A stretch of 57,825 bases of DNA from Bacteroidales bacterium. GTDB taxonomy: Bacteria > Bacteroidota > Bacteroidia > Bacteroidales > JAADGE01. Location of the stretch: assembly GCA_021648725.1 (NCBI GenBank), contig JAKISF010000022.1, positions 1-57,825 of the forward strand, in the 5' to 3' direction. Shown here one piece after another: positions 1-57,825 of the stretch. Every line of letters starts with the position of its first letter. Positions within the stretch are counted from its first letter, which is position 1. Position numbers and translations under genes: made by a program. Under the pieces are notes generated by a model, which ran no database searches, was not told the DNA's origin, and worked only from the letters and a program-made list of their open reading frames with translations.

Positions 1-1469
1 TGATCGTAAATTTCTTTTGTTATATCACTTTTTCTGTTGTTTTTGGCAATCAGCTGATATGCCATTGTTTCCTTTCTTTTTGTTCCGACAAATTGCGTAC
101 TGCTGAAATTCTTTAACTTTGTCCTTGTAACTAGCACTTTCCCGTCTCTTCCGAGAGATAAGTCAAGTGTATCTTTTACGTTTCTGGTGTTAATAAATGA
201 CTGCCCGAGATATGTTCCCGAATAATATACATTTGCAGGACCGTCAATTAAGTTTAATTCTTCCCAGCCCGTTATTTGTGCTAACAAAAATACATCTTTA
301 TCCAGTTTTGTTACAGCAAAGTGCCGGTAGTTTGCCGGTAGTTTATGTTCACTTATATCTACTAAATATGGCTTGTCATCAGATGGAATCGTATATGTCT
401 TTTTTATATCAAATTCTGCACTTAATTCCGGAACAGAAGTTTCGGAAAATTCGCCCGAAATAATAACAGTTTGAATTTCGTCATCAAAACCACCTCCGAA
501 TTCTTTTCTTTTTTCTTCTAACACCGGTATATTATTTTGAATAATTGAGTTTTGTACATACCCTTCGCCTTTACTTATTACCCTGTTGTAGTTATTATAT
601 GTTTGGTATCTTAAGTACCACGGATTAAGTGTCGGTTTTGTAACACTTCGATTCGGGTCGGCGGTAGAAAGTTTTATTTTGAGATTTTCCCAGTTTATGT
701 CAGTATTATTATAAACTTTTGCTCTGTATTCTAAGCTTACCGGTTTGTCTGTATCAACGGCTTTTATATCATATGAAGGGGACCAGCCTGCACCGGTTAC
801 TAAATATTTTAATTCTATGTTTGTAGTAACAGAAGCATCAACTGAAACTAAAATTGCTATTTCCGAACGAGAATATGTTGAATTTACATTTAATTCGTTC
901 AGCTGATTTTGAATTCGTTGGTGAGCTTTATTTAGTTTTGTCTTCTTTCTGTTTAGTTTTGTAATTTTTGTGTTTATTTCTGTAATTCGAGCTCTGTAAA
1001 AATCAGATGCTTGTTTTAATTCTGTAATGCTTACACCTTTATCTTTTCCTCCGATTGATGTGTTTGCCAATAACATACTTTTCTCAACTGTAAAAGCCCC
1101 GGTTTTATCCGCAATATCTTGAATTTGGTAATTTACAAGCCTAAGAGAATCTTTTAATCTTTTAATTTGCGGTAATTTTTCTTCTTTTGCCAAATAGTCA
1201 ATTTTGCTTGTTATTCCGAGAAGGTCAACATTTTCATTTGTTGTTACTCTTATACTTTTTTGATTAATTTTTGAAGAAATCCCCGTAAATATTAATTTCG
1301 TTTTTCCTTTTTGCAAGAATATGCTTTTTTTCCTGATTATTTCGGCTCCGGATAAATAAATTGTGGCAGAGCTTATTGTTGTCTTGATTTTTTTCTCTGT
1401 AATATTTTGGGCTTTTGTTCCCGCAAGAATCAGAAGAATTAAACAGATAGTTGTGATAAGCTTTTTCAT
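1..1469 (-). CDS. DUF4139 (mucoidy inhibitor MuiA-like) protein, 3' end outside the window
   Basis: An open frame runs without a stop from an ATG at 1467-1469 to the left edge, giving about 489 residues of a longer protein. It begins with a Sec signal peptide (MKKL, a hydrophobic stretch, then AGTKAQ). A coiled-coil middle region follows, with many K/E/Q/L residues, around residues 80-200. Then comes the beta-rich segment typical of DUF4139, with the characteristic text VTGAGWSPSYDIKA near residue 250 and later IPSDDKPYLVDI. Proteins of this family in Bacteroidota are exported and of unknown biochemical role; the name MuiA comes from distant proteins linked to mucoidy. The gene diverges from recO across about 130 bp. 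The family call is good; no function is claimed. Confidence 0.8.
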   Translation of the reverse strand, partial: MKKLITTICLILLILAGTKAQNITEKKIKTTISSATIYLSGAEIIRKKSIFLQKGKTKLIFTGISSKINQKSIRVTTNENVDLLGITSKIDYLAKEEKLPQIKRLKDSLRLVNYQIQDIADKTGAFTVEKSMLLANTSIGGKDKGVSITELKQASDFYRARITEINTKITKLNRKKTKLNKAHQRIQNQLNELNVNSTYSRSEIAILVSVDASVTTNIELKYLVTGAGWSPSYDIKAVDTDKPVSLEYRAKVYNNTDINWENLKIKLSTADPNRSVTKPTLNPWYLRYQTYNNYNRVISKGEGYVQNSIIQNNIPVLEEKRKEFGGGFDDEIQTVIISGEFSETSVPELSAEFDIKKTYTIPSDDKPYLVDISEHKLPANYRHFAVTKLDKDVFLLAQITGWEELNLIDGPANVYYSGTYLGQSFINTRNVKDTLDLSLGRDGKVLVTRTKLKNFSSTQFVGTKRKETMAYQLIAKNNRKSDITKEIYD

Positions 1470-1574
1470 AGTATAAAAAATTTAAGAAATAAGTTAAAAC
1501 ACTAAGATACAACGAACATCTTAATTTCACAAAATATTCGTTGTATTTTATTTTATTCCGGTGTTCATAATTGA

Positions 1575-1582
1575 TATATTTG
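1575..1582 (+). promoter_or_regulatory. Candidate -7 element upstream of recO
   Basis: The octamer tatatttg fits the Bacteroidota -7 consensus TAnnTTTG and lies 19 bp before the recO ATG. No convincing TTTG box sits about 19 bp further upstream, so this rests on a single short match in AT-rich DNA. Confidence 0.25.
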
Positions 1583-1600
1583 TTTCCGTAAATTCAAAAT

Positions 1601-2323
1601 ATGATTGTTTCAACAAAAGGAATTATTTTGCACAGGCTTAAATTTTCTGATTCTAAGATTATTGCAAAAATATATACAGAAAAGTTCGGCTTACAATCAT
1701 ATCTGATTTTTGGTTCAGACTCTAAAAAAGGGAAACAGGTAAAATCTTTGCTTCAACCTTTCTTTTTAGTTGATATTCAAGTTTATCATAACGAAAAAAA
1801 AACTTTGCAAAAAATAAAGGAGATTTCTAATAGTTTTCCTTTTATTTCAATTCCTTTCGAAATACAAAAAAGTACAGTCTCATTGTTTATTTCCGAACTA
1901 ATAATGAGGGTTTTAAAGGAAAATGAACCGGATAATGATTTATTTAATTTTTTTATAACCGCAATTAAGGCTTTTGATTCTCAAGCCGGAGGGTTTCAAA
2001 ATTTTCATGTTTTTTTTCTTGCCGAATTTTGTAAATACTTAGGAATTAAACCCGAAAACAATTACTCAACTGAAAAATCAACATTTGATTTAGATGCAGG
2101 GCGATTTATTACCGGCAGACCTAACCACAAATATTATGTTAATCAAAAGTTGAGCCGATTGTTAGGTGAAGTTCTGAAAATAAGACCGGGGAAAGCGGAA
2201 ACACTAATAATTTCAAATGAAGAGCGAAAACATCTTTTAGATCTTCTTATTGACTATTATAAAATACACTTAGGGGAGCCCACGCAAATGAAAACACTTT
2301 CAGTGCTAAAGCAAATATTTTAA
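1601..2323 (+). CDS. recO: DNA repair protein RecO
   Basis: The 240-residue product has the usual RecO length. It starts with the N-terminal OB-fold signature seen in Bacteroidota RecO (STKGIILHRLKFSDSKIIAKIY, in which the KGIIL and D(S/T)xII elements are conserved). A helical C-terminal half follows, with the FxxxFLxxFxxYLG element near residue 145. RecO works with RecR to load RecA on SSB-coated gaps in recombinational repair. The C-terminal region lacks the CxxC zinc motif of some RecO proteins, as is common in this phylum. The gene is monocistronic: it diverges from the DUF4139 gene and converges on the Na/Pi symporter gene with only 4 bp between the stop codons. Confidence 0.9.
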   Translation: MIVSTKGIILHRLKFSDSKIIAKIYTEKFGLQSYLIFGSDSKKGKQVKSLLQPFFLVDIQVYHNEKKTLQKIKEISNSFPFISIPFEIQKSTVSLFISELIMRVLKENEPDNDLFNFFITAIKAFDSQAGGFQNFHVFFLAEFCKYLGIKPENNYSTEKSTFDLDAGRFITGRPNHKYYVNQKLSRLLGEVLKIRPGKAETLIISNEERKHLLDLLIDYYKIHLGEPTQMKTLSVLKQIF

Positions 2324-2327
2324 TCTT

Positions 2328-4022
2328 TTATAGATCCTTGTGTATGCGAACATTTTTTACCGATTCCGAAATGTTTATGATATAATCTCCGAGTTTTTCA
2401 GAGGTTGAAAATAATTCGTTGTAAATTACTCCGGCTTTATATTTATATTTTTTACTCTTTACGTTTAAAATATGCTCCTCTCTTAATCGGTTTCTGTATT
2501 TGTTAATTAAATTTTCAATTTCTTTTGCTTTATCAATATTTGTATTTGAGAATTCAGAATTTAAAGTGTTGTTCATTTCATAATAAGCACTGTCCACAAG
2601 ATCAAACATTTTATTGATATTTTCAGTAATATCATCAGGAAATACAATTTTTCCGTCTTTTTTTCTGCGAATTGCTTTTGCTAAATTATAGCACGAATCT
2701 CCGACACTTTCAATGTCATCAATAACTTCAAACATTGCCTTTATTCTTCTTGACCCTGAAACACTTAGTTCGGATTCCGAGACCTTTGCTAAATATTCTG
2801 CAATTTCAACTTCCATTCTGTCACTGATTTCTTCATATTTTAAAATTTTAGCATAAAGCTTTTCAAACTTTTTCTCTTTTACTGTTGAAAACAATTCTTT
2901 AACATAGCCGAACATTTTGGTCACACGTTCAGCATATACAAAAATTTCTTCTCTTGCTTGTAATATGGAAAGTTCCGGAGTTGCTAACATTCCTGTGTTA
3001 ATGTGTTTCAGTCTGAACTCTTCGTCATCTTCTTTATCCTTAACCATTTTTGTTACAAGCTTAACAATAAGCGGAATAAACCAAACCATAATTAAAACAT
3101 TCAGTATATTAAATACTGTGTGAAAAATTGAAAGAGCAATGGGTATTGATGCTTTTTCTGCAAGAGGAGAGCCGGCTCCGTCAAACACCATAAACAAATC
3201 AATAAATTTAATAAACGGATAAAAAACAATTAAAATCCAAATAACACCGAATGAATTAAAAATCAGATGGGCTCTTGCTGCACGCTTTGCAGATGTATTT
3301 GCAACTATTGCAGCCATATTTGCCGTGATAGTTGTCCCTATATTTTCACCGAGAACCATTGCCGCAGCCATTTCAAAAGTAATTGTTCCGTTGGCTGCCA
3401 AAACAAGCGTTAATGCCATTGTCGCACTTGAAGATTGAATAACAACCGTTAACAAGGTTCCTATTAATAAAAAGAATAATAATGAAATGAAACCTAAGCC
3501 TGCCCCACTACCCAAAAAACCTAAACTTTCAACACTAATATCCGGTACATTTTCTTTCAAGAAACCAAGCCCGATAAAAAGTAAAGCAAAACCGATTATT
3601 AATTCTCCGATGTTTTTCCGTTTTGTTCTTTTTGAGAACAATAAAGGAAAGCCCACTCCTATTATCGGGATTGCTATTTTAGCCATACTAACTTTAAATC
3701 CGAGAATAGAAATAAGCCATGCTGTGATTGTTGTGCCGATATTAGCACCCATAATTACACCGATGGATTCTGTTAAAGAAATTAACCCGGCATTAACAAA
3801 ACTGACAACCATAACTGTTGTTGCAGAGGATGATTGAATAATTGCGGTTATCAGAACGCCGGTAAATATGCCTTTTACCCTGTTTGATGTCATTGCGGCA
3901 AGAATATTTCTCAATTTTTCTCCTGCAGCTTTTTGGAGAGATTCGCTCATTAACTTCATTCCGAAAAGAAATATTCCGAGAGAACCGAGAAGTGTTAATG
4001 TTTCAACAATTCCGAATTTCAT
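2328..4022 (-). CDS. Na/Pi cotransporter family protein with PhoU-like C-terminal domain
   Basis: This 564-residue protein has an N-terminal membrane region of about eight helices holding two inverted Na/Pi-cotransporter repeats. Each carries the hallmark QSSSAT motif (near residues 64 and 196), and each repeat also has a GxNIGTT element. Residues from about 345 to the end are soluble and helical, like a PhoU domain, as in YjbB/NptA-type bacterial proteins. It is predicted to move phosphate, or a related anion, across the inner membrane using sodium; the direction cannot be read from sequence. It is probably transcribed alone: 181 bp separate it from hemG upstream, and it converges on recO. 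Confidence 0.9.
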   Translation of the reverse strand: MKFGIVETLTLLGSLGIFLFGMKLMSESLQKAAGEKLRNILAAMTSNRVKGIFTGVLITAIIQSSSATTVMVVSFVNAGLISLTESIGVIMGANIGTTITAWLISILGFKVSMAKIAIPIIGVGFPLLFSKRTKRKNIGELIIGFALLFIGLGFLKENVPDISVESLGFLGSGAGLGFISLLFFLLIGTLLTVVIQSSSATMALTLVLAANGTITFEMAAAMVLGENIGTTITANMAAIVANTSAKRAARAHLIFNSFGVIWILIVFYPFIKFIDLFMVFDGAGSPLAEKASIPIALSIFHTVFNILNVLIMVWFIPLIVKLVTKMVKDKEDDEEFRLKHINTGMLATPELSILQAREEIFVYAERVTKMFGYVKELFSTVKEKKFEKLYAKILKYEEISDRMEVEIAEYLAKVSESELSVSGSRRIKAMFEVIDDIESVGDSCYNLAKAIRRKKDGKIVFPDDITENINKMFDLVDSAYYEMNNTLNSEFSNTNIDKAKEIENLINKYRNRLREEHILNVKSKKYKYKAGVIYNELFSTSEKLGDYIINISESVKNVRIHKDL

Positions 4023-4140
4023 TGTTTTTTATTTTTTTATAATTCGGCTCAAAAATATAATATTCAACTTAATAATTCTATTTTAAATATAATATCTTTA
4101 AAACCATTGTTTTCTTATAATGTTTACAATTTGACTGAGG

Positions 4141-4195
4141 GTTGTTAGGCTTGGAGAAGTCATGCCTGACACCCGGGAGACTTAGATTTGCAAAA
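4141..4195. repeat. GC-richer intergenic patch with short inverted repeats
   Basis: Between hemG and the symporter gene lies a patch richer in G and C than its surroundings. It contains aagtc (4157-4161) paired with gactt (4179-4183), and gtca/tgac symmetry inside the loop. It does not end in a T-run on either strand. It may be a small interspersed repeat or part of a terminator. Support is weak. Confidence 0.25.
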
Positions 4196-4203
4196 ATAAA
4201 GAC

Positions 4204-5541
4204 TTATTGAATAACTCTTTTCGAAATTTCAAAAGACTGTTTTATCCTGTCAGCAATACCGACACCGCCGACAACGCTTCCGCCGACAAGCAAACCGGGA
4301 AATTTTTTTTCAATATTATGAATTGCTTCGATTCGTTTTCCCGAACTTTCTCCATATTGAGCAATAGCTTGCTCGTAATAAGACAATTTAAAGAGGTCGG
4401 GGTTAAAAGTCTCTAAACCCAACATTTCCTGAATATCTTTTGCAATAACTTCTTTTAACTCTGTTTCTTTTAACAGAGCAAGATCTTCTCTTCTTGTTCC
4501 TCCGACAAATACTGTTAAAAGAGCTCCGAGTTCCGGGGCTCTGCCGGAAAATAGTGTAGATAAATAAAGGACTCCTAAAATGTTTTTCTTTTCTTTCATA
4601 GGAACCAAGCCTCCGAAAGCCTTTAAGTTTCCCCCTGTCCAGTTCTTAAACCCGATGGACGCTCCTACGACTTTTGCATACTTTAAGTTTAATATATTCT
4701 CTAAATCATTATCAGAGATAAAAGGGAGTATTGTTTTTATGTTTGGTGCATTTACCGTACTTATAACATCTGTGAAGATTTCATTTTTTAAAAAAAATCT
4801 GCCGTCTCTGTAATCAAATTTAACATCTGTGCACTTTGTTTTAATATTTTCTTTACCTATATTTTTGACAAGGGCATTTATCAGTTCTTTTAGCCCCCCT
4901 TTAAATGAAAATATTTGTTTGCTGATTTTTTTCTCATCCTCAGTTTTTGTTTCCTTCTTTTTTTTAATTGCCCCTTTTATGAAACTTCCGTATGTTTGTT
5001 CCAAGTTGTATAACTTTGGCAAAGCATATTTTGTAACTAAATATTCCGGGTCTCCGGCATAAATTCCGGAAATAAAGGGGTCAATTGCATACGTTAAAAA
5101 ACTTTTACCTAAACGTCTTTTTACTAAGCTTGCCAAACTTTCATTTTGATTAGTCCCCTTTTTTCTAAACGGCTCTGCTAAAACACGAATTTTGTCATTA
5201 AAGGTAAACAAGGGCGTTTTTATTGCAGAAATCATACCCCCCGGAATTGCGTGCCACTTGTTTCCTTTCCAAATTAACCTCTTTTTTGATGTTTGGTCAG
5301 CAATTTCCAACTCGCAATCTTTTTTTAGTTCTTCAAATAAATTCACAACTTCAATATTTGAAATAACTCCGCTGTTTGGACCTCTTTCAAATAAAAATCC
5401 ATTTTCCTCATCTGTTCTGATAACACCTCCGATATGATTTGTTCTCTCAAAAATCGTAAAATCCAAACCTTTCTTTTTAAGGTAATGTGCGGTTACCAAT
5501 CCTGTGATTCCGGCCCCTATTACAGCAATTTTTTTATCCAT
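4204..5541 (-). CDS. hemG: Protoporphyrinogen oxidase, FAD-dependent (HemY type)
   Basis: The 445-residue protein opens with a dinucleotide-binding GAGITGL motif at residues 8-14 followed by FERTNHIGGVIRT, the classic FAD site of the HemY/PPOX amine-oxidase fold. It ends with the second FAD element GLLVGGSVVGGVGIADRI. It oxidises protoporphyrinogen IX to protoporphyrin IX, the penultimate step of haem synthesis, normally with O2 as electron acceptor. All other haem genes of the window lie together at 9216-18496, so this gene is split from them by a two-component system and a permease and faces the other way. The gene is sometimes named hemY; the flavodoxin-like HemG and the membrane protein HemJ are unrelated. 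Start chosen because the nucleotide-binding strand begins at residue 4. Confidence 0.93.
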   Translation of the reverse strand: MDKKIAVIGAGITGLVTAHYLKKKGLDFTIFERTNHIGGVIRTDEENGFLFERGPNSGVISNIEVVNLFEELKKDCELEIADQTSKKRLIWKGNKWHAIPGGMISAIKTPLFTFNDKIRVLAEPFRKKGTNQNESLASLVKRRLGKSFLTYAIDPFISGIYAGDPEYLVTKYALPKLYNLEQTYGSFIKGAIKKKKETKTEDEKKISKQIFSFKGGLKELINALVKNIGKENIKTKCTDVKFDYRDGRFFLKNEIFTDVISTVNAPNIKTILPFISDNDLENILNLKYAKVVGASIGFKNWTGGNLKAFGGLVPMKEKKNILGVLYLSTLFSGRAPELGALLTVFVGGTRREDLALLKETELKEVIAKDIQEMLGLETFNPDLFKLSYYEQAIAQYGESSGKRIEAIHNIEKKFPGLLVGGSVVGGVGIADRIKQSFEISKRVIQ

Positions 5542-5656
5542 TTCTTATTCTTATCAATATTAATCTGTATGTAAAATCTTTAAACTCCTAAGTTTTAGTT
5601 TTGCGAAATTAAGAAATTATTGTACTATTCATTATAGGTATGTTCAAAAACAGAAA

Positions 5657-5686
5657 CTTTCCGTCAGCCATCCGGGATGTGGAAAT
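5657..5686 (-). terminator. Possible hairpin downstream of the kinase gene
   Basis: The outer arms tttcc (5658-5662) and ggaaa (5681-5685) enclose an inner perfect hairpin, catcc/ggatg. On the minus strand a T-rich stretch follows at roughly 5645-5655. This could end the DUF819/regulator/kinase transcript before hemG. The two-part stem and the distance to the T-run make the call tentative. Confidence 0.35.
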
Positions 5687-5706
5687 CTTGTACAGAGTTA
5701 ATTCGG

Positions 5707-6978
5707 TTATTTGTCTATAACAGAGGAGAGGTCAATGGTAAAGGAATGTAGTCTGTTTGCATAGCCATACCGGACAATCATATTATAATAATCACAAATC
5801 TTTTTTACAATTTCTAATCCCAGCCCGCTGCTTGTTAAGCTGTCAGGTCTTTTCACAAAACGTTTAAATATTTCCTCCGGGGGTATTTCCAGTGGTTTCC
5901 CGGAATTGTAAACACCTATTAAGTTATTTTTCAACAAAACCTTTATCTCTCCGCCCTTTTCTCCATGTAATACTGCATTTTTCAGTAAGTTTGAAACTAA
6001 CACATCAAGTAATAATGGATTCATATTTACATTTATATCGGACATCTCTGCACTTAATTTAAAATTGCCGGTTTTAAAAAGTATATCAAAATTGTTTATA
6101 TATTTTTCTGTAATGTTCTTAACATTGATTAATGAGCTTAGCTCAAATTGATTGTTCTCAATTTTAGATATGATTAACAGCGATTGATTTAATTTTGACA
6201 ACCGCTCAGAAGTGTCTAATATGGAGTGTGTTAACATGATGTCGCTTTCGGAAATATTATCCGATTGCAACAATAACTCGGCTTTGCTTTTAATAATTGC
6301 CAACGGGGTTTGTATTTCATGAGAGGTATTTTCTGTCAGCTCTTTTAGGTTGGTAAAATCTTTTTGTATTCTTCCGACCATTTGCTTAAGAACTGAATTT
6401 AATTTATTAAACTCATCAATTTCAGACTCTTCAAGTAATAATTTTTTTCTGCTGTTAATATTATATTGATGTGCTCTTTTTAGATTTTCAAAGAAATTTG
6501 ACCATACATTTACAAATATGAATCGATTAAGAGTATATATTGCAAACAAAAAGCTCAGAACCAAAAAAATAGAGGCGATTGTAATACGCTCAATTAATTT
6601 ATTTGATGAAAGCAAGGACTTATATATTGTTACTTTGTGTGTTTCGTTTTGTGAAGAATGGTAGAACCGAAGAAATTTATACGGAGTATACTTTTTTTGA
6701 ATGTCATTATATAAGACAGTATCACTAACAACCGGCTCAATATTCTTGTGTTTATTGACTTCTTGGATTGAAATTTCTTTGCTAAAACGTATTGTTTCAC
6801 TATTTATGCCATTATCATTTACTTCATTAATTATCTTATGCATTTGAAAAAACAAATCATTTGTAACATGATTATTAATCATATGCTTTAAGACATAGAA
6901 AAATACAATATTTCCTGTCAAGAAAATAAAAATGCTGACGGTAATGATTAAAAGACTGGTTTTTGATAATAATCTCAT
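5707..6978 (-). CDS. Two-component sensor histidine kinase
   Basis: This 423-residue protein has two membrane helices (about residues 8-31 and 132-154) enclosing a periplasmic sensor region of about 100 residues. A linker and a HisKA domain follow, with the phospho-acceptor His220 in the motif SHEIQTPLAI. The ATPase domain has an N-box (LLDVLVSNLLKNAV) and a G-box (SSGLGLEIVKKI). It is a canonical inner-membrane kinase for the response regulator encoded just upstream. The two genes overlap by 4 nt (ATGA), which implies translational coupling. The stimulus is unknown; the sensor domain was not recognised. Its operon partner is a DUF819 permease. Confidence 0.93.
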   Translation of the reverse strand: MRLLSKTSLLIITVSIFIFLTGNIVFFYVLKHMINNHVTNDLFFQMHKIINEVNDNGINSETIRFSKEISIQEVNKHKNIEPVVSDTVLYNDIQKKYTPYKFLRFYHSSQNETHKVTIYKSLLSSNKLIERITIASIFLVLSFLFAIYTLNRFIFVNVWSNFFENLKRAHQYNINSRKKLLLEESEIDEFNKLNSVLKQMVGRIQKDFTNLKELTENTSHEIQTPLAIIKSKAELLLQSDNISESDIMLTHSILDTSERLSKLNQSLLIISKIENNQFELSSLINVKNITEKYINNFDILFKTGNFKLSAEMSDINVNMNPLLLDVLVSNLLKNAVLHGEKGGEIKVLLKNNLIGVYNSGKPLEIPPEEIFKRFVKRPDSLTSSGLGLEIVKKICDYYNMIVRYGYANRLHSFTIDLSSVIDK

Positions 6979-7655
6979 TCTACAAGAAATTTATATCCGA
7001 CACCATACACTGTTTTAATATAGTCTTTACATTTTGCATCAAGTAACTTCTTTCTTAGATTTTTAACGTGAAGATAAACAAAGTCTAAAGAATTCATTAC
7101 ATCTACATACTCGCCTATTAAATGTTCTGCTATTGATGATTTTGATAAAACTTGGTTTTTATTTGTCATTAAATAGTATAACAAATCAAATTCGCTCTTC
7201 GTCAGACTAACCTTATTATTTAAAACTTTTACTTCTCTAAACGGAAGATTAAGAGATATTTCATTAATAATGAGTTCGTTTTCGCCATCTACCTTAAGAC
7301 GTCTCATTAAGGAGTGTATTCTTGCATTTAGTTCTGATAGGTGGAATGGTTTAACCAAATAATCATCTGCTCCTAAATTTAATCCGTTAATTTTGTCTTC
7401 CAATGAATCTTTTGCAGATATTACAACAATTCCTGCCTTACATTTGTCGGATTTAACTTGGCTGATAATATCTAACCCGCTACCATCCGGCAAACCAATG
7501 TCAACAATAATACAATCATATTCATATAAACTACATAAATCTATTGCTTTGTGATAATTATTTGCAATATCACAATTAAATTTCTTGTTTTTTATAAGAT
7601 AATCAGCAATTGATTGTGCCAACTCTCTTTCATCCTCTACTAATAACACTTTCAT
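6975..7655 (-). CDS. OmpR/PhoB-family response regulator
   Basis: A receiver domain with the phospho-acceptor Asp52 (VDIGLPDGSG), the acidic pair VEDE near the N-terminus and Lys in LVKPFHLSELN is followed by a winged-helix DNA-binding domain (SLTKSEFDLLYYLMTN, then IKTVYGVGYKF). The frame is open for 11 more codons upstream, to 7688. The start at 7655 is preferred because the receiver strand MKVLLVEDE begins there, as is standard for the family. It acts with the overlapping kinase gene. The DUF819 permease gene ends 53 bp upstream on the same strand, so all three may share a transcript. Confidence 0.93.
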   Translation of the reverse strand: MKVLLVEDERELAQSIADYLIKNKKFNCDIANNYHKAIDLCSLYEYDCIIVDIGLPDGSGLDIISQVKSDKCKAGIVVISAKDSLEDKINGLNLGADDYLVKPFHLSELNARIHSLMRRLKVDGENELIINEISLNLPFREVKVLNNKVSLTKSEFDLLYYLMTNKNQVLSKSSIAEHLIGEYVDVMNSLDFVYLHVKNLRKKLLDAKCKDYIKTVYGVGYKFLVE

Positions 7656-7708
7656 AAAAAGAACATATAAACTATTTAATTTATTCAAACATAATTAAAC
7701 TTGATTAC

Positions 7709-8875
7709 CTAAACAATTAATACTGCAATGGAAACACCTATAAAAGTACCTATGATATAGCCTAAAATTCCGACTAAAATAGCAGGAGTAATCAATTTCT
7801 TTTGTCCCATAGATGCAGCCATCGGTGCAGCAACTGACGGCCCCATAATATTTGCAGCGGAAGAAATCACGACCTCATATACATCAAGTTTGAATAATTT
7901 CGCCAGTGCCGTCATAAATACAAAATGGAATAGTAAAATAACTGTATAAAATAATAATACTGACGGACCTATATGAAATATTTCCTTTAAATTAGTTGAT
8001 GCTCCAATTACAGCCAAAAACATATACATAATCCACAAACCAATTGAAAAAGAGGTGTTTGACAAGGCTTTAAAGCTTCTTGGAAAAATATTGGACACGG
8101 CAACAGAAAAGATTGTAATCAACAAAATACTTAGATTAAGCTCTGTATTTATAAGCCCCTCAATAAGTGGCGCCACCAAGCCCCCGAGTCCGGCAATTAG
8201 TGAAGCAATGAAAACCGAAACTGCAATTCGTTCTATGCTTATAGGGTAATTATCCTTTTTGTCCTCCTTAACAGCAACTTTGTTTTCTTTCTTTTTCTTC
8301 ATAAAAAATCGTGACAAAAAAGCTAAAGAAGGTACTAAAAAAAGAAACAATGTAAACAAATTTGAAATTAAATTATCCACAGCAATGGTTGCGGTAAATA
8401 ATGGATTCGTACTGAAATTTAAAATTTCGGCTGATGCAATAAAATTAACACTGCCCCCAATTAAAGTAGCAGCAATAACGCCTGCGGTATCTCCGGATTC
8501 TGGCCCGAGGTCAATCAAACTAAAAGCTAAGATACTCCCTAAAACAACTCCTATTGCTCCTAATATGTAGGCAATTAATAACTTCCCGCTTTCCTTGATG
8601 ATTTTTACAATATTTGAGCTAAAAAGCAAAAGAGGGATAGCAATCGGTATAAAATAGTCAAACACCATGTCATAAACATCAACTTTCACAATAGGGTTTG
8701 ATGCAACAGGAACAAAACCAATCATTGAAAGAATCGACATAGAAATCATCGTTACCAATATTCCCGAAAGTTTCCCAAACCATTTCTTATGTTCAGAGTA
8801 TATTCCGAAAGCTGCCGCTCCGGCTACAATAAAAAACAAAACTAAATGATTTGAAGGTAATATTATTGATTCCAT
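7709..8875 (-). CDS. DUF819 family integral membrane protein (YjcL-like)
   Basis: The 388-residue product is almost entirely membrane-embedded, with about ten to eleven hydrophobic helices and two similar halves. Conserved glycine- and asparagine-rich elements include LIGGSVNFIA, AVSNIFP and SAANIMGPSVAAPMA, the last diagnostic of DUF819 proteins. Family members are thought to be secondary transporters related to the Na-dependent bile-acid/gluconate-type folds, but their substrate is not established. It is the first gene of a possible operon with the response regulator and kinase, so the system may control or sense the permease substrate; that is inference. Confidence 0.85.
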   Translation of the reverse strand: MESIILPSNHLVLFFIVAGAAAFGIYSEHKKWFGKLSGILVTMISMSILSMIGFVPVASNPIVKVDVYDMVFDYFIPIAIPLLLFSSNIVKIIKESGKLLIAYILGAIGVVLGSILAFSLIDLGPESGDTAGVIAATLIGGSVNFIASAEILNFSTNPLFTATIAVDNLISNLFTLFLFLVPSLAFLSRFFMKKKKENKVAVKEDKKDNYPISIERIAVSVFIASLIAGLGGLVAPLIEGLINTELNLSILLITIFSVAVSNIFPRSFKALSNTSFSIGLWIMYMFLAVIGASTNLKEIFHIGPSVLLFYTVILLFHFVFMTALAKLFKLDVYEVVISSAANIMGPSVAAPMAASMGQKKLITPAILVGILGYIIGTFIGVSIAVLIV

Positions 8876-9124
8876 CCTTTCCTTTTAAGATTTTGAATTG
8901 CCAAAAGTAATAGGAATTAGTATTAATACCAAATCGTTGGTTTTTAAAGCATATTTAACGGTAAGTAGTCTGCTCTGCAACAATAATGTTTGTGTTTAGA
9001 AACATTAACGATTAATATATCAACGCACATGACAGCCCCTGGCAACACACACAACAAGCTTATTGTCTGCTCATTACGCGGATAGAAAATCTGAACAGTC
9101 GGTTTTTCAAATATGTAAAAGTCC

Positions 9125-9171
9125 GAAAATCTCTTATTTATAATTAGAATGATTATAAATAAAAGATTTCC
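9125..9171. promoter_or_regulatory. 20-bp imperfect inverted repeat upstream of hemA
   Basis: The arms 9125-9144 and 9152-9171 pair at 18 of 20 positions around a 7-nt loop. The right arm ends 44 bp before the hemA start. It is not placed as a terminator, because the two neighbouring genes run away from each other and no T-run follows on the plus strand. It is therefore a candidate operator or leader structure controlling the haem operon. Confidence 0.4.
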
Positions 9172-9186
9172 TACAAGATTGAACTC

Positions 9187-9194
9187 TATTTTTG
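9187..9194 (+). promoter_or_regulatory. Candidate -7 element of the hem operon
   Basis: The octamer tatttttg matches TAnnTTTG and lies 21 bp before the hemA ATG. The upstream -33 position reads tttc rather than TTTG, with a short 16-bp spacer, so strength is uncertain. It directly follows the inverted repeat at 9125-9171. Confidence 0.35.
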
Positions 9195-9215
9195 TACCAT
9201 AATTAAATTAAAGAT

Positions 9216-10469
9216 ATGATAGGTTTAATCGGAATAAATTACAAATCATCTACTTTGGATATCAGAGAAAAATTTTCACTGGACGAGAGTGCAATAAAAA
9301 ATTTCGGTTTATACATTAAAAACAAACAGGGTCTTTCCGGTTTAATAGTTCTTTCAACATGCAACCGTTCAGAATACTATTTCCGCATGCAAGATTGTTG
9401 CGATTCCGGTGCTTTTAGCTTTATGTTAAAATCCCTGAAAGAATTTTGTAATGTTACTGAAAATGTTCGTGATTATTTTTATTTCAAATCCGGCGAAAAC
9501 GCTTATAAGCACCTTTTTCATGTTATATCAGGAGCAAATTCAATGATAATAGGAGAAGACCAAATTGTAGGACAAGTAAAACAAGCACTTAAAATAAGTA
9601 TTGATAATAATCTGTCCGACACAGAACTAACACGCCTTTTTACAAAATCTTTTGAAGTAAGTAAAAAAATCAGAACTCAAACAAAAATCAACAAAGGTGC
9701 ATTTTCTGTGTCATATGCAGGTGTTGAAAAATGCATATCGGTTTTCAATAACATTGTTGATTGCAACGTTTTGCTGATAGGAGCGGGCGAAACAGGTGCA
9801 TTAACTTTAAAATCGTTATTAAAGAAAGGGTGTAAAAACATTGTTATTACTAACCGCACAGAAGAAAGGGCTGTTCGCCTAGCAAATAAATACAAAGTTA
9901 AGTCAGTACCTTTTTCATCTCTTGTTTCTGAATTAGAAAACAGCGACATTATAATAGTATCTACAGCATCACAAAAAGCTTTAATTACTAAAGAAATTGC
10001 AGAAAACACAATTGCAAAAACAAAAAAGAAAAAACAATTATACATCGACCTCTCTGTTCCTAGAAATGTTGAACACTCCGTTTCATCAACAGAAAATATT
10101 ATTGTTTTTGATGTCGATGATTTACAAGAAGTTGTTAATGCAAACCAAGAAAAAAGAATAAAATTGATTAGCGAAATCGACAATTTGGTTAATACTTATG
10201 TTGATGAATATTGTGATTGGTTATCAACCCGCAACCTAAGTTCCGTAATCTCAAAAATTAAAACCAATTTCAGCTTAATAAACCAAAAAGAATTATCCGG
10301 ATTTAAAAAGAATAATAAATCTGCCGAAACAAACTTGCTTGATAATTACGGGTCTTTCATTGCAGAAAAATACTCCAGACACTTCATTAAGAACCTAAGA
10401 GAAGTTACCCAAAACGGCAGAAAAACGGAATACATTAAAGTGTTGAGTGAGCTCTTTGAAATAAACTAA
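9216..10469 (+). CDS. hemA: Glutamyl-tRNA reductase
   Basis: This 417-residue enzyme commits glutamyl-tRNA(Glu) to tetrapyrrole synthesis, making glutamate-1-semialdehyde with NADPH. The catalytic cysteine is Cys49 in the motif LSTCNRSEYYF. The N-terminal catalytic domain includes GANSMIIGEDQIVGQVK. The nucleotide-binding domain shows NVLLIGAGETGALT near residue 190 and the ITNRTEERA element, and a helical dimerisation domain closes the protein. It is the first gene of the operon hemA-C-D-B-L-E-N-(membrane protein)-hemH, 45 bp before hemC. The first gene of this pathway is a common control point, and the inverted repeat just upstream is a possible site for that control. Confidence 0.97.
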   Translation: MIGLIGINYKSSTLDIREKFSLDESAIKNFGLYIKNKQGLSGLIVLSTCNRSEYYFRMQDCCDSGAFSFMLKSLKEFCNVTENVRDYFYFKSGENAYKHLFHVISGANSMIIGEDQIVGQVKQALKISIDNNLSDTELTRLFTKSFEVSKKIRTQTKINKGAFSVSYAGVEKCISVFNNIVDCNVLLIGAGETGALTLKSLLKKGCKNIVITNRTEERAVRLANKYKVKSVPFSSLVSELENSDIIIVSTASQKALITKEIAENTIAKTKKKKQLYIDLSVPRNVEHSVSSTENIIVFDVDDLQEVVNANQEKRIKLISEIDNLVNTYVDEYCDWLSTRNLSSVISKIKTNFSLINQKELSGFKKNNKSAETNLLDNYGSFIAEKYSRHFIKNLREVTQNGRKTEYIKVLSELFEIN

Positions 10470-10514
10470 ACTTTCTGTTATTTTATAAAATACTGATCTT
10501 ATATTATTAAATTT

Positions 10515-11453
10515 ATGGGGAAACAAAAAATCAGAATCGGTACTCGCGGAAGTCAACTTGCCCTTTATCAGGCAGAAGAAGTAAAAAAGACAATCGAAGA
10601 AAAATTTGCCGATAAGAAAGTTGAGATAACAATCATCCACTCTAAAGGAGATAAAATTTTGGATGTTGCTTTATCCAAAATAGGAGATAAAGGTCTGTTT
10701 ACAAAAGAACTGGAAGAGGCATTGTTTAGAAATGAAATTGATATTGCTGTTCACAGTTTAAAAGATCTGCCCACAACCTTACCAGAAGGATTAAAAATCG
10801 GAGGTGTTTTAAAACGAGGAGAAGTTAGAGATGCGATTGTAAGTGTTAAAAATATAAAGTTGAACGATATTACTGAAGACATGACTATCGCAACTTCAAG
10901 TTTGCGCAGAGTTGCACAGTTGCTGAGAATAAACCCCAAATTTAAAATTATTGACATAAGAGGAAATGTAAATACTCGCCTAAGAAAAATGGAGGAGGGT
11001 TACTGTGATGTTATGTTAATGGCAGCAACTGGTTTACAACGCTTAAACTTAGACAGGTACATTTCGGAAGTCGTTGATTATAACACGATTATTCCTCCCG
11101 TTTCTCAGGGTGCAATAGCAATAGAAACTCGAATTGAAGACAAAGGTGTTGATGAAGTAATCAATGCAGTAAATCATAAATTAACATATGAAATTACTAA
11201 TGCAGAAAGAATATTTTTACGAAAACTTGAAGGCGGATGCCAAATTCCGATTGCATGTTGTTCTGAAATAAAAGAAGAGACCCTTGCTATGACCGGCTAT
11301 ATGTCATATATAGACGGAACCGATGTTATAGAACATAAAATTGAAGGCAAATTATCAGATGCAGACAAAACAGCAAACCAATTAGCAGATTATTTCATTA
11401 CAAAGGGGTCTGCATCATTACTCGAAAGAATTCGAAAACAAAACAAGAAATAG
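10515..11453 (+). CDS. hemC: Hydroxymethylbilane synthase (porphobilinogen deaminase)
   Basis: The 312-residue product polymerises four porphobilinogen units into hydroxymethylbilane. It begins with the conserved IRIGTRGSQLALYQA. It has the substrate-binding element DIAVHSLKDLPT and the RRVAQL and DIRGNVNTRLRKM segments. Cys242, in KLEGGCQIPIACC, is the residue that carries the dipyrromethane cofactor, at the same number as in E. coli. The length is normal for the family. The stop is followed after 1 nt by hemD, which makes translational coupling likely. Confidence 0.97.
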   Translation: MGKQKIRIGTRGSQLALYQAEEVKKTIEEKFADKKVEITIIHSKGDKILDVALSKIGDKGLFTKELEEALFRNEIDIAVHSLKDLPTTLPEGLKIGGVLKRGEVRDAIVSVKNIKLNDITEDMTIATSSLRRVAQLLRINPKFKIIDIRGNVNTRLRKMEEGYCDVMLMAATGLQRLNLDRYISEVVDYNTIIPPVSQGAIAIETRIEDKGVDEVINAVNHKLTYEITNAERIFLRKLEGGCQIPIACCSEIKEETLAMTGYMSYIDGTDVIEHKIEGKLSDADKTANQLADYFITKGSASLLERIRKQNKK

Positions 11454-11454
11454 A

Positions 11455-12258
11455 ATGTCAGCCTTAAACGGAAAAATTATAATATCTACATGTACAGAAG
11501 ATAAGGCGCAAAAGCTTAGCAAGCTGCTAAACCCAAAAGGAGCAAGTGTATATAATTTCCCGATGATTGAAATAAAAGAAGCTGAGAACAATTTTTTACA
11601 GATAAAAGAAACTCTCAACAATATCGAATCATATAATTGGGTAATCTTTACAAGCAGTAATGGTGTCAAATACTTTTTTTATTGGTTGAAGAAATTTAAT
11701 ATCCCTTTAATTTTTAATAATACTCGATTTGCAGTTATCGGAAAATCCACCGCAAATTCTTTAAAATCATTCGGGATTAATCCGAATTATATCTCTCACA
11801 GCAAAAACTCAAAAGAATTTGCAAAGGAATTAGTTGAAATTACAAACAGCAGCACTAAACAAATTTTAATTCCGACAGGGAACTTAGCCTCAGATAACCT
11901 TAAAAACATTTTGTGCAAAACCCGTAAGTGCCATTATTTAACAGTATATAACACACACGAAACCAAGCAACAGTGGGATACCCTAATATCTGTTATTGAG
12001 AAAGACAGCTATGATATAATTCTCTTTTTTAGCCCGTCCGCAGTAAGAGGAATGATAAATAAATTACCGAACAATATTAACATAAGTAATTTAAAATGTG
12101 TTGCCATGGGCAGCACAACAGAAAGGTCATTGTCACAAAAAAAAATTAAGTCGCTCTTCATACCGTCCATACCCAATATTGAAACAATGGTAAGAGAACT
12201 GGAAGAGTATTATGAAATAAGTCAATTAAAAAATATTAATATAAATAAAACTAAATAA
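11455..12258 (+). CDS. hemD: Uroporphyrinogen-III synthase
   Basis: This 267-residue protein cyclises hydroxymethylbilane to uroporphyrinogen III. HemD is poorly conserved, but two-lobed alpha/beta character and typical elements are visible: WVIFTSSNGVKYFF near residue 62, FAVIGKSTANSLKSFG near residue 97, and IILFFSPSAVRG near residue 183. Its position between hemC and hemB, at 1 and 3 bp spacing, strongly supports the call. A short lysine/asparagine-rich tail at the C-terminus is probably not functional. Confidence 0.92.
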   Translation: MSALNGKIIISTCTEDKAQKLSKLLNPKGASVYNFPMIEIKEAENNFLQIKETLNNIESYNWVIFTSSNGVKYFFYWLKKFNIPLIFNNTRFAVIGKSTANSLKSFGINPNYISHSKNSKEFAKELVEITNSSTKQILIPTGNLASDNLKNILCKTRKCHYLTVYNTHETKQQWDTLISVIEKDSYDIILFFSPSAVRGMINKLPNNINISNLKCVAMGSTTERSLSQKKIKSLFIPSIPNIETMVRELEEYYEISQLKNININKTK

Positions 12259-12261
12259 ATT

Positions 12262-13230
12262 ATGAACTTCCCGATAACACGATTAAGAAGATTACGACAA
12301 AATGAAACATTAAGAAATATGGTTGAAGAAACCATATTAAGACCGTCAGATTTAGTTATGCCTTTATTTGTTTGCCCCGGTTCCGGAATAAAAAACCCGA
12401 TTAAATCAATGCCCGGCAATTTTCAGCTTTCTGTAGATATGATGGTTGAAAACTGTAAAGAACTATACGGAAGAGGCGTAAAATCAATTTTGCTTTTTGG
12501 AATCCCGGAAGAAAAAGATGAGTGCGGGCTTGTTGCAACAAACGATGATGCTATTGTTCAACGAGCTATAATTGCAATAAAAAAAGAACTCCCCGAGATG
12601 TTCATAATTGCAGATATTTGCAACTGCGAATATACAACACATGGTCATTGCGGAACTATTGTAGATGGAGATGTACACAATGATTTAACCTTAGAAACGC
12701 TCTCTAAACAGGCGGTTTCATTTGCAAGAGTAGGAGCAAATATGGTAGCACCAAGCGATATGATGGATGGCAGAGTTGGTCATATGAGAGCAGAACTCGA
12801 TAAAAACGGGTTTTATAAAATGCCGATTATGTCTTATTCCGCAAAATATGCCTCTGCTTTTTACGGACCGTTTAGAGATGCGGCGGATAGTGCTCCTCAA
12901 TTTGGAAATCGAGCCACATATCAAATGAGTCCGTCAAATTCCGATGAGGCTCTCAGAGAAATAGAACAAGACATTGTAGAGGGAGCTGATATTGTAATGG
13001 TTAAGCCTGCATTAAGCTACTTAGATGTTATTCGCAGAACTAAAGACACATTTAATATGCCTATCGCAGCATACAACGTAAGCGGTGAGTTTTCTATGGT
13101 AAAAGCTGCTGCTGCAAATGGGTGGATAGACGAAGAGAGAATAGTTAAGGAGATTCTGACATCAATAAAAAGAGCCGGTGCCGATATCATACTATCTTAC
13201 CACACACAAGAAATTATTGATAAATTATAA
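12262..13230 (+). CDS. hemB: Porphobilinogen synthase (delta-aminolevulinate dehydratase), zinc type
   Basis: The enzyme joins two molecules of 5-aminolevulinate to make porphobilinogen. The 322-residue sequence has both Schiff-base lysines: Lys195 in SYSAKYASAFYGPFRDA and Lys248 in VMVKPALSYLDV. Cys120, Cys122 and Cys130 in ICNCEYTTHGHCG form the catalytic zinc site, so this is the zinc-dependent rather than the magnesium-only type. Numbering is close to E. coli HemB. It sits 3 bp after hemD and 11 bp before hemL within the operon. Confidence 0.97.
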   Translation: MNFPITRLRRLRQNETLRNMVEETILRPSDLVMPLFVCPGSGIKNPIKSMPGNFQLSVDMMVENCKELYGRGVKSILLFGIPEEKDECGLVATNDDAIVQRAIIAIKKELPEMFIIADICNCEYTTHGHCGTIVDGDVHNDLTLETLSKQAVSFARVGANMVAPSDMMDGRVGHMRAELDKNGFYKMPIMSYSAKYASAFYGPFRDAADSAPQFGNRATYQMSPSNSDEALREIEQDIVEGADIVMVKPALSYLDVIRRTKDTFNMPIAAYNVSGEFSMVKAAAANGWIDEERIVKEILTSIKRAGADIILSYHTQEIIDKL

Positions 13231-13241
13231 AATAAAATAAA

Positions 13242-14531
13242 ATGCAATTTAGTAAATCGATAAAGGAATTTAAAAATGCAAATAATTATATTCCGGGAGG
13301 CGTGAACTCTCCGGTAAGAGCATTTAAAAGCGTAAATGCCGACCCTGTATATATCAGTCACGGAAAGGGTTCAAAAATTTATGATATAGACGGAAATGAA
13401 TATATTGACTATGTGTCATCGTGGGGCCCGTTAATACTAGGGCATGCTTTCCCGAAAGTTGTTAATGCAATAAAAGAAGCTGCAGAAAAAGGAACTAGTT
13501 ACGGAGCACCGACAATTATTGAGAGTAAAGTTGCTGAGTTGATAACACAAATGGTTCCGTCCGTTGATATTGTAAGGATGGTTAATTCCGGGACTGAGGC
13601 AACTATGAGTGCATTACGTTTAGCTCGAGGTTACACAAAAAGAGAAAAAATAATAAAATTTGAAGGAAACTACCACGGTCATGCTGACAGCTTTCTTATA
13701 AAAGCCGGCTCCGGAGCTATTACACTTGGTTTGCCGGACAGCCCCGGTGTTACAAAGGGAACGGCAAAAGACACATTATTAGCAAAATACAATGACTTAG
13801 CATCTGTAGAAAACTTATTTAAACAAAATGACAAAGAAATTGCCGCAGTTATTGTAGAGCCTGTTGCCGGTAATATGGGCGTAGTTCCTCCAAGCAAATC
13901 TTTCTTAAAGGGGTTAAGAGACATAACAGAAAAGCACGGGGCATTATTAATCTTTGACGAAGTTATTACAGGATTCAGATTAGCAAAAGGCGGAGCACAG
14001 GAATATTATAATGTAATGCCGGACCTTACAACACTCGGAAAAATTATCGGAGGAGGGTTGCCGGTAGGTGCATACGGCGGGAAAAAAGAAATCATGAAAA
14101 ACTTAGCTCCGGAAGGGTCTGTTTACCAAGCAGGAACATTATCAGGAAATCCGTTAGCAATGCATGCCGGTTATGCAATGCTTAATGAACTTAATACAAT
14201 CCCGAACATTTACCCTGAATTAGAACGTAAAGCAAAAATATTAGCTTCCGGAATCGAAAACAATTTAAAAGAAACAGGAGTTAACGGTTTGGTAAATCGT
14301 GTCGGCTCAATGATGACATTATTCTTTACAAATGAAGATAAAGTAAATTCGTTTGATTCTGCTGTGAAATCAAATACAAAACAATATTCACATTATTTTC
14401 GTTTGGCATTAGAAACCGGAATTTATTTAGCGCCTTCACAGTTTGAGTGTGCTTTTGTTTCATACGCTCAAACAGATGAAGAGATCAACAGAACAATTGA
14501 GGCAAACCTTAATGCTTTAAAACAACTATAA
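13242..14531 (+). CDS. hemL: Glutamate-1-semialdehyde 2,1-aminomutase
   Basis: This 429-residue PLP enzyme converts glutamate-1-semialdehyde to 5-aminolevulinate, the step after HemA. Lys267 in [18 protein letters not shown] is the PLP-binding lysine. Other class III aminotransferase features are [16 protein letters not shown] near residue 115, [13 protein letters not shown] near residue 139 and [13 protein letters not shown] near residue 236. The N-terminal [13 protein letters not shown]-type segment (here [13 protein letters not shown]) is specific to HemL. The operon order places it after hemB although it acts earlier in the pathway. Confidence 0.97.
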
Positions 14532-14541
14532 ACATTAAAAA

Positions 14542-15573
14542 ATGAATTCAATATTTACAGATACAATAAACGGAAAACCTCACAACAGGCCCCCGGTATG
14601 GTTCATGCGTCAAGCCGGCAGGGTTTTACCGTCATACTTGTCCCTAAAAGAAAAGTACTCTTTTCGAGAAATGATGCATGACCCGAATTTGGCAGCAGAA
14701 GTTACTTTACTCCCTGTTCATGATTTAGGAGTAGATGCTGCCATCCTGTTTTCGGATATACTTGTAATTCCCGATGCAATGGGTATGGGTTTGGAATTTA
14801 CGGATGCCGGACCGATTTTTGAAAATCCGCTGAAAGATGTAAGTTCGCCTTTCTCAAAATTAAACCCTGACCCCGAAAAACTGAATTATATATATGATGC
14901 AATTGATGCAATCATCAATAAACGTCCCAAAAACATTCCTTTAATCGGATTTTGCGGCGGTCCGCTTACGGTTCTTGTATATATGATTCAAGGGTTAAGT
15001 ACTAATCATTCTTTTCCTGATGCAATAAACTTCTTTTATAAAAATAAAAAAGAAACAAAAAAAATTATTGCTGCCGTAACAGAGCTGTCTGTTGAATACT
15101 TAAACAAACAAGCCGATCACAAAATTGATGTTTTTCAATTATTTGAAACTCATGCCGGCTTAGTTCCGGTAGATTTATATGAAGAATTGTTCATGCCTTC
15201 GGTTAAAAAAATAGCAAATGCTGCAAAAAAGAAGAATTTACCGTTTATTTTCTTTCCGAAAGGTTTAAGCACCGGTTTAAATTTGTTGACACCGGAGCAC
15301 TGTGATTTTGTGGGTATTGACTGGCAAATAGGAATAAATGAAGCTCGAAAGCTGGTACATCCCGAAATTGGAATTCAAGGAAATTTAGATCCGAGATTAC
15401 TTTATGCCGAACAAGAAGTTATTGAAGAAACGCTTAAGAGGTATATTGATTTCGGCAGTGAAAATAAAGACTGGATTTTTAACTTAGGACACGGGTTTAT
15501 ACCCGGCATTCCTTATGAAAATGCTAAATTTCTAACTAACTGGGTCAAAAACACCAACTGGAAAAGAAACTAA
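14542..15573 (+). CDS. hemE: Uroporphyrinogen decarboxylase
   Basis: The 343-residue product decarboxylates the four acetate side chains of uroporphyrinogen III to give coproporphyrinogen III. Diagnostic motifs are PPVWFMRQAGRVLPSY at residues 14-29, the catalytic-aspartate segment AAILFSDILVIPDAMG near residue 67, GFCGGPLTVLVYM and the C-terminal NLGHGFIPGIPYENA. It lies 10 bp after hemL and 1 bp before hemN, which indicates one transcript. Confidence 0.97.
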   Translation: MNSIFTDTINGKPHNRPPVWFMRQAGRVLPSYLSLKEKYSFREMMHDPNLAAEVTLLPVHDLGVDAAILFSDILVIPDAMGMGLEFTDAGPIFENPLKDVSSPFSKLNPDPEKLNYIYDAIDAIINKRPKNIPLIGFCGGPLTVLVYMIQGLSTNHSFPDAINFFYKNKKETKKIIAAVTELSVEYLNKQADHKIDVFQLFETHAGLVPVDLYEELFMPSVKKIANAAKKKNLPFIFFPKGLSTGLNLLTPEHCDFVGIDWQIGINEARKLVHPEIGIQGNLDPRLLYAEQEVIEETLKRYIDFGSENKDWIFNLGHGFIPGIPYENAKFLTNWVKNTNWKRN

Positions 15574-15574
15574 A

Positions 15575-16945
15575 ATGATAAAAGATTTATTAATAAAATA
15601 TAATCAGCCGGGGCCAAGATATACCAGTTATCCTCCGGCTAATTTTTTCACACAAGAATTCACAGAAAACGATTACAAAAGGGCGTTAAAAAATTCTAAT
15701 GGCGAAAAACCGGAAAGCATTTCTTTATACTTTCATGTTCCGTTTTGCTCGAAAATGTGTCATTTTTGTGGTTGTAACACAGAATTGCTGGACAATAAAA
15801 GCGTGTTAGAAAAGTATTTTGACGCTTTGGTGAAAGAAATTGATACAATCGGTCAAACACTGTCAAAAAGCAGAAGCGTTACTCAGATTCATTGGGGCGG
15901 CGGCACACCAAATTCTGTGGCATTTCGCTTTATTGAAAAAGTAATGAAAAAAACAAATGTCCATTTTTCTGTTTCAGAAAATGCTGAGATTGCTATGGAG
16001 TGCAGCCCTTCAAACTTAAGCAAAGATTATATAAACAAATTAAGAGGTATTGGGTTTAACAGAATAAGTCTTGGGGTTCAGGATTTTAACGAAGATGTTC
16101 TTAATGCTGTAAATAGGGCATTACCAAAGTATCCGATTGAAGAAATTGTATCCGATATAAGAGGTGCCGGTTTTGAGGGAATTAATATTGATTTGATATA
16201 TGGTTTGCCGCTTCAAACAAAGGAAAGTTTTTTAAACACAATTAAGCAAACTGTTAAAATTAAACCGGACAGAATTGTTACTTTTTCGTATGCCCATGTT
16301 CCTTGGGTTAAATCTGCACAAAAAAAACTTGAAGTATTTGGCTTGCCTAAACCGGAAGAAAAACTGGATATGCTTTTAACCGGCTATAAAGAACTGCTTG
16401 ACTCCGGTTATGAAGCTATTGGGATGGACCATTTTGCATTACCCGGCGATGAACTGGCTGTCGCAAAGAGACAAAAACTTCTTCATCGGAATTTTCAAGG
16501 ATATTGCACAAAAGAAACAACAGGTCAGGTGTATGCTTTCGGTTCTACCGGGATAAGCCAAATGCAGGGTGCTTATTCACAAAACACAAAAAGCACATTG
16601 CAATATATCAAACTTGTCAGTGAAAGCGGTTTTGCTGTGGAACGAGGATATACATTGTCAAAAGAGGAAAAAATTATCAAGGAAATGATTAATGAGATTA
16701 TGTGCAACGGAGTTCTTGATTTTAATGAATTTGCAAAAGAACAGAATACGTCTGCCGACACGATTAAAAAAATATGCAACTTTGATGAAAAGAAACTTTC
16801 TAAGTTTATTAGTGACGGGTTAATGAGCTATTCAAATAATAAATTAATAGTTACTGAGACAGGAATGATGGTTGTGAGAAATATAGCAATGTCTTTTGAC
16901 CCGAATTTAACTAAAAATTTGAATATGTACTCAAAAACTATTTAA
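15575..16945 (+). CDS. hemN: Oxygen-independent coproporphyrinogen III dehydrogenase
   Basis: This 456-residue radical SAM enzyme converts coproporphyrinogen III to protoporphyrinogen IX without oxygen. The cluster ligands are Cys58, Cys62 and Cys65 in PFCSKMCHFCGCN. The following GCN separates true HemN from the HemW-like chaperones that share the fold. Other elements are the SAM-binding HWGGGTPN, MECSPSNL, SLGVQDFNEDVL and the HemN-specific C-terminal domain. No oxygen-dependent HemF is present in the window. A 76-bp gap, the longest inside the operon, separates it from the next gene. Confidence 0.96.
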   Translation: MIKDLLIKYNQPGPRYTSYPPANFFTQEFTENDYKRALKNSNGEKPESISLYFHVPFCSKMCHFCGCNTELLDNKSVLEKYFDALVKEIDTIGQTLSKSRSVTQIHWGGGTPNSVAFRFIEKVMKKTNVHFSVSENAEIAMECSPSNLSKDYINKLRGIGFNRISLGVQDFNEDVLNAVNRALPKYPIEEIVSDIRGAGFEGINIDLIYGLPLQTKESFLNTIKQTVKIKPDRIVTFSYAHVPWVKSAQKKLEVFGLPKPEEKLDMLLTGYKELLDSGYEAIGMDHFALPGDELAVAKRQKLLHRNFQGYCTKETTGQVYAFGSTGISQMQGAYSQNTKSTLQYIKLVSESGFAVERGYTLSKEEKIIKEMINEIMCNGVLDFNEFAKEQNTSADTIKKICNFDEKKLSKFISDGLMSYSNNKLIVTETGMMVVRNIAMSFDPNLTKNLNMYSKTI

Positions 16946-17021
16946 TTTGATAATTATTCTGAAATCTTGATTACTTACAAATTTCAAATCATAATTGCAT
17001 TCAAATTAAATATCCAATATA

Positions 17022-17465
17022 ATGGAAGAAATTTATCCGTATTTTATTAAGTTTCATGTAGTTTTCAGTATTATATTTCTATTAGTTGCTGTCGGAATTT
17101 CAGGACATTCTCTTTTTGGATGGTTATATAAAAAACAATATGGATCTTTTGAAAAGAAACTTAGATATACATTTTTGATTTTCTTATATTTTGATTTGAT
17201 TTTAGGAATAATATTATATTTTTTTCTTCAAAAACCTAATGAAATCATTACGGCAGAACAAGCAATGAAATACTCATCTTTAAGGTTTTGGGCTATACAA
17301 CACTTTTCAAATATGGTTTTTGTAGTAATATTAAGTCAAATCGGAAGCATTTTTATTAAAAAAACTGCAAAACCTAATAAAAAGTTTAAATATTCCTTTC
17401 TTTATTTTGGAGTAGCAACATTAATAATTCTTGTATCTGTAGGGCTCTTTGCTTTACGTAAATAA
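17022..17465 (+). CDS. Small four-helix membrane protein in the hem operon, 'cytochrome b'-like family
   Basis: The 147-residue product has four predicted membrane helices (about residues 8-33, 46-69, 90-111 and 124-144). The helix arrangement and the text SLRFWAIQHFSNM resemble short Bacteroidota proteins often labelled cytochrome B or hypothetical; I recall this from the family rather than from a search. Three histidines, His12, His29 and His94, lie within or beside helices and could bind haem. The gene sits between hemN and hemH, so a role in handling porphyrin or haem, or in electron transfer for porphyrinogen oxidation, is plausible. It does not match the HemJ signature: it is too short and the HemJ WxAGLFYLPR element is absent. 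Function unproven. Confidence 0.7.
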   Translation: MEEIYPYFIKFHVVFSIIFLLVAVGISGHSLFGWLYKKQYGSFEKKLRYTFLIFLYFDLILGIILYFFLQKPNEIITAEQAMKYSSLRFWAIQHFSNMVFVVILSQIGSIFIKKTAKPNKKFKYSFLYFGVATLIILVSVGLFALRK

Positions 17466-17476
17466 CACTCCCGAAA

Positions 17477-18496
17477 ATGTCAAATTTAAAACCTACACGA
17501 GCAGTTTTACTTATTAACATAGGTTCGCCAAACTCTTATAAAACCAAAGATGTCAGGCGGTATTTGAGAGAATTTCTAAATGATAAGAGGGTAATAAATA
17601 TTCATCCCTTACTTCGTTTCATTCTTGTAAACGGAATAATTGTTCCGTTCAGAGCTAAAAAGTCAGCCGGAAAATATAAAGAAATATGGTCAAACAATGG
17701 CTCTCCGCTTATATTTAACAGCATTGAACTGTCTGTAAAACTTCAGGCAGCATTTAAAGATAATGCAGATATATATATGGCTATGAGATACGGCAACCCG
17801 GGAATAAAAAAAGTGTTGGCAGAAATTAAAAGAAAGCAGTATTCTGAATTAATAGTTTTTCCCATGTATCCTCAATATGCCTCCTCTACTTCCGGCTCTT
17901 CAATTGAAAAGGTATTCGACAAAGTTAAGTTCTGGGAGAATATTCCAAATATAAAGATCATTCATGAGTTTTGGAGAAACCCCATATATATAAATACTTT
18001 AGCAGACAAAATTAAAAACTCTGATTTAGATCATTTTGACCATCTAATAATTAGTTTTCACGGGCTTCCTTTAAGTCATGTATATAAAACCCATGAAAAC
18101 AAAACTTGCAATGATTTGAATTGTCTTAATGAGATGAATAACAATAACAAATATTGCTATCAGTCTGCTTGTTACAGAACCGCTGAGCTATTGGCAAAAA
18201 AGATTAACATCTCAAAATCAGATTATTCCGTAGGTTTTCAAAGCAGGCTGTCTAAAAACTGGCTAACTCCTTTTACTGAAGAATTGTTGATTGACCTTGC
18301 AAAGAAAAATAAAAAAAAGATATTAGTCGTTTGTCCTTCTTTTGTTGCAGACTGTTTAGAAACGCTTCACGAAATTCAGATTGAATACTCCGAGCTATTT
18401 AAAGCAAGCGGAGGAGAAACCCTAAAGCTTGTTTCTTCTTTAAACAGTGATGATCCTTGGGTTGAAAACTTAAGAAATATAATTTTGCCTTTTTGA
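17477..18496 (+). CDS. hemH: Ferrochelatase
   Basis: The 339-residue enzyme inserts Fe2+ into protoporphyrin IX to complete protohaem. His195 in IISFHGLPLSHV is the metal-binding catalytic histidine, and the second signature, CLETLHEIQIEY, carries the catalytic glutamate near residue 297. The N-terminus VLLINIGSPNS and MYPQYASSTSGS are also diagnostic. Cysteines in the segment TCNDLNCLNEMN through YQSACYR may hold a cluster or be incidental. It ends the operon and is followed by a strong hairpin at 18548-18606. Confidence 0.95.
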   Translation: MSNLKPTRAVLLINIGSPNSYKTKDVRRYLREFLNDKRVINIHPLLRFILVNGIIVPFRAKKSAGKYKEIWSNNGSPLIFNSIELSVKLQAAFKDNADIYMAMRYGNPGIKKVLAEIKRKQYSELIVFPMYPQYASSTSGSSIEKVFDKVKFWENIPNIKIIHEFWRNPIYINTLADKIKNSDLDHFDHLIISFHGLPLSHVYKTHENKTCNDLNCLNEMNNNNKYCYQSACYRTAELLAKKINISKSDYSVGFQSRLSKNWLTPFTEELLIDLAKKNKKKILVVCPSFVADCLETLHEIQIEYSELFKASGGETLKLVSSLNSDDPWVENLRNIILPF

Positions 18497-18547
18497 TATG
18501 AATATAATTTTCCCGGGTTACTAAAACCCCTTTTTCACAAAATTAAC

Positions 18548-18606
18548 TGCTTTTTTCTTTTAAACTACCCTCAAAGGTTAACGAAGTAGTTTAAAAGAAA
18601 AAAGCA
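18548..18606. terminator. Long perfect inverted repeat closing the hem operon
   Basis: The arms 18548-18568 and 18586-18606 are perfectly complementary over 21 bp with a 17-nt loop. The outer stem is an A/T tract, so transcription from either side ends in a T-rich stretch. It lies between hemH (plus) and a minus-strand lipoprotein gene and should act as a bidirectional terminator. The stem is unusually long and exact for a plain terminator. Confidence 0.75.
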
Positions 18607-18666
18607 ATTTTGCCGGAGTAAGGTAGTTATAACCTTTTTAAATATTTTACTGAATATTTTTCGGTT

Positions 18667-19455
18667 CTAAAAAATTGTAATATAAGTATCCTTGTGCCTT
18701 TTTTGAGAAACTTTTATTTGTCCGCAGGTTTCGGTGTTATAATCAAGAACAATCGGCTTTTCACCGTCAATATTTATGGTAATTGTTCCTTCCGTCGGAT
18801 ATGTACACATTCCGGAAGTTGCAAGGAACTCAACTTTCATTCCTTCAATTTCATACGAAAAATGTTGTCCTTTTCTGTTAACACCGTCTGCTCCTCCTAC
18901 AATTTCAATTTTGAACCCGTTAAGAATACTGAATACATAAGTAATATCTGCAGAATTATATATTACAGAAGTTCCGTCTGCATAAACAATTTTGAAATTT
19001 TCGGCAGCAATGCCTATATAAAATCCCAATAAGCCGGAAGACACCGTAAATGTCAATTTTCCCGAAACCGACTGTCCTTCAATAGAGTAGTTTATAAATT
19101 CAATTGTTAAAGATGCAGATGTTGTGTTTGCATCATAAACAGTTTCGTCTCCTGTTACTCTTATTGTTCCGTTTCGAGTAATTCCATAGTCATCAGTACA
19201 GTCAATCCATGTCAGTTCAAACCCGTTGTTTGTAATGACAGTATAATTAAACGAGCACGCATAGAACTGTTCTTTTATGGCTTTTCCTCCGCCGGTACCG
19301 CTGTTACCCAATGCAAATGCATCTGCCATAATATAACTTCCTCTTGCCGCATCTTCTGCCGATTGAGAATCTGCGTCATCTTTTTTACAAGAGTTTAATG
19401 TAAATAAAACTCCTGTAATTAAAAGGGTTGTTATTAAAAATAGTTTTTTCTTCAT
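18667..19455 (-). CDS. Lipoprotein of unknown function
   Basis: The 262-residue product has a type II signal peptide with the lipobox LNSC (cysteine at residue 23) followed by KKDDAD. The acidic residues after the cysteine fit the surface-export pattern described for Bacteroidota lipoproteins. The mature part is rich in T, S, G and beta-strand patterns (FTVSSGLLGFYIGI, GTITINIDGEKPIVLDY) and probably forms a beta-sandwich. No domain was recognised. It is the last gene of a five-gene minus-strand envelope cluster, 65 bp after the 109-residue protein gene, and may share its promoter. Confidence 0.75.
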   Translation of the reverse strand: MKKKLFLITTLLITGVLFTLNSCKKDDADSQSAEDAARGSYIMADAFALGNSGTGGGKAIKEQFYACSFNYTVITNNGFELTWIDCTDDYGITRNGTIRVTGDETVYDANTTSASLTIEFINYSIEGQSVSGKLTFTVSSGLLGFYIGIAAENFKIVYADGTSVIYNSADITYVFSILNGFKIEIVGGADGVNRKGQHFSYEIEGMKVEFLATSGMCTYPTEGTITINIDGEKPIVLDYNTETCGQIKVSQKRHKDTYITIF

Positions 19456-19520
19456 AGTGAATTAATTTTAATTTATAAACCGGTTAATAATAGTCTTTAA
19501 TAATACACAAATATAATTGT

Positions 19521-19850
19521 TTACCCTGAAATTAAAACATTAAGCATTTTATTTAAAATTTCTGCTTTTTGAAGAATAATATACACAATAGCTGCCGTAA
19601 AAAAAACAATTATTGCAAGTCTGATATTTGCGGCTTTTTTTTGTTTTTTTGTGTCGCCATGGTTATAAGAGCGGTTAAACTTTCCTTTAATTTCCGGCTT
19701 GTACTCTCCTTTTTGTAAAAGTTCTTTTTGTTCTTTATACTTATTAACTTTTTTCTCCAGTTCTTCTTTTCGTTTATCATAGTACAGAGGCTTGTATTCA
19801 AACCTGCTGTGGTTCGGCAATTTTATAAATTTCGGAAGTCGTAAAGCCAT
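19521..19850 (-). CDS. Small membrane-anchored protein with basic/coiled-coil N-terminus
   Basis: The 109-residue protein has a soluble, highly charged N-terminal region (residues 1-75, with the segment RFEYKPLYYDKRKEELEKK) and a single membrane helix at about 76-95 (IRLAIIVFFTAAIVYIILQ). I recall similar short proteins with a YxPxYYD segment near the N-terminus in other Bacteroidota, but no function is assigned to them. The inside-positive charge puts the N-terminus in the cytoplasm. It lies 23 bp after the DUF5723 gene on the same strand. Confidence 0.7.
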   Translation of the reverse strand: MALRLPKFIKLPNHSRFEYKPLYYDKRKEELEKKVNKYKEQKELLQKGEYKPEIKGKFNRSYNHGDTKKQKKAANIRLAIIVFFTAAIVYIILQKAEILNKMLNVLISG

Positions 19851-19873
19851 TTTAGTGTAATAAGTTTTAAAAA

Positions 19874-21349
19874 TTATTCAAGTAAGCCGATATCGTATTT
19901 GTTTCCGCAAAGTAAGAAGTTAACACCAAAACTTATATTTATTCTTTTTGTGTTTTTTATCCAGTTATCAGACATTTTGCTTTCGTTCATAACCCAAAAA
20001 GGGGCTGAAAAATTATCGGTTAAAAGATACATCTGAAACGGCCCGAGTTTATATGCTGCTCCCATTCCTATATTATTAGCCAACCCGTCCATTAAAGAAT
20101 AGCTGAACGTGTATGACCAGCCCCTAAAAAAGTTTGCATTTGCAGACAGTGTATATGATGAATATAATTTACTGTTTAAAATTGCTCCTTTATAAAGCAG
20201 TCCAAAATCTAACCAATCCGTGGCAATAACATTTGCTCCGATATAAATTTTTGTATTAAGACCTGTTGTATATGCAAGTTGTTCAACCGTTGGGTTAAAT
20301 ACTGTCATTAATGTGTCAACCATGTCGGCCATAATTGCACTGTCTAAACCGGCGGTTCCGCTTTGAACATCATTTAAGCTGCCTATGTATTTCCCTATAT
20401 CCAATCCTGAAAACACAAACTGTGCTCTTTGTGTAAGAATTGCAGGGTTCTTTTTCCATTTAATAAAGCCTAAATCAACAACAGACGCAGAAAATAAAAA
20501 CCGTTCGTTTAAAGTGTATTCAATTCCTAAGTCAAATGCTAAACCTCCGTTTCCGGGAAAAATTAAGCCGGAAATATTATTTGTAATATCATAAGGCTCA
20601 ACATTAACACCGGAAATTTGATTTGTTATTGAGTCATATTCAAAATTCCATGCAACCGGAGATGACGTTCTTATTTCAAAATCAGAGTCGAATGTCCAAT
20701 CATACATATCTTCATCTAACGTTGAGGTAAACCAGTCAATTTTCATTTGTTTGGTTTTAAAATTTGCATAACCGGACAGAACCTTTATTCTTCCTCCTAT
20801 GTTAAGGTTTCCGAAAAAGCTTTTTGAAAGACCTACAAATATTTCTCGGTGTGCCATAAAATTTTGTCCGAAATCAAAAGAAAGAGGAGTTCTGTCGGCT
20901 CTGTAATTACCTCTTCTCAGTTCTATCAATGCTTTTGGATATTCAAAACTTTCTGATATTTTATAGTTAATTCCGAATGTCACAAACATGTTGTTTTGTA
21001 GTGCCAACCCTAAATTAAGAATAGAAAAATCTGTTTCAAGACCTATATTGTTTTTGTTTGTCAGGGCTTTTTCTATTCCGTCTAAATCTATCATAAAGGA
21101 GTCCGGAGCTGACGGATGAATTTTAACCGCATCATTAATTGTAAATCCGGAATGTACTGTATTTAAAGAAAAATTCGGCAAAACCGGGATGTCAATAAAA
21201 AGCTTACAGTTTGCTTGTTTTGCCGGGTTTGTGTTCATGCTTTGCGGAAGATGCTTCATCCAGTACAATGTGTTGTCTTGTGCAAAATTTAAGCTTACGG
21301 TTGAAAAGAATAAGATGAAACTTATAATTATTTTATAAAATTTTTTCAT
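19874..21349 (-). CDS. DUF5723 family outer-membrane protein
   Basis: The 491-residue protein has a Sec signal peptide (cleavage likely after NFA at about residue 23). The mature start is typical of DUF5723: MNTNPAKQANCKLFIDIPVL. Alternating hydrophobic strands fill the rest, for example GLALQNNMFVTFGINYKI and GLAFDLGIEYTL, with a C-terminus like a beta-barrel. Family members are predicted outer-membrane barrels related to the PorP/FadL-like group; their role is not established. It is preceded by a lipoprotein gene 38 bp upstream and followed by the anchored 109-residue protein. Confidence 0.82.
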   Translation of the reverse strand: MKKFYKIIISFILFFSTVSLNFAQDNTLYWMKHLPQSMNTNPAKQANCKLFIDIPVLPNFSLNTVHSGFTINDAVKIHPSAPDSFMIDLDGIEKALTNKNNIGLETDFSILNLGLALQNNMFVTFGINYKISESFEYPKALIELRRGNYRADRTPLSFDFGQNFMAHREIFVGLSKSFFGNLNIGGRIKVLSGYANFKTKQMKIDWFTSTLDEDMYDWTFDSDFEIRTSSPVAWNFEYDSITNQISGVNVEPYDITNNISGLIFPGNGGLAFDLGIEYTLNERFLFSASVVDLGFIKWKKNPAILTQRAQFVFSGLDIGKYIGSLNDVQSGTAGLDSAIMADMVDTLMTVFNPTVEQLAYTTGLNTKIYIGANVIATDWLDFGLLYKGAILNSKLYSSYTLSANANFFRGWSYTFSYSLMDGLANNIGMGAAYKLGPFQMYLLTDNFSAPFWVMNESKMSDNWIKNTKRINISFGVNFLLCGNKYDIGLLE

Positions 21350-21387
21350 TGTTTTGTTTTAAAGAAAATTCAATTCTCGACTATTGT

Positions 21388-22623
21388 TTATTTTGTTGAC
21401 GCATCAAAATCTGCCTTTATTGCAATTTGAACCCCCATTTTATAGCCTCCTAATATTTTAACAAAAAGACCTGTGTTTGAGTTATATGAATTCAACTTTC
21501 CTGTGATAATCATTTTTGAAGCATGTGAGTTTTTTAAGAAGGAGACCCTTTCTTGGTCTAAAAATATTAAAATTTCACTTTCATTTGTAAAAGTAACAAT
21601 TCCTTGTGCATCTGTTTCTGCGGGCAGAAGGTGCCATCCTTCTTCTGTTACGGCAGGGTGTGAAATATCAGTAAAAACTGAATCAACAATGTTTCCTATT
21701 CCTCCTTGGTCTGTTGTGTCGGCAAAATATATTTGAGAATAGCCGTCAATGGGAAATCCGTTATCCAGTCTGATTTTTAGCGTTGCCGATTTAATTTGTT
21801 CATAGGTATCTCCGTCCCAGGCAAAATTCATTGTGTCAGACATAATAATTGTGTCAAGTCGAGCATCAAGCGGTAAGTCAATATCTACACTTATATTCAT
21901 CCTTTCATCTCCGGTTACGCCGAACGGAAGAACCTGAGGGTTATGACTTCCTGTTGATAAATAAAAAGATATAAATCTCGGAACCGGGGCAAAAACATCT
22001 GCTAATACAGGAATTGCTACGGTATCAATAATGATGACGGTATCTTTTCTCGTTCCTTGTACGGTCGGTGCCGGAATATTATACTCCGTATGGTCTGTGT
22101 GAGAAATTGCAAGTGTATCATAATTATAAAATGTAAGAGTATCCATTTTAAAATATGTTACAACCGGAATTTCATTTTCTATTATAAAGCTAAACTTCGG
22201 GTTATCAAAAAACAGCTTTCCGCTTAACATTCTGTCATATACTTTCATTTTAGAAGTGTCGGTAGTAAGTTGGTGTGTGTTAGCCGGCACACTATATCCT
22301 GCAGGTGCGGGATAAACAACCGTCGGGACGGGATACATCTCTCTCATTGTTAAGGAAACAAGGTTTTTATAATACATACGAATATGTATCAGGTCTGTAT
22401 CATCAACTTCAAGCCACAAAGAAGAATCATTTGCCGGTACAAAGTTTATTAAAGTTAATTCTGTATTAACAAGCGGAACTGCAATACTTCCTTCAAAATG
22501 CAAAGAATCGTTTTTCATTTTGCTGAGTTCGTCTAAAGAGAAGTTTTTTCTGCAAGAGTGCAAACTGATTAGGCTAATAATCAGAACACTTACAAAAGAA
22601 ATAATATAAAATTTATTTTTCAT
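21388..22623 (-). CDS. Lipoprotein of unknown function, beta-rich
   Basis: The 411-residue product has a type II signal peptide ending in the lipobox LHSC (cysteine at residue 24) followed by RKN. The mature protein is rich in T, D, V and P and looks like stacked beta-domains. It includes repeated short strands such as DSLHFEGSIAVPLVNTELTL and a C-terminal immunoglobulin-like pattern ending GVQIAIKADFDAS. No family was recognised. It lies 55 bp after the 919-residue protein gene and 38 bp before the DUF5723 gene, so a shared complex with that barrel is plausible. Confidence 0.75.
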   Translation of the reverse strand: MKNKFYIISFVSVLIISLISLHSCRKNFSLDELSKMKNDSLHFEGSIAVPLVNTELTLINFVPANDSSLWLEVDDTDLIHIRMYYKNLVSLTMREMYPVPTVVYPAPAGYSVPANTHQLTTDTSKMKVYDRMLSGKLFFDNPKFSFIIENEIPVVTYFKMDTLTFYNYDTLAISHTDHTEYNIPAPTVQGTRKDTVIIIDTVAIPVLADVFAPVPRFISFYLSTGSHNPQVLPFGVTGDERMNISVDIDLPLDARLDTIIMSDTMNFAWDGDTYEQIKSATLKIRLDNGFPIDGYSQIYFADTTDQGGIGNIVDSVFTDISHPAVTEEGWHLLPAETDAQGIVTFTNESEILIFLDQERVSFLKNSHASKMIITGKLNSYNSNTGLFVKILGGYKMGVQIAIKADFDASTK

Positions 22624-22678
22624 GATATTAAGGTTTAAAATGCCGGTTAAGCAGGTTATTATGCAAATTTAATACTTT

Positions 22679-25438
22679 TTATTTAATCTGGTATTTATAA
22701 AGATAATTATCCTTGTTCCCTACAATCAAAGAAAACTCATCGTCTTCATCAAATCTTGTTATACTGAACAGCCCGGAACCTATTAAGGGAAAGCCTTTAC
22801 AAAGTCTTCCTCGACTGTTTATTAAATATATTTTGTTTTTTGATCCGGTTCCGATTCTTATATCTTTATCGTCAAATTTATATATCGTAATATCGTTAAT
22901 TAAGTTTTCATCATAAGAATATGTAAAAATTCTTTTTTTATTAAGCCCGTTATAAACTTCTGTTTGGTTTTTATCAGTAAAAATATAATCCGGGATTTTA
23001 TCTCCGTTTATGTCTTTATATGAATAAAAATGCTCTTTTGAATAAGAATTGATTGTTTCTTTTTTTATTTTTCCGTTTTCGAAAATTGAATATACCGTTC
23101 CGGAAGGGTTTGTAACCGAAAAATGTGCTTTTGAGAGAGAATTATCCTGCGAAAAATATATGTCACTTTTTTCAGATAAGGGAATATTTGCCTCCGGACT
23201 GACTCTTTTTTCTCCCTTTCTGTTTAATATATAAAGTTTAGAGTTGTCTCTGAAAACAATATAATCTTTATCTTTATTTCTGAAATGCTTAATTTTTCCG
23301 GCAACAACATTTTCCGTTTTCTTAAAATTCCACCCTTCAATTATTTTTCCTTCTTTATTATACAGACTAACTTTTTTGTTTTTAGTTGCAACAAAAATGC
23401 GATAATTCTTATCTTGGTCGTAGTCAAAAATAGAAATCCCGTTTGTTGCGGGTGATTTTAATACAACAGGATATCCGTCTAACCAGTTGCCTTTTCTGTC
23501 GATACAATAAATTTTATTTTTTGTGTTAAATATCAATTGAAGTTTGTTATTCTCATAAAAATCAATCTGGTATATGTTGCTGATAATTCTTCCGTCCAAT
23601 TGTCTTGTCCAAATAATTTTTCCGTTTTTATCAATTAAGTAAATTTTGTCTGCAACGTCTTGGACTACAATTTCTTTTTCTAATGTGTTGTGATTCAGAA
23701 CAATCTGCGGCTTTGTTGCGATTAGGGTGTCTAACCTTACCTCCCAAACAGTTTCGGAAATTTGTTGTTTTTTTGCGTTTAATGACAGTTTTATTGTTGT
23801 GTAAATAGGATAAGAGTCTGAAATAAACTGAATTGCCGGCCCTTGAACAGAAATAAATTCTGTAGCATCTTTATCAAAAAGTTTCTTTTTATTTTTATTT
23901 AATATTTCCATTACTGCATTTTTTGAATGAAATAAATCAATATAAAAGAAAATATTTGATTGATCGGGAAAACTTTTAATAAGAGAATAGTTTTGAGATT
24001 TCCGTTTAAATGTTTTGTCTTTTTCATACGAATCAATTAAAGACTTCAAAGCATCGATATTTTCGCCGAAAACCATAAAGTCATTTATGAAAGTTACGTA
24101 TTCAGCATTAACATCTTTAAAAAAAACACCGAAATACATTTCCGGAAGGTTCTTTTCCGGGATTTTTTTTATCTTATATTCTTCTCCGTTGCTTGAATAT
24201 GTGTAATGATATGTTTTTGTATCTGTTTTTTTTTCTTCTGAGTCCGTTTTTATTAATTTGTTGAAAAAAATTTCTGCTTTTGTTTTGTTATTATATTTTA
24301 TAAAAATAAACCTGTTTTGTTTTGCTCCGGTTTTAGTATAGTCTTCATAAACAAATGAAATTTCATTTGAGGTAAGTTCATACAGAGTGTTTTCATCGTC
24401 TGTCAGGTTATATTTTTTATTAAACGAGGCAAGTTGTATTTGATGATTATTTAATTGCCTTATTCCTCCCAGATATTCTTCATATTTATATTTAAAATTA
24501 GAACCGCTTCCTATGTTTAATATTAAAAATGAAGATGTTTTTTCGGGTAATATTCCGATTGTTTTACTTTTCTTAGGGTTTACGTCTTTAAACAGGCTTA
24601 AATATTGCATTTCGGGCTTAAGGTTTGTATGTCCTGTTATTATTATTTCTTTTCGTTTAATTGTTAAATCAAAAGCGGACCAATCTGCAAACCTTTGAAG
24701 CAATAATATTTCGTCTTTAAAAGAGCTGTTTAAAGAATAGTTTATAAATTTAAAGAACATTTTATAATTAATGTATATTGTTGCATCATTTTGCCCGTTA
24801 TTTTCTTGATATAAACTTTTAAAATTATTGTCGGAAAAATATGATGCTCCGCTGTTTATGTTTTTTATTGCTTGTTGTATTAAAATCTCCGAACGACTTA
24901 ATAAAAAATAATCTTCATAAAAAGTATAAAAAACTTCAAACTTATTTGATTTGTATTTTTGATTATATATTTCTGCTCCCGCAAAACTTATTTTATTTAA
25001 TTTAGAATCTCCGACAAGGCTCAATATCGCATCGTTAAGTTCTTTTTTTTCTGTGTTTTTTCCGGAAAATCCTGTTGAGAATAAAAAATCTACATCTTTT
25101 TGACCGGAGAGATGTGCTGAAAAAATTACTGTTTTTTTATTGAGAAAGTTTTTAAACGTATTGTTTTTCCTTATTAAAGAGTCTATAAACAAAAAATCAC
25201 TTTTAAAGTTTTTTGTAAGTTCCAGGTTTGAAAGCAACCCTTCTATATCTTTATTTTTTGTTATTTTTTTAGTTAAATAGGAAAAATCTTCTGTTTCAAT
25301 AATAAAGGCTGCTTTGTTCGGAATTGCATTTATTAAAGGAGAAAGTTGTCGTTTTTCTTTACCGAAATAAACAGAAACAAAAAGGACTGCTGCAACAGCA
25401 ATTACGGAAACTACCAGAAGAGCTTTATTGTTAAACAT
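22679..25438 (-). CDS. Membrane-anchored DUF3352-like protein with C-terminal beta-propeller
   Basis: This 919-residue protein has one N-terminal membrane helix (residues 5-24) and then an exported region. Residues about 35-560 resemble DUF3352-type proteins: an early AIPNKAAFIIETEDF, repeated KAEIFFNKLI-like helices and VTFINDFMVFGENIDALKSLI. Residues about 600-919 contain repeated blades of the form IYLIDKNGKIIW, IYCIDRKGNWLDGYPV, VSLYNKEGKIIEGW, LYILNRKGEKR and IYLINSRGRLCKGFPL, as in PQQ- or FG-GAP-like propellers. It is the first of five envelope genes and lies 161 bp after dusB. A substrate- or partner-binding role at the cell surface or periplasm is inferred. Confidence 0.75.
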   Translation of the reverse strand: MFNNKALLVVSVIAVAAVLFVSVYFGKEKRQLSPLINAIPNKAAFIIETEDFSYLTKKITKNKDIEGLLSNLELTKNFKSDFLFIDSLIRKNNTFKNFLNKKTVIFSAHLSGQKDVDFLFSTGFSGKNTEKKELNDAILSLVGDSKLNKISFAGAEIYNQKYKSNKFEVFYTFYEDYFLLSRSEILIQQAIKNINSGASYFSDNNFKSLYQENNGQNDATIYINYKMFFKFINYSLNSSFKDEILLLQRFADWSAFDLTIKRKEIIITGHTNLKPEMQYLSLFKDVNPKKSKTIGILPEKTSSFLILNIGSGSNFKYKYEEYLGGIRQLNNHQIQLASFNKKYNLTDDENTLYELTSNEISFVYEDYTKTGAKQNRFIFIKYNNKTKAEIFFNKLIKTDSEEKKTDTKTYHYTYSSNGEEYKIKKIPEKNLPEMYFGVFFKDVNAEYVTFINDFMVFGENIDALKSLIDSYEKDKTFKRKSQNYSLIKSFPDQSNIFFYIDLFHSKNAVMEILNKNKKKLFDKDATEFISVQGPAIQFISDSYPIYTTIKLSLNAKKQQISETVWEVRLDTLIATKPQIVLNHNTLEKEIVVQDVADKIYLIDKNGKIIWTRQLDGRIISNIYQIDFYENNKLQLIFNTKNKIYCIDRKGNWLDGYPVVLKSPATNGISIFDYDQDKNYRIFVATKNKKVSLYNKEGKIIEGWNFKKTENVVAGKIKHFRNKDKDYIVFRDNSKLYILNRKGEKRVSPEANIPLSEKSDIYFSQDNSLSKAHFSVTNPSGTVYSIFENGKIKKETINSYSKEHFYSYKDINGDKIPDYIFTDKNQTEVYNGLNKKRIFTYSYDENLINDITIYKFDDKDIRIGTGSKNKIYLINSRGRLCKGFPLIGSGLFSITRFDEDDEFSLIVGNKDNYLYKYQIK

Positions 25439-25599
25439 TTTATTGTTTCAATTATGTGTTTGTTAAGATATTAACGGGATTATATAAAGCAATATTTTGG
25501 TTTTATGAAAGTATAAAACTATTAGCTTTTGCATATAATTAAACTTATAATTTATTACAAAAATAGCTTTTTTTCATAATTTACACACATCTTTATTAT

Positions 25600-26577
25600 T
25601 TAGTTTCCGTATCGTTTTCTTATTGTGTCTAAAATTTCATTAATTTCATTTTCATCCAAAGATGTCAGCAGTTTTAATCTTAGCTGTTTAAAATCTCTTA
25701 AGCCTTTAAAATATATGGCAAAATGTCTTCTCATTTCAAAAAAGCCTGTTCTGTTTCCTTTTATTTCTATTGATTTATGAAAATGATTTCGTGCAATTTC
25801 TACTTTTTCTTCGATTGTAGGTTCGGGTAAAGTTTCTCCGGTTTCTAAATAATGTCTTATTTCTTTAAAAATCCAAGGTTTGCCTATTGTTGCCCTTCCT
25901 ATCATTATACCGTCAACACCATAATTGTTAATTGCTTTTTGGGCATCTTCTCCCGAATTTATATCACCGTTTCCTATTATCGGAATTTTTATTCTGGGGT
26001 TATCTTTTACTTTTTTAATTAATGTCCAATCAGAAGCTCCTTTATAAAGTTGTGCTCTTGTTCTGCCGTGAATTGTTAATGCCTTTATTCCAGTATCTTG
26101 CAGTTCCTCGGCAATTTGATCTATAATAAGGCTCTCGCTGTCCCAGCCCAAGCGAGTTTTTACCGTAACCGGCAGTTTTACGGCATTAACAATTGCTTTT
26201 GTCATTTCAATCATTTTCGGAATATCTTGTAACATTCCGGCACCGGCACCTCTTGTTGCAATTTTTTTTACGGGACATCCGTAATTAATGTCAATTAAGT
26301 CGGGGTTTGCTTCTTCGGCAATTTTTGCAGCCTCAATCATTGCATCAATTCTGTGTCCGTATATTTGTATGCCTACAGGTCTTTCTTTCTCTTCAATCTG
26401 AAGTTTCTTTAAAGACTTGTCAATATTTCTTATTAATGCTTCGGAAGCAACGAATTCTGTATATAGAATGTCGGCACCGAATTCTTTGCAAACTTGCCTG
26501 AATGAACGATCGGTAATATCTTCCATAGGAGCAAGCAACAAAGGGAAATTGTTTATTTCAATATTGCCGATTTTCAT
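25600..26577 (-). CDS. dusB: tRNA-dihydrouridine synthase (DusB type)
   Basis: The 325-residue FMN enzyme reduces uridines in the tRNA D-loop to dihydrouridine. It begins with PLLLAPMEDITDRSFRQVCKEFGAD. The catalytic cysteine is in INYGCPVKKIATRGAGAGML. The family elements VTVKTRLGWD, IHGRTRAQLY, GNGDINSGEDA and GIMIGRATIGKPWIF follow. The AxMAGVTD-like start and C-terminal layout fit the DusB/NifR3 group best; the exact subgroup is less certain. It is followed by the envelope gene cluster and preceded by glyS, all on the minus strand. Confidence 0.92.
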   Translation of the reverse strand: MKIGNIEINNFPLLLAPMEDITDRSFRQVCKEFGADILYTEFVASEALIRNIDKSLKKLQIEEKERPVGIQIYGHRIDAMIEAAKIAEEANPDLIDINYGCPVKKIATRGAGAGMLQDIPKMIEMTKAIVNAVKLPVTVKTRLGWDSESLIIDQIAEELQDTGIKALTIHGRTRAQLYKGASDWTLIKKVKDNPRIKIPIIGNGDINSGEDAQKAINNYGVDGIMIGRATIGKPWIFKEIRHYLETGETLPEPTIEEKVEIARNHFHKSIEIKGNRTGFFEMRRHFAIYFKGLRDFKQLRLKLLTSLDENEINEILDTIRKRYGN

Positions 26578-26639
26578 TTGACAGTTGAATTACAAACCGC
26601 AGACAGTGCAATAATCTATGTCGGGGTATTGCGGAGTTT

Positions 26640-28193
26640 TTATGTAAGTTTTTTAAATAAATTTTTAAAGCTTACTTTTTCATCAATAACAGATGCAAGT
26701 TTGCTTGTTTCTATTCTTTCTTGCTTCATTGTGTCTCTATATCTTAGGGTTACGGTGTTATCTTCAAGTGTTTGGTGATCAACGGTAATGCAAAACGGTG
26801 TTCCTATGGCATCGTGTCTTCTGTATCTTTTTCCTATTGAATCTTTTTCTTCATATTGACAATTGAAATCATATTTTAATTCGTTTAATATTTCTCTTGC
26901 TTTTTTGGGCAAACCGTCTTTTTTTACTAAGGGTAAAATTGCTGCTTTAACAGGGGCCAATGCCGCCGGAATTTTTAATACTGTTCTGATTTCAATCTTT
27001 CCGTCTTCTTTTTCAATTTTTTCTTCTGTAAAAGAAGTTGCCAAAACCGATAAGAACATTCTGTCAACACCTATTGATGTTTCTATAACAAACGGAACAT
27101 AGGCTTTATTTAACTCCGAATCAAAGTATTGCAGTTTTTTTCCGGAAAACTTTTGGTGTTGAGATAAATCAAAATCTGTTCTGGAATGAATTCCTTCTAA
27201 TTCTTTAAAGCCGAAGGGAAAATTAAATTCAATATCTGTTGCTGCTTTTGCATAATGGGCTAAATTTTCGTGGTTGTGAAATCTGTAATTTTCTTCTCCC
27301 AAATTTAATGCTTTATGCCATTTTATTCGCTCTTCTCTCCAATAATCAAACCATTTGTCTTCTTCTCCCGGACGAATAAAAAATTGCATTTCCATTTGTT
27401 CAAATTCTCTCATGCGGAAAATAAATTGACGAGCAACTATTTCGTTTCTGAATGCCTTGCCTATTTGTGCAATTCCGAAAGGAAGCCTCATTCTTCCTGT
27501 TTTTTGAACATTCAAGTAATTTACAAAGATACCTTGTGCGGTTTCGGGTCTGAGATAAATAATATCGGCATCTTCACTGACAGAACCGAGTTTTGTGTCA
27601 AACATTAAATTAAACTGCCTTACATCAGTCCAGTTTTTACTTCCAGAAACCGGACAAGTAATTCCGTTATCAACAATGATTTGTTTAACATCGTTAAGAT
27701 CACTGTTTTCCATTGCCTTTTTAAAGCGGCCTAATATTTCATCAATCTTTTTTTGGCGGTCCAGGATTCTGCCGTTTGTTGAACGAAATTCTTCTTCATT
27801 AAAAGCATCTCCGAAGCGTTTTTTTGCTTTATCAACATCTTTATTGATTTTAATATTGATTTTTTCGACAAAATCTTCAATTAAAACATCAGCCCTGTAT
27901 CTTTTTTTAGAATCTTTATTATCGATTAAGGGATCATTAAACGCACCGACATGTCCTGATGCTTTCCAAACCATAGGGTGCATAAAAATTGCGGTATCAA
28001 TTCCTACAATATTTTCATGTAACTTTACCATTGAATCTAACCAATATTGCTTGATGTTATTTTTCAGTTCTGAACCATTTTGTCCATAGTCATAAACGGC
28101 ACTTAAGCCGTCGTATATTTCGCTTGACCGGAAAACAAAACCATATTCTTTTGCGTGTGCAATAACTTTCTTAAATTTATCTGTGTCTGCCAT
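26640..28193 (-). CDS. glyS: Glycyl-tRNA synthetase, dimeric class II type
   Basis: The 517-residue enzyme charges tRNA(Gly). It is the single-chain alpha2 type, not the alpha/beta tetramer. The N-terminal catalytic core shows FRSSEIYDGLSAVYDYG and the glycine-specific element SASGHVGAFNDP-like (here KASGHVGAFNDP). Class II motif 2 is GIAQIGKAFRNEI and motif 3 is ETSIGVDRMFLSVL. A C-terminal anticodon-binding domain (VKAAILPLVKKDG to the end) follows. Its start is set by the conserved N-terminal MADTDKFKKVIAHAKEYGF. Confidence 0.95.
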   Translation of the reverse strand: MADTDKFKKVIAHAKEYGFVFRSSEIYDGLSAVYDYGQNGSELKNNIKQYWLDSMVKLHENIVGIDTAIFMHPMVWKASGHVGAFNDPLIDNKDSKKRYRADVLIEDFVEKINIKINKDVDKAKKRFGDAFNEEEFRSTNGRILDRQKKIDEILGRFKKAMENSDLNDVKQIIVDNGITCPVSGSKNWTDVRQFNLMFDTKLGSVSEDADIIYLRPETAQGIFVNYLNVQKTGRMRLPFGIAQIGKAFRNEIVARQFIFRMREFEQMEMQFFIRPGEEDKWFDYWREERIKWHKALNLGEENYRFHNHENLAHYAKAATDIEFNFPFGFKELEGIHSRTDFDLSQHQKFSGKKLQYFDSELNKAYVPFVIETSIGVDRMFLSVLATSFTEEKIEKEDGKIEIRTVLKIPAALAPVKAAILPLVKKDGLPKKAREILNELKYDFNCQYEEKDSIGKRYRRHDAIGTPFCITVDHQTLEDNTVTLRYRDTMKQERIETSKLASVIDEKVSFKNLFKKLT

Positions 28194-28209
28194 TATAAAA
28201 ATTTTGCGA

Positions 28210-28240
28210 CAAATTTAAACATTATAAGTTGAAAGTAAAA
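28210..28240 (-). promoter_or_regulatory. Candidate promoter of glyS
   Basis: On the minus strand, taaatttg (28217 down to 28210) is a full match to the -7 consensus TAnnTTTG. A tttt tract stands at the -33 position with a 19-bp spacer. Transcription would start about 10 nt before the glyS ATG, which is short but seen in Bacteroidota. The match is short and in AT-rich DNA. Confidence 0.4.
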
Positions 28241-28377
28241 TGCCGGAAGTTAAAAACTGAGATTAATCCGGGAATTATAATATTGAAGGCAAATAAAACA
28301 AGGTTTTTTGTTAAAAAGCATTTATTTCATGCAAAGGGTGTAAAGTTTTAATGATTGTTAAAGGATAGGTTATAAAC

Positions 28378-28408
28378 TTTGAATATTGTAAAAAAAATAT
28401 TATTTTTA
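28378..28408 (+). promoter_or_regulatory. Candidate promoter of the lipoprotein/PH-like locus
   Basis: TTTG at 28378-28381, a 19-bp spacer and tattttta at 28401-28408 fit the Bacteroidota promoter layout except for the last base of the -7 element. It lies 25 bp before the start of the lipoprotein gene at 28434. Confidence 0.4.
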
Positions 28409-28433
28409 GGTTTTCATTTAAATTCAAGAAGTT

Positions 28434-28898
28434 ATGAAGTGTCTATATTTTATTTTTGCCGTTACACTTATCTTTTCATGCTCAAGTGTTCAAAAAGTCG
28501 GAATAAAAGGAGAAAAGTATAAAATTTCAAAAGAGTTAAATCAATTTTTACTTGATTTTGAATCAGCTGCAAGAAATCATAAAAAAGGAGCGATGTTAAA
28601 TCTTTTGGACAAAGATTACAAAAAAGAGCAGCATGACGAAATGTTAGAAGGCAGAACAAACCAGTTTCTTAATGAGTTTTTTGCCGGATACCTTATAAGT
28701 GAAAGCAAATTTAAATCTCCGGGATTTGAAAGTATTATTTCTTTAAATTTTGTAAGCATTAAACAAATCGACGAAAATTCTTTTGACGTTTCTTATATTA
28801 TTAAAAGTAAGGATTTTGAGTTGGTACGAGAATGGGAAATAATAATTAGAAATGTTAACGGAAAACAAGTTTACGGGTTAGTCGGTGCATTCGGGTAA
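28434..28898 (+). CDS. Small lipoprotein, paralogue of the gene at 30115
   Basis: The 154-residue product has a short type II signal peptide with the lipobox IFSC (cysteine at residue 16) followed by SSVQ. The mature part starts with KYKISKELNQFLLDFESA and has an alpha+beta pattern with a central LLDKDYKKEQHDEML, similar to NTF2-like folds in length and layout; that comparison is only a guess. It shares start, length and roughly two in five residues with the product of 30115-30579, including SKELN, LLDK.YKKE and EFF.G, so the two arose by duplication. No known family recognised. Confidence 0.75.
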   Translation: MKCLYFIFAVTLIFSCSSVQKVGIKGEKYKISKELNQFLLDFESAARNHKKGAMLNLLDKDYKKEQHDEMLEGRTNQFLNEFFAGYLISESKFKSPGFESIISLNFVSIKQIDENSFDVSYIIKSKDFELVREWEIIIRNVNGKQVYGLVGAFG

Positions 28899-28948
28899 CT
28901 TTTTGTTTCTTGATATCTTTCTTTTTTATTAATTAAGATTAATATGTT

Positions 28949-29998
28949 ATGATATTTACCAAAAAAAGTATAGAGAAAAATTTGAAAACCGTTACGGAAG
29001 AAAACGAATTAATTACCGGATTTTTAGCAATAAAAAGCAATGTTTATAAACGCGGAGTTTTAGCAATAAGCTCATTCGGACGGTTTATTGTAACAAATGC
29101 TCCGCTTATCGGGAAGTTAAAAATTAAAGATTCTTTTGTTTCGGAGGATGTTGAAAGTATTGACTTTGTTTCGGAAATAAAAATGGGCGGACCCCATGTT
29201 CATATTTTAATGAAAATAAAAGGAACAGACACACGATTTACTGCTTTTTTCCATCCGGTAAACAATGATGTTGCCGTAAACGAAATTATTCAAACAATAT
29301 ATAAAGCAAACCCTTCAGCGATACCTGATTATTTGAAAGATAAAGAAATTATTGACTTTTTAACAACAAAAGACGGGATTTATAAGTTAACAACAAACGA
29401 AATTATTGTTCAAAAATATTCAAATAATAAAATTGAAGATAAGGAAGTAATAAATGTAAAAGATATTACTTATTTTGATGTTTATCCGCAAAAAATGGGC
29501 AGCAAAGGGATTTTATACCTCGAAGTTAACAATGAGCCAAGGGTTGTAAAGTATGAAAAACCAACAGAAGAAAATAGTGTGAAGACAATGCTTTCAGGAG
29601 GAACATCGGCAATGTTCGGTCTCGGAAAGTTAGCAAAAATGTTTTCTGACTCTGAAATAAGGGTTAACGGTCCTTCATATATGGGTAATGATGAAGAAGA
29701 GCTTGTTACGGAATTCGCAACAAAAAAATCAAAAGGAATAGAAGAGTTGGGAAATAAAATATTCAGGCTTACCGACAAAAATATTTTTTTGCTGAAAAAA
29801 GAAAAAGGAGGAAAACTGAAACCGACAGAGAAAATTGCAATCAATAATATTAAAACGTATCAAAAAATGTCAGAAATTGGTAATAATGTAACCGTTTACG
29901 GACTTTCAATTGTTACAAAAGAAAATGTAACTTATAAATTTTGGAGTTTGGATTTTATTGATAAGGTTATGGATGAGCTTAAAAGACTTTTTAACTAA
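28949..29998 (+). CDS. Protein with repeated PH-like domains, function unknown
   Basis: The 349-residue product has no signal peptide and is probably cytoplasmic or at the inner face of the membrane. Three segments look alike: residues about 20-115 (LAIKSNVYKRGVLAISSFGRFIVT and on), about 125-215 (IYKLTTNEIIVQKYSNNKI and on) and about 265-349 (IFRLTDKNIFLLKKEKGG to a C-terminal helix). Each runs as beta-strands closed by a helix, the plan of bacterial PH-like domains. Between the second and third is a G/M-rich segment (MLSGGTSAMFGLGKLAKMF) that may touch a membrane. It lies between two paralogous lipoprotein genes. The domain reading is my inference. Confidence 0.65.
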   Translation: MIFTKKSIEKNLKTVTEENELITGFLAIKSNVYKRGVLAISSFGRFIVTNAPLIGKLKIKDSFVSEDVESIDFVSEIKMGGPHVHILMKIKGTDTRFTAFFHPVNNDVAVNEIIQTIYKANPSAIPDYLKDKEIIDFLTTKDGIYKLTTNEIIVQKYSNNKIEDKEVINVKDITYFDVYPQKMGSKGILYLEVNNEPRVVKYEKPTEENSVKTMLSGGTSAMFGLGKLAKMFSDSEIRVNGPSYMGNDEEELVTEFATKKSKGIEELGNKIFRLTDKNIFLLKKEKGGKLKPTEKIAINNIKTYQKMSEIGNNVTVYGLSIVTKENVTYKFWSLDFIDKVMDELKRLFN

Positions 29999-30020
29999 TA
30001 AACTAATAACTATTCGATAT

Positions 30021-30056
30021 AAAAAATGTGTAACCTGACAGAGTTACGCATTTTTT
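30021..30056 (+). terminator. Intrinsic terminator after the PH-like protein gene
   Basis: The 14-bp arms 30021-30034 and 30043-30056 pair with one G-T wobble around an 8-nt loop, and the right arm ends in a run of six T residues. It separates the PH-like gene from the second lipoprotein gene, so the second paralogue may have its own promoter. Confidence 0.75.
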
Positions 30057-30114
30057 ATTTCTTTTGTAAAGACAATTCTTAAAATAAACAAATAACTTAA
30101 CAGTTTATTTCTTC

Positions 30115-30579
30115 ATGAAATATTTTATTATTCTTTTTTCTGTTTTTTTTGTGTTTTCTTGTTCAACAAGTAAGAAAGCAAGTATTTACGGAGGGGATTA
30201 TAAAGTTTCAAAAGAGTTAAACAGTTTTTTAAGTCGTTTTGAGCTTGCGACGAATGAACATAATGAAACATTATTATTGTCTCTTCTTGATAAAAAATAT
30301 AAGAAAGAACATTTTAACAATCTACAAAAAGAAGACAGAGAACATTTTTTTCGGGAGTTTTTTTGCGGAAAGGATATTAAAACCCGACAATATGTTTGCC
30401 CGGCTTTTAATGAAGTTATTTCAATAAGCTTTATCAGTATTTTTCAAACCGATAATGGCAACTATAAGGTAACGTACGCAATTACAACAACATACGAAGA
30501 GTTAGAGTTTATTAGAGAGATTACAGTTAAAACAGTTAACGATGTTGTTGTTTTCGGAATAACCGGAGCTTTGTATTAG
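30115..30579 (+). CDS. Small lipoprotein, paralogue of the gene at 28434
   Basis: The 154-residue product has a type II signal peptide with the lipobox VFSC (cysteine at residue 16) followed by STSKK. The mature region begins YKVSKELNSFLSRFELA and contains LLDKKYKKEHFNNL and HFFREFFCG, closely matching its paralogue upstream. It carries two cysteines in the mature part (in EFFCG and VCPAF) that the other copy lacks. A terminator at 30021-30056 precedes it. Function unknown. Confidence 0.75.
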   Translation: MKYFIILFSVFFVFSCSTSKKASIYGGDYKVSKELNSFLSRFELATNEHNETLLLSLLDKKYKKEHFNNLQKEDREHFFREFFCGKDIKTRQYVCPAFNEVISISFISIFQTDNGNYKVTYAITTTYEELEFIREITVKTVNDVVVFGITGALY

Positions 30580-30622
30580 TTTTTGTTTGTTATTAGACAG
30601 CTCCGGACAGGCTCAGCCACCG

Positions 30623-30645
30623 CCATTTAGCCTTCGAATAAATGG
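30623..30645. terminator. Hairpin between convergent genes
   Basis: The arms ccattta (30623-30629) and taaatgg (30639-30645) are exact with a 9-nt loop and are followed by tttatttat on the plus strand. It can end transcription of the lipoprotein gene at 30115. It overlaps the very end of the PglF/CapD-type transcript on the other strand. Confidence 0.5.
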
Positions 30646-30646
30646 T

Positions 30647-32524
30647 TTATTTATCTAATGTTTCATAAACGGAATTTTTACTGGCAAATTCAGGAATAAT
30701 TTTTTTCATAAGTGCGACAATTTCAAAATTATCGTGATTTTTAAGTACAGATATAAGTTGGTTTATTTTCGGCATTACACCATCCATAGAATATTGACGA
30801 GTTTTTGCAATCATAATCTTTTCGTGAACCGTCGGAAGTGTATTCTCCTTGTCGGCAAGAAGCTCTTCATAAAGTTTTTCTCCGGGGCGAAGTCCTGTAA
30901 ATTTAAGGTTTATGTCTGTTCCGAGCTTTAAGCCGGAAAGTTTTATCATTTTTTTTGCTAAATCGGCAATTTTAACAGATTTTCCCATGTCAAAAATAAA
31001 TATTTCGCCGCCATGCCCGATTGCTCCGGCTTGTAACACTAATTGACAGGCTTCGGGAATTGTCATAAAATATCTTGTTATTTCCGGGTCTGTAACGGTA
31101 ACCGGGCCGCCTTCTTCTATTTGCTGTTTAAACCGAGGAATAACAGAACCGTTTGACCCGAGAACATTCCCGAATCTTGTTGTAATAAATGAAGTTTTAC
31201 ACGTTTGCTGCAAAGTTTGAATATATATTTCTGCAATTCGTTTTGATGCTCCCATTACATTTGTCGGGTTTACAGCTTTATCTGTTGAAATCATTACAAA
31301 TTTTTCAACATTAAATTCAACAGATTTATCTGCAATAATTTTTGTACCGCCGACATTTGTTCTTATTGCTTCCGAGGGATTGTTTTCCATCATCGGAACG
31401 TGTTTATATGCTGCTGCATGGTATACTATATCCGGCTTGTATGTGTCAAATAGTTTTATTATTCTTATTTCGTTCGTAACATCTCCTATTACAATGTCAA
31501 ATTCAGTATAATTATGCCTTTCTCTTAATTCAAGATCTAAGTTGTATAGTGGAGATTCTGCTTGATCTAATGCAATAATTCTTTTCGGACTGAATTTAGT
31601 CAGTTGAATTACAATTTCTCTTCCTATTGAGCCTGCAGCTCCCGTAACTAAAACAGTTTTATTAAGAACATCTTTTTTTATTTTTTCTTCCTCGAGTTTA
31701 ATGGGTGCTCTTTCAAGTAAATCTTCAATGTTAATTTTTCTGATTTGGTTATAACTTAACTCTCCGTTTATCCAGTTTTTAACATCGGGCAGCGTTAATA
31801 CGTTTACATCATATTCAAAACATAAATCGATAACCTCTTGTTTTTTTGGTGCAGAAATTTTGTTATCGGCAATTATAAGTTCGGTTATTTCATACTTTTG
31901 AAAAATTCGTTCTAATTCTTTTGATTTGTAAAACTTTATACCGTCTAATTGCTTTTTTTGTCCGGAATCGTAGGGGTCAATAAAAGCTTCAACTTTATAC
32001 TTAATGTCTTTATCGCGTGTTAATACTCTTTTTGTTGTTATTGCATTTTCATTAATTCCGAGAATAACGATTTTTTTTTCTTCTTTAAAAAAGTTATTTG
32101 CCTCTGAGTAAACTGTTTTTACAAAAAGACGGAAGCTTGTCATTAAAAAAATACTGACAAAATAATCAATTAAAATTACAGAGAACGGAATTATATATTT
32201 TTCGGAAATAAAGAAAAATAAAAAATAGTTTGCAGCAATATAAAAGACATTTGAATATGTAATTACCAGTATTATTCTAATTGTGTCTTTTGTTCCGGTA
32301 TAACGTATAATTCCTGCATAGGAACGTGTAAGCAAGAACAGAGAAAACCGAACGGTTAAAACAAAAAATATTACACGGTGTAAAGTATCGAAATAGCTGT
32401 TTGTTAAATCAAAATTAAATCGCAACAAAAATGCAAATACAACAGACATAACGGATATTGCCAAATCAATGGTTAAAATAATCCATCTTGGCGTGTGCTT
32501 GCTTAATGTTAAAATTTTGAGCAT
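30647..32524 (-). CDS. PglF/CapD/WbpM-type nucleotide-sugar 4,6-dehydratase, membrane-bound
   Basis: The 625-residue protein has four to five N-terminal membrane helices (residues about 15-135). A Rossmann-like domain (IVILGINENAITTKRVL) follows, and then the catalytic short-chain dehydrogenase domain with VLVTGAAGSIGREIVIQL near residue 292. The active-site segment STDKAVNPTNVMGASKRIAE shows methionine where most relatives have tyrosine, as in the FlaA1/PglF group. These enzymes make UDP-4-keto-6-deoxy sugars from UDP-GlcNAc for surface polysaccharide or protein glycans. It ends a minus-strand cluster with tsaC, a GT4 glycosyltransferase and dapD. The exact sugar product cannot be told. Confidence 0.92.
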   Translation of the reverse strand: MLKILTLSKHTPRWIILTIDLAISVMSVVFAFLLRFNFDLTNSYFDTLHRVIFFVLTVRFSLFLLTRSYAGIIRYTGTKDTIRIILVITYSNVFYIAANYFLFFFISEKYIIPFSVILIDYFVSIFLMTSFRLFVKTVYSEANNFFKEEKKIVILGINENAITTKRVLTRDKDIKYKVEAFIDPYDSGQKKQLDGIKFYKSKELERIFQKYEITELIIADNKISAPKKQEVIDLCFEYDVNVLTLPDVKNWINGELSYNQIRKINIEDLLERAPIKLEEEKIKKDVLNKTVLVTGAAGSIGREIVIQLTKFSPKRIIALDQAESPLYNLDLELRERHNYTEFDIVIGDVTNEIRIIKLFDTYKPDIVYHAAAYKHVPMMENNPSEAIRTNVGGTKIIADKSVEFNVEKFVMISTDKAVNPTNVMGASKRIAEIYIQTLQQTCKTSFITTRFGNVLGSNGSVIPRFKQQIEEGGPVTVTDPEITRYFMTIPEACQLVLQAGAIGHGGEIFIFDMGKSVKIADLAKKMIKLSGLKLGTDINLKFTGLRPGEKLYEELLADKENTLPTVHEKIMIAKTRQYSMDGVMPKINQLISVLKNHDNFEIVALMKKIIPEFASKNSVYETLDK

Positions 32525-32533
32525 TCTGTTTAT

Positions 32534-33097
32534 TTAGTTTCTTATGATTTCAATTTCTCCTTTTGTACCTACTTTTATAATACTTGACGGGGCTTTAGAA
32601 ACTTTTTTGTTTTGATTATACTTTACAATGTAATCAACACTGTTTTTTATTTCTTCCGATATTTCTTCAAAATCAGCCGGAAAGTTTCCGCCTGAAATGT
32701 TTGCCGAAGTTGAAACAATCGGTTTTTTAAATTTTTGAATAAGTTTATCCGTAAATTCTTCTTTCGTAATTCTTATACCGATGCTGCCGTCTCGGGCAAT
32801 TAAATTTTTTGCTAAATTTTTTGCTCCGGAATAAATTACTGTTGTCGGTTTTTCTGACAGTTCTGCAATATCCAATGCAATTTCCGGAACTTCTTCGACA
32901 TATTGCCGAATAAAGTTAATGTTATTTAATAAGATCAGCATACTTTTTTTATCTGCTCTTTTTTTTATTTCAAAAACTTTTTGTACAGCCTCTTCATTTG
33001 TTGCATCGCACCCTAATCCCCAAATTGTATCAGTAGGATATAGGATAACACCACCGCATTTTAACACTTCAAAAGCCTTATTTACATCTTCTTGCAT
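32534..33097 (-). CDS. tsaC: L-threonylcarbamoyladenylate synthase (Sua5/YrdC/YwlC family)
   Basis: The 187-residue protein makes threonylcarbamoyl-AMP from threonine, bicarbonate and ATP for the universal tRNA modification t6A. Conserved elements are GGVILYPTDTIWGLGCDATNE near residue 13, KKRADKKSMLILL near residue 46, the SIGIRI motif near residue 123 and PIVSTSANISG near residue 145. It has the single YrdC domain without the C-terminal Sua5 extension. It is spaced 1 nt from the glycosyltransferase stop upstream and 9 nt from the dehydratase start downstream, so it is embedded in a polysaccharide operon. Confidence 0.93.
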   Translation of the reverse strand: MQEDVNKAFEVLKCGGVILYPTDTIWGLGCDATNEEAVQKVFEIKKRADKKSMLILLNNINFIRQYVEEVPEIALDIAELSEKPTTVIYSGAKNLAKNLIARDGSIGIRITKEEFTDKLIQKFKKPIVSTSANISGGNFPADFEEISEEIKNSVDYIVKYNQNKKVSKAPSSIIKVGTKGEIEIIRN

Positions 33098-33098
33098 T

Positions 33099-34214
33099 TT
33101 ATTTTAAATATACATTTATCAAATTTGATGCAACTTTTTCATCGTTAAATCTTTGAACATAATCATAACCTTCGGCAATCATCTTTTCTCTTAACCGGGA
33201 ATCGTCCATAATGTTTTGAATTGCTTCGCTCAATTTTTCAACATCGTCAGGTTCAATGTAAATACTTGAATGTCCGCCGGTTTCACTAAAAACACCGCCT
33301 TTTGTTGTAATTACCGGAATTTTTGAATATAATGCCTCAATAATAGGAATTCCGAACCCTTCAAACAATGACGGATAAATAAAAATATCGGCTTGTTGAT
33401 ATATTGCGGGCAAATCTTCAAATAAGACGTTGTTATAAATAAAAAGTTTGTCTTCTAAATTATTTTCGGCGGCATAGGTTAATATTTCATTTTGGTAGTC
33501 TGTTTCTCCTCCGACAATTATCAACGGAATATCAATTTTTCCGTATTTAAGTGCTTTTAAAATTTGCAAACTGTTTTTTCGTTTTTCAATAGTTCCGACA
33601 TTTAAAATATAGTTTTCGGGCAGATTGTATTTTTGAGTAACTTCTATTTTCTTTTTTGTTTCAACTTCTTTTTGAAATACAGAATTACAGCCTTGGTATA
33701 CGACTTCGATTTTATTTTCATCAATACCCAAGAAATTTACAATGTCGGACTTTGTTTGCTCGCTTATTGCAATAATTGTATCTGCAATTTCACAAGAATA
33801 TTTTGCTTTTTGGTAATAAATTTTTCTGTCAACAGAATTATATAATTCAGGAAATCGGATAAAAATTAAATCATGGACAGTAACAATTAGCTTTGCATTT
33901 GATTTTTTGTGGGCTTTATACGGAAGCTCTCCGCTTAATCCGTGAAAAATATTAAGCTTGTGTTCTGCAATTTTTTTTGCTATTCGAAAAGTTCTCCAAT
34001 AAGATTTAAAAGTACGACTTAAAAAGAGTTTTGGTTCATAGGTTTTTACTTTATCGGGAATATCAAACTTTATGGCATTTTCCAAAGAAGGAGTATAAAG
34101 CAAATATTCGTGCGACGGATAAAATTTTGTAAGAAGCTCAATTGTGCTTCTGCTGTAGTTCCCCAACCCGCTCGTGTTAAAAAAAGCTCTTTTTGCGTCA
34201 AAACCGATTTTCAT
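33099..34214 (-). CDS. Glycosyltransferase, GT4 family (GT-B fold)
   Basis: The 371-residue protein has the two-domain layout of GT4 enzymes. The N-terminal acceptor domain shows AKLIVTVHDLIFIRFPELY and ADTIIAISEQTKSDIVNF. The C-terminal nucleotide-sugar domain shows NYILNVGTIEKRKN and the EX7E element in YPSLFEGFGIPIIEALYSKIPVI. No signal peptide is present. It transfers a hexose or related sugar to a glycan acceptor at the cytoplasmic side of the membrane. Its operon companion, the PglF/CapD-type dehydratase, may supply the sugar. Specificity is not predictable. Confidence 0.92.
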   Translation of the reverse strand: MKIGFDAKRAFFNTSGLGNYSRSTIELLTKFYPSHEYLLYTPSLENAIKFDIPDKVKTYEPKLFLSRTFKSYWRTFRIAKKIAEHKLNIFHGLSGELPYKAHKKSNAKLIVTVHDLIFIRFPELYNSVDRKIYYQKAKYSCEIADTIIAISEQTKSDIVNFLGIDENKIEVVYQGCNSVFQKEVETKKKIEVTQKYNLPENYILNVGTIEKRKNSLQILKALKYGKIDIPLIIVGGETDYQNEILTYAAENNLEDKLFIYNNVLFEDLPAIYQQADIFIYPSLFEGFGIPIIEALYSKIPVITTKGGVFSETGGHSSIYIEPDDVEKLSEAIQNIMDDSRLREKMIAEGYDYVQRFNDEKVASNLINVYLK

Positions 34215-34239
34215 AAAACTTTTTTAGTTTGTAAAACAG

Positions 34240-34257
34240 AGCCTGTTTGTTTAGGCT
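34240..34257 (-). terminator. Weak hairpin after dapD
   Basis: The arms agcct (34240-34244) and aggct (34253-34257) enclose an 8-nt loop in the 49-bp gap between the dapD stop and the glycosyltransferase start. The stem is short and no clean T-run follows, so dapD may be cotranscribed with the glycosyltransferase. Confidence 0.25.
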
Positions 34258-34263
34258 TTTGCA

Positions 34264-35082
34264 TTATACAGTTACATTAAATTCTCTGAGAGCATTGTTC
34301 AGAGATGTTTTTAAATCTGTTGATGCTTTTCTTTTACCGATAATTAATGCTGCCGGAACTTGATATTCGCCTGCCGGAAATTTTTTTGTGTAAGACCCGG
34401 GTATTACAACAGAGCGTTCGGGAATAACCCCCCGATATTCAACAGGCTCATAACTTGTAACATCAATAATTTTTGTTGATTTGGTTATTGCAACATTTGC
34501 ACCCAGAACAGCTTCTTTTTTTATTCTTACACCTTCAACAACAATACAGCGAGATCCTATAAAACAACCGTCTTCAATAATAACGGGAGATGCTTGAACC
34601 GGCTCTAAAACACCGCCGATGCCGACACCTCCGCTTAAATGTACGTTTTTCCCGATTTGAGCACAAGAGCCTACGGTTGCCCATGTGTCAACCATTGTTC
34701 CTTCATCAACATAGGCTCCTATGTTTACATAAGACGGCATTAAAATTACACCTTTTGAAATATATGAACCATACCGTGCGACAGCATGGGGAACAACTCT
34801 TATTCCCAGTTCTTTATATCCTTTTTTTAAGGGTATTTTATCATGAAATTCTAAATCTCCGGCTTGCATTGTTCCCATTTCTTGAATCGGGAAATATAAT
34901 ATTACGGCTTTTTTAACCGAGTCGTTAACTTCCCAATATCCGTTAACTCGTTCAGCCACTCGAAGTCTGCCTTTATCAACTTCTTCAATTATTTTTCTGA
35001 TGGCTTCCCGGGTTTTGTTTTCTTTTAACAAACTTCTGTTTTCCCATGCCGAATCAATAGTTTTGAATAATTCTTTATTCAT
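34264..35082 (-). CDS. dapD: 2,3,4,5-tetrahydropyridine-2,6-dicarboxylate N-succinyltransferase
   Basis: The 272-residue enzyme adds a succinyl group from succinyl-CoA in the lysine/meso-diaminopimelate pathway, which feeds peptidoglycan. Left-handed beta-helix hexapeptide repeats are clear (NIGAYVDEGTMVDTWATVGS, then QIGKNVHLSGGVGIGGVLEP and GCFIGSRCIVVEGVRI). The N-terminal helical domain is normal length. The order dapD, glycosyltransferase, tsaC, dehydratase is likely one transcription unit or two. Confidence 0.95.
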   Translation of the reverse strand: MNKELFKTIDSAWENRSLLKENKTREAIRKIIEEVDKGRLRVAERVNGYWEVNDSVKKAVILYFPIQEMGTMQAGDLEFHDKIPLKKGYKELGIRVVPHAVARYGSYISKGVILMPSYVNIGAYVDEGTMVDTWATVGSCAQIGKNVHLSGGVGIGGVLEPVQASPVIIEDGCFIGSRCIVVEGVRIKKEAVLGANVAITKSTKIIDVTSYEPVEYRGVIPERSVVIPGSYTKKFPAGEYQVPAALIIGKRKASTDLKTSLNNALREFNVTV

Positions 35083-35154
35083 TTTTAAATATTATTTCGT
35101 AAAAATAAAAATAAATTCTGACCAAAGTCACTTTTTATTTTTTTATATGCAATG

Positions 35155-36900
35155 TTAATTTGTTTTATCGGAAAAAATAACCTTTACAAGTTTGTTTTTT
35201 ATATATTCGGCTTTATAAGTTAAATTTCCGTATTGATTATATTTTATAACAAAACCGTGAACTTCGCCTTCTTTGTAGTCGGTTTCTTGTTGAAGTTTTC
35301 CGTTAGGATACCAAGATTTTATTTTTCCGTTTCTTCTGCCGTTTTTATATGACTCGTCTCTTATTTTCATTCCGTTTCCTGCAAAAACAAACCATTTTCC
35401 GTCTTTTTTCCCGTCTGTATAAAATCCGGTTATGTTTACGCTTCCGTCAGGATTGTATGTTTCGTATTTTCCGTGGTATGTTCCGTTTTTGAATGATTCC
35501 GTTTTTTCTTTTAGACCCTTTTCGTTCCAATATTCGCAAATTCCGGTTTTTATATTTTTTGAATAGTTAACAGAGTACTTAAGTTTTCCGTTTTCAAACC
35601 ATCCTTTCCAATTTCCGTCCATTTTGCCTTCCGTAAAATTTCCTTTCATTTCAGGCTTTCCGTTTTCAAAATATGATGTCCACACTCCTTCTTCTTTGCC
35701 GTTTTCAAAATTACCCTCATAATATAACTGTTGGTTTTCATAAAGAACTTTCCAAAGACCTGTTTTTTTATCGTTTTTATACTCTCCGGTTTTCCAAATT
35801 TTTCCGTTAGGATACCAATATGTCCAAACTCCGTTCATTTTTCCGTTTATATAATTTCCTTCATTCCCTTTTATTGTAATTGTATCATTATGGATGATGT
35901 TTGTTTGCCAATAAGTCCAGAAACCGTGCATTGTGTCATTTTTGAAGTTTCCGGAGATATCCGGATTTCCGTCTTTATTATACCATTTTGCTTTTCCGTT
36001 TTTCAGTCCGTCATTAAAATTAATTTCTGCTTTAAGTTTTTCATTTTCAAAATATGATTTATGCAAACCGTCTTTTTTTCCGTTTATATATTTTCCGGTT
36101 CTTTTGATATTTCCTTCCGGGTACCAAAATGTCCAAACACTGTCTTTTAACCCGTTTTTAAGTTTTCCCTGCATTAACTTTTGCCCTGAATAGTAATAAG
36201 AAATATTTAGGCCGTTTTCATAATTCAAGATGCTTTCAATATTACCGTTTTTATACCAAGACAGCCATTTTCCTGTTTTTTTTCCATTTTCATATCGTCC
36301 TTTTGAAAAGATTTTTTTATTGTCAAAACATTCTGTCCAAACAGAGTCTTTTAAACCTAAGACATACTTTCCTTCCGATTTTAAGTTTCCGTTTTCATAA
36401 AAAGATTTAAAATAGCCGTTTCCGCTATTAATTATGGTATCGCCTTTTGCTGTGCAGTAATTTAAAAGTATTAATGTGTCATTTATGAATTTTTCCTGGG
36501 ACTTGATTTTTCCGTTGATATAATAATAGTTCCAGGTGCTGTCTCTTTTTCCGAGTGTATATTTGCCGGATAGTTTTAGTGTGCCGTCTCGGTACCATTC
36601 CTTATAATGCCCGGACTGAATTCCTTTAAAAAGAAAACCTTCGTTTTGTTTCTTTCCGTTACTAAAAAAATAAGTAACTCTTCCGCTTACTTCTCCTTTA
36701 TGAAATTCTGATTCTTGAACGAGTATTCCTTCTTCATTCCAGTATTTCCAAACACCTTCTTCTTTTTCATCTTTAAAAACACCTTCGCTTTGTTTCTTTT
36801 CATTTTTCTCATCCCAATAAAATGTTTTAATATTTTGTCCGAAAAAATAAATCGAAAGGAATAAAAAAGTTAAAAAAAGTGTTATTTTTCTGTAATTCAT
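35155..36900 (-). CDS. Secreted YwqK/MORN-type repeat protein
   Basis: From the ATG at 36898-36900 the product is 581 residues: a signal peptide (MNYRKITLFLTFLFLSIYF, cleavage near GQN) and then about twenty tandem repeats of roughly 23 residues with the pattern WxxWYxNGxxKxxGxYxNGKKxG. Such repeats are called MORN or YwqK-type and form long beta-hairpin rods. Many Bacteroidota genomes carry exported members of unknown role. The name 'antitoxin YwqK' attached to the family does not fit an exported protein. The frame is open for 52 more residues upstream to 37056, but that part is low-complexity and the signal peptide starts at 36900. The gene diverges from the exosortase gene across about 100 bp. 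Confidence 0.85.
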   Translation of the reverse strand: MNYRKITLFLTFLFLSIYFFGQNIKTFYWDEKNEKKQSEGVFKDEKEEGVWKYWNEEGILVQESEFHKGEVSGRVTYFFSNGKKQNEGFLFKGIQSGHYKEWYRDGTLKLSGKYTLGKRDSTWNYYYINGKIKSQEKFINDTLILLNYCTAKGDTIINSGNGYFKSFYENGNLKSEGKYVLGLKDSVWTECFDNKKIFSKGRYENGKKTGKWLSWYKNGNIESILNYENGLNISYYYSGQKLMQGKLKNGLKDSVWTFWYPEGNIKRTGKYINGKKDGLHKSYFENEKLKAEINFNDGLKNGKAKWYNKDGNPDISGNFKNDTMHGFWTYWQTNIIHNDTITIKGNEGNYINGKMNGVWTYWYPNGKIWKTGEYKNDKKTGLWKVLYENQQLYYEGNFENGKEEGVWTSYFENGKPEMKGNFTEGKMDGNWKGWFENGKLKYSVNYSKNIKTGICEYWNEKGLKEKTESFKNGTYHGKYETYNPDGSVNITGFYTDGKKDGKWFVFAGNGMKIRDESYKNGRRNGKIKSWYPNGKLQQETDYKEGEVHGFVIKYNQYGNLTYKAEYIKNKLVKVIFSDKTN

Positions 36901-37003
36901 TTCTTTATTTTTTTTTGTTTTTATATTAGCACCCAAATTTAAAGTGATTTTTTGAATTTCTGTTATTTTTTCTTTTAGTTTGTAAAAAGTTTCTTCTCTC
37001 GCA

Positions 37004-37561
37004 ATGATAAAAAACATTAAAAAGAAATATTGGTTGCGGTTTTTAATAGGCGGCATTATCTCGTTTGTATTGATATATGTTTTTTATCATATATTAAGAA
37101 AGAATGACGTTATTGATGATTTGTATGTTGATATATTAAATTATTATGCAAAGATATTATTAATTTGCTCTAAGTTTATTACGGAATTGTTTGGCTTTGA
37201 GGTTGTAACTTTTGGAAAAACTGTAAAAATAATTGATGACTTTAAAGCTTCCGGAGTATATTTAGACCGTGGTTGTATGGGGAGAAATGTAATGCTCGGC
37301 TATGCTGCATTAATTGCTGTTTTTCCCGGAAAGTTTTTACACAAACTTTGGTATATTCCGATGGGTCTTATTGTAATTACATTTGTTAATATATTAAGAA
37401 TTTCGGGGTTAGCAATTACGGCATACTGTTGTCCTCAATACAGTGATGTTAACCATTATGTTATTTTTAAAGTTGTGGCGTGGGTTGTTATTTTTATTTT
37501 GTGGATTATTTGGTTTAATAATTTCAGCCCTTTTGCTAAAAAGAAAAAACTAAAAGCATAA
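37004..37561 (+). CDS. Exosortase/archaeosortase family protein, short form
   Basis: The 185-residue integral membrane protein has about five helices and the three catalytic residues of the exosortase superfamily in order: Cys91 in DRGCMGRNVML, Arg132 in NILRISGLAI and His151 in DVNHYVIFK. Exosortases are transpeptidase-like membrane enzymes that cleave a C-terminal sorting signal from exported proteins. The length fits the short single-domain subfamilies known in Bacteroidota (such as XrtF or XrtN), but I cannot assign a subfamily. No target with an obvious tripartite C-terminal signal was seen in the window. The last 12 bp overlap the convergent DUF2797 gene. Confidence 0.85.
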   Translation: MIKNIKKKYWLRFLIGGIISFVLIYVFYHILRKNDVIDDLYVDILNYYAKILLICSKFITELFGFEVVTFGKTVKIIDDFKASGVYLDRGCMGRNVMLGYAALIAVFPGKFLHKLWYIPMGLIVITFVNILRISGLAITAYCCPQYSDVNHYVIFKVVAWVVIFILWIIWFNNFSPFAKKKKLKA

Positions 37562-38350
37562 TGATATTTTATATCCGTTATATTTCCGGATGTTTATCAC
37601 ACACCCGTCCTCAAAGATTAAATATTGCCCCTTTATTCCGGCAAGGTTTCCTTTGTATTGTTTATCCTTTTCTAAATTAATGCTTTTTATTTTTTCGGGG
37701 TAAATGTTAACAGGGTATTTTATTTTTAAAATGCTGTTATCTTTAACGATGTAGTTTGTCAGGTCGCTCCGTAAAAGATTTATTGCTTTTTCTTTTTCTG
37801 CAACCAAGTCAATAGTGTAATTAACTTGATTTTTAAGCATTTTTTGCCAACTTGTTCTATCAGATATGTGTTTTTTTAAATCAATTTCAAGCAAACCTGC
37901 TAAATATCGATTCGGAGTTTCTGCAAATTTAATTGCCTTAACGGCTCCTTGGTCTATCCATCTTGTCGGAATTTGTGTTGCTCTCGTAACCCCGACTTTA
38001 AGACCGCTTGATAATGCCAAATAAACAATATGTTTGCTTAAACAATTTTTTTTTGACCATTCGGAATCTCTGGATATTCCGAGATGTGCTTCGCATAACT
38101 CAGGTCTTAAAATGCAAGGAGCAGTTTGCGGAACAGAAGCAAAACAAGGATAACAATAGCCTTGTGCAAATGATTTTATTGTTTTATTTCCACATTCTAT
38201 ACAGTTTATCTCGTCAAGCCAACTTATTTCAAGTTCTTTTTCGATTAAAGTATTCATTTTAACCTTTTCGTCTGATAATATTAATGTATATTCAACCAAG
38301 CCTTCATTAATATTGGTTGACATTTTTATTAAATTCCCGATAATTTCCAT
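37550..38350 (-). CDS. DUF2797 family protein with a possible zinc-binding module
   Basis: The 266-residue protein has a cysteine cluster near residues 50-90 (CIECGNK, GYCYPCFA, PCILRPELCEAHLG) that likely binds zinc. A conserved segment follows: HIVYLALSSGLKVGVTRATQIPTRWIDQGA, in which KVGVTR, RW and DQGA mark DUF2797. The KVGVTR part resembles the GIY-YIG-like fold of small nucleases, but catalytic capacity is unproven. The family is widespread and uncharacterised. No operon partner is visible, as it converges on the exosortase gene and diverges from the PspC operon. Confidence 0.82.
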   Translation of the reverse strand: MEIIGNLIKMSTNINEGLVEYTLILSDEKVKMNTLIEKELEISWLDEINCIECGNKTIKSFAQGYCYPCFASVPQTAPCILRPELCEAHLGISRDSEWSKKNCLSKHIVYLALSSGLKVGVTRATQIPTRWIDQGAVKAIKFAETPNRYLAGLLEIDLKKHISDRTSWQKMLKNQVNYTIDLVAEKEKAINLLRSDLTNYIVKDNSILKIKYPVNIYPEKIKSINLEKDKQYKGNLAGIKGQYLIFEDGCVINIRKYNGYKISLCF

Positions 38351-38519
38351 AGTTTACAAAATTAAAATATTAAACCGGTAATAAAACAATTTACAACCAA
38401 CATTCCGACAAAAAGATATATTGCTGTAAATTAGCACATTCTAACGGTATCCTGATTCTATTTTTGAAAAATAAATATTAAAATTATAAAAAACACTGCC
38501 TTGTTATGCAAGGTTCTAA

Positions 38520-38537
38520 ATGTTTTACATATCTTTG
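38520..38537 (+). promoter_or_regulatory. -7 element and overlapping palindrome of the PspC-PadR operon
   Basis: The octamer tatctttg at 38530-38537 is an exact fit to TAnnTTTG, 28 bp before the first gene. The palindrome ATGT-TTT-ACAT (38520-38530) touches the element, and the inverted repeat ccttg/caagg lies at 38499-38513. PadR-family repressors often bind ATGT/ACAT palindromes, and a PadR gene is in this operon, so autoregulation is plausible. The operator spacing is shorter than in the best-known PadR sites. Confidence 0.45.
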
Positions 38538-38565
38538 CATAAGCAACAACTAAAAACAAACAACT

Positions 38566-39078
38566 ATGGAGAAAATAATTAATATAAGCATTAATAATAA
38601 AGAGTATAGATTTATGGAGTCTGCATATATGGTTTTATCTGACTATAATCGTTTTTTAAAAAGAACAATTAAGGATAAAAACAGGTTATGTGACATAGAA
38701 ATTCAGATTTCAGTATTATTAGATATGGAAACTGAGAACGAGAAAGTAAAAAAAATTGTAAGTACTGAAATAATGAATGAAGTAATATCTGTGTTAAAAG
38801 AAAATCAGAAAATTTATTATCCGGCAAGAAGGATTAAACAAAAAAAACAAACTTATAAAAGAAAAACACGAAAGCACTCTGAGGTTAAAAGAGATATTAA
38901 AAACAATGTATTAGGAGGGGTTTGTGCGGGTATTGCCGACAGATTTAACATTGATACAGTTTTTGTAAGGCTCGTATTTGTTGCATTAGGGTTGGTAACC
39001 GGACTTTTTGTTGCTCTATACATTATTTTGTGGGTTGTTTTACCTGCAAATGAGTATAACTATGAGAGAAGTGTTTAG
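38566..39078 (+). CDS. PspC domain-containing protein (copy 1)
   Basis: The 170-residue product has a soluble N-terminal region of about 105 residues and a C-terminal PspC domain. The domain has the diagnostic NNVLGGVCAGIADRFNIDTVFVRLVF, followed by a membrane helix (ALGLVTGLFVALYIILWVVLP). PspC domains are tied to envelope stress in many bacteria. The N-terminal part resembles that of the second copy at 39454 (strands like INISINNKEYRFMESAYMVL), so the two are paralogues. It is the first gene of the operon with padR; the 3' end is separated from padR by 28 bp. Confidence 0.88.
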   Translation: MEKIINISINNKEYRFMESAYMVLSDYNRFLKRTIKDKNRLCDIEIQISVLLDMETENEKVKKIVSTEIMNEVISVLKENQKIYYPARRIKQKKQTYKRKTRKHSEVKRDIKNNVLGGVCAGIADRFNIDTVFVRLVFVALGLVTGLFVALYIILWVVLPANEYNYERSV

Positions 39079-39106
39079 TTTATATAATAAGTTAAGTAAT
39101 AGAGAA

Positions 39107-39454
39107 ATGAAAATTCAAAATGCAAAAGCACAAATGAGAAAGGGGGTCTTGGAATATTGTATTTTATCAATACTTTCAGGAGGAGATGCTTATGCATCAG
39201 ACATTATAAAAGAACTTAAAAATGCAGAATTAATTGTTGTCGAAGGAACACTATATCCTTTATTAACAAGACAAAAAAATGCCGGGCTTTTAAGTTACAG
39301 GTGGGAGGAATCAACTCAAGGGCCTCCGAGAAAATATTATCGCTTAACAGAAACCGGAGAGCAATTTTTAAGAGAGTTAGATAATTCATGGAATACGCTT
39401 ACAGCATCAGTAAACAATATAAGAAATTTGTCAAAATCAAATAACATTAAATAA
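39107..39454 (+). CDS. PadR family transcriptional regulator
   Basis: From the ATG at 39107 the protein is 115 residues. It has the PadR winged-helix layout: MRKGVLEYCILSILSGGDAYASDII, the recognition segment VVEGTLYPLLTRQKNAGLLSYRWEES, and the wing GPPRKYYRLTETGEQFL. The frame is open 33 codons further upstream, overlapping the previous gene, but conserved PadR sequence begins at residue 34 of that longer frame. It ends in an overlap of 1 nt with the second PspC gene (TAATG), so the two are coupled. It is probably the repressor of its own operon. Confidence 0.92.
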   Translation: MKIQNAKAQMRKGVLEYCILSILSGGDAYASDIIKELKNAELIVVEGTLYPLLTRQKNAGLLSYRWEESTQGPPRKYYRLTETGEQFLRELDNSWNTLTASVNNIRNLSKSNNIK

Positions 39455-40080
39455 TGAAGAAAACAATAAGGATTCATATAAGCGGATATATTTTTAATAT
39501 TGATGAAGATGCCTATCAAGTTTTGGAAAATTGGTTAGACAGTGTTTCCAAACAATATGAAAATGAAAATGACGGGGACGAGATATTTAAAGATATTGAA
39601 ATGCGAGTTGCAGAACTTTTTTATGATAAAATCGGTTCGGAAGGTGTGATTTCAATAACAGAGGTTAGCAATATTATTAAAATTATGGGACAACCCGAAG
39701 AATTTGAAGATAACGAGCAAACAACAAAAACAGAAAACACATCTTTCAAAAAAACAGAGAAGAAAAAAACAAAGCAAAAACGATTGTATAGAAGTGAAGA
39801 AGACCATGTTATAGCCGGTGTGTGCAGCGGGCTCGGAGGTTATTTCGGGATTGATCCCGTTCTTGTTAGACTTGCATTTATTATTGCAATAATAATCGGC
39901 GGATTCGGGACAATTTTGTATATTATTCTTTGGATAATTATTCCTAAAGCTGAAACAGTTTCGCAAAAACTTGAAATGAAAGGAGAGCCCGTAAACATTT
40001 CAAATATAGAAAAAGCAATCAGAGAAGAGTTTGAATTTGTTAAAGAAAAGTTTAACAGAAAGAAACGAAAAAAGCACTGA
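39454..40080 (+). CDS. PspC domain-containing protein (copy 2)
   Basis: The 208-residue product has an N-terminal soluble region (residues 1-105) with IRIHISGYIFNIDEDAYQVL, paralogous to copy 1. A PspC domain near residues 107-165 carries HVIAGVCSGLGGYFGIDPVLVRL and a membrane helix (FIIAIIIGGFGTILYIILWII), and a charged tail follows. It differs from copy 1 by the longer C-terminal tail with basic residues. The gene is translationally coupled to padR. The pair could act as inner-membrane sensors or stress effectors; this is inference from the domain. Confidence 0.9.
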   Translation: MKKTIRIHISGYIFNIDEDAYQVLENWLDSVSKQYENENDGDEIFKDIEMRVAELFYDKIGSEGVISITEVSNIIKIMGQPEEFEDNEQTTKTENTSFKKTEKKKTKQKRLYRSEEDHVIAGVCSGLGGYFGIDPVLVRLAFIIAIIIGGFGTILYIILWIIIPKAETVSQKLEMKGEPVNISNIEKAIREEFEFVKEKFNRKKRKKH

Positions 40081-40109
40081 TCAGAAAATTTATTAATATT
40101 CCCACTTTT

Positions 40110-40622
40110 TTAGTCTTTCAAAAAGGCAACAGATTTAATTGTATCCGGAGCAATGTTTTTAACTGTCTTATAAAATTTTGTGTTGTTTTTCTCTTTTGTC
40201 CCGATTATATTATAGCTTTTGTCAAATCCTGCAAAGAACAATAACAAAACACTCAAAAGATAGAGGTATTTAATAACACTCGCAATTATACCCAAAGAAA
40301 TATTTAAAATTCCTTTTGGCTTACTTCCGGCTCCCTTTTCAATTCTGTCGGCAACAAAATTAGATAACCAAACAGTTGCTGAAAAAAGAAATGCAAAGAT
40401 ATATAAGTGAAGGGAAGGGAGGTTTTCGTTAGACCTTATCCTTTCTCTTATATAATCAGCAATTCCCTCAGACATATATCCGAATATTGCTATCCCCGAA
40501 ACTATAATTAATAACGAAATTGCATGAACAACAGGCCCTCTTTTGTATCCCTTAAAAATTGCAAAGATTAGCACTAAAACGATAAAAACATCAAGAAAAC
40601 TAATGGTAGCATCTATTTCCAT
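40110..40622 (-). CDS. CvpA family inner-membrane protein
   Basis: The 170-residue protein has about four membrane helices and the CvpA pattern: FLDVFIVLVLIFAIFKGYKRGPVV at the N-terminus, then IEKGAGSKPKGILNISLGIIASVIKYLYLLSVLL. The family was named from colicin V production in E. coli, but members are widespread in envelope-associated contexts of unknown mechanism. The gene is on its own transcript: it converges on the second pspC gene, and 122 bp lie between it and the coiled-coil gene upstream. Confidence 0.85.
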   Translation of the reverse strand: MEIDATISFLDVFIVLVLIFAIFKGYKRGPVVHAISLLIIVSGIAIFGYMSEGIADYIRERIRSNENLPSLHLYIFAFLFSATVWLSNFVADRIEKGAGSKPKGILNISLGIIASVIKYLYLLSVLLLFFAGFDKSYNIIGTKEKNNTKFYKTVKNIAPDTIKSVAFLKD

Positions 40623-40744
40623 AACAAAAAAATATTTTGAAAAACAAAGTTAGTAATAATAAAATGAAACGACTCTTAATTTAATAAAACCCGAGTCAAG
40701 TTACGATTCAGTCTTCTGTAAAAGCAACATTATTGCCCTTATAA

Positions 40745-41128
40745 TCAAAGTTTTTCAGGAGTGTCGGGTTTGTCCCGTTTTTCCATTTGTTTGTTATAGA
40801 ATCCGGAAACTTTGTTGCCCATATCGTTAAAAAAACTTTTTGTTTTGTTTGCAAATTCGGTAAATTTCTCGTCTAATTCATCAACAAAACTATCTTTATT
40901 GTACTTTTTTTTGAACGCATTTGATTCTTCTTCAAACTTATCGTCAGCAACTGTTTTAAGCTTTTCAAGAGCAATATCAAAATCCTCTTTTTTTTGTTTT
41001 AATTTTTCAAGCTCTTCATCAATCTCTTCCTTTTTCTTTTCTGCATATAGTTCTGCTTTTTCGATTTTTGTTGCAAGTTCTTTTGAAATAATACCTGCAT
41101 CTTTTAAAAAAAATTCTTTTTTTTCCAT
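40745..41128 (-). CDS. Short charged coiled-coil protein
   Basis: The 127-residue product has no signal peptide or membrane helix. Residues 15-80 are a strong coiled-coil pattern (ELATKIEKAELYAEKKKEEIDEELEKLKQ with heptads). The C-terminal part is FNDMGNKVSGFYNKQMEKRDKPD. No family was recognised; it might pack against a membrane or a partner protein. The base use looks like that of neighbouring genes. Confidence 0.65.
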   Translation of the reverse strand: MEKKEFFLKDAGIISKELATKIEKAELYAEKKKEEIDEELEKLKQKKEDFDIALEKLKTVADDKFEEESNAFKKKYNKDSFVDELDEKFTEFANKTKSFFNDMGNKVSGFYNKQMEKRDKPDTPEKL

Positions 41129-41273
41129 TGTTTATATTTTAGTAAATTATACAAAGTACGTAAAGTTAAGGATTTTTTGTTAATTTTTATCCTGTTGAAC
41201 CAATTTAATACACCTGTTTAGTTTATATAAACATTTAAAAACTATTATTGCATATTCATTACTAAAAGAAAAA

Positions 41274-41294
41274 ACCAGCCTGTTTTAGGCTGAT
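41274..41294 (-). terminator. Intrinsic terminator of the universal stress protein gene
   Basis: The stem cagcct/aggctg (41276-41281 and 41287-41292) with a 5-nt loop is followed on the minus strand by a run of T residues (gttttttctttt). It lies about 30 bp past the stop of the stress protein gene. Confidence 0.7.
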
Positions 41295-41323
41295 TCTAAA
41301 TATTTCTGTTTTATCAATACACT

Positions 41324-42145
41324 CTAATTAAAGCCGGTTAACTTAGTCAAGTCCTTTCTTGGGTTTATTGTCATTACCGGTATTTTCTTTTCATTTGCAA
41401 TTAATTTTTGTTCAGATGCCCCTAACATATAATCGTGAAAACTGATATTCTTTGTTGTCGTAATCATAATCAAGTCAGCTTTTATTTCATCTGCATATAA
41501 CAATGCTTCGTCAGACAAGTTCTTGCCTTCTAATTTTACAATATCATAGTCAACTCCTTTCTCTGTCAGGAATTTTTTTGCAATCATCATATTCGCGATA
41601 ATTTTCTTTTTGAAAATTTGATCATTTGAATCAATGTAGCATAAATAAAACTTTGACTTAAAGAAGCGATGTATAAATTCAGCCCAAACTAACTTTTCTT
41701 TTTCAGAAAATTTGAAATCAACAGGAAAAACAATCTTGTTTAGGTTGTCACTTTGCGGACTGTCCTGAACAACAATAAACGGAGCAGATGATCCTATAAT
41801 AACTTTTAATGCCCAACTTCCTGTAAATTTTTGCATTCCTTTAATGCCGTGTGTTCCCATAATCGCAAAAAAAGCATTTTCCTCATCAATTATTTTATTA
41901 ATGTCGGTAAAAATACTGCCTTCCCTTACAACAAACTTAGGCCTGATGCCATATTTTTTTCCTTGTTCAAGAACCGTTGATTCAAGCTTTTCTGTTGCTT
42001 TTTCAATTTCAGACTTCTTTTTAACAATATGAAGAAGCAAAATGTCACACTTTACAATTTTTGCCATTTTTTCAGCATGTTGCAATGCAAATTCTGCTAA
42101 ATCCGAAAAATCCCAAGGAATAATTATTGGTCTGTTATTATTCAT
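41324..42145 (-). CDS. Universal stress protein with two tandem domains
   Basis: The 273-residue product (from the internal ATG at 42145) carries two UspA-like domains. The first has RPIIIPWDFSDLAEFALQHA and the nucleotide-binding element MGTHGIKGMQKFTGS. The second begins KIVFPVDFKFSEKEKLVW and contains ADLIMITTTKN. The second domain lacks a clear G-rich ATP motif and may be degenerate. An upstream ATG at 42175 would add ten low-complexity residues. The family binds ATP or acts as stress-induced regulators or chaperones. It lies 133 bp from the divergent cyclase gene, so the two may share regulation. Confidence 0.85.
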   Translation of the reverse strand: MNNNRPIIIPWDFSDLAEFALQHAEKMAKIVKCDILLLHIVKKKSEIEKATEKLESTVLEQGKKYGIRPKFVVREGSIFTDINKIIDEENAFFAIMGTHGIKGMQKFTGSWALKVIIGSSAPFIVVQDSPQSDNLNKIVFPVDFKFSEKEKLVWAEFIHRFFKSKFYLCYIDSNDQIFKKKIIANMMIAKKFLTEKGVDYDIVKLEGKNLSDEALLYADEIKADLIMITTTKNISFHDYMLGASEQKLIANEKKIPVMTINPRKDLTKLTGFN

Positions 42146-42250
42146 AATTTCAATATAATTATTATTAGCATTCAAATTTATAAATAATTTATTTGAATAT
42201 CAAGAAAATTCGCATATTAAAAAATAAAAGCAACCATATTAAAAAATAAT

Positions 42251-42281
42251 ATTGACAGAATATTTAATTTTATTATTTTTA
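42251..42281 (+). promoter_or_regulatory. Candidate promoter of the cyclase-HD gene
   Basis: A TTG-containing box (attg, 42251-42254), a 19-bp spacer and tattttta (42274-42281) match the same layout as the candidate at 28378. The last base of the -7 element is A rather than G. Start distance to the ATG is 28 bp. Confidence 0.4.
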
Positions 42282-42308
42282 CACTCACGTTTTTAAAATC
42301 GATTTTTT

Positions 42309-43715
42309 ATGGCAACCGAAAATGAAAAAAAAATTCAAGCAGAAATTCAAGTCTTAAAAGAAAGAGTTGAAGCATTAGACCAACTGAATAAAGAATTGGC
42401 AGAACAAAATGAAGAGCTAAGAGAGGAAAATGATAAACATGCTGAAATGTTGGCCTTTTTACCGACAGATGCAAAAAGACAAATGAACAGAAAAACAAAA
42501 ACTTCTTCTTTAAGGTATAAAATGGTAACGGTTCTTTATTCTGATGTTAAGGGCTTTACAGAGCTGTCAAAGGAGCAAGATGCTGAAGCCCTTATTGATG
42601 AGTTAGACAATTTCTTTTTTGCTTTCGATGAGGTAGTTGAAAAGCATAATATACAAAAAGTTAAATCCATTGGTGATACTTTTATGTGTGCGGGAGGAAT
42701 TCCGAAGAAAAACAGAACAAACCCTGTTGAAGTAATTATGGCTGCCCTGGAAATGCAGGCATATCTAAAAAAACTTCAGGAAGAATCAAAAAAGAATGAT
42801 CGAAAAATTTGGAGTTTAACTTTCGGGGTTCATACCGGACCTGTTACGGCTACTGTTTCAGGAAAAAAGAAAATTTCATACGACATAAAAGGTGATACGG
42901 CAAACATAGCAAGTCGAATTGAATCTGCAAGCAACCCGACAGAAATTAGTGTGTCGGGAATGACTTATGAATTTATTAAAGAGTTTTTTGCATGTGAATT
43001 TCGTTCAAAAATGCCGGTAAAATACAAAGGAGATGTTCCGGTTTATATTATAAAAGGATACAGGCCCGATCTTTCGATTGACGGAAAAGGAAAAATTCCG
43101 AATAGGGCTTTCCGAACAAAGTTTCAGATTATTAAATTCGAAGACTTAAACGACTATGTTCTTGACAGGTTAGAAAGGGAGTTACCTAAACACCTTTATT
43201 ATCACAGTTATAAGCACACAATTGATGTTACAATAGGAGTTGAGATTATCGGTTATGGCGAAGGCGTCGGAGAAGAAGATATGTTATTACTTAAAACAGC
43301 TGCATTATTTCATGATTTCGGTCAGGTTGAAGGAGCAATTGACCACGAAGAAAAAGGGTGTAAAATTGTCGAAGAAATTCTTCCGAAATTCGGTTATGAT
43401 AAAGAGCAAATTGAAATTATTAAAGGAATAATAATGGCAACCAAATTACCGCCACAACCCAAAACATTGTTAGAACAAATTATTGCAGATGCGGATTTGG
43501 ATTATTTAGGCAGAAGGGACATGGTTCCGGTTTCGGACACCCTGTACCAAGAGCTTAAAGTTCAGGGTATTATCGGCTCTTTTAATGACTGGAATAAATT
43601 ACAAGTAAAGTTTTTAAGTGTACACCAATATTTCACAAAAACCGCTCGAAATATGCGAACCGTAAATAAGGAGGTGCAAATAGAACGAATAAAAGAGCTC
43701 ATTACTGAAGATTAA
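42309..43715 (+). CDS. Class III adenylate cyclase fused to an HD domain
   Basis: The 468-residue protein has an N-terminal coiled coil (residues 5-50). The class III catalytic domain follows (residues about 70-255), with metal-binding Asp79 (YSDVKGFT) and Asp123 (SIGDTFMC), the ATP-selecting pair Lys119 and Asp192, and the transition-state pair Asn199 and Arg203 in GDTANIASRIES. All key residues for a cAMP-forming enzyme are present, so activity is likely. The C-terminal part (residues about 285-460) is an HD domain with HSYKHTIDV, LFHDFG (His335, Asp336) and DADLDYLG, as in HD phosphohydrolases. The fusion suggests both making and breaking a nucleotide signal, or an HD sensor. No membrane segment. 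Confidence 0.9.
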   Translation: MATENEKKIQAEIQVLKERVEALDQLNKELAEQNEELREENDKHAEMLAFLPTDAKRQMNRKTKTSSLRYKMVTVLYSDVKGFTELSKEQDAEALIDELDNFFFAFDEVVEKHNIQKVKSIGDTFMCAGGIPKKNRTNPVEVIMAALEMQAYLKKLQEESKKNDRKIWSLTFGVHTGPVTATVSGKKKISYDIKGDTANIASRIESASNPTEISVSGMTYEFIKEFFACEFRSKMPVKYKGDVPVYIIKGYRPDLSIDGKGKIPNRAFRTKFQIIKFEDLNDYVLDRLERELPKHLYYHSYKHTIDVTIGVEIIGYGEGVGEEDMLLLKTAALFHDFGQVEGAIDHEEKGCKIVEEILPKFGYDKEQIEIIKGIIMATKLPPQPKTLLEQIIADADLDYLGRRDMVPVSDTLYQELKVQGIIGSFNDWNKLQVKFLSVHQYFTKTARNMRTVNKEVQIERIKELITED

Positions 43716-43719
43716 GTTA

Positions 43720-43748
43720 AAGGGTTTTGATGTGACATCAAAACCCTT
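43720..43748 (+). terminator. Intrinsic terminator of the cyclase-HD gene
   Basis: A 13-bp perfect stem (43720-43732 and 43736-43748) with a 3-nt loop is followed by cttgtttt. It lies 5 bp past the stop codon. Confidence 0.85.
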
Positions 43749-43785
43749 CTTGTTTTATAACATAAATTATAAAATAATAATTATA

Positions 43786-43793
43786 TAAATTTG
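43786..43793 (+). promoter_or_regulatory. Candidate -7 element of ilvE
   Basis: The octamer taaatttg exactly fits TAnnTTTG and lies 25 bp before the ATG. No TTTG is found at the expected upstream spacing. Confidence 0.35.
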
Positions 43794-43818
43794 AACATTA
43801 ATTTCTAAATAATTTAAC

Positions 43819-44832
43819 ATGAAAAACATAAACTGGAGAGAACTTCCGTTCGGATACATTAAAACGGATTATAATGTTAGATGTTACTACAGAAACGGAG
43901 AGTGGGGACAAATTGAAGTGTCTTCTTCCGAACATATCCCGATTCATATTGCCGCAACTTCGTTGCATTACGGACAAGAAGCTTTTGAAGGAATGAAAGC
44001 TTTTACAGGGAAAGACGGAAAAATAAGACTGTTCAGATGGGAAGAAAATGCAAAAAGACTGCAAGACTCTGCAAGAGGTGTGCTAATGGCAGAACCGCCG
44101 GTTGAATTATTTAAAAAAATGATTAACAGAGTAATAAGAAAAAACAAAAAATTTATTCCGCCATACGGAACCGGAGCATCTTTATATATCCGACCTTTAT
44201 TAATAGGTACAGGACCACAAGTCGGAGTTCGTCCGGCAGAAGAATATTTATTAGTTATTTTTGTGACACCTGTCGGACCGTATTTTAAAGCAGGCTTCAG
44301 CCCTGTTTCAATGTTAATTACCAGAGAATATGACAGAGCTGCACCCTTAGGAACAGGACAATATAAAGTCGGGGGAAACTATGCTGCAAGTCTGACATCT
44401 ATGAAGAAAGCTCATGACGGCGGGTATGCAAGTGTATTGTACCTTGATGCAAAAGAAAAAAAATACATTGATGAGTGCGGTCCGGCAAATTTTTTCGGCA
44501 TAAAAAACAATACATATATTACTCCTAAATCAGATTCTATTTTACCGTCAATAACGAACAGAAGTTTAATGAAGTTAGCAGAACATCTGGGATTAAAAGT
44601 CGAAAGAAGACCTGTTGAGTTATCAGAATTAGAAACTTTTGAAGAAGCCGGAGCTTGCGGAACAGCTGCTGTTATCAGCCCGATAAAAAAAATAACGGAT
44701 GATGAAAACGGGAAGGTGTATTTTTTCGGCGACAAGCCGGGAGAAGTTTCTACAAAGCTGTATAACAAGCTGACAGCAATTCAAACCGGAGACGAGGAAG
44801 ATGTTTTCGGTTGGGTTGATATTATAGGATAA
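43819..44832 (+). CDS. ilvE: Branched-chain amino acid aminotransferase
   Basis: The 337-residue PLP enzyme is of fold type IV. It has YGQEAFEGMKAF near residue 55, the PLP lysine Lys183 in GTGQYKVGGNYAAS, and DECGPANFFGIKN with the PLP-contacting glutamate near residue 220. It transaminates leucine, isoleucine and valine with 2-oxoglutarate. The subgroup (the long BCAT type with RPLLIGTG) fits eukaryotic-like and Bacteroidota BCATs. The gene is alone, between two terminators. Confidence 0.93.
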   Translation: MKNINWRELPFGYIKTDYNVRCYYRNGEWGQIEVSSSEHIPIHIAATSLHYGQEAFEGMKAFTGKDGKIRLFRWEENAKRLQDSARGVLMAEPPVELFKKMINRVIRKNKKFIPPYGTGASLYIRPLLIGTGPQVGVRPAEEYLLVIFVTPVGPYFKAGFSPVSMLITREYDRAAPLGTGQYKVGGNYAASLTSMKKAHDGGYASVLYLDAKEKKYIDECGPANFFGIKNNTYITPKSDSILPSITNRSLMKLAEHLGLKVERRPVELSELETFEEAGACGTAAVISPIKKITDDENGKVYFFGDKPGEVSTKLYNKLTAIQTGDEEDVFGWVDIIG

Positions 44833-44882
44833 AAGCATTAACTTTAGTAGAGTGTAAGAACTGTTTACTGTTTTGACATTAT

Positions 44883-44937
44883 CCAAAACAAGATGTGAAT
44901 CTGATTCAAAAATCGGCTTCACATCTTCTTATTTTGG
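44883..44937. terminator. Bidirectional terminator between ilvE and the barrel protein gene
   Basis: The stem aagatgtgaa (44890-44899) with ttcacatctt (44918-44927) is extended outward by ccaaaa/ttttgg (44883-44888 and 44932-44937) after a small bulge. The two genes converge here. Confidence 0.6.
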
Positions 44938-44984
44938 ACAGTCGTCTCTTTAAAAAGGGACATCCATTTTTAACATTATTACCC

Positions 44985-46184
44985 TTAGAAATCAATAAAC
45001 CTCAGCCCTACCATTACAGGATACATTTCGGGACCTTTTCCGCTGTTGAACAAAGGGGTCATACTGTATTCAACAAATACTCCGACATCTCCGTATCCGG
45101 CACCTGCAGAAAATCCGTATCTGAATGCTGATAATTGAAAATTATCGACTATTTTGTCTTTATATTTTCTTCCGTCAATAAAATATACTAATCGTTGTTT
45201 TGACCACCCTCTGATACTTCCGAAAATGCCTGCATTAAAGTATAGTTTTTTGCCTTTTACGGGAACTTGATATTCTAATATAAGCGGAACTTTGATGTAA
45301 GCAACGTTTAATTTGTTTTTTTTGACTTTAATATTGTCCGTATTGATAACCTCTGCCGCTATTATATTATTTTCTCCTTCATACAGGTAAATATCTTGTT
45401 CCAAGTTTAAACTGCTCCATTGAATTCCGGTTCCGGTTGCAATTCCGAAATGATACTTGCTTATGGGAATGTTTTTTTCAAAAACATTTAAACCGTAACT
45501 GAATGTTTTTTCAGGAACAATCTCCATGAATACAGCATCCTCTCTGCTTATAATGGTTTGCGAATTATTCAGAAAGTTGAGTAATGCTATTTCTAAGCCT
45601 GCCCAATGAGCATTAAATTTCTTTTTCTTAATATTGTTGCCGACAACTATTTTGCCATTTTCAGAATCAATTTCCGCCATTTCTGAGTCAATTTCGTCTA
45701 GTCCCTTTTTAATCTCCTCAATCCCTTTTTCAATTTCTTTTATTCCGTTTTCAAATGCAAATTTCTTTTTTGTGTTTATTTCAAGAATTGATTTTTGCTT
45801 TTCTAATTCGGATTTTTGTTTCCCTAATTCAAGTTTTTGTTTTTCAAGTTCGCCTTTTGCTTTTTCAAGTTCATCCGAATTATTTTTAAGATTTTCTTGT
45901 TCTGTTATTAATTTTTCACGGTCGCTTATAAGTTTTTGTTGTTGTCTTATCAATTCTTGCTGGTTTTTTATTATATCTTCTGCAAGTTGAATTTCGGTTA
46001 TAAATGATTCTTTGCCCTTTTCTAAATTATAAATTGCATTTTCTTTTTGGGTTTTATTTTCAACTATAATAAGTTTCTTTTTCCCTATTTCGAATTCAGT
46101 TGTGTCTTTTTGAGCAAATCCCTGAATATTAATGCTTGCAAAAATTAACGATATTAAAACTGTTTTTATGTATGTTTTTTTCAT
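44985..46184 (-). CDS. Outer-membrane barrel protein with periplasmic coiled coil
   Basis: The 399-residue protein has a Sec signal peptide (MKKTYIKTVLISLIF, cleavage near GFAQK). A coiled coil of about 130 residues follows, made of heptads rich in Q, K, E and L (QQELIRQQQKLISDREK, then ELEKQKLELGKQ). A C-terminal region from about residue 190 looks like a PorT-type eight-stranded barrel (KYHFGIATGTGIQWS, VPLILEYQVPVKGKKLYFNAGIFGS, and a terminal aromatic F). It is last in the operon sigma, anti-sigma, barrel, which is common in Bacteroidota, where the barrel may feed a signal to the anti-sigma factor. The coiled coil is a plausible rod toward the inner membrane. Confidence 0.82.
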   Translation of the reverse strand: MKKTYIKTVLISLIFASINIQGFAQKDTTEFEIGKKKLIIVENKTQKENAIYNLEKGKESFITEIQLAEDIIKNQQELIRQQQKLISDREKLITEQENLKNNSDELEKAKGELEKQKLELGKQKSELEKQKSILEINTKKKFAFENGIKEIEKGIEEIKKGLDEIDSEMAEIDSENGKIVVGNNIKKKKFNAHWAGLEIALLNFLNNSQTIISREDAVFMEIVPEKTFSYGLNVFEKNIPISKYHFGIATGTGIQWSSLNLEQDIYLYEGENNIIAAEVINTDNIKVKKNKLNVAYIKVPLILEYQVPVKGKKLYFNAGIFGSIRGWSKQRLVYFIDGRKYKDKIVDNFQLSAFRYGFSAGAGYGDVGVFVEYSMTPLFNSGKGPEMYPVMVGLRFIDF

Positions 46185-46209
46185 TATTCCTTATTTTTAA
46201 CGGTTTGTT

Positions 46210-47208
46210 TTATTTATTAAATGTTTTACTTATTTTAAAATTTGATGCGTAAAGATTCAGTTTTTCAATACTGCCGTCTTTTTTGTATTTATTATTCATC
46301 TCAAAATCACTTGATGATACTTTTTTCCAAATATTGACACCTGTTTCTGCATATCTCCAGAGAATTTCTTTTTTCTTTTTACCGTTTTCAGCAAAAGTTG
46401 TGTTTATTTGAGAGATTTCAATTTCCGGTTTTATTTTGTTCAAGATAAGAGCCTCATGTTTTATTTCGGGAATCTGAACAGTTATTTCATTGTACAAATT
46501 TTCCGTTGCATGAGGTTCGTTATCATTGAACGCAAGAAGATTGTTTGATTGATTTTGCTTGTTTGTTTGATTATGAGAATTTATTACTTCTTGCTCTTTT
46601 TCTTTAATTGTGTTATTTGTAATAATTTTTTCTGAATCATTTTCAAATGCTTTTTTGTTGTTTACAGCTATTGAAATTGATTGTTTCCCGAAACTATTTG
46701 AGTTGTTAGTATTTGAATAGAATTGATTTAACATTAATAACAATGTAATTACTGCAGCTGCCACATAAGAACTTACCTTAACATAAAACGAAACAGTTCT
46801 TTTTATTAGTTGCGTTTTATACGGGTAAATATTATTATTATCGGGCAACAGTTTTGTGTTTTTTATTAATTTGAACTCCTTGATTTTACAGGGGTTTTTA
46901 TTTAACTCTTTGTGTAATTCAAGTTTTTCTGCTTTTGTATTATCATCCTCTGTGTCGGCAATTGCCAGATATTCAAATTGGGTTATTTCAAAAAACTGTG
47001 ATTGTGTTTGCTTTATTAAATTTTCTTTTTGTGTATATTCGACAGTCTCAGCCTTTAATATAATATTTTCAAAACTTTCTAATTCGTCTTTCAAGTCCGG
47101 ATTTCCAGTTAAAAATTTATTTAAATCCTTGATTTGAGATTCAGATAAGTTTCCTTCGATAAAATCTAAGAAAAATGCTTCGTAATTATGTTTATTAATT
47201 GTTTTCAA
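46210..47208 (-). CDS. Anti-sigma factor, single membrane span
   Basis: The 332-residue protein has a cytoplasmic N-terminal part with YEAFFLDFIEGNLSESQIKDLNKFL, typical of Bacteroidota anti-sigma factors that begin with a zinc-finger-like helical domain lacking the cysteines. One membrane helix lies at about residues 141-165 (FYVKVSSYVAAAVITLLLML). A periplasmic Asn/Lys-rich region follows, including ILNKIKPEIEISQINTTF. It lies 15 bp after the sigma gene and 25 bp before the barrel gene. Its role as sequestering partner of that sigma is inferred from position and topology. Confidence 0.82.
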   Translation of the reverse strand: MKTINKHNYEAFFLDFIEGNLSESQIKDLNKFLTGNPDLKDELESFENIILKAETVEYTQKENLIKQTQSQFFEITQFEYLAIADTEDDNTKAEKLELHKELNKNPCKIKEFKLIKNTKLLPDNNNIYPYKTQLIKRTVSFYVKVSSYVAAAVITLLLMLNQFYSNTNNSNSFGKQSISIAVNNKKAFENDSEKIITNNTIKEKEQEVINSHNQTNKQNQSNNLLAFNDNEPHATENLYNEITVQIPEIKHEALILNKIKPEIEISQINTTFAENGKKKKEILWRYAETGVNIWKKVSSSDFEMNNKYKKDGSIEKLNLYASNFKISKTFNK

Positions 47209-47223
47209 GTTGAATTAGATTTT

Positions 47224-47709
47224 TTATACTATATTTTCAATTTTTCCGATATAATTTTTTAAAAAAACTCTTGCCCTGTAAATATATACTTTAACCTGTG
47301 CCTCTGATAACTCGGTAATTTCTGCAATTTCTTTGTATGAATATCCCTCATAATCTCTTAACAAAATAACCGATTTTTGTGTTTCTGACAATTGTTTAAT
47401 TGCTTCGTGCAAAATTTCTTGAATATCAGAATAATTATCCTCATGAATTGACTCAAACACTTGCCTGTCATTTGTTAAACTCATTCTTTTTTCTTTTCTG
47501 ATTACATCAATCATCGTTCTGTACGCTGTTGTAAATAAGTATGATTTTGCTTTTTCGTAAATGACTGCTTTTCTGTTTATCCACAACTTCTCAAAGCTGT
47601 CCTGAATAATATCTTGTGCTCGCTCTTCATTTTTTAAATTTTTAAGAATGAAACGATAGACATTATCAGAAAACCTATTTACAGTTTTATTGTATTCGTT
47701 TATTGTCAT
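47224..47709 (-). CDS. ECF-type RNA polymerase sigma factor
   Basis: The 161-residue protein has sigma region 2 (ERAQDIIQDSFEKLWINRKAV, then YLFTTAYRTMIDVIRKEKR) and region 4 with the helix-turn-helix GYSYKEIAEITELSEAQVKVYIYRARVFLKN. This is the standard two-domain ECF size. It directs transcription of a stress-type regulon and is normally held by the membrane anti-sigma encoded next. Self-activation is likely but no clear autogenous promoter could be read from the upstream region. Confidence 0.93.
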   Translation of the reverse strand: MTINEYNKTVNRFSDNVYRFILKNLKNEERAQDIIQDSFEKLWINRKAVIYEKAKSYLFTTAYRTMIDVIRKEKRMSLTNDRQVFESIHEDNYSDIQEILHEAIKQLSETQKSVILLRDYEGYSYKEIAEITELSEAQVKVYIYRARVFLKNYIGKIENIV

Positions 47710-47918
47710 TTAATCTTGCGTTCGGTAATAAGACGAATAAGAGTTTAATTTGTTACATGAAAAGTTGGAAAAATAATTTTAAATTCTCAAAGATTTATAT
47801 GTCCCTGCTAATCTGCAAAATACACAAGGTGCTTTTTTTTACTAAAAATCATTTTAGCGTTTTTAAAATAGCTTTTGTATATTTGTTTATTCATTTCATT
47901 TAGTAAAATAAATCAATA

Positions 47919-48362
47919 ATGGTAATAGAAGGCATTTTTTACGTTATTTTTTGGATTATTTTCTTTATATTAATCGGGTTAAGTATTCATTTGGTTAATG
48001 TTTCGAAAGATGAAGGATTAAGTATTGTATTCGGAGTTTTGGTTTTTCTTTTGTTTTTATTAGCGATGAAGCCTGAATTAAAGCCGGTTAAACCGTTAAA
48101 AGATATAATTCTGGCAACTGTTCAATTTGATTGGTTAACTTTTATTGCCGGCGGCATTGTTTTGGGCAGCATCGGTTTTTTGGGAATGAAGTTTTTAAAG
48201 AAACATAAAGTTATTGCAAAACTTGCATCTTCTTTTTTGATTTTTATTGCCCTTACATTCGGAGTTTCACTAATTTGGATGACATCAATTGCTCCGATAC
48301 TTTCTAATGCTTTGCTCGGCTTAATGTTTACGGGCTTATTTTCGTATTTATTTTTAAAGTAA
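47919..48362 (+). CDS. Small four-helix membrane protein of unknown function
   Basis: The 147-residue product has four hydrophobic segments (about residues 5-24, 33-48, 70-88 and 105-145, the last perhaps double) with short loops. Short loops, Gly and few charges mark a membrane protein. No motif was recognised. The gene stands alone between the divergent sigma operon and the M1 peptidase gene, whose stop lies 1 bp away on the opposite strand. Confidence 0.65.
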   Translation: MVIEGIFYVIFWIIFFILIGLSIHLVNVSKDEGLSIVFGVLVFLLFLLAMKPELKPVKPLKDIILATVQFDWLTFIAGGIVLGSIGFLGMKFLKKHKVIAKLASSFLIFIALTFGVSLIWMTSIAPILSNALLGLMFTGLFSYLFLK

Positions 48363-48363
48363 T

Positions 48364-50400
48364 TTATTTTTTAACTGCTAATACATATTGACCGAATTTA
48401 AAGTTTTTTACTGTTAATATACCTTCAAATTCATTAATTTCAGTTGATTTTGTATCAATTTCTTCAAATTTTGTATAAACATTCGGACGATAAAGAAAAA
48501 CAGCCTCATCAAAAAACTCATCAAAATTATTTTCTGTCATACTTGCAAAAAAGCTACCCTCTGCTGAATATTTATCGGTAGCAGCACCCCTGATTTCCCA
48601 ATATTGAACATCGGATAATTTATAACCTTCAATGTTTTTATACTCCGGTTTAATAAAGTTTACAATGCTTTGCACAACAGCTTTTTCTTTTAACTTGCTG
48701 AAAATTATTGAAAAATCTGTATAGGGAAAGTTATATGTTTCCGGTTTTGTAAAGATCTTATAATTATCAACCGTAGCATCCGAAATTTGTTCTTCTGCAT
48801 CAATTAATACTGCAACGGGCTTAGAAGAAAGGAAAAAATTTAATGTTTCACTCGGACCGGACATAACTGCTCTTTTTTTGTGAAACCCTAAATTTTCATC
48901 AACAAACGTCAGATTAATTTTGTTTTGTTCTCCGTAAAAATCACGAGCAACCAATCTTTGGGCTATTATTACTTCTGCCTTGTATTCTGTTTTTATTTTT
49001 TCAACATTAAATGAATTTATTGAAAAATGCGGAAATCCTTTTTCAAATACCCAGGTGTCAAAAAACGGAATCAAATCTACTCCTGAATGCTTTGACATGA
49101 AATCTCTGAATTCGTATGTGTCGGCAGCTCTGTACGAAAATGCTTTCATGTAAGCCGTAAGAGAATTAAAAAATAAACTGTCGCCCATATAATCTCTTAA
49201 TGTATGAGCAACATCGGCTCCTTTATCATAAACTGTTGTTCCGTATGTATAATCATGAGGTACACCATAAACAGCTCTGTATCCGTTATCACGAATATGT
49301 GCCTGAGTCAGTACTTTTATATGATTTTCTCGAACATACTCTTTATACGCTTCTTTTCCGTAAACATCTTCTTTAAATAATGCTTCCGAAAAGGATGCCC
49401 AGCCTTCATTCAGCCACATATCACCGGAGGTTCTGCAGGTAACTAAATTCCCGAACCAATGATGCGAAAGTTCATGTGCCATTAATGTTTCTCGAAACAA
49501 AGTACTGTCAAAAGCATATTCAGGATAAGCAATATTGCAAACATGTTCCATTGCTCCGGAAGTAAAAGGAACCTCCACATAACCTACCCTGTCCCAAACA
49601 TACTCTCCGTATCCTTTTTCAAAAGAAGCCAGTGCTTTCTTTAAGTTTTGAAAAGAATAAACAGCGTTTTCGTAATCTTCGGGATAAACATAGAGACTAA
49701 TCGGAATATCTCGCTTTATACCTTTATAAATATCTTCAACAATATCATATTTTGCAACGGCAACCGACACCAAATATGTTGGAACTTCTTGTTTTAAACT
49801 CCAAGAAAACGTAACTGTTTTATCTTCATTTTTTGTTTCACTTTCAAGAACTCCGGAGCAAACTGCTTTGTATCCTTCAGGAACTTTTATATTATAATTA
49901 TAAGTTGCTTTATCGGTAAAGCTGTCGATACACGGAAACCAAACCCTGCCGAAACTGTGTGGCTCGGCTGCCATACCGACACCAATATTATATGCAGTGC
50001 TGTCGGAAAAGAAAAAGCCGCCCCAAGACGCATCTTGCACCGGATGACCGTGATAATAAATATTAAGTTGTGTGCAACATTCTCCGTCTGAAACTTCAGG
50101 TTTGTACGGAATAATGATGTATTTTCCGTCGTATTTATAATCCGTAACTTTTTCATTAAACAAGAAAACGGAGTCAATTTCCATTTTCAGTAAGTCTAAT
50201 TGAATTTCCGTAATATCTTTTTTAACAGGACTTAATTTAACAACCGTATTTCCGGAAATCTCTCTGTTTATAAAATTTGTAATATCCAAGTTTATTGAAT
50301 AATGTAAAACATCAATATTGTTTCTGAAATCTTTGTTTTGGGCAAAAATTATATTTGAAAAACATATGATTATTATAATTGCCGTAAAATGCTTTTTCAT
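48364..50400 (-). CDS. M1 family metallopeptidase (aminopeptidase N-like), secreted
   Basis: From the ATG at 50400 the protein is 678 residues, with a signal peptide (MKKHFTAIIIIICFSNIIFA). The M1 exopeptidase motif GAMEHVCNIAYPEY is present, a variant of the GAMEN motif with H for N. The zinc site is His309, Glu310 and His313 in HELSHH, with Glu332 in WLNEGWASFSE as third ligand. The general layout (N-terminal beta domain, catalytic domain, C-terminal domain) fits Bacteroidota periplasmic M1 enzymes. An upstream ATG at 50421 would add seven residues before the signal peptide. It trims N-terminal residues from peptides. Confidence 0.93.
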   Translation of the reverse strand: MKKHFTAIIIIICFSNIIFAQNKDFRNNIDVLHYSINLDITNFINREISGNTVVKLSPVKKDITEIQLDLLKMEIDSVFLFNEKVTDYKYDGKYIIIPYKPEVSDGECCTQLNIYYHGHPVQDASWGGFFFSDSTAYNIGVGMAAEPHSFGRVWFPCIDSFTDKATYNYNIKVPEGYKAVCSGVLESETKNEDKTVTFSWSLKQEVPTYLVSVAVAKYDIVEDIYKGIKRDIPISLYVYPEDYENAVYSFQNLKKALASFEKGYGEYVWDRVGYVEVPFTSGAMEHVCNIAYPEYAFDSTLFRETLMAHELSHHWFGNLVTCRTSGDMWLNEGWASFSEALFKEDVYGKEAYKEYVRENHIKVLTQAHIRDNGYRAVYGVPHDYTYGTTVYDKGADVAHTLRDYMGDSLFFNSLTAYMKAFSYRAADTYEFRDFMSKHSGVDLIPFFDTWVFEKGFPHFSINSFNVEKIKTEYKAEVIIAQRLVARDFYGEQNKINLTFVDENLGFHKKRAVMSGPSETLNFFLSSKPVAVLIDAEEQISDATVDNYKIFTKPETYNFPYTDFSIIFSKLKEKAVVQSIVNFIKPEYKNIEGYKLSDVQYWEIRGAATDKYSAEGSFFASMTENNFDEFFDEAVFLYRPNVYTKFEEIDTKSTEINEFEGILTVKNFKFGQYVLAVKK

Positions 50401-50460
50401 TTTCTCAAAAGTTAAATCCATGCAATAATTTAAAATTGCCGTATAAACATTTAATTAATT

Positions 50461-51849
50461 TTATCCTCGCATCAAATCCTCTATTTCCTTAACCGTTTTC
50501 GGAATCGGTTTTCCGAGAACTCTGCAAGAATCTTTTGTTATTAAAATATCATCTTCAATTCTGATACCACCGAAATCTCTGTATTCTTCTACCTTATCGT
50601 AATTAATAAAGTCGGTATGTTTTTTTTCTTTTTTCCAAATATCGATTAATGCCGGAATAAAATATACACCCGGTTCAACGGTCATAACAAATCCTTCTTC
50701 AAGTTTTCGTCCCATTCTTAAAAATGCTAAGCCGAATTGCTCACTTCTTTTATATTCATCGTTATAACCCACAAAGTTTTCACCGAGACCTTCCATATCG
50801 TGAACATCAAGCCCCATCATATGTCCTAAGCCGTGAGGATAAAATAATGCATGTGCTCCGTTTGCAACAGCAACATCAACATTTCCTTTCATTAAACCTA
50901 CTGCTTTTAATCGCTCGGCAATTATTTTTGCAGACAGCAGGTGCATATCTTTGTATGCAACTCCAGGTTTGCTGTTTTTAATAACTTCAACATTTGCGTC
51001 TAAAACAGCTTCATATATATCTTTTTGTTTTACAGAAAACTTTCCGCCTACAGGCGAAGTTCGGGTAATATCGCTGCAATAATGCATGGCAGATTCAGCT
51101 CCGGCATCTGCAACCAATAATTGACCGGCTTTTAGTGTGTTGTTATGGTGGTGATTATGAAGAATTTGCCCGTTTACGGATAATATAACAGGAAAAGAAA
51201 CAGGACCTCCGTGTGCCAAAGCAATACCTTCCATTTTTCCGAAAATTTCTTGTTCTGTCATTCCGGGCATTGCCATTTTCATTGCTGTTGTGTGCATTTT
51301 ATATGCAACATCAACGGAATGTTCAATATCTTCAATCTCATATTTATCTTTTACGGAACGAAGTTTAACAACTGCTTTTATCAGTTCCTCCGAAGTGTTT
51401 TTATTTAAATCATCGGCAGGAATTCCCAATAATTTTTGAAGTTGTAATTTTGTTTTTGCACGATAAACCGGTAAGAAGTGTATTTTTCTGCCTTGTTTCA
51501 AGGCTTTTTCAATAAACTCATCGGCTTTTTGCAAAGGTGCAGTATTTTTTACACCATTTTTTAAAGAGAAATCTTTCATTGTCGGAAGCTCTCCCATCCA
51601 AATAATATCATCAATATCAACATCGTTACCGAACATATATTCTTCTCCTGAATTTGTGTCGATTATGCCGATAATATTCGGTTGGTTAATTCCGAAGAAA
51701 TACAAAAACGAACTATCTTGTCTGAAAGTATAAATATTTGCAGGGTAATTAAACGGAACGTCTGAATTGCCGGGAATAAGGATTAAACCGTCATTAACTA
51801 AATTTTTTAACTTTTTTCTTCTTGAAATATATAATTCTTTTGAAAACAT
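50461..51849 (-). CDS. pepP: Xaa-Pro aminopeptidase (M24B)
   Basis: The 462-residue protein has the N-terminal creatinase-like domain and the pita-bread metal site. The two aspartates lie in VADAGAESAMHYCSDITRTSP, the histidine in PHGLGHMMGLDVHDM, and the glutamates in TVEPGVYFIP and GGIRIEDDILI. It is predicted to remove N-terminal residues before proline, with Mn2+ or Co2+. No signal peptide is present, so it is cytoplasmic. It lies about 60 bp upstream of the M1 gene on the same strand, so the two may be cotranscribed for peptide use. Confidence 0.92.
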   Translation of the reverse strand: MFSKELYISRRKKLKNLVNDGLILIPGNSDVPFNYPANIYTFRQDSSFLYFFGINQPNIIGIIDTNSGEEYMFGNDVDIDDIIWMGELPTMKDFSLKNGVKNTAPLQKADEFIEKALKQGRKIHFLPVYRAKTKLQLQKLLGIPADDLNKNTSEELIKAVVKLRSVKDKYEIEDIEHSVDVAYKMHTTAMKMAMPGMTEQEIFGKMEGIALAHGGPVSFPVILSVNGQILHNHHHNNTLKAGQLLVADAGAESAMHYCSDITRTSPVGGKFSVKQKDIYEAVLDANVEVIKNSKPGVAYKDMHLLSAKIIAERLKAVGLMKGNVDVAVANGAHALFYPHGLGHMMGLDVHDMEGLGENFVGYNDEYKRSEQFGLAFLRMGRKLEEGFVMTVEPGVYFIPALIDIWKKEKKHTDFINYDKVEEYRDFGGIRIEDDILITKDSCRVLGKPIPKTVKEIEDLMRG

Positions 51850-51909
51850 AATTTTATAGGTTTAAATTAAACTGAAATTTTGTTCAAAAATAATAAATAA
51901 AAATCTCTT

Positions 51910-51940
51910 TTTTATTAAAACGTTTAAAAACTTAACTTTG
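51910..51940 (+). promoter_or_regulatory. Candidate promoter of rbfA
   Basis: The element taactttg (51933-51940) is an exact fit to TAnnTTTG. A tttt tract at 51910-51913 stands at the -33 position with a 19-bp spacer. It is 18 bp before the rbfA start. Confidence 0.45.
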
Positions 51941-51957
51941 CATAAATTTTCAAAGAA

Positions 51958-52293
51958 ATGGAATCAACAAGACAAAAAAAAGTTGCAGGACTTATACAAA
52001 AAGAAATGAGCCTTATTTTTCAAAAAACTGCATCTGATTATATGAATAAACTTATTTCTGTTACAATTGTAAGAGTTTCGCCGGACTTAGGTTCTGCTAA
52101 AATTTACCTTAGTATTTTTCCTGCTGATAGTAAAGATGCTGTTTTTGCTGAGATTAAAAACAATACAAGAAAGTTAAGAGGAGAGTTGGGTAATATAATC
52201 AGAAATCAAGTTCGCAGAATACCTGAACTTCATTTTGAAATAGATGATTCATTAAATTATGCTGAAAAAATTGACGAACTTTTAAAAAAATAA
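51958..52293 (+). CDS. rbfA: 30S ribosome-binding factor RbfA
   Basis: The 111-residue protein has the RbfA KH-type fold: RQKKVAGLIQKEMSLIFQK, VTIVRVSPDLGSAKIYLSIFP, RKLRGELGNIIRNQVRRIPELHF, and the DDSLNYAEKIDELL tail. It aids late maturation of the 30S subunit and cold adaptation. The stop overlaps the start of the permease gene by 1 nt (TAATG), so the two are translationally coupled. This pairing of rbfA with a LolC-like permease is seen in many Bacteroidota. Confidence 0.95.
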   Translation: MESTRQKKVAGLIQKEMSLIFQKTASDYMNKLISVTIVRVSPDLGSAKIYLSIFPADSKDAVFAEIKNNTRKLRGELGNIIRNQVRRIPELHFEIDDSLNYAEKIDELLKK

Positions 52294-53513
52294 TGAACTT
52301 CCCCTTTTTTATAGCAAAACGCTATTTGTTTTCAAAAAAAAACAGAAATGCAATAAATATTATTTCGGGTATTTCTGTTTTAGTTGTTGCTGTTTCTACG
52401 GCAGCATTAATTATTGTTTTATCTTCGATAAACGGTTTCGGGAAGTTAATTGATGAGCAAATTTCAACATTTGCTCCCGACTTGCTTCTGTTGCCGGCAA
52501 AAGGTAAGGTATTTAACACCGACAACAGCAGTTTTGATAAAATAAAAAAGATTGACGGGATAAAATATTTTGCTGAAATAAATGAAGACAACATTCTTTT
52601 AAAACATAATGACAGACAACTAATTTGCAGAATTAAGGGTGTTCCGGAAGATTACGGAAAAGTTTTCGGAATTGACACAACTGTTTATTACGGTGTTTAT
52701 AAAACACACGGCAATAAGCAAAACTTTGCTGTAATAGGAGCCGGTATTGCTTATGAAATGGGGATTTCTGTTGAATCCGGAGAAACTGTATCTTTATGGA
52801 TTCCTAACAGAAAGAAAATACGGATACATAATCCGGAACAATCTTTTAATGTTGTTAATGTTTTACCTGCCGGGGTTATATCATTAGATGCTGAGTTTGA
52901 TGCAAAATATTTAATAAGTTCTTCTCGGGTTGTAAGACAATTAACGAAAAGAGACAGTTCCGAGTATAGTTCAGTTGAAATTTTAGTTGATAATGAAAGC
53001 CTTATTCAAGAGATTAAACGCCGGATTGAAAATATACTCGGAGAAAAGGCTATTGTAAAAGACAAACAAGAACAGTTTGATGTTTACAGGGTTATGAAGT
53101 CTGAAAGGCTGGCGGCATTTATTATAATGTTGTTTATTGTTTTGATTGCTTCTTTCAGCATTATAGGATCGGTAACAATGCTTATTATTGAAAAAAAAGA
53201 AGATATTTTCACTTTACAAAGCATGGGAACAAAGCTAAAAAGTATTAAGAGGATATTTTTTACAGAAGGGATTTTAATAAGTTTTACGGGTGCATTTCTC
53301 GGAATTATTTTCGGGGGCTTAATAAGTTTGGGGCAAGAATATTTCGGGTTTGTAACTTTTCCGTCTGACGGCAACTATATTGTTGAAGCCTACCCTATTG
53401 ATGTTAATACTGCAGACTTGTTATTAACTTTTATTTCGGTTATGTTTGTGGGGACATTAATTTCTTTATATCCGGCAATGAAACTTAAGTCACATATTAA
53501 CGGAAAAAATTAA
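52293..53513 (+). CDS. ABC transporter permease of the LolC/LolE-FtsX type
   Basis: The 406-residue protein has one N-terminal membrane helix (residues 21-45). A large periplasmic domain (about 50-265) follows, and then three C-terminal helices with FIIMLFIVLIASFSIIGSVTMLIIEKKEDI, typical of FtsX/MacB-type permeases. The RYLFSKKNRNAINIISGISVLVV start is the LolC/E signature. It probably acts in lipoprotein release from the inner membrane with an ATPase encoded elsewhere. Only the permease is encoded here. Confidence 0.92.
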   Translation: MNFPFFIAKRYLFSKKNRNAINIISGISVLVVAVSTAALIIVLSSINGFGKLIDEQISTFAPDLLLLPAKGKVFNTDNSSFDKIKKIDGIKYFAEINEDNILLKHNDRQLICRIKGVPEDYGKVFGIDTTVYYGVYKTHGNKQNFAVIGAGIAYEMGISVESGETVSLWIPNRKKIRIHNPEQSFNVVNVLPAGVISLDAEFDAKYLISSSRVVRQLTKRDSSEYSSVEILVDNESLIQEIKRRIENILGEKAIVKDKQEQFDVYRVMKSERLAAFIIMLFIVLIASFSIIGSVTMLIIEKKEDIFTLQSMGTKLKSIKRIFFTEGILISFTGAFLGIIFGGLISLGQEYFGFVTFPSDGNYIVEAYPIDVNTADLLLTFISVMFVGTLISLYPAMKLKSHINGKN

Positions 53514-53546
53514 GCCTCAATTTTTGTAAATTCGAGGCTTAATTTT
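53506..53546. terminator. Bidirectional terminator overlapping the permease stop
   Basis: The 13-bp arms (53506-53518 and 53534-53546) are perfectly complementary around a 15-nt loop, with A-rich and T-rich flanks. The left arm overlaps the stop codon of the permease gene. It sits between that gene and the convergent DUF2723 gene. Confidence 0.8.
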
Positions 53547-53553
53547 AATACTT

Positions 53554-56500
53554 TTATTCACTTATATGTTCAGCAAGAAACATATAAAACTGCAGTAAGC
53601 CTTTTTGATATTCCGGTAAGCCGGCATACCAAAGTTGTTGGTCTTGTCCTGTCAAATGACCTGACATGCTTTGGTTAAACTCAAAACGTTCCTCAATTGT
53701 TCTGAATGCTTTTAATACAAATTCGTTTGCAACTTCATTTTGTTTGTTATCATATAAAATTCTTAGTGCTTCTTGATAAACGGCACCTAAACGACCGACA
53801 TCATCTTGCATCCCGTGTCTGTCTTCCAAATGTTTGTCTTCTAAAGAAGCATAGTAATTCAACTCATCCTGAAAATTATTTGTCGCAATTTTTATAATTT
53901 CAACTGCTTTTTGGTTTTTATTAATTTTGAAGTATAGTTCTGCAAAAAGTAAGTCATAATAATTATAAGGAGAAATTTCATTACTGAAAATCCCTACACA
54001 TTTATCAAGAGCCTTTTCTGCTTTCTCAAACTTATTCTCAGCAATCAATTGTTCCGCTAATGATTTGAAGCTACTTTTAAAATTCATTACAAAGCGTCTG
54101 TTATTCTCATCTAAATATAGTTTCTCCGGGTGTGTGTCTAATCCGCCCCATTTAAATTTGTTCATAATGTTATCATAAAGAACATCGCTGTTTACACTTC
54201 CCTCAGAACCGAACGTTTTTGTTTTTACTTTTATCGGAACTATTTTATATGCTAAACCGTCCAGTTGAAAATAATCTTCAAGGTTTAAGTAATGACTGTT
54301 TCCTACCGTTGTTGCAAAGTAAATAGGTCGCTCCCAATTGTTTGTTGCAAGCATATCTAAAACCATCATTTGGTTTTTTGTAATATGTTGTTTTCTGATA
54401 TCCCAATTTATTGCATCTAAAATTTTTGAAGAATCACTTTCTTCTACAATTCCGTTTTCAATAACTGTTTTTTTATTAACGGGGATATTAAACTTGGTAG
54501 TCGGCAAATAATTTACCATTTGTTGATTTTGCAGAGGAGCTTTATACCTATTATCTTCTTGTGCGATATGATTTATTACGGTTTGTAAAGGAATCGATAA
54601 GTTTGAATTTTTAAGTTTATTTAAAAATGTTTCAATTTTATTGAAAAATACAGTCAAATCATCTGTTTCAAGGTTTAAACTGTTCTTTTTCAAAAACTCT
54701 TCGTTATTTATTTTATTTGCAAACCCATATAGCTGAACAGGATCAATTGAGTTGTACCCTTTTGATAATGAGGCATATTCTTTCGGAAATATTATTCCGA
54801 AGTTTGAATTTGAAAGATAGCTAAAGAATTCATCATAAATAACTTGATATTGTTCTTCAAACATTTTTTTATTTGCTTGGTAACGCTCTTGTAAATACAT
54901 ACCGGGGTTATCCATTTTGTAAATTACATCTCTTTTTCCTCTGTCATATTGCTCTTTTGTAAGTGTGAATTTAATGGGGGGAGAGTTGTAGGCTTTTTTT
55001 GTCATTTGTCCTATATACCACTCTGTATTAAAATAACTTAAGTTAATAACACGAACATCAGTTCTGTAGCCTTCGACTTCTTGAACATACCATAGAGGAA
55101 AAGTGTCATTGTCTCCGTTTGTAAAAATAATTGCATTTTCGTCACAGGAATCAAGATAGTTTTTTGCATAATCTGTTGCCGTAAACCTGTTTGATCTGTC
55201 ATGATCATCCCAGTTTTGTTGAGCCATTAAAACAGAAACACCTACACCAAAAACGGTTGCAATTATTGCCCCTGTTTTTGCGGGTATATATTTTTTCAGA
55301 AACTTGTAAATAAAAGCAACTCCAAATCCTACATACATAGCAAAAACATAAAATGATCCGGCATAAGCATAATCTCGTTCTCTCGGCTGGAACGGGGGTT
55401 GGTTTAAATAAAGAACAATTGCAATTCCCGTAAAGAAAAAGAACATCATAACAACCCAAAAATATTGAACTCCTTTTTTACCTTGACCGTACATAAAAAT
55501 CATTCCTAAAATTCCGAGCAACAACGGTAAAAAGAAATATGTGTTTCTGGCTTTGTTGTTCTTCATAACTTCGGTAATGTTATCTTGATCGCCCAGCCTC
55601 ATTTCATCAATGAATTTAATTCCGCTAATCCAATTACCGTCTTTAACGTTTCCGTGTCCTTGAATATCGTTTTGTTTTCCGGCAAAATTCCACATAAAGT
55701 AACGGAAGTACATAAAGTTAAGTTGGTAACTGAAGAAGTAACCTAAGTTTTCTCCGAAAGTCGGCAAACGTTTTTTTCTGTAATGGTCGTACTGAATTTC
55801 TCCGTAACGGTTTCTTATCGGCTCATTTGTTTCCGGGTTTACTTGTGCATAATAGAAATCTCCTTCTGTTTTGTTCAGCCAATTAATATACCCGCTGATA
55901 TGATCAGGGCTTTCTTGGTCACTGTATAGTCTTGGAAAAAACGCTTTGTCTTCACTTTTGAAATTTCGTTTTATCTTTTGATCAACGATTTTATAAACAT
56001 CATTACCGTCTTTATCGTTTTTCGGAAAATAAATATCTTTTACTTTCGGATAAGGATTGTTGTCATCTAATTCCGAGTTAAAGAATTGTCCGTACATTAA
56101 AGGTCGATCTCCGTATTGTTCACGATTTAGGTAGCCTAACAGTTCAAATACATTGTCCGGTTTGTTTTGATTCATGGGCGTATCTGCCTTTGAGCGAATT
56201 AATATCAGTGCAAAAGAAGAGTAACCGATTAATATTACGGCAAACATTGTAAATATTGTATTCCAAAGTATTTTTCCTTTTTTAAAAGTATAATATATTC
56301 CGAAAATAACAGCTCCGAAAAGCAGAATAAAGTAGAAAATTAATCCTGAGAAAAAAGGTAGGCCGAATTCATTTACAAATAATAATTCAAATTTAGAGCC
56401 GATAACAAATAATCCTTGTACAATTCCGTACATAATAATAAGAAGCATTGCTAAAGAAAGTAATGCAGCATAAATAATTCCTTTTTTAGTTACTTCGTAT

Positions 56501-57126
56501 TTTTTGAAATAATAGATAAAAACAATTGCCGGAATTGCTAACAGATTCAGCAAGTGAATCCCTATTGATAAGCCCATTAAATAAGCAATTAATATTAACC
56601 AGCGATTTGCATATTTTTGGTCGGCTTCACTTTCCCATTTTAATATAGCCCAAAAAACAATTGCCGTAAAAAATGAGGAGGTTGCATAAACCTCTCCTTC
56701 AACTGCCGAAAACCAGAATGAATCTGAAAAAGTATAAACTAATGCTCCTACAATACCGCTTCCTATTATTGTAATTAATTGAGCCTGTGTAAATTCTTTT
56801 GTTTTAACTATAATTCTTTTTGCAATGTGTGTAATACTCCAATAGAGAAATAAAATTGTAAAAGCACTTGCTAAAGCAGATAATATATTTACCATTTTAG
56901 CCACAAGCTCAACATTCCCGAATGCAAAAAGAGTAAAAAACCTCCCTAATATCATAAAAAACGGTGCTCCGGGCGGATGCCCCACTTCTAATTTATATGC
57001 AGAAGTGATAAACTCTCCGCAATCCCAAAAACTGGCAGTAGGTTCAATCGTCAGCAGATATGTAATTGCTGCAATTGCAAAAACACTCCAACCTGTAATA
57101 TTGTTTATAAAATTATATTTTTTCAT
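53554..57126 (-). CDS. DUF2723 family membrane protein (PMT-like)
   Basis: The 1190-residue protein has about a dozen membrane helices in its first 650 residues and a large soluble C-terminal part. The N-terminus has the DUF2723 signature EPTASFWDCGEFITSAYKLEVGHPPGAP, with the acidic D in WDCGE as in the GT-C-fold PMT glycosyltransferases. Another family element is QPPFQPRERDYAYAGSFYVF near residue 580. The soluble C-terminus carries FTNGDNDTFPLWYVQEVEGYR and helical repeats (EKAEKALDKC, KINKNQKAVEIIKIATNNF) that look TPR-like. It may transfer sugars from lipid carriers to exported proteins; this is inferred from the fold. A chromosomal single gene. Confidence 0.88.
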   Translation of the reverse strand: MKKYNFINNITGWSVFAIAAITYLLTIEPTASFWDCGEFITSAYKLEVGHPPGAPFFMILGRFFTLFAFGNVELVAKMVNILSALASAFTILFLYWSITHIAKRIIVKTKEFTQAQLITIIGSGIVGALVYTFSDSFWFSAVEGEVYATSSFFTAIVFWAILKWESEADQKYANRWLILIAYLMGLSIGIHLLNLLAIPAIVFIYYFKKYEVTKKGIIYAALLSLAMLLIIMYGIVQGLFVIGSKFELLFVNEFGLPFFSGLIFYFILLFGAVIFGIYYTFKKGKILWNTIFTMFAVILIGYSSFALILIRSKADTPMNQNKPDNVFELLGYLNREQYGDRPLMYGQFFNSELDDNNPYPKVKDIYFPKNDKDGNDVYKIVDQKIKRNFKSEDKAFFPRLYSDQESPDHISGYINWLNKTEGDFYYAQVNPETNEPIRNRYGEIQYDHYRKKRLPTFGENLGYFFSYQLNFMYFRYFMWNFAGKQNDIQGHGNVKDGNWISGIKFIDEMRLGDQDNITEVMKNNKARNTYFFLPLLLGILGMIFMYGQGKKGVQYFWVVMMFFFFTGIAIVLYLNQPPFQPRERDYAYAGSFYVFAMYVGFGVAFIYKFLKKYIPAKTGAIIATVFGVGVSVLMAQQNWDDHDRSNRFTATDYAKNYLDSCDENAIIFTNGDNDTFPLWYVQEVEGYRTDVRVINLSYFNTEWYIGQMTKKAYNSPPIKFTLTKEQYDRGKRDVIYKMDNPGMYLQERYQANKKMFEEQYQVIYDEFFSYLSNSNFGIIFPKEYASLSKGYNSIDPVQLYGFANKINNEEFLKKNSLNLETDDLTVFFNKIETFLNKLKNSNLSIPLQTVINHIAQEDNRYKAPLQNQQMVNYLPTTKFNIPVNKKTVIENGIVEESDSSKILDAINWDIRKQHITKNQMMVLDMLATNNWERPIYFATTVGNSHYLNLEDYFQLDGLAYKIVPIKVKTKTFGSEGSVNSDVLYDNIMNKFKWGGLDTHPEKLYLDENNRRFVMNFKSSFKSLAEQLIAENKFEKAEKALDKCVGIFSNEISPYNYYDLLFAELYFKINKNQKAVEIIKIATNNFQDELNYYASLEDKHLEDRHGMQDDVGRLGAVYQEALRILYDNKQNEVANEFVLKAFRTIEERFEFNQSMSGHLTGQDQQLWYAGLPEYQKGLLQFYMFLAEHISE

Positions 57127-57234
57127 GTTGAGTTATTATTCTGTGCGTTAAAAAAACACAGCGAAATTAAGATTTTAATTTTGAATTTCGAAATTTAGCT
57201 TAAATTTCCCCAGAGCAAACTCATACTTTTTTAA

Positions 57235-57825
57235 TTGAAAATACTTTCAAAAATTGTCTTTTTTCTTATTAATTATTTGCATATTAGCCTGTTAGCCAAA
57301 TGGTTAAAAGGCATGAAAAAAGACAATAAACTAGTGAGCATTTTTGGCAGTACAGACGACCCCGGAAGCCATGTAAACCAACTTCACAAACTAAATGGCA
57401 TCCTCCGAATTGGCATAGGCTCAGTTATTTGCGGAGCTGAAACATAGAAGCAAATGGTAGAGTTTGCGAATTCAAAAGTGGGTTTTTTAAAAGAATTCCT
57501 AGAATTACCTAATGGAATTCCGTCAGAAGACACAATCAACAGATTTTTTTCTTCAATTGACAGTTCTCAATTTGAAAGTTGTTTTATAGATTGGGTTAAT
57601 TCAATATCAAATATATCAAAGGGGCAAGTTATTGCAATTGACGGAAAAACATTAAGAGGAGCTAAGTCAGCAGGAAAGAAATCTCCCGTACACATGGTGT
57701 CAGTGCATGGGCAAATCAAAACAATTTAGTTTTAGGTCAAGTAAGAGTTAATGATAAATCAAATGAGATTACGGCAATACCGGAACTATTAGAAACATTA
57801 CTAATTGAAGGCAATATTATAACGA
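57235..57825 (+). pseudogene. ISAs1-family transposase, broken and truncated at the edge
   Basis: The frame reads as the N-terminal half of an ISAs1 transposase: DDPGSHVNQLHKLNGILRIGIGSVICGAET, then KQMVEFANSKVGFLKEFLEL, NGIPSEDTINRFFSSIDSS and IAIDGKTLRGAKSAGKK, the last with the first catalytic aspartate. A TAG at 57445-57447 stands where family members have tryptophan (GAETW), which fits a single-base change from TGG. A frameshift near 57703 moves the rest (AWANQNNLVLGQVRVNDKSN) to another frame. Both defects make it inactive. The exact original start is unclear. The element continues past the window end, and no terminal inverted repeat could be identified. Confidence 0.88.

Follow-up and report, generated by a model that had tools for sequence, protein, structure and literature searches.

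Do five adjacent genes in a Bacteroidales genome make up a single envelope system, or has a conserved core picked up additional genes? The locus lies on a 57,825-nucleotide stretch of contig JAKISF010000022.1 (hereafter the window), in which the original prediction had placed an envelope operon of five genes that belong together, spaced by 23–65 bp. The ORF list of the window contains five consecutive minus-strand genes at exactly this spacing. We call them A to E in transcription order (Table 1), and the gaps A/B, B/C, C/D and D/E measure 55, 38, 23 and 65 bp. A is separated by 161 bp from the next upstream gene on the same strand (325 aa, 25600-26577). A scan found no minus-strand terminator-like site in any gap of the five-gene run; the three sites that it placed on this strand all lie inside A. 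Promoters could not be placed, since the Bacteroidota-type pattern is no commoner in the window than chance (7 found versus 6.98 expected), and a sigma-70 scan is ill suited to this phylum. Judged from gene order in relatives, A-B-C is a predicted old three-gene outer-membrane unit of Bacteroidota, with D and E as add-ons.

Table 1. Features of the five-gene locus; positions refer to the window.
Feature	Position	Strand	Description	Basis
Gene A	22679-25438	-	919 aa; first in transcription order	
A, residues 5-25	25364..25426	-	Hydrophobic N-terminal helix (putative signal anchor), without lipobox	Model helix and N-termini
A, residues 559-919	22682..23764	-	Predicted C-terminal beta-propeller	Structure matches and PF13570
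Gene B	21388-22623	-	411 aa predicted lipoprotein (Cys24), directly upstream of C	
Gene C	19874-21349	-	491 aa DUF5723 putative outer-membrane barrel, predicted FadL fold, NPA at residues 41-43	
Gene D	19521-19850	-	109 aa, single C-terminal hydrophobic segment; probable add-on	
Gene E	18667-19455	-	262 aa predicted lipoprotein, tail CKKDDAD (surface-export-like); probable add-on	

The individual products bear out their original description as a large anchored DUF3352/propeller protein, two lipoproteins, a DUF5723 barrel and a small anchored protein. A matches DUF3352 (PF11832) above the Pfam cut-off (46.2 bits, cut-off 26.8, E 3.3e-12) and the beta-propeller PF13570 below its own (E 1e-12), and carries one hydrophobic segment, at its N-terminus. 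Across an alignment of 33 A-family members, PF13570 was found in 31 and DUF3352 in 17 (E 0.01). C covers the whole DUF5723 model (PF18990, positions 1-376) with 240 bits (cut-off 26.8, E 8e-71). Lipoboxes were recognised by eye in B (LHSC-RKNFS) and E (LNSC-KKDDA), and D has a single hydrophobic segment, at its C-terminus. B, D and E have no Pfam match above cut-off; scanning the B family against Pfam gave weak matches only, each in one or two members. All lipoboxes and signal cleavage sites were assigned by eye or with simple patterns, of which the one for lipoboxes takes too early a cysteine in at least loci L102 and L138.

The synteny comparison of the five genes covered 40 A loci, taken from the 47 relatives in which A was matched; genes were called mechanically, as the longest non-overlapping ORFs, and several of the compared genomes are close relatives. 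A, B and C occur in this order in 26 of the 40 loci, comprising 16 of 16 in the window's own family (f1) and 10 of 24 outside it, and their upstream neighbours vary between families. Among the relatives left out, G009 holds A-B-C-D together, G017 has A-B and then the contig end, G034 has the end of A with B and C, G010 is a contig-edge scrap, and G028 and G056 give partial matches. A stands apart from B-C in 14 of the 40 loci, in G016 (one of those left out, although a member of f1) and in the genomes examined of family f44, which appears Flavobacteriaceae-like by related named records. In such cases B and C remain adjacent, on other contigs. In family f41, a DUF3352 protein without a propeller lies directly upstream of C and B is absent (four of four genomes with both), an arrangement that links A to C for a second time. 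C was matched in 98 of 148 genomes. It is present in 39 of 44 A-bearing genomes versus 59 of 104 A-less ones (Fisher p 1.2e-4, from a hand tally uncorrected for kinship in which several A matches are weak or partial), and A occurs without C in 5 of the 148. Clustering of neighbouring genes, which carried no family annotation, brought up no further widely recurring partner. A divergent PriA-like gene was rejected as a marker of the A locus shared by f41 and other families, since the neighbours of 810-858 aa at L048, L052 and L053 gave no match to the PriA-like gene of f41.

D and E behave differently. Among the 40 fetched loci, 13 have D beside A and 10 have E there, and every one of these belongs to f1. 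With the window's own genome counted, D-family matches occur in 42 and E-family matches in 36 of 60 genomes. Outside f1 both families sit away from A, D often just upstream of a putative mutL, recognised by an IAAGEV-type motif (the names mutL, Dus, GlyRS, rnhB and those of the heme genes are putative assignments, made in part by eye). Members of the E family lie on other contigs, also in G003 and G004 of the window's genus, and G015 carries D next to an E match, apart from A-B-C. We rejected the idea of E as a family confined to f1, because members are found elsewhere in its own and in other genomes. By these sequence comparisons, D and E are separate, wider families that appear to have joined A-B-C within the window's family.

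These distributions bear directly on the original proposal of a five-gene trans-envelope machine. All five genes do stand together in many genomes of the window's genus. However, outside f1 only A-B-C is retained, D and E being missing from the A locus in all 24 fetched loci, and the mutL-linked D genes, the E genes on other contigs and the G015 pair all point the same way. The membrane foot of A also differs between lineages: some relatives in f44 and f61 carry a lipobox in place of the N-terminal anchor and look like lipoproteins, so an inner-membrane foot is not constant. As a conserved system the five-gene machine is refuted, and we regard it as very unlikely, although the five products may still form a complex in this one family. 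What stands of the envelope operon is the A-B-C core, kept across families while its surroundings change; D and E are not part of the kept set.

The model of A is of low confidence (mean pLDDT 54.8), with higher pLDDT in an alpha/beta segment at residues ~380-470, part of the DUF3352 region. Its fold matches are restricted to the propeller (residues 558-919), and the DUF3352 region lies outside their span. BamB is among the natural structure matches, and superposition with 9cnx_B, a chain of a BAM complex, yields a Z of 19.6 and an RMSD of 3.6 Å over 305 aligned residues; many unrelated propellers, among them WDR41 (Z 21.0) and Rsa4, equal or outscore BamB. The propeller is probably eight-bladed, by resemblance of the model to Cake8 and BamB. 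A search of PDB sequences returned mostly propellers for the A profile and, for A alone, only two ribosomal-protein matches (E 0.3-0.6).

The model of C, also of low confidence (mean pLDDT only 55.4), has a FadL fold. It lies closest to CymD (Z 20.9, RMSD 4.3 Å, 299 aligned residues), and the best Z scores belong to the hydrocarbon and fatty-acid channels CymD, FadL and TbuX. The top 26 structure matches (Z 17.3-20.9) are FadL-like, some of them by title; the next class is OmpG (16.4). Foldseek ranked by E-value puts general porins first. Together with the predicted barrel fold, C carries the NPA motif near its N-terminus that is the second mark of the FadL fold: in the family alignment N41 is invariant and P42 nearly so, and the FadL mutants N33A, P34A and delta-NPA are among the structure entries matched by C. 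The span from the estimated cleavage site to NPA is ~17 residues (by eye) versus 32 in FadL numbering. Membership of C in Toluene_X (PF03349) or PorV_fam was rejected, as it matches neither profile; for PF03349 there was no match up to E 1, and none in the window's own genome either.

A lipoprotein gene typically precedes C. The fetched loci hold 82 C genes; 77 have a same-strand upstream neighbour, which is a predicted lipoprotein in 66 of the 77 and an unrelated gene in 6; most of these loci were picked for holding C, and the fractions are not those of a random sample. Three further C genes have no same-strand upstream gene, and a contig end is not the cause. The lipoprotein genes often overlap C or lie a few bases away. 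Proteins labelled as B by the HMM span 181-957 aa (one cut at a contig end excepted), and lipoproteins in this position reach 1279 aa; the tail after the cysteine recurs in both long and short forms of B. Outside f1, 34 of 48 B-position lipoproteins have at least two acidic residues among the six after the cysteine versus 24 of 104 other predicted lipoproteins of the same loci (p 2.5e-8, uncorrected for kinship), and we consider that B probably faces the cell surface in most lineages. Within f1 only 2 of 18 B proteins carry this signature, and the window's tail, CRKNFSL, holds no acidic residue; for this reason B may be periplasmic in the window's bacterium. The surface-lipoprotein signal LES is given as C-X-K-(D/E)2, with lysine at +3 followed by two acidic residues (PMC5080379). 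The window's E (C-K-K-D-D) fits this signal and B (C-R-K-N-F) fails it, by a rule that is uncalibrated for this lineage because a SusD search of the own genome gave no match.

One solved structure can be connected to B. The PDB entry 4h3w, titled 'hypothetical protein', matches the lipoprotein of locus L136, which is separated by 22 bp from a downstream C gene (E 2.6e-6), and matches the B profile weakly (E 0.055); it was the only entry found by that profile in a sequence copy that may not include BAM chains. The L136 protein was itself assigned to B by profile at E 6.3e-7, yet left unlabelled by the iterated profile, and another B-position protein found no match among PDB sequences. Our literature search found no functional description of 4h3w, to which A-B-C now lends a genomic context.

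Taken together, we tentatively favour a reading in which A, B and C work as a single unit at the outer membrane, a barrel-lipoprotein complex of the BamG/BamH or PorV kind with A as periplasmic adaptor, which D and E joined within f1. Gene order and its retention, domain content, pattern-based lipoboxes and low-confidence predicted folds are what it builds on; from these we infer physical contact, the location of B and a function. C would sit in the outer membrane as a FadL-fold beta-barrel, and B would dock on it by the conserved, lipid-bearing tail at its N-terminus, in the manner of BamH on BamG. A would be the periplasmic partner whose BamB-like propeller meets the C/B complex, held by its N-terminal membrane anchor here and probably by lipid in some other lineages. 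The likeliest job would be to assemble the barrel-lipoprotein complex and retain it at the cell surface. There is a slim chance that A-B-C goes further and acts as a dedicated surface-lipoprotein exporter, in which the anchored A passes B to C from the periplasm, and C conducts B's lipid-bearing tail across the outer membrane and then holds on to it. If so, A-B-C would rank among several flippases specific to one barrel, a question that the field has yet to settle. Its barrel occurs in two-thirds of the sampled genomes, usually encoded just after a lipoprotein and in many cases close to a putative periplasmic propeller protein, which makes the unit a compact test case.

The same barrel could instead be a FadL-type channel importing a hydrophobic compound, with B as substrate-binding or gating lipoprotein and A as periplasmic acceptor. 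The predicted fold, the NPA hatch motif and the best Z scores all agree with this. On the other hand, with the short span before NPA, part of the hatch would be missing, the variation in partner length is easier to reconcile with docking than with substrate binding, no additional widely recurring partner turned up among the clustered neighbours, and in PorV and BamG the Bacteroidota have reused this fold in non-transport roles; we think an importer unlikely, though well worth keeping in mind. An accessory role in the biogenesis of outer-membrane proteins or surface lipoproteins, acting beyond B, is rather improbable. The folds all recur in that machinery, the propeller in BamB, the FadL fold in BamG and PorV, and a docked lipoprotein (PMC12578637, PMC12611786), but C is far from the universality stated for BamA, D, G and H (PMC12611786), and fold likeness alone does not show function. 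B-C might also be the functional unit by itself, with A merely a long-standing genomic neighbour. The loci and genomes in which A stands apart speak for it; against it, A and C are linked twice over, together with B where the window's order is kept and in the absence of B in f41, and we give this reading little credence.

Our literature searches on envelope systems (BAM, TAM, Tol-Pal, Lol and T9SS) found no described match for the set, in keeping with the original statement that it is unrecognised, and no mention of DUF5723 or DUF3352, to which A-B-C gives a context. Against the BAM chains 9n2d_B, 9hjm_F and 9hiv_F, which we take to be BamG, C scores Z 17.3-17.9. BamG is a barrel that docks the lipoprotein BamH by its lipidated tail (PMC12578637, PMC12611786) and, like C with B, pairs a FadL-fold outer-membrane barrel with a partner lipoprotein. 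By locus number bamG and bamH are distant in F. johnsoniae and B. thetaiotaomicron (same papers), and a putative operon encodes their paralogues BamG2 and BamH2 (PMC12578637). Unlike BamG, C is without the long conserved N-terminal tail reported for that protein, and its 98 of 148 genomes stand against the reported universality of BamG. With cleavage placed by eye, the span to NPA is ~17 residues in C versus ~39 in A9, a BamG-like family that is only putatively BamG. The window's genome encodes a separate, putative BamG-like barrel (G000:C5:40154-41590). Profile comparison of C with A9 is weak (4.5% and 23.6%), the C profile found no BAM chain among PDB sequences, and there the BamG-like protein alone found no match and its profile TbuX only. 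The identity of B-C with BamH-BamG was considered and is not shown by these comparisons.

PorV also resembles C as a FadL-fold barrel: 6h3i_F, which we take to be PorV, matches at Z 19.6 with 14% identity over 265 residues. The C profile reaches 68% over 69 C-terminal columns with the genome's own PorV, and only 1.9% and 9.6% with two other own PorV-family sequences. However, the genome encodes PorV separately (G000:C16, above cut-off), and PorV_fam (NF033709) has no match to C, its own-genome matches lying on other contigs. The S-layer lipoprotein BT1927 is encoded with BT1926, a barrel that may anchor or secrete it (PMC12578637), and this pairing of a large surface lipoprotein with a putative barrel partner resembles B-C; we dropped the two as members of the A-B-C families, BT1926 being predicted as 8-stranded (same paper). 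BamB, finally, is like A in its propeller (Z up to 19.6 over A residues ~556-917), whereas A is far larger and, besides being membrane-anchored, carries a DUF3352 region.

The original prediction of five consecutive, closely spaced genes was borne out: they lie on the minus strand, separated by gaps of 55, 38, 23 and 65 bp, and the window is contig 22 of the 66 that make up a 3.24 Mb genome. By eye, a run of heme-synthesis-like genes (hemD, hemB, hemL, hemE, hemN and hemH) is convergent with E, and two similar 154-residue lipoproteins flank a 349-residue protein; the first of these lipoproteins and the 349-residue protein, the only two scanned, gave no Pfam match.

Location and size of the genes discussed (own genome G000 unless stated)
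Feature	Location	Strand	Length (aa)
A, DUF3352 and propeller protein		minus	919
B, lipoprotein		minus	411
C, DUF5723 barrel		minus	491
D, small protein		minus	109
E, lipoprotein		minus	262
Heme-synthesis-like run	window 11455-18496	plus	
First small lipoprotein	window 28434-28898	plus	154
Protein between small lipoproteins	window 28949-29998		349
Second small lipoprotein	window 30115-30579	plus	154
BamG-like barrel	G000:C5:40154-41590		
PorV	G000:C16		
Second DUF3352 protein	G000:C18:60000-61667 (L128:6443-8671)		742
Second E-family lipoprotein	G000:C20:49527-50282		
Split A of relative G004	L042:2350-5090		

Across 60 genomes (our own and 59 relatives), A was matched in 48, and profiles matched B in 44, C in 50, D in 42 and E in 36. 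A loci were fetched from 40 of the 47 relatives having an A match, and 26 of these 40 show the same-strand order A-B-C, including one (L050) counted despite two short mechanical ORFs between A and B. The order holds at 16/16 loci in the window's own family (f1) and 10/24 in other families. Of the seven relatives whose loci were not fetched, G009 keeps A-B-C-D consecutive, G034 shows A's end followed by B and C, and G017 has A-B before the contig ends; in G016, of f1, A is separate from B-C. Genes of 325 and 518 residues usually lie upstream of A in f1, whereas other families carry different genes there; the trio is thus often retained in differing surroundings. D lies beside A at 13 of the 40 loci and E at 10 (12 copies), all within f1; elsewhere both occur apart from A, so that they must have joined the operon within f1. 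The claim that all five genes belong together therefore stands in this synteny for A-B-C, often retained, and fails for D and E outside f1. The G004 copy of A is broken across two reading frames whose overlap contains stops, a frameshift or an assembly error.

At 9 of the 15 D loci fetched apart from A, the gene immediately after D is mutL-like; two more have the mutL-like gene with D missed by the gene caller, and four (three in f1) have no mutL-like gene. The D family has a conserved YKPxYYDxRKE-like stretch and directly precedes mutL-like genes in L190, L196-L202, L204 and two further cases, L139 and L145. The E family is matched in 20/21 f1 genomes (own included) and 16/39 others, mostly not on A's contig. 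Our genome holds a second member, G003 and G004 of the window's genus have copies away from A, and in G015 D and E matches sit side by side away from A-B-C. The E tail, C-K-K-D-D, fits the surface-export signal C-X-K-(D/E)2 described in PMC5080379, and 11 of 13 copies have at least two acidic residues within six after the cysteine.

B and C also adjoin on contigs away from A (for example G030:C72, G055:C13 and G044:C2; further G038:C23, G049:C27 and G059:C124). Over all fetched loci, 77 of 82 C genes have a same-strand upstream neighbour, two of the other five (L146, L152) standing at a contig start. This neighbour is a predicted lipoprotein in 66/77; of the remaining 11, six are unrelated genes, two are of A type, and three are B genes whose start was miscalled or cut off (L092, L139, L148). 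HMM-labelled B proteins span 181-957 residues, excluding one cut at a contig end, and B-position lipoproteins reach 1279. Very long ones, of 966, 978 and 1279 residues in L137, L138 (G022) and L143 (G028), might form surface structures.

Outside f1, at least two acidic residues occur in the six after the cysteine in 34/48 B-position lipoproteins, compared with 24/104 other predicted lipoproteins of the same loci; in f1 they occur in 2/18, and the window's B has none. Plainly read, these sequences would place B at the cell surface in most lineages, its location in the window's lineage being uncertain. One B-family protein, encoded 22 bp ahead of a C gene, gives a match (E 2.6e-6) to the solved structure 4h3w, a 'hypothetical protein'; the family member falls in B by one profile (E 6.3e-7), yet is unlabelled by a later one. 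The B profile reaches 4h3w at E 0.055 only, and another B member searched gave no match to it. No SusD_RagB (PF07980) match was found in our genome, an absence unusual for the phylum.

In a phylum-wide sample of 148 genomes, DUF5723 is matched in 98, of which 94 exceed the cut-off. C is present in 39/44 genomes with A versus 59/104 without (p 1.2e-4), a hand tally that ignores kinship and in which many of the 44 A matches are weak or partial. In family f41, C is present in four of five genomes having A (G139, G158, G181, G197; G061 has A without C), and each of the four has, directly upstream of C, a propeller-less DUF3352 protein some 530 residues long. A is thus linked to C even without B. 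Our genome encodes a second DUF3352 protein that matches A's DUF3352 part only; many relatives carry versions of about 690-790 residues, which have neighbours of their own.

Most A proteins in the window's order, and those of f41 and f48, have one N-terminal hydrophobic segment and no lipobox, whereas three versions in f44 (which we infer to be Flavobacteriaceae) and three in f61 are lipoprotein-like. The inner-membrane foot, one of the main grounds on which a trans-envelope machine had been proposed, is thus variable.

We tentatively regard A-B-C as a putative complex of barrel and lipoprotein, partnered in the periplasm by a propeller protein: C and B would form the complex and A's propeller would act on its periplasmic side. 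The main alternative, that C has a putative role in taking up a hydrophobic compound, seems to us unlikely. In a model built from the window's C and four relatives (mean pLDDT 55.4, pTM 0.57), Foldseek ranked porins first by E-value, with FadL-type chains giving the highest TM-score among the matches listed. A second structural alignment returned FadL-like chains as its top 26, including CymD (Z 20.9, rmsd 4.3 Å, 299 aligned) and FadL (Z 20.5), with OmpG next after them (Z 16.4); an NPA motif is conserved in the C alignment. That the trio would act as an accessory in the biogenesis of outer-membrane proteins or lipoproteins is more improbable still. BAM chains match the C model at Z 17.9 (9n2d_B), 17.6 (9hjm_F) and 17.3 (9hiv_F), and BamB is among many propellers at Z 19-20 for A, modelled likewise (mean pLDDT 54.8, pTM 0.39) and compared over the propeller (~559-919) only.

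C is probably neither BamG nor PorV. Its model matches 6h3i_F, which we take to be PorV, at Z 19.6; our genome's PorV is a separate gene, over the cut-off and distinct from C. The genome also encodes a BamG-like barrel whose N-terminal tail is long and conserved; the barrel's profile matches TbuX alone among PDB sequences, so that its identity as BamG is not certain. Weak profile comparisons gave C 68% against our PorV over 69 columns, 1.9% and 9.6% against two other PorV-family sequences of the genome, and 4.5% and 23.6% against the BamG-like family, with two unrelated pairs at 0.1-0.2%.

A literature search covering few subscription journals did not find DUF3352, DUF5723 or their accessions, and a wider one of similar coverage found no matching envelope system among the papers listed. 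According to PMC12611786, the BamH tail sits in a groove of BamG. A similar tail after the cysteine recurs across B-position lipoproteins of very different length, as expected if it were a docking site. The pairing of a barrel with a lipoprotein is a known kind of thing; as far as these searches reach, A as its partner is new.
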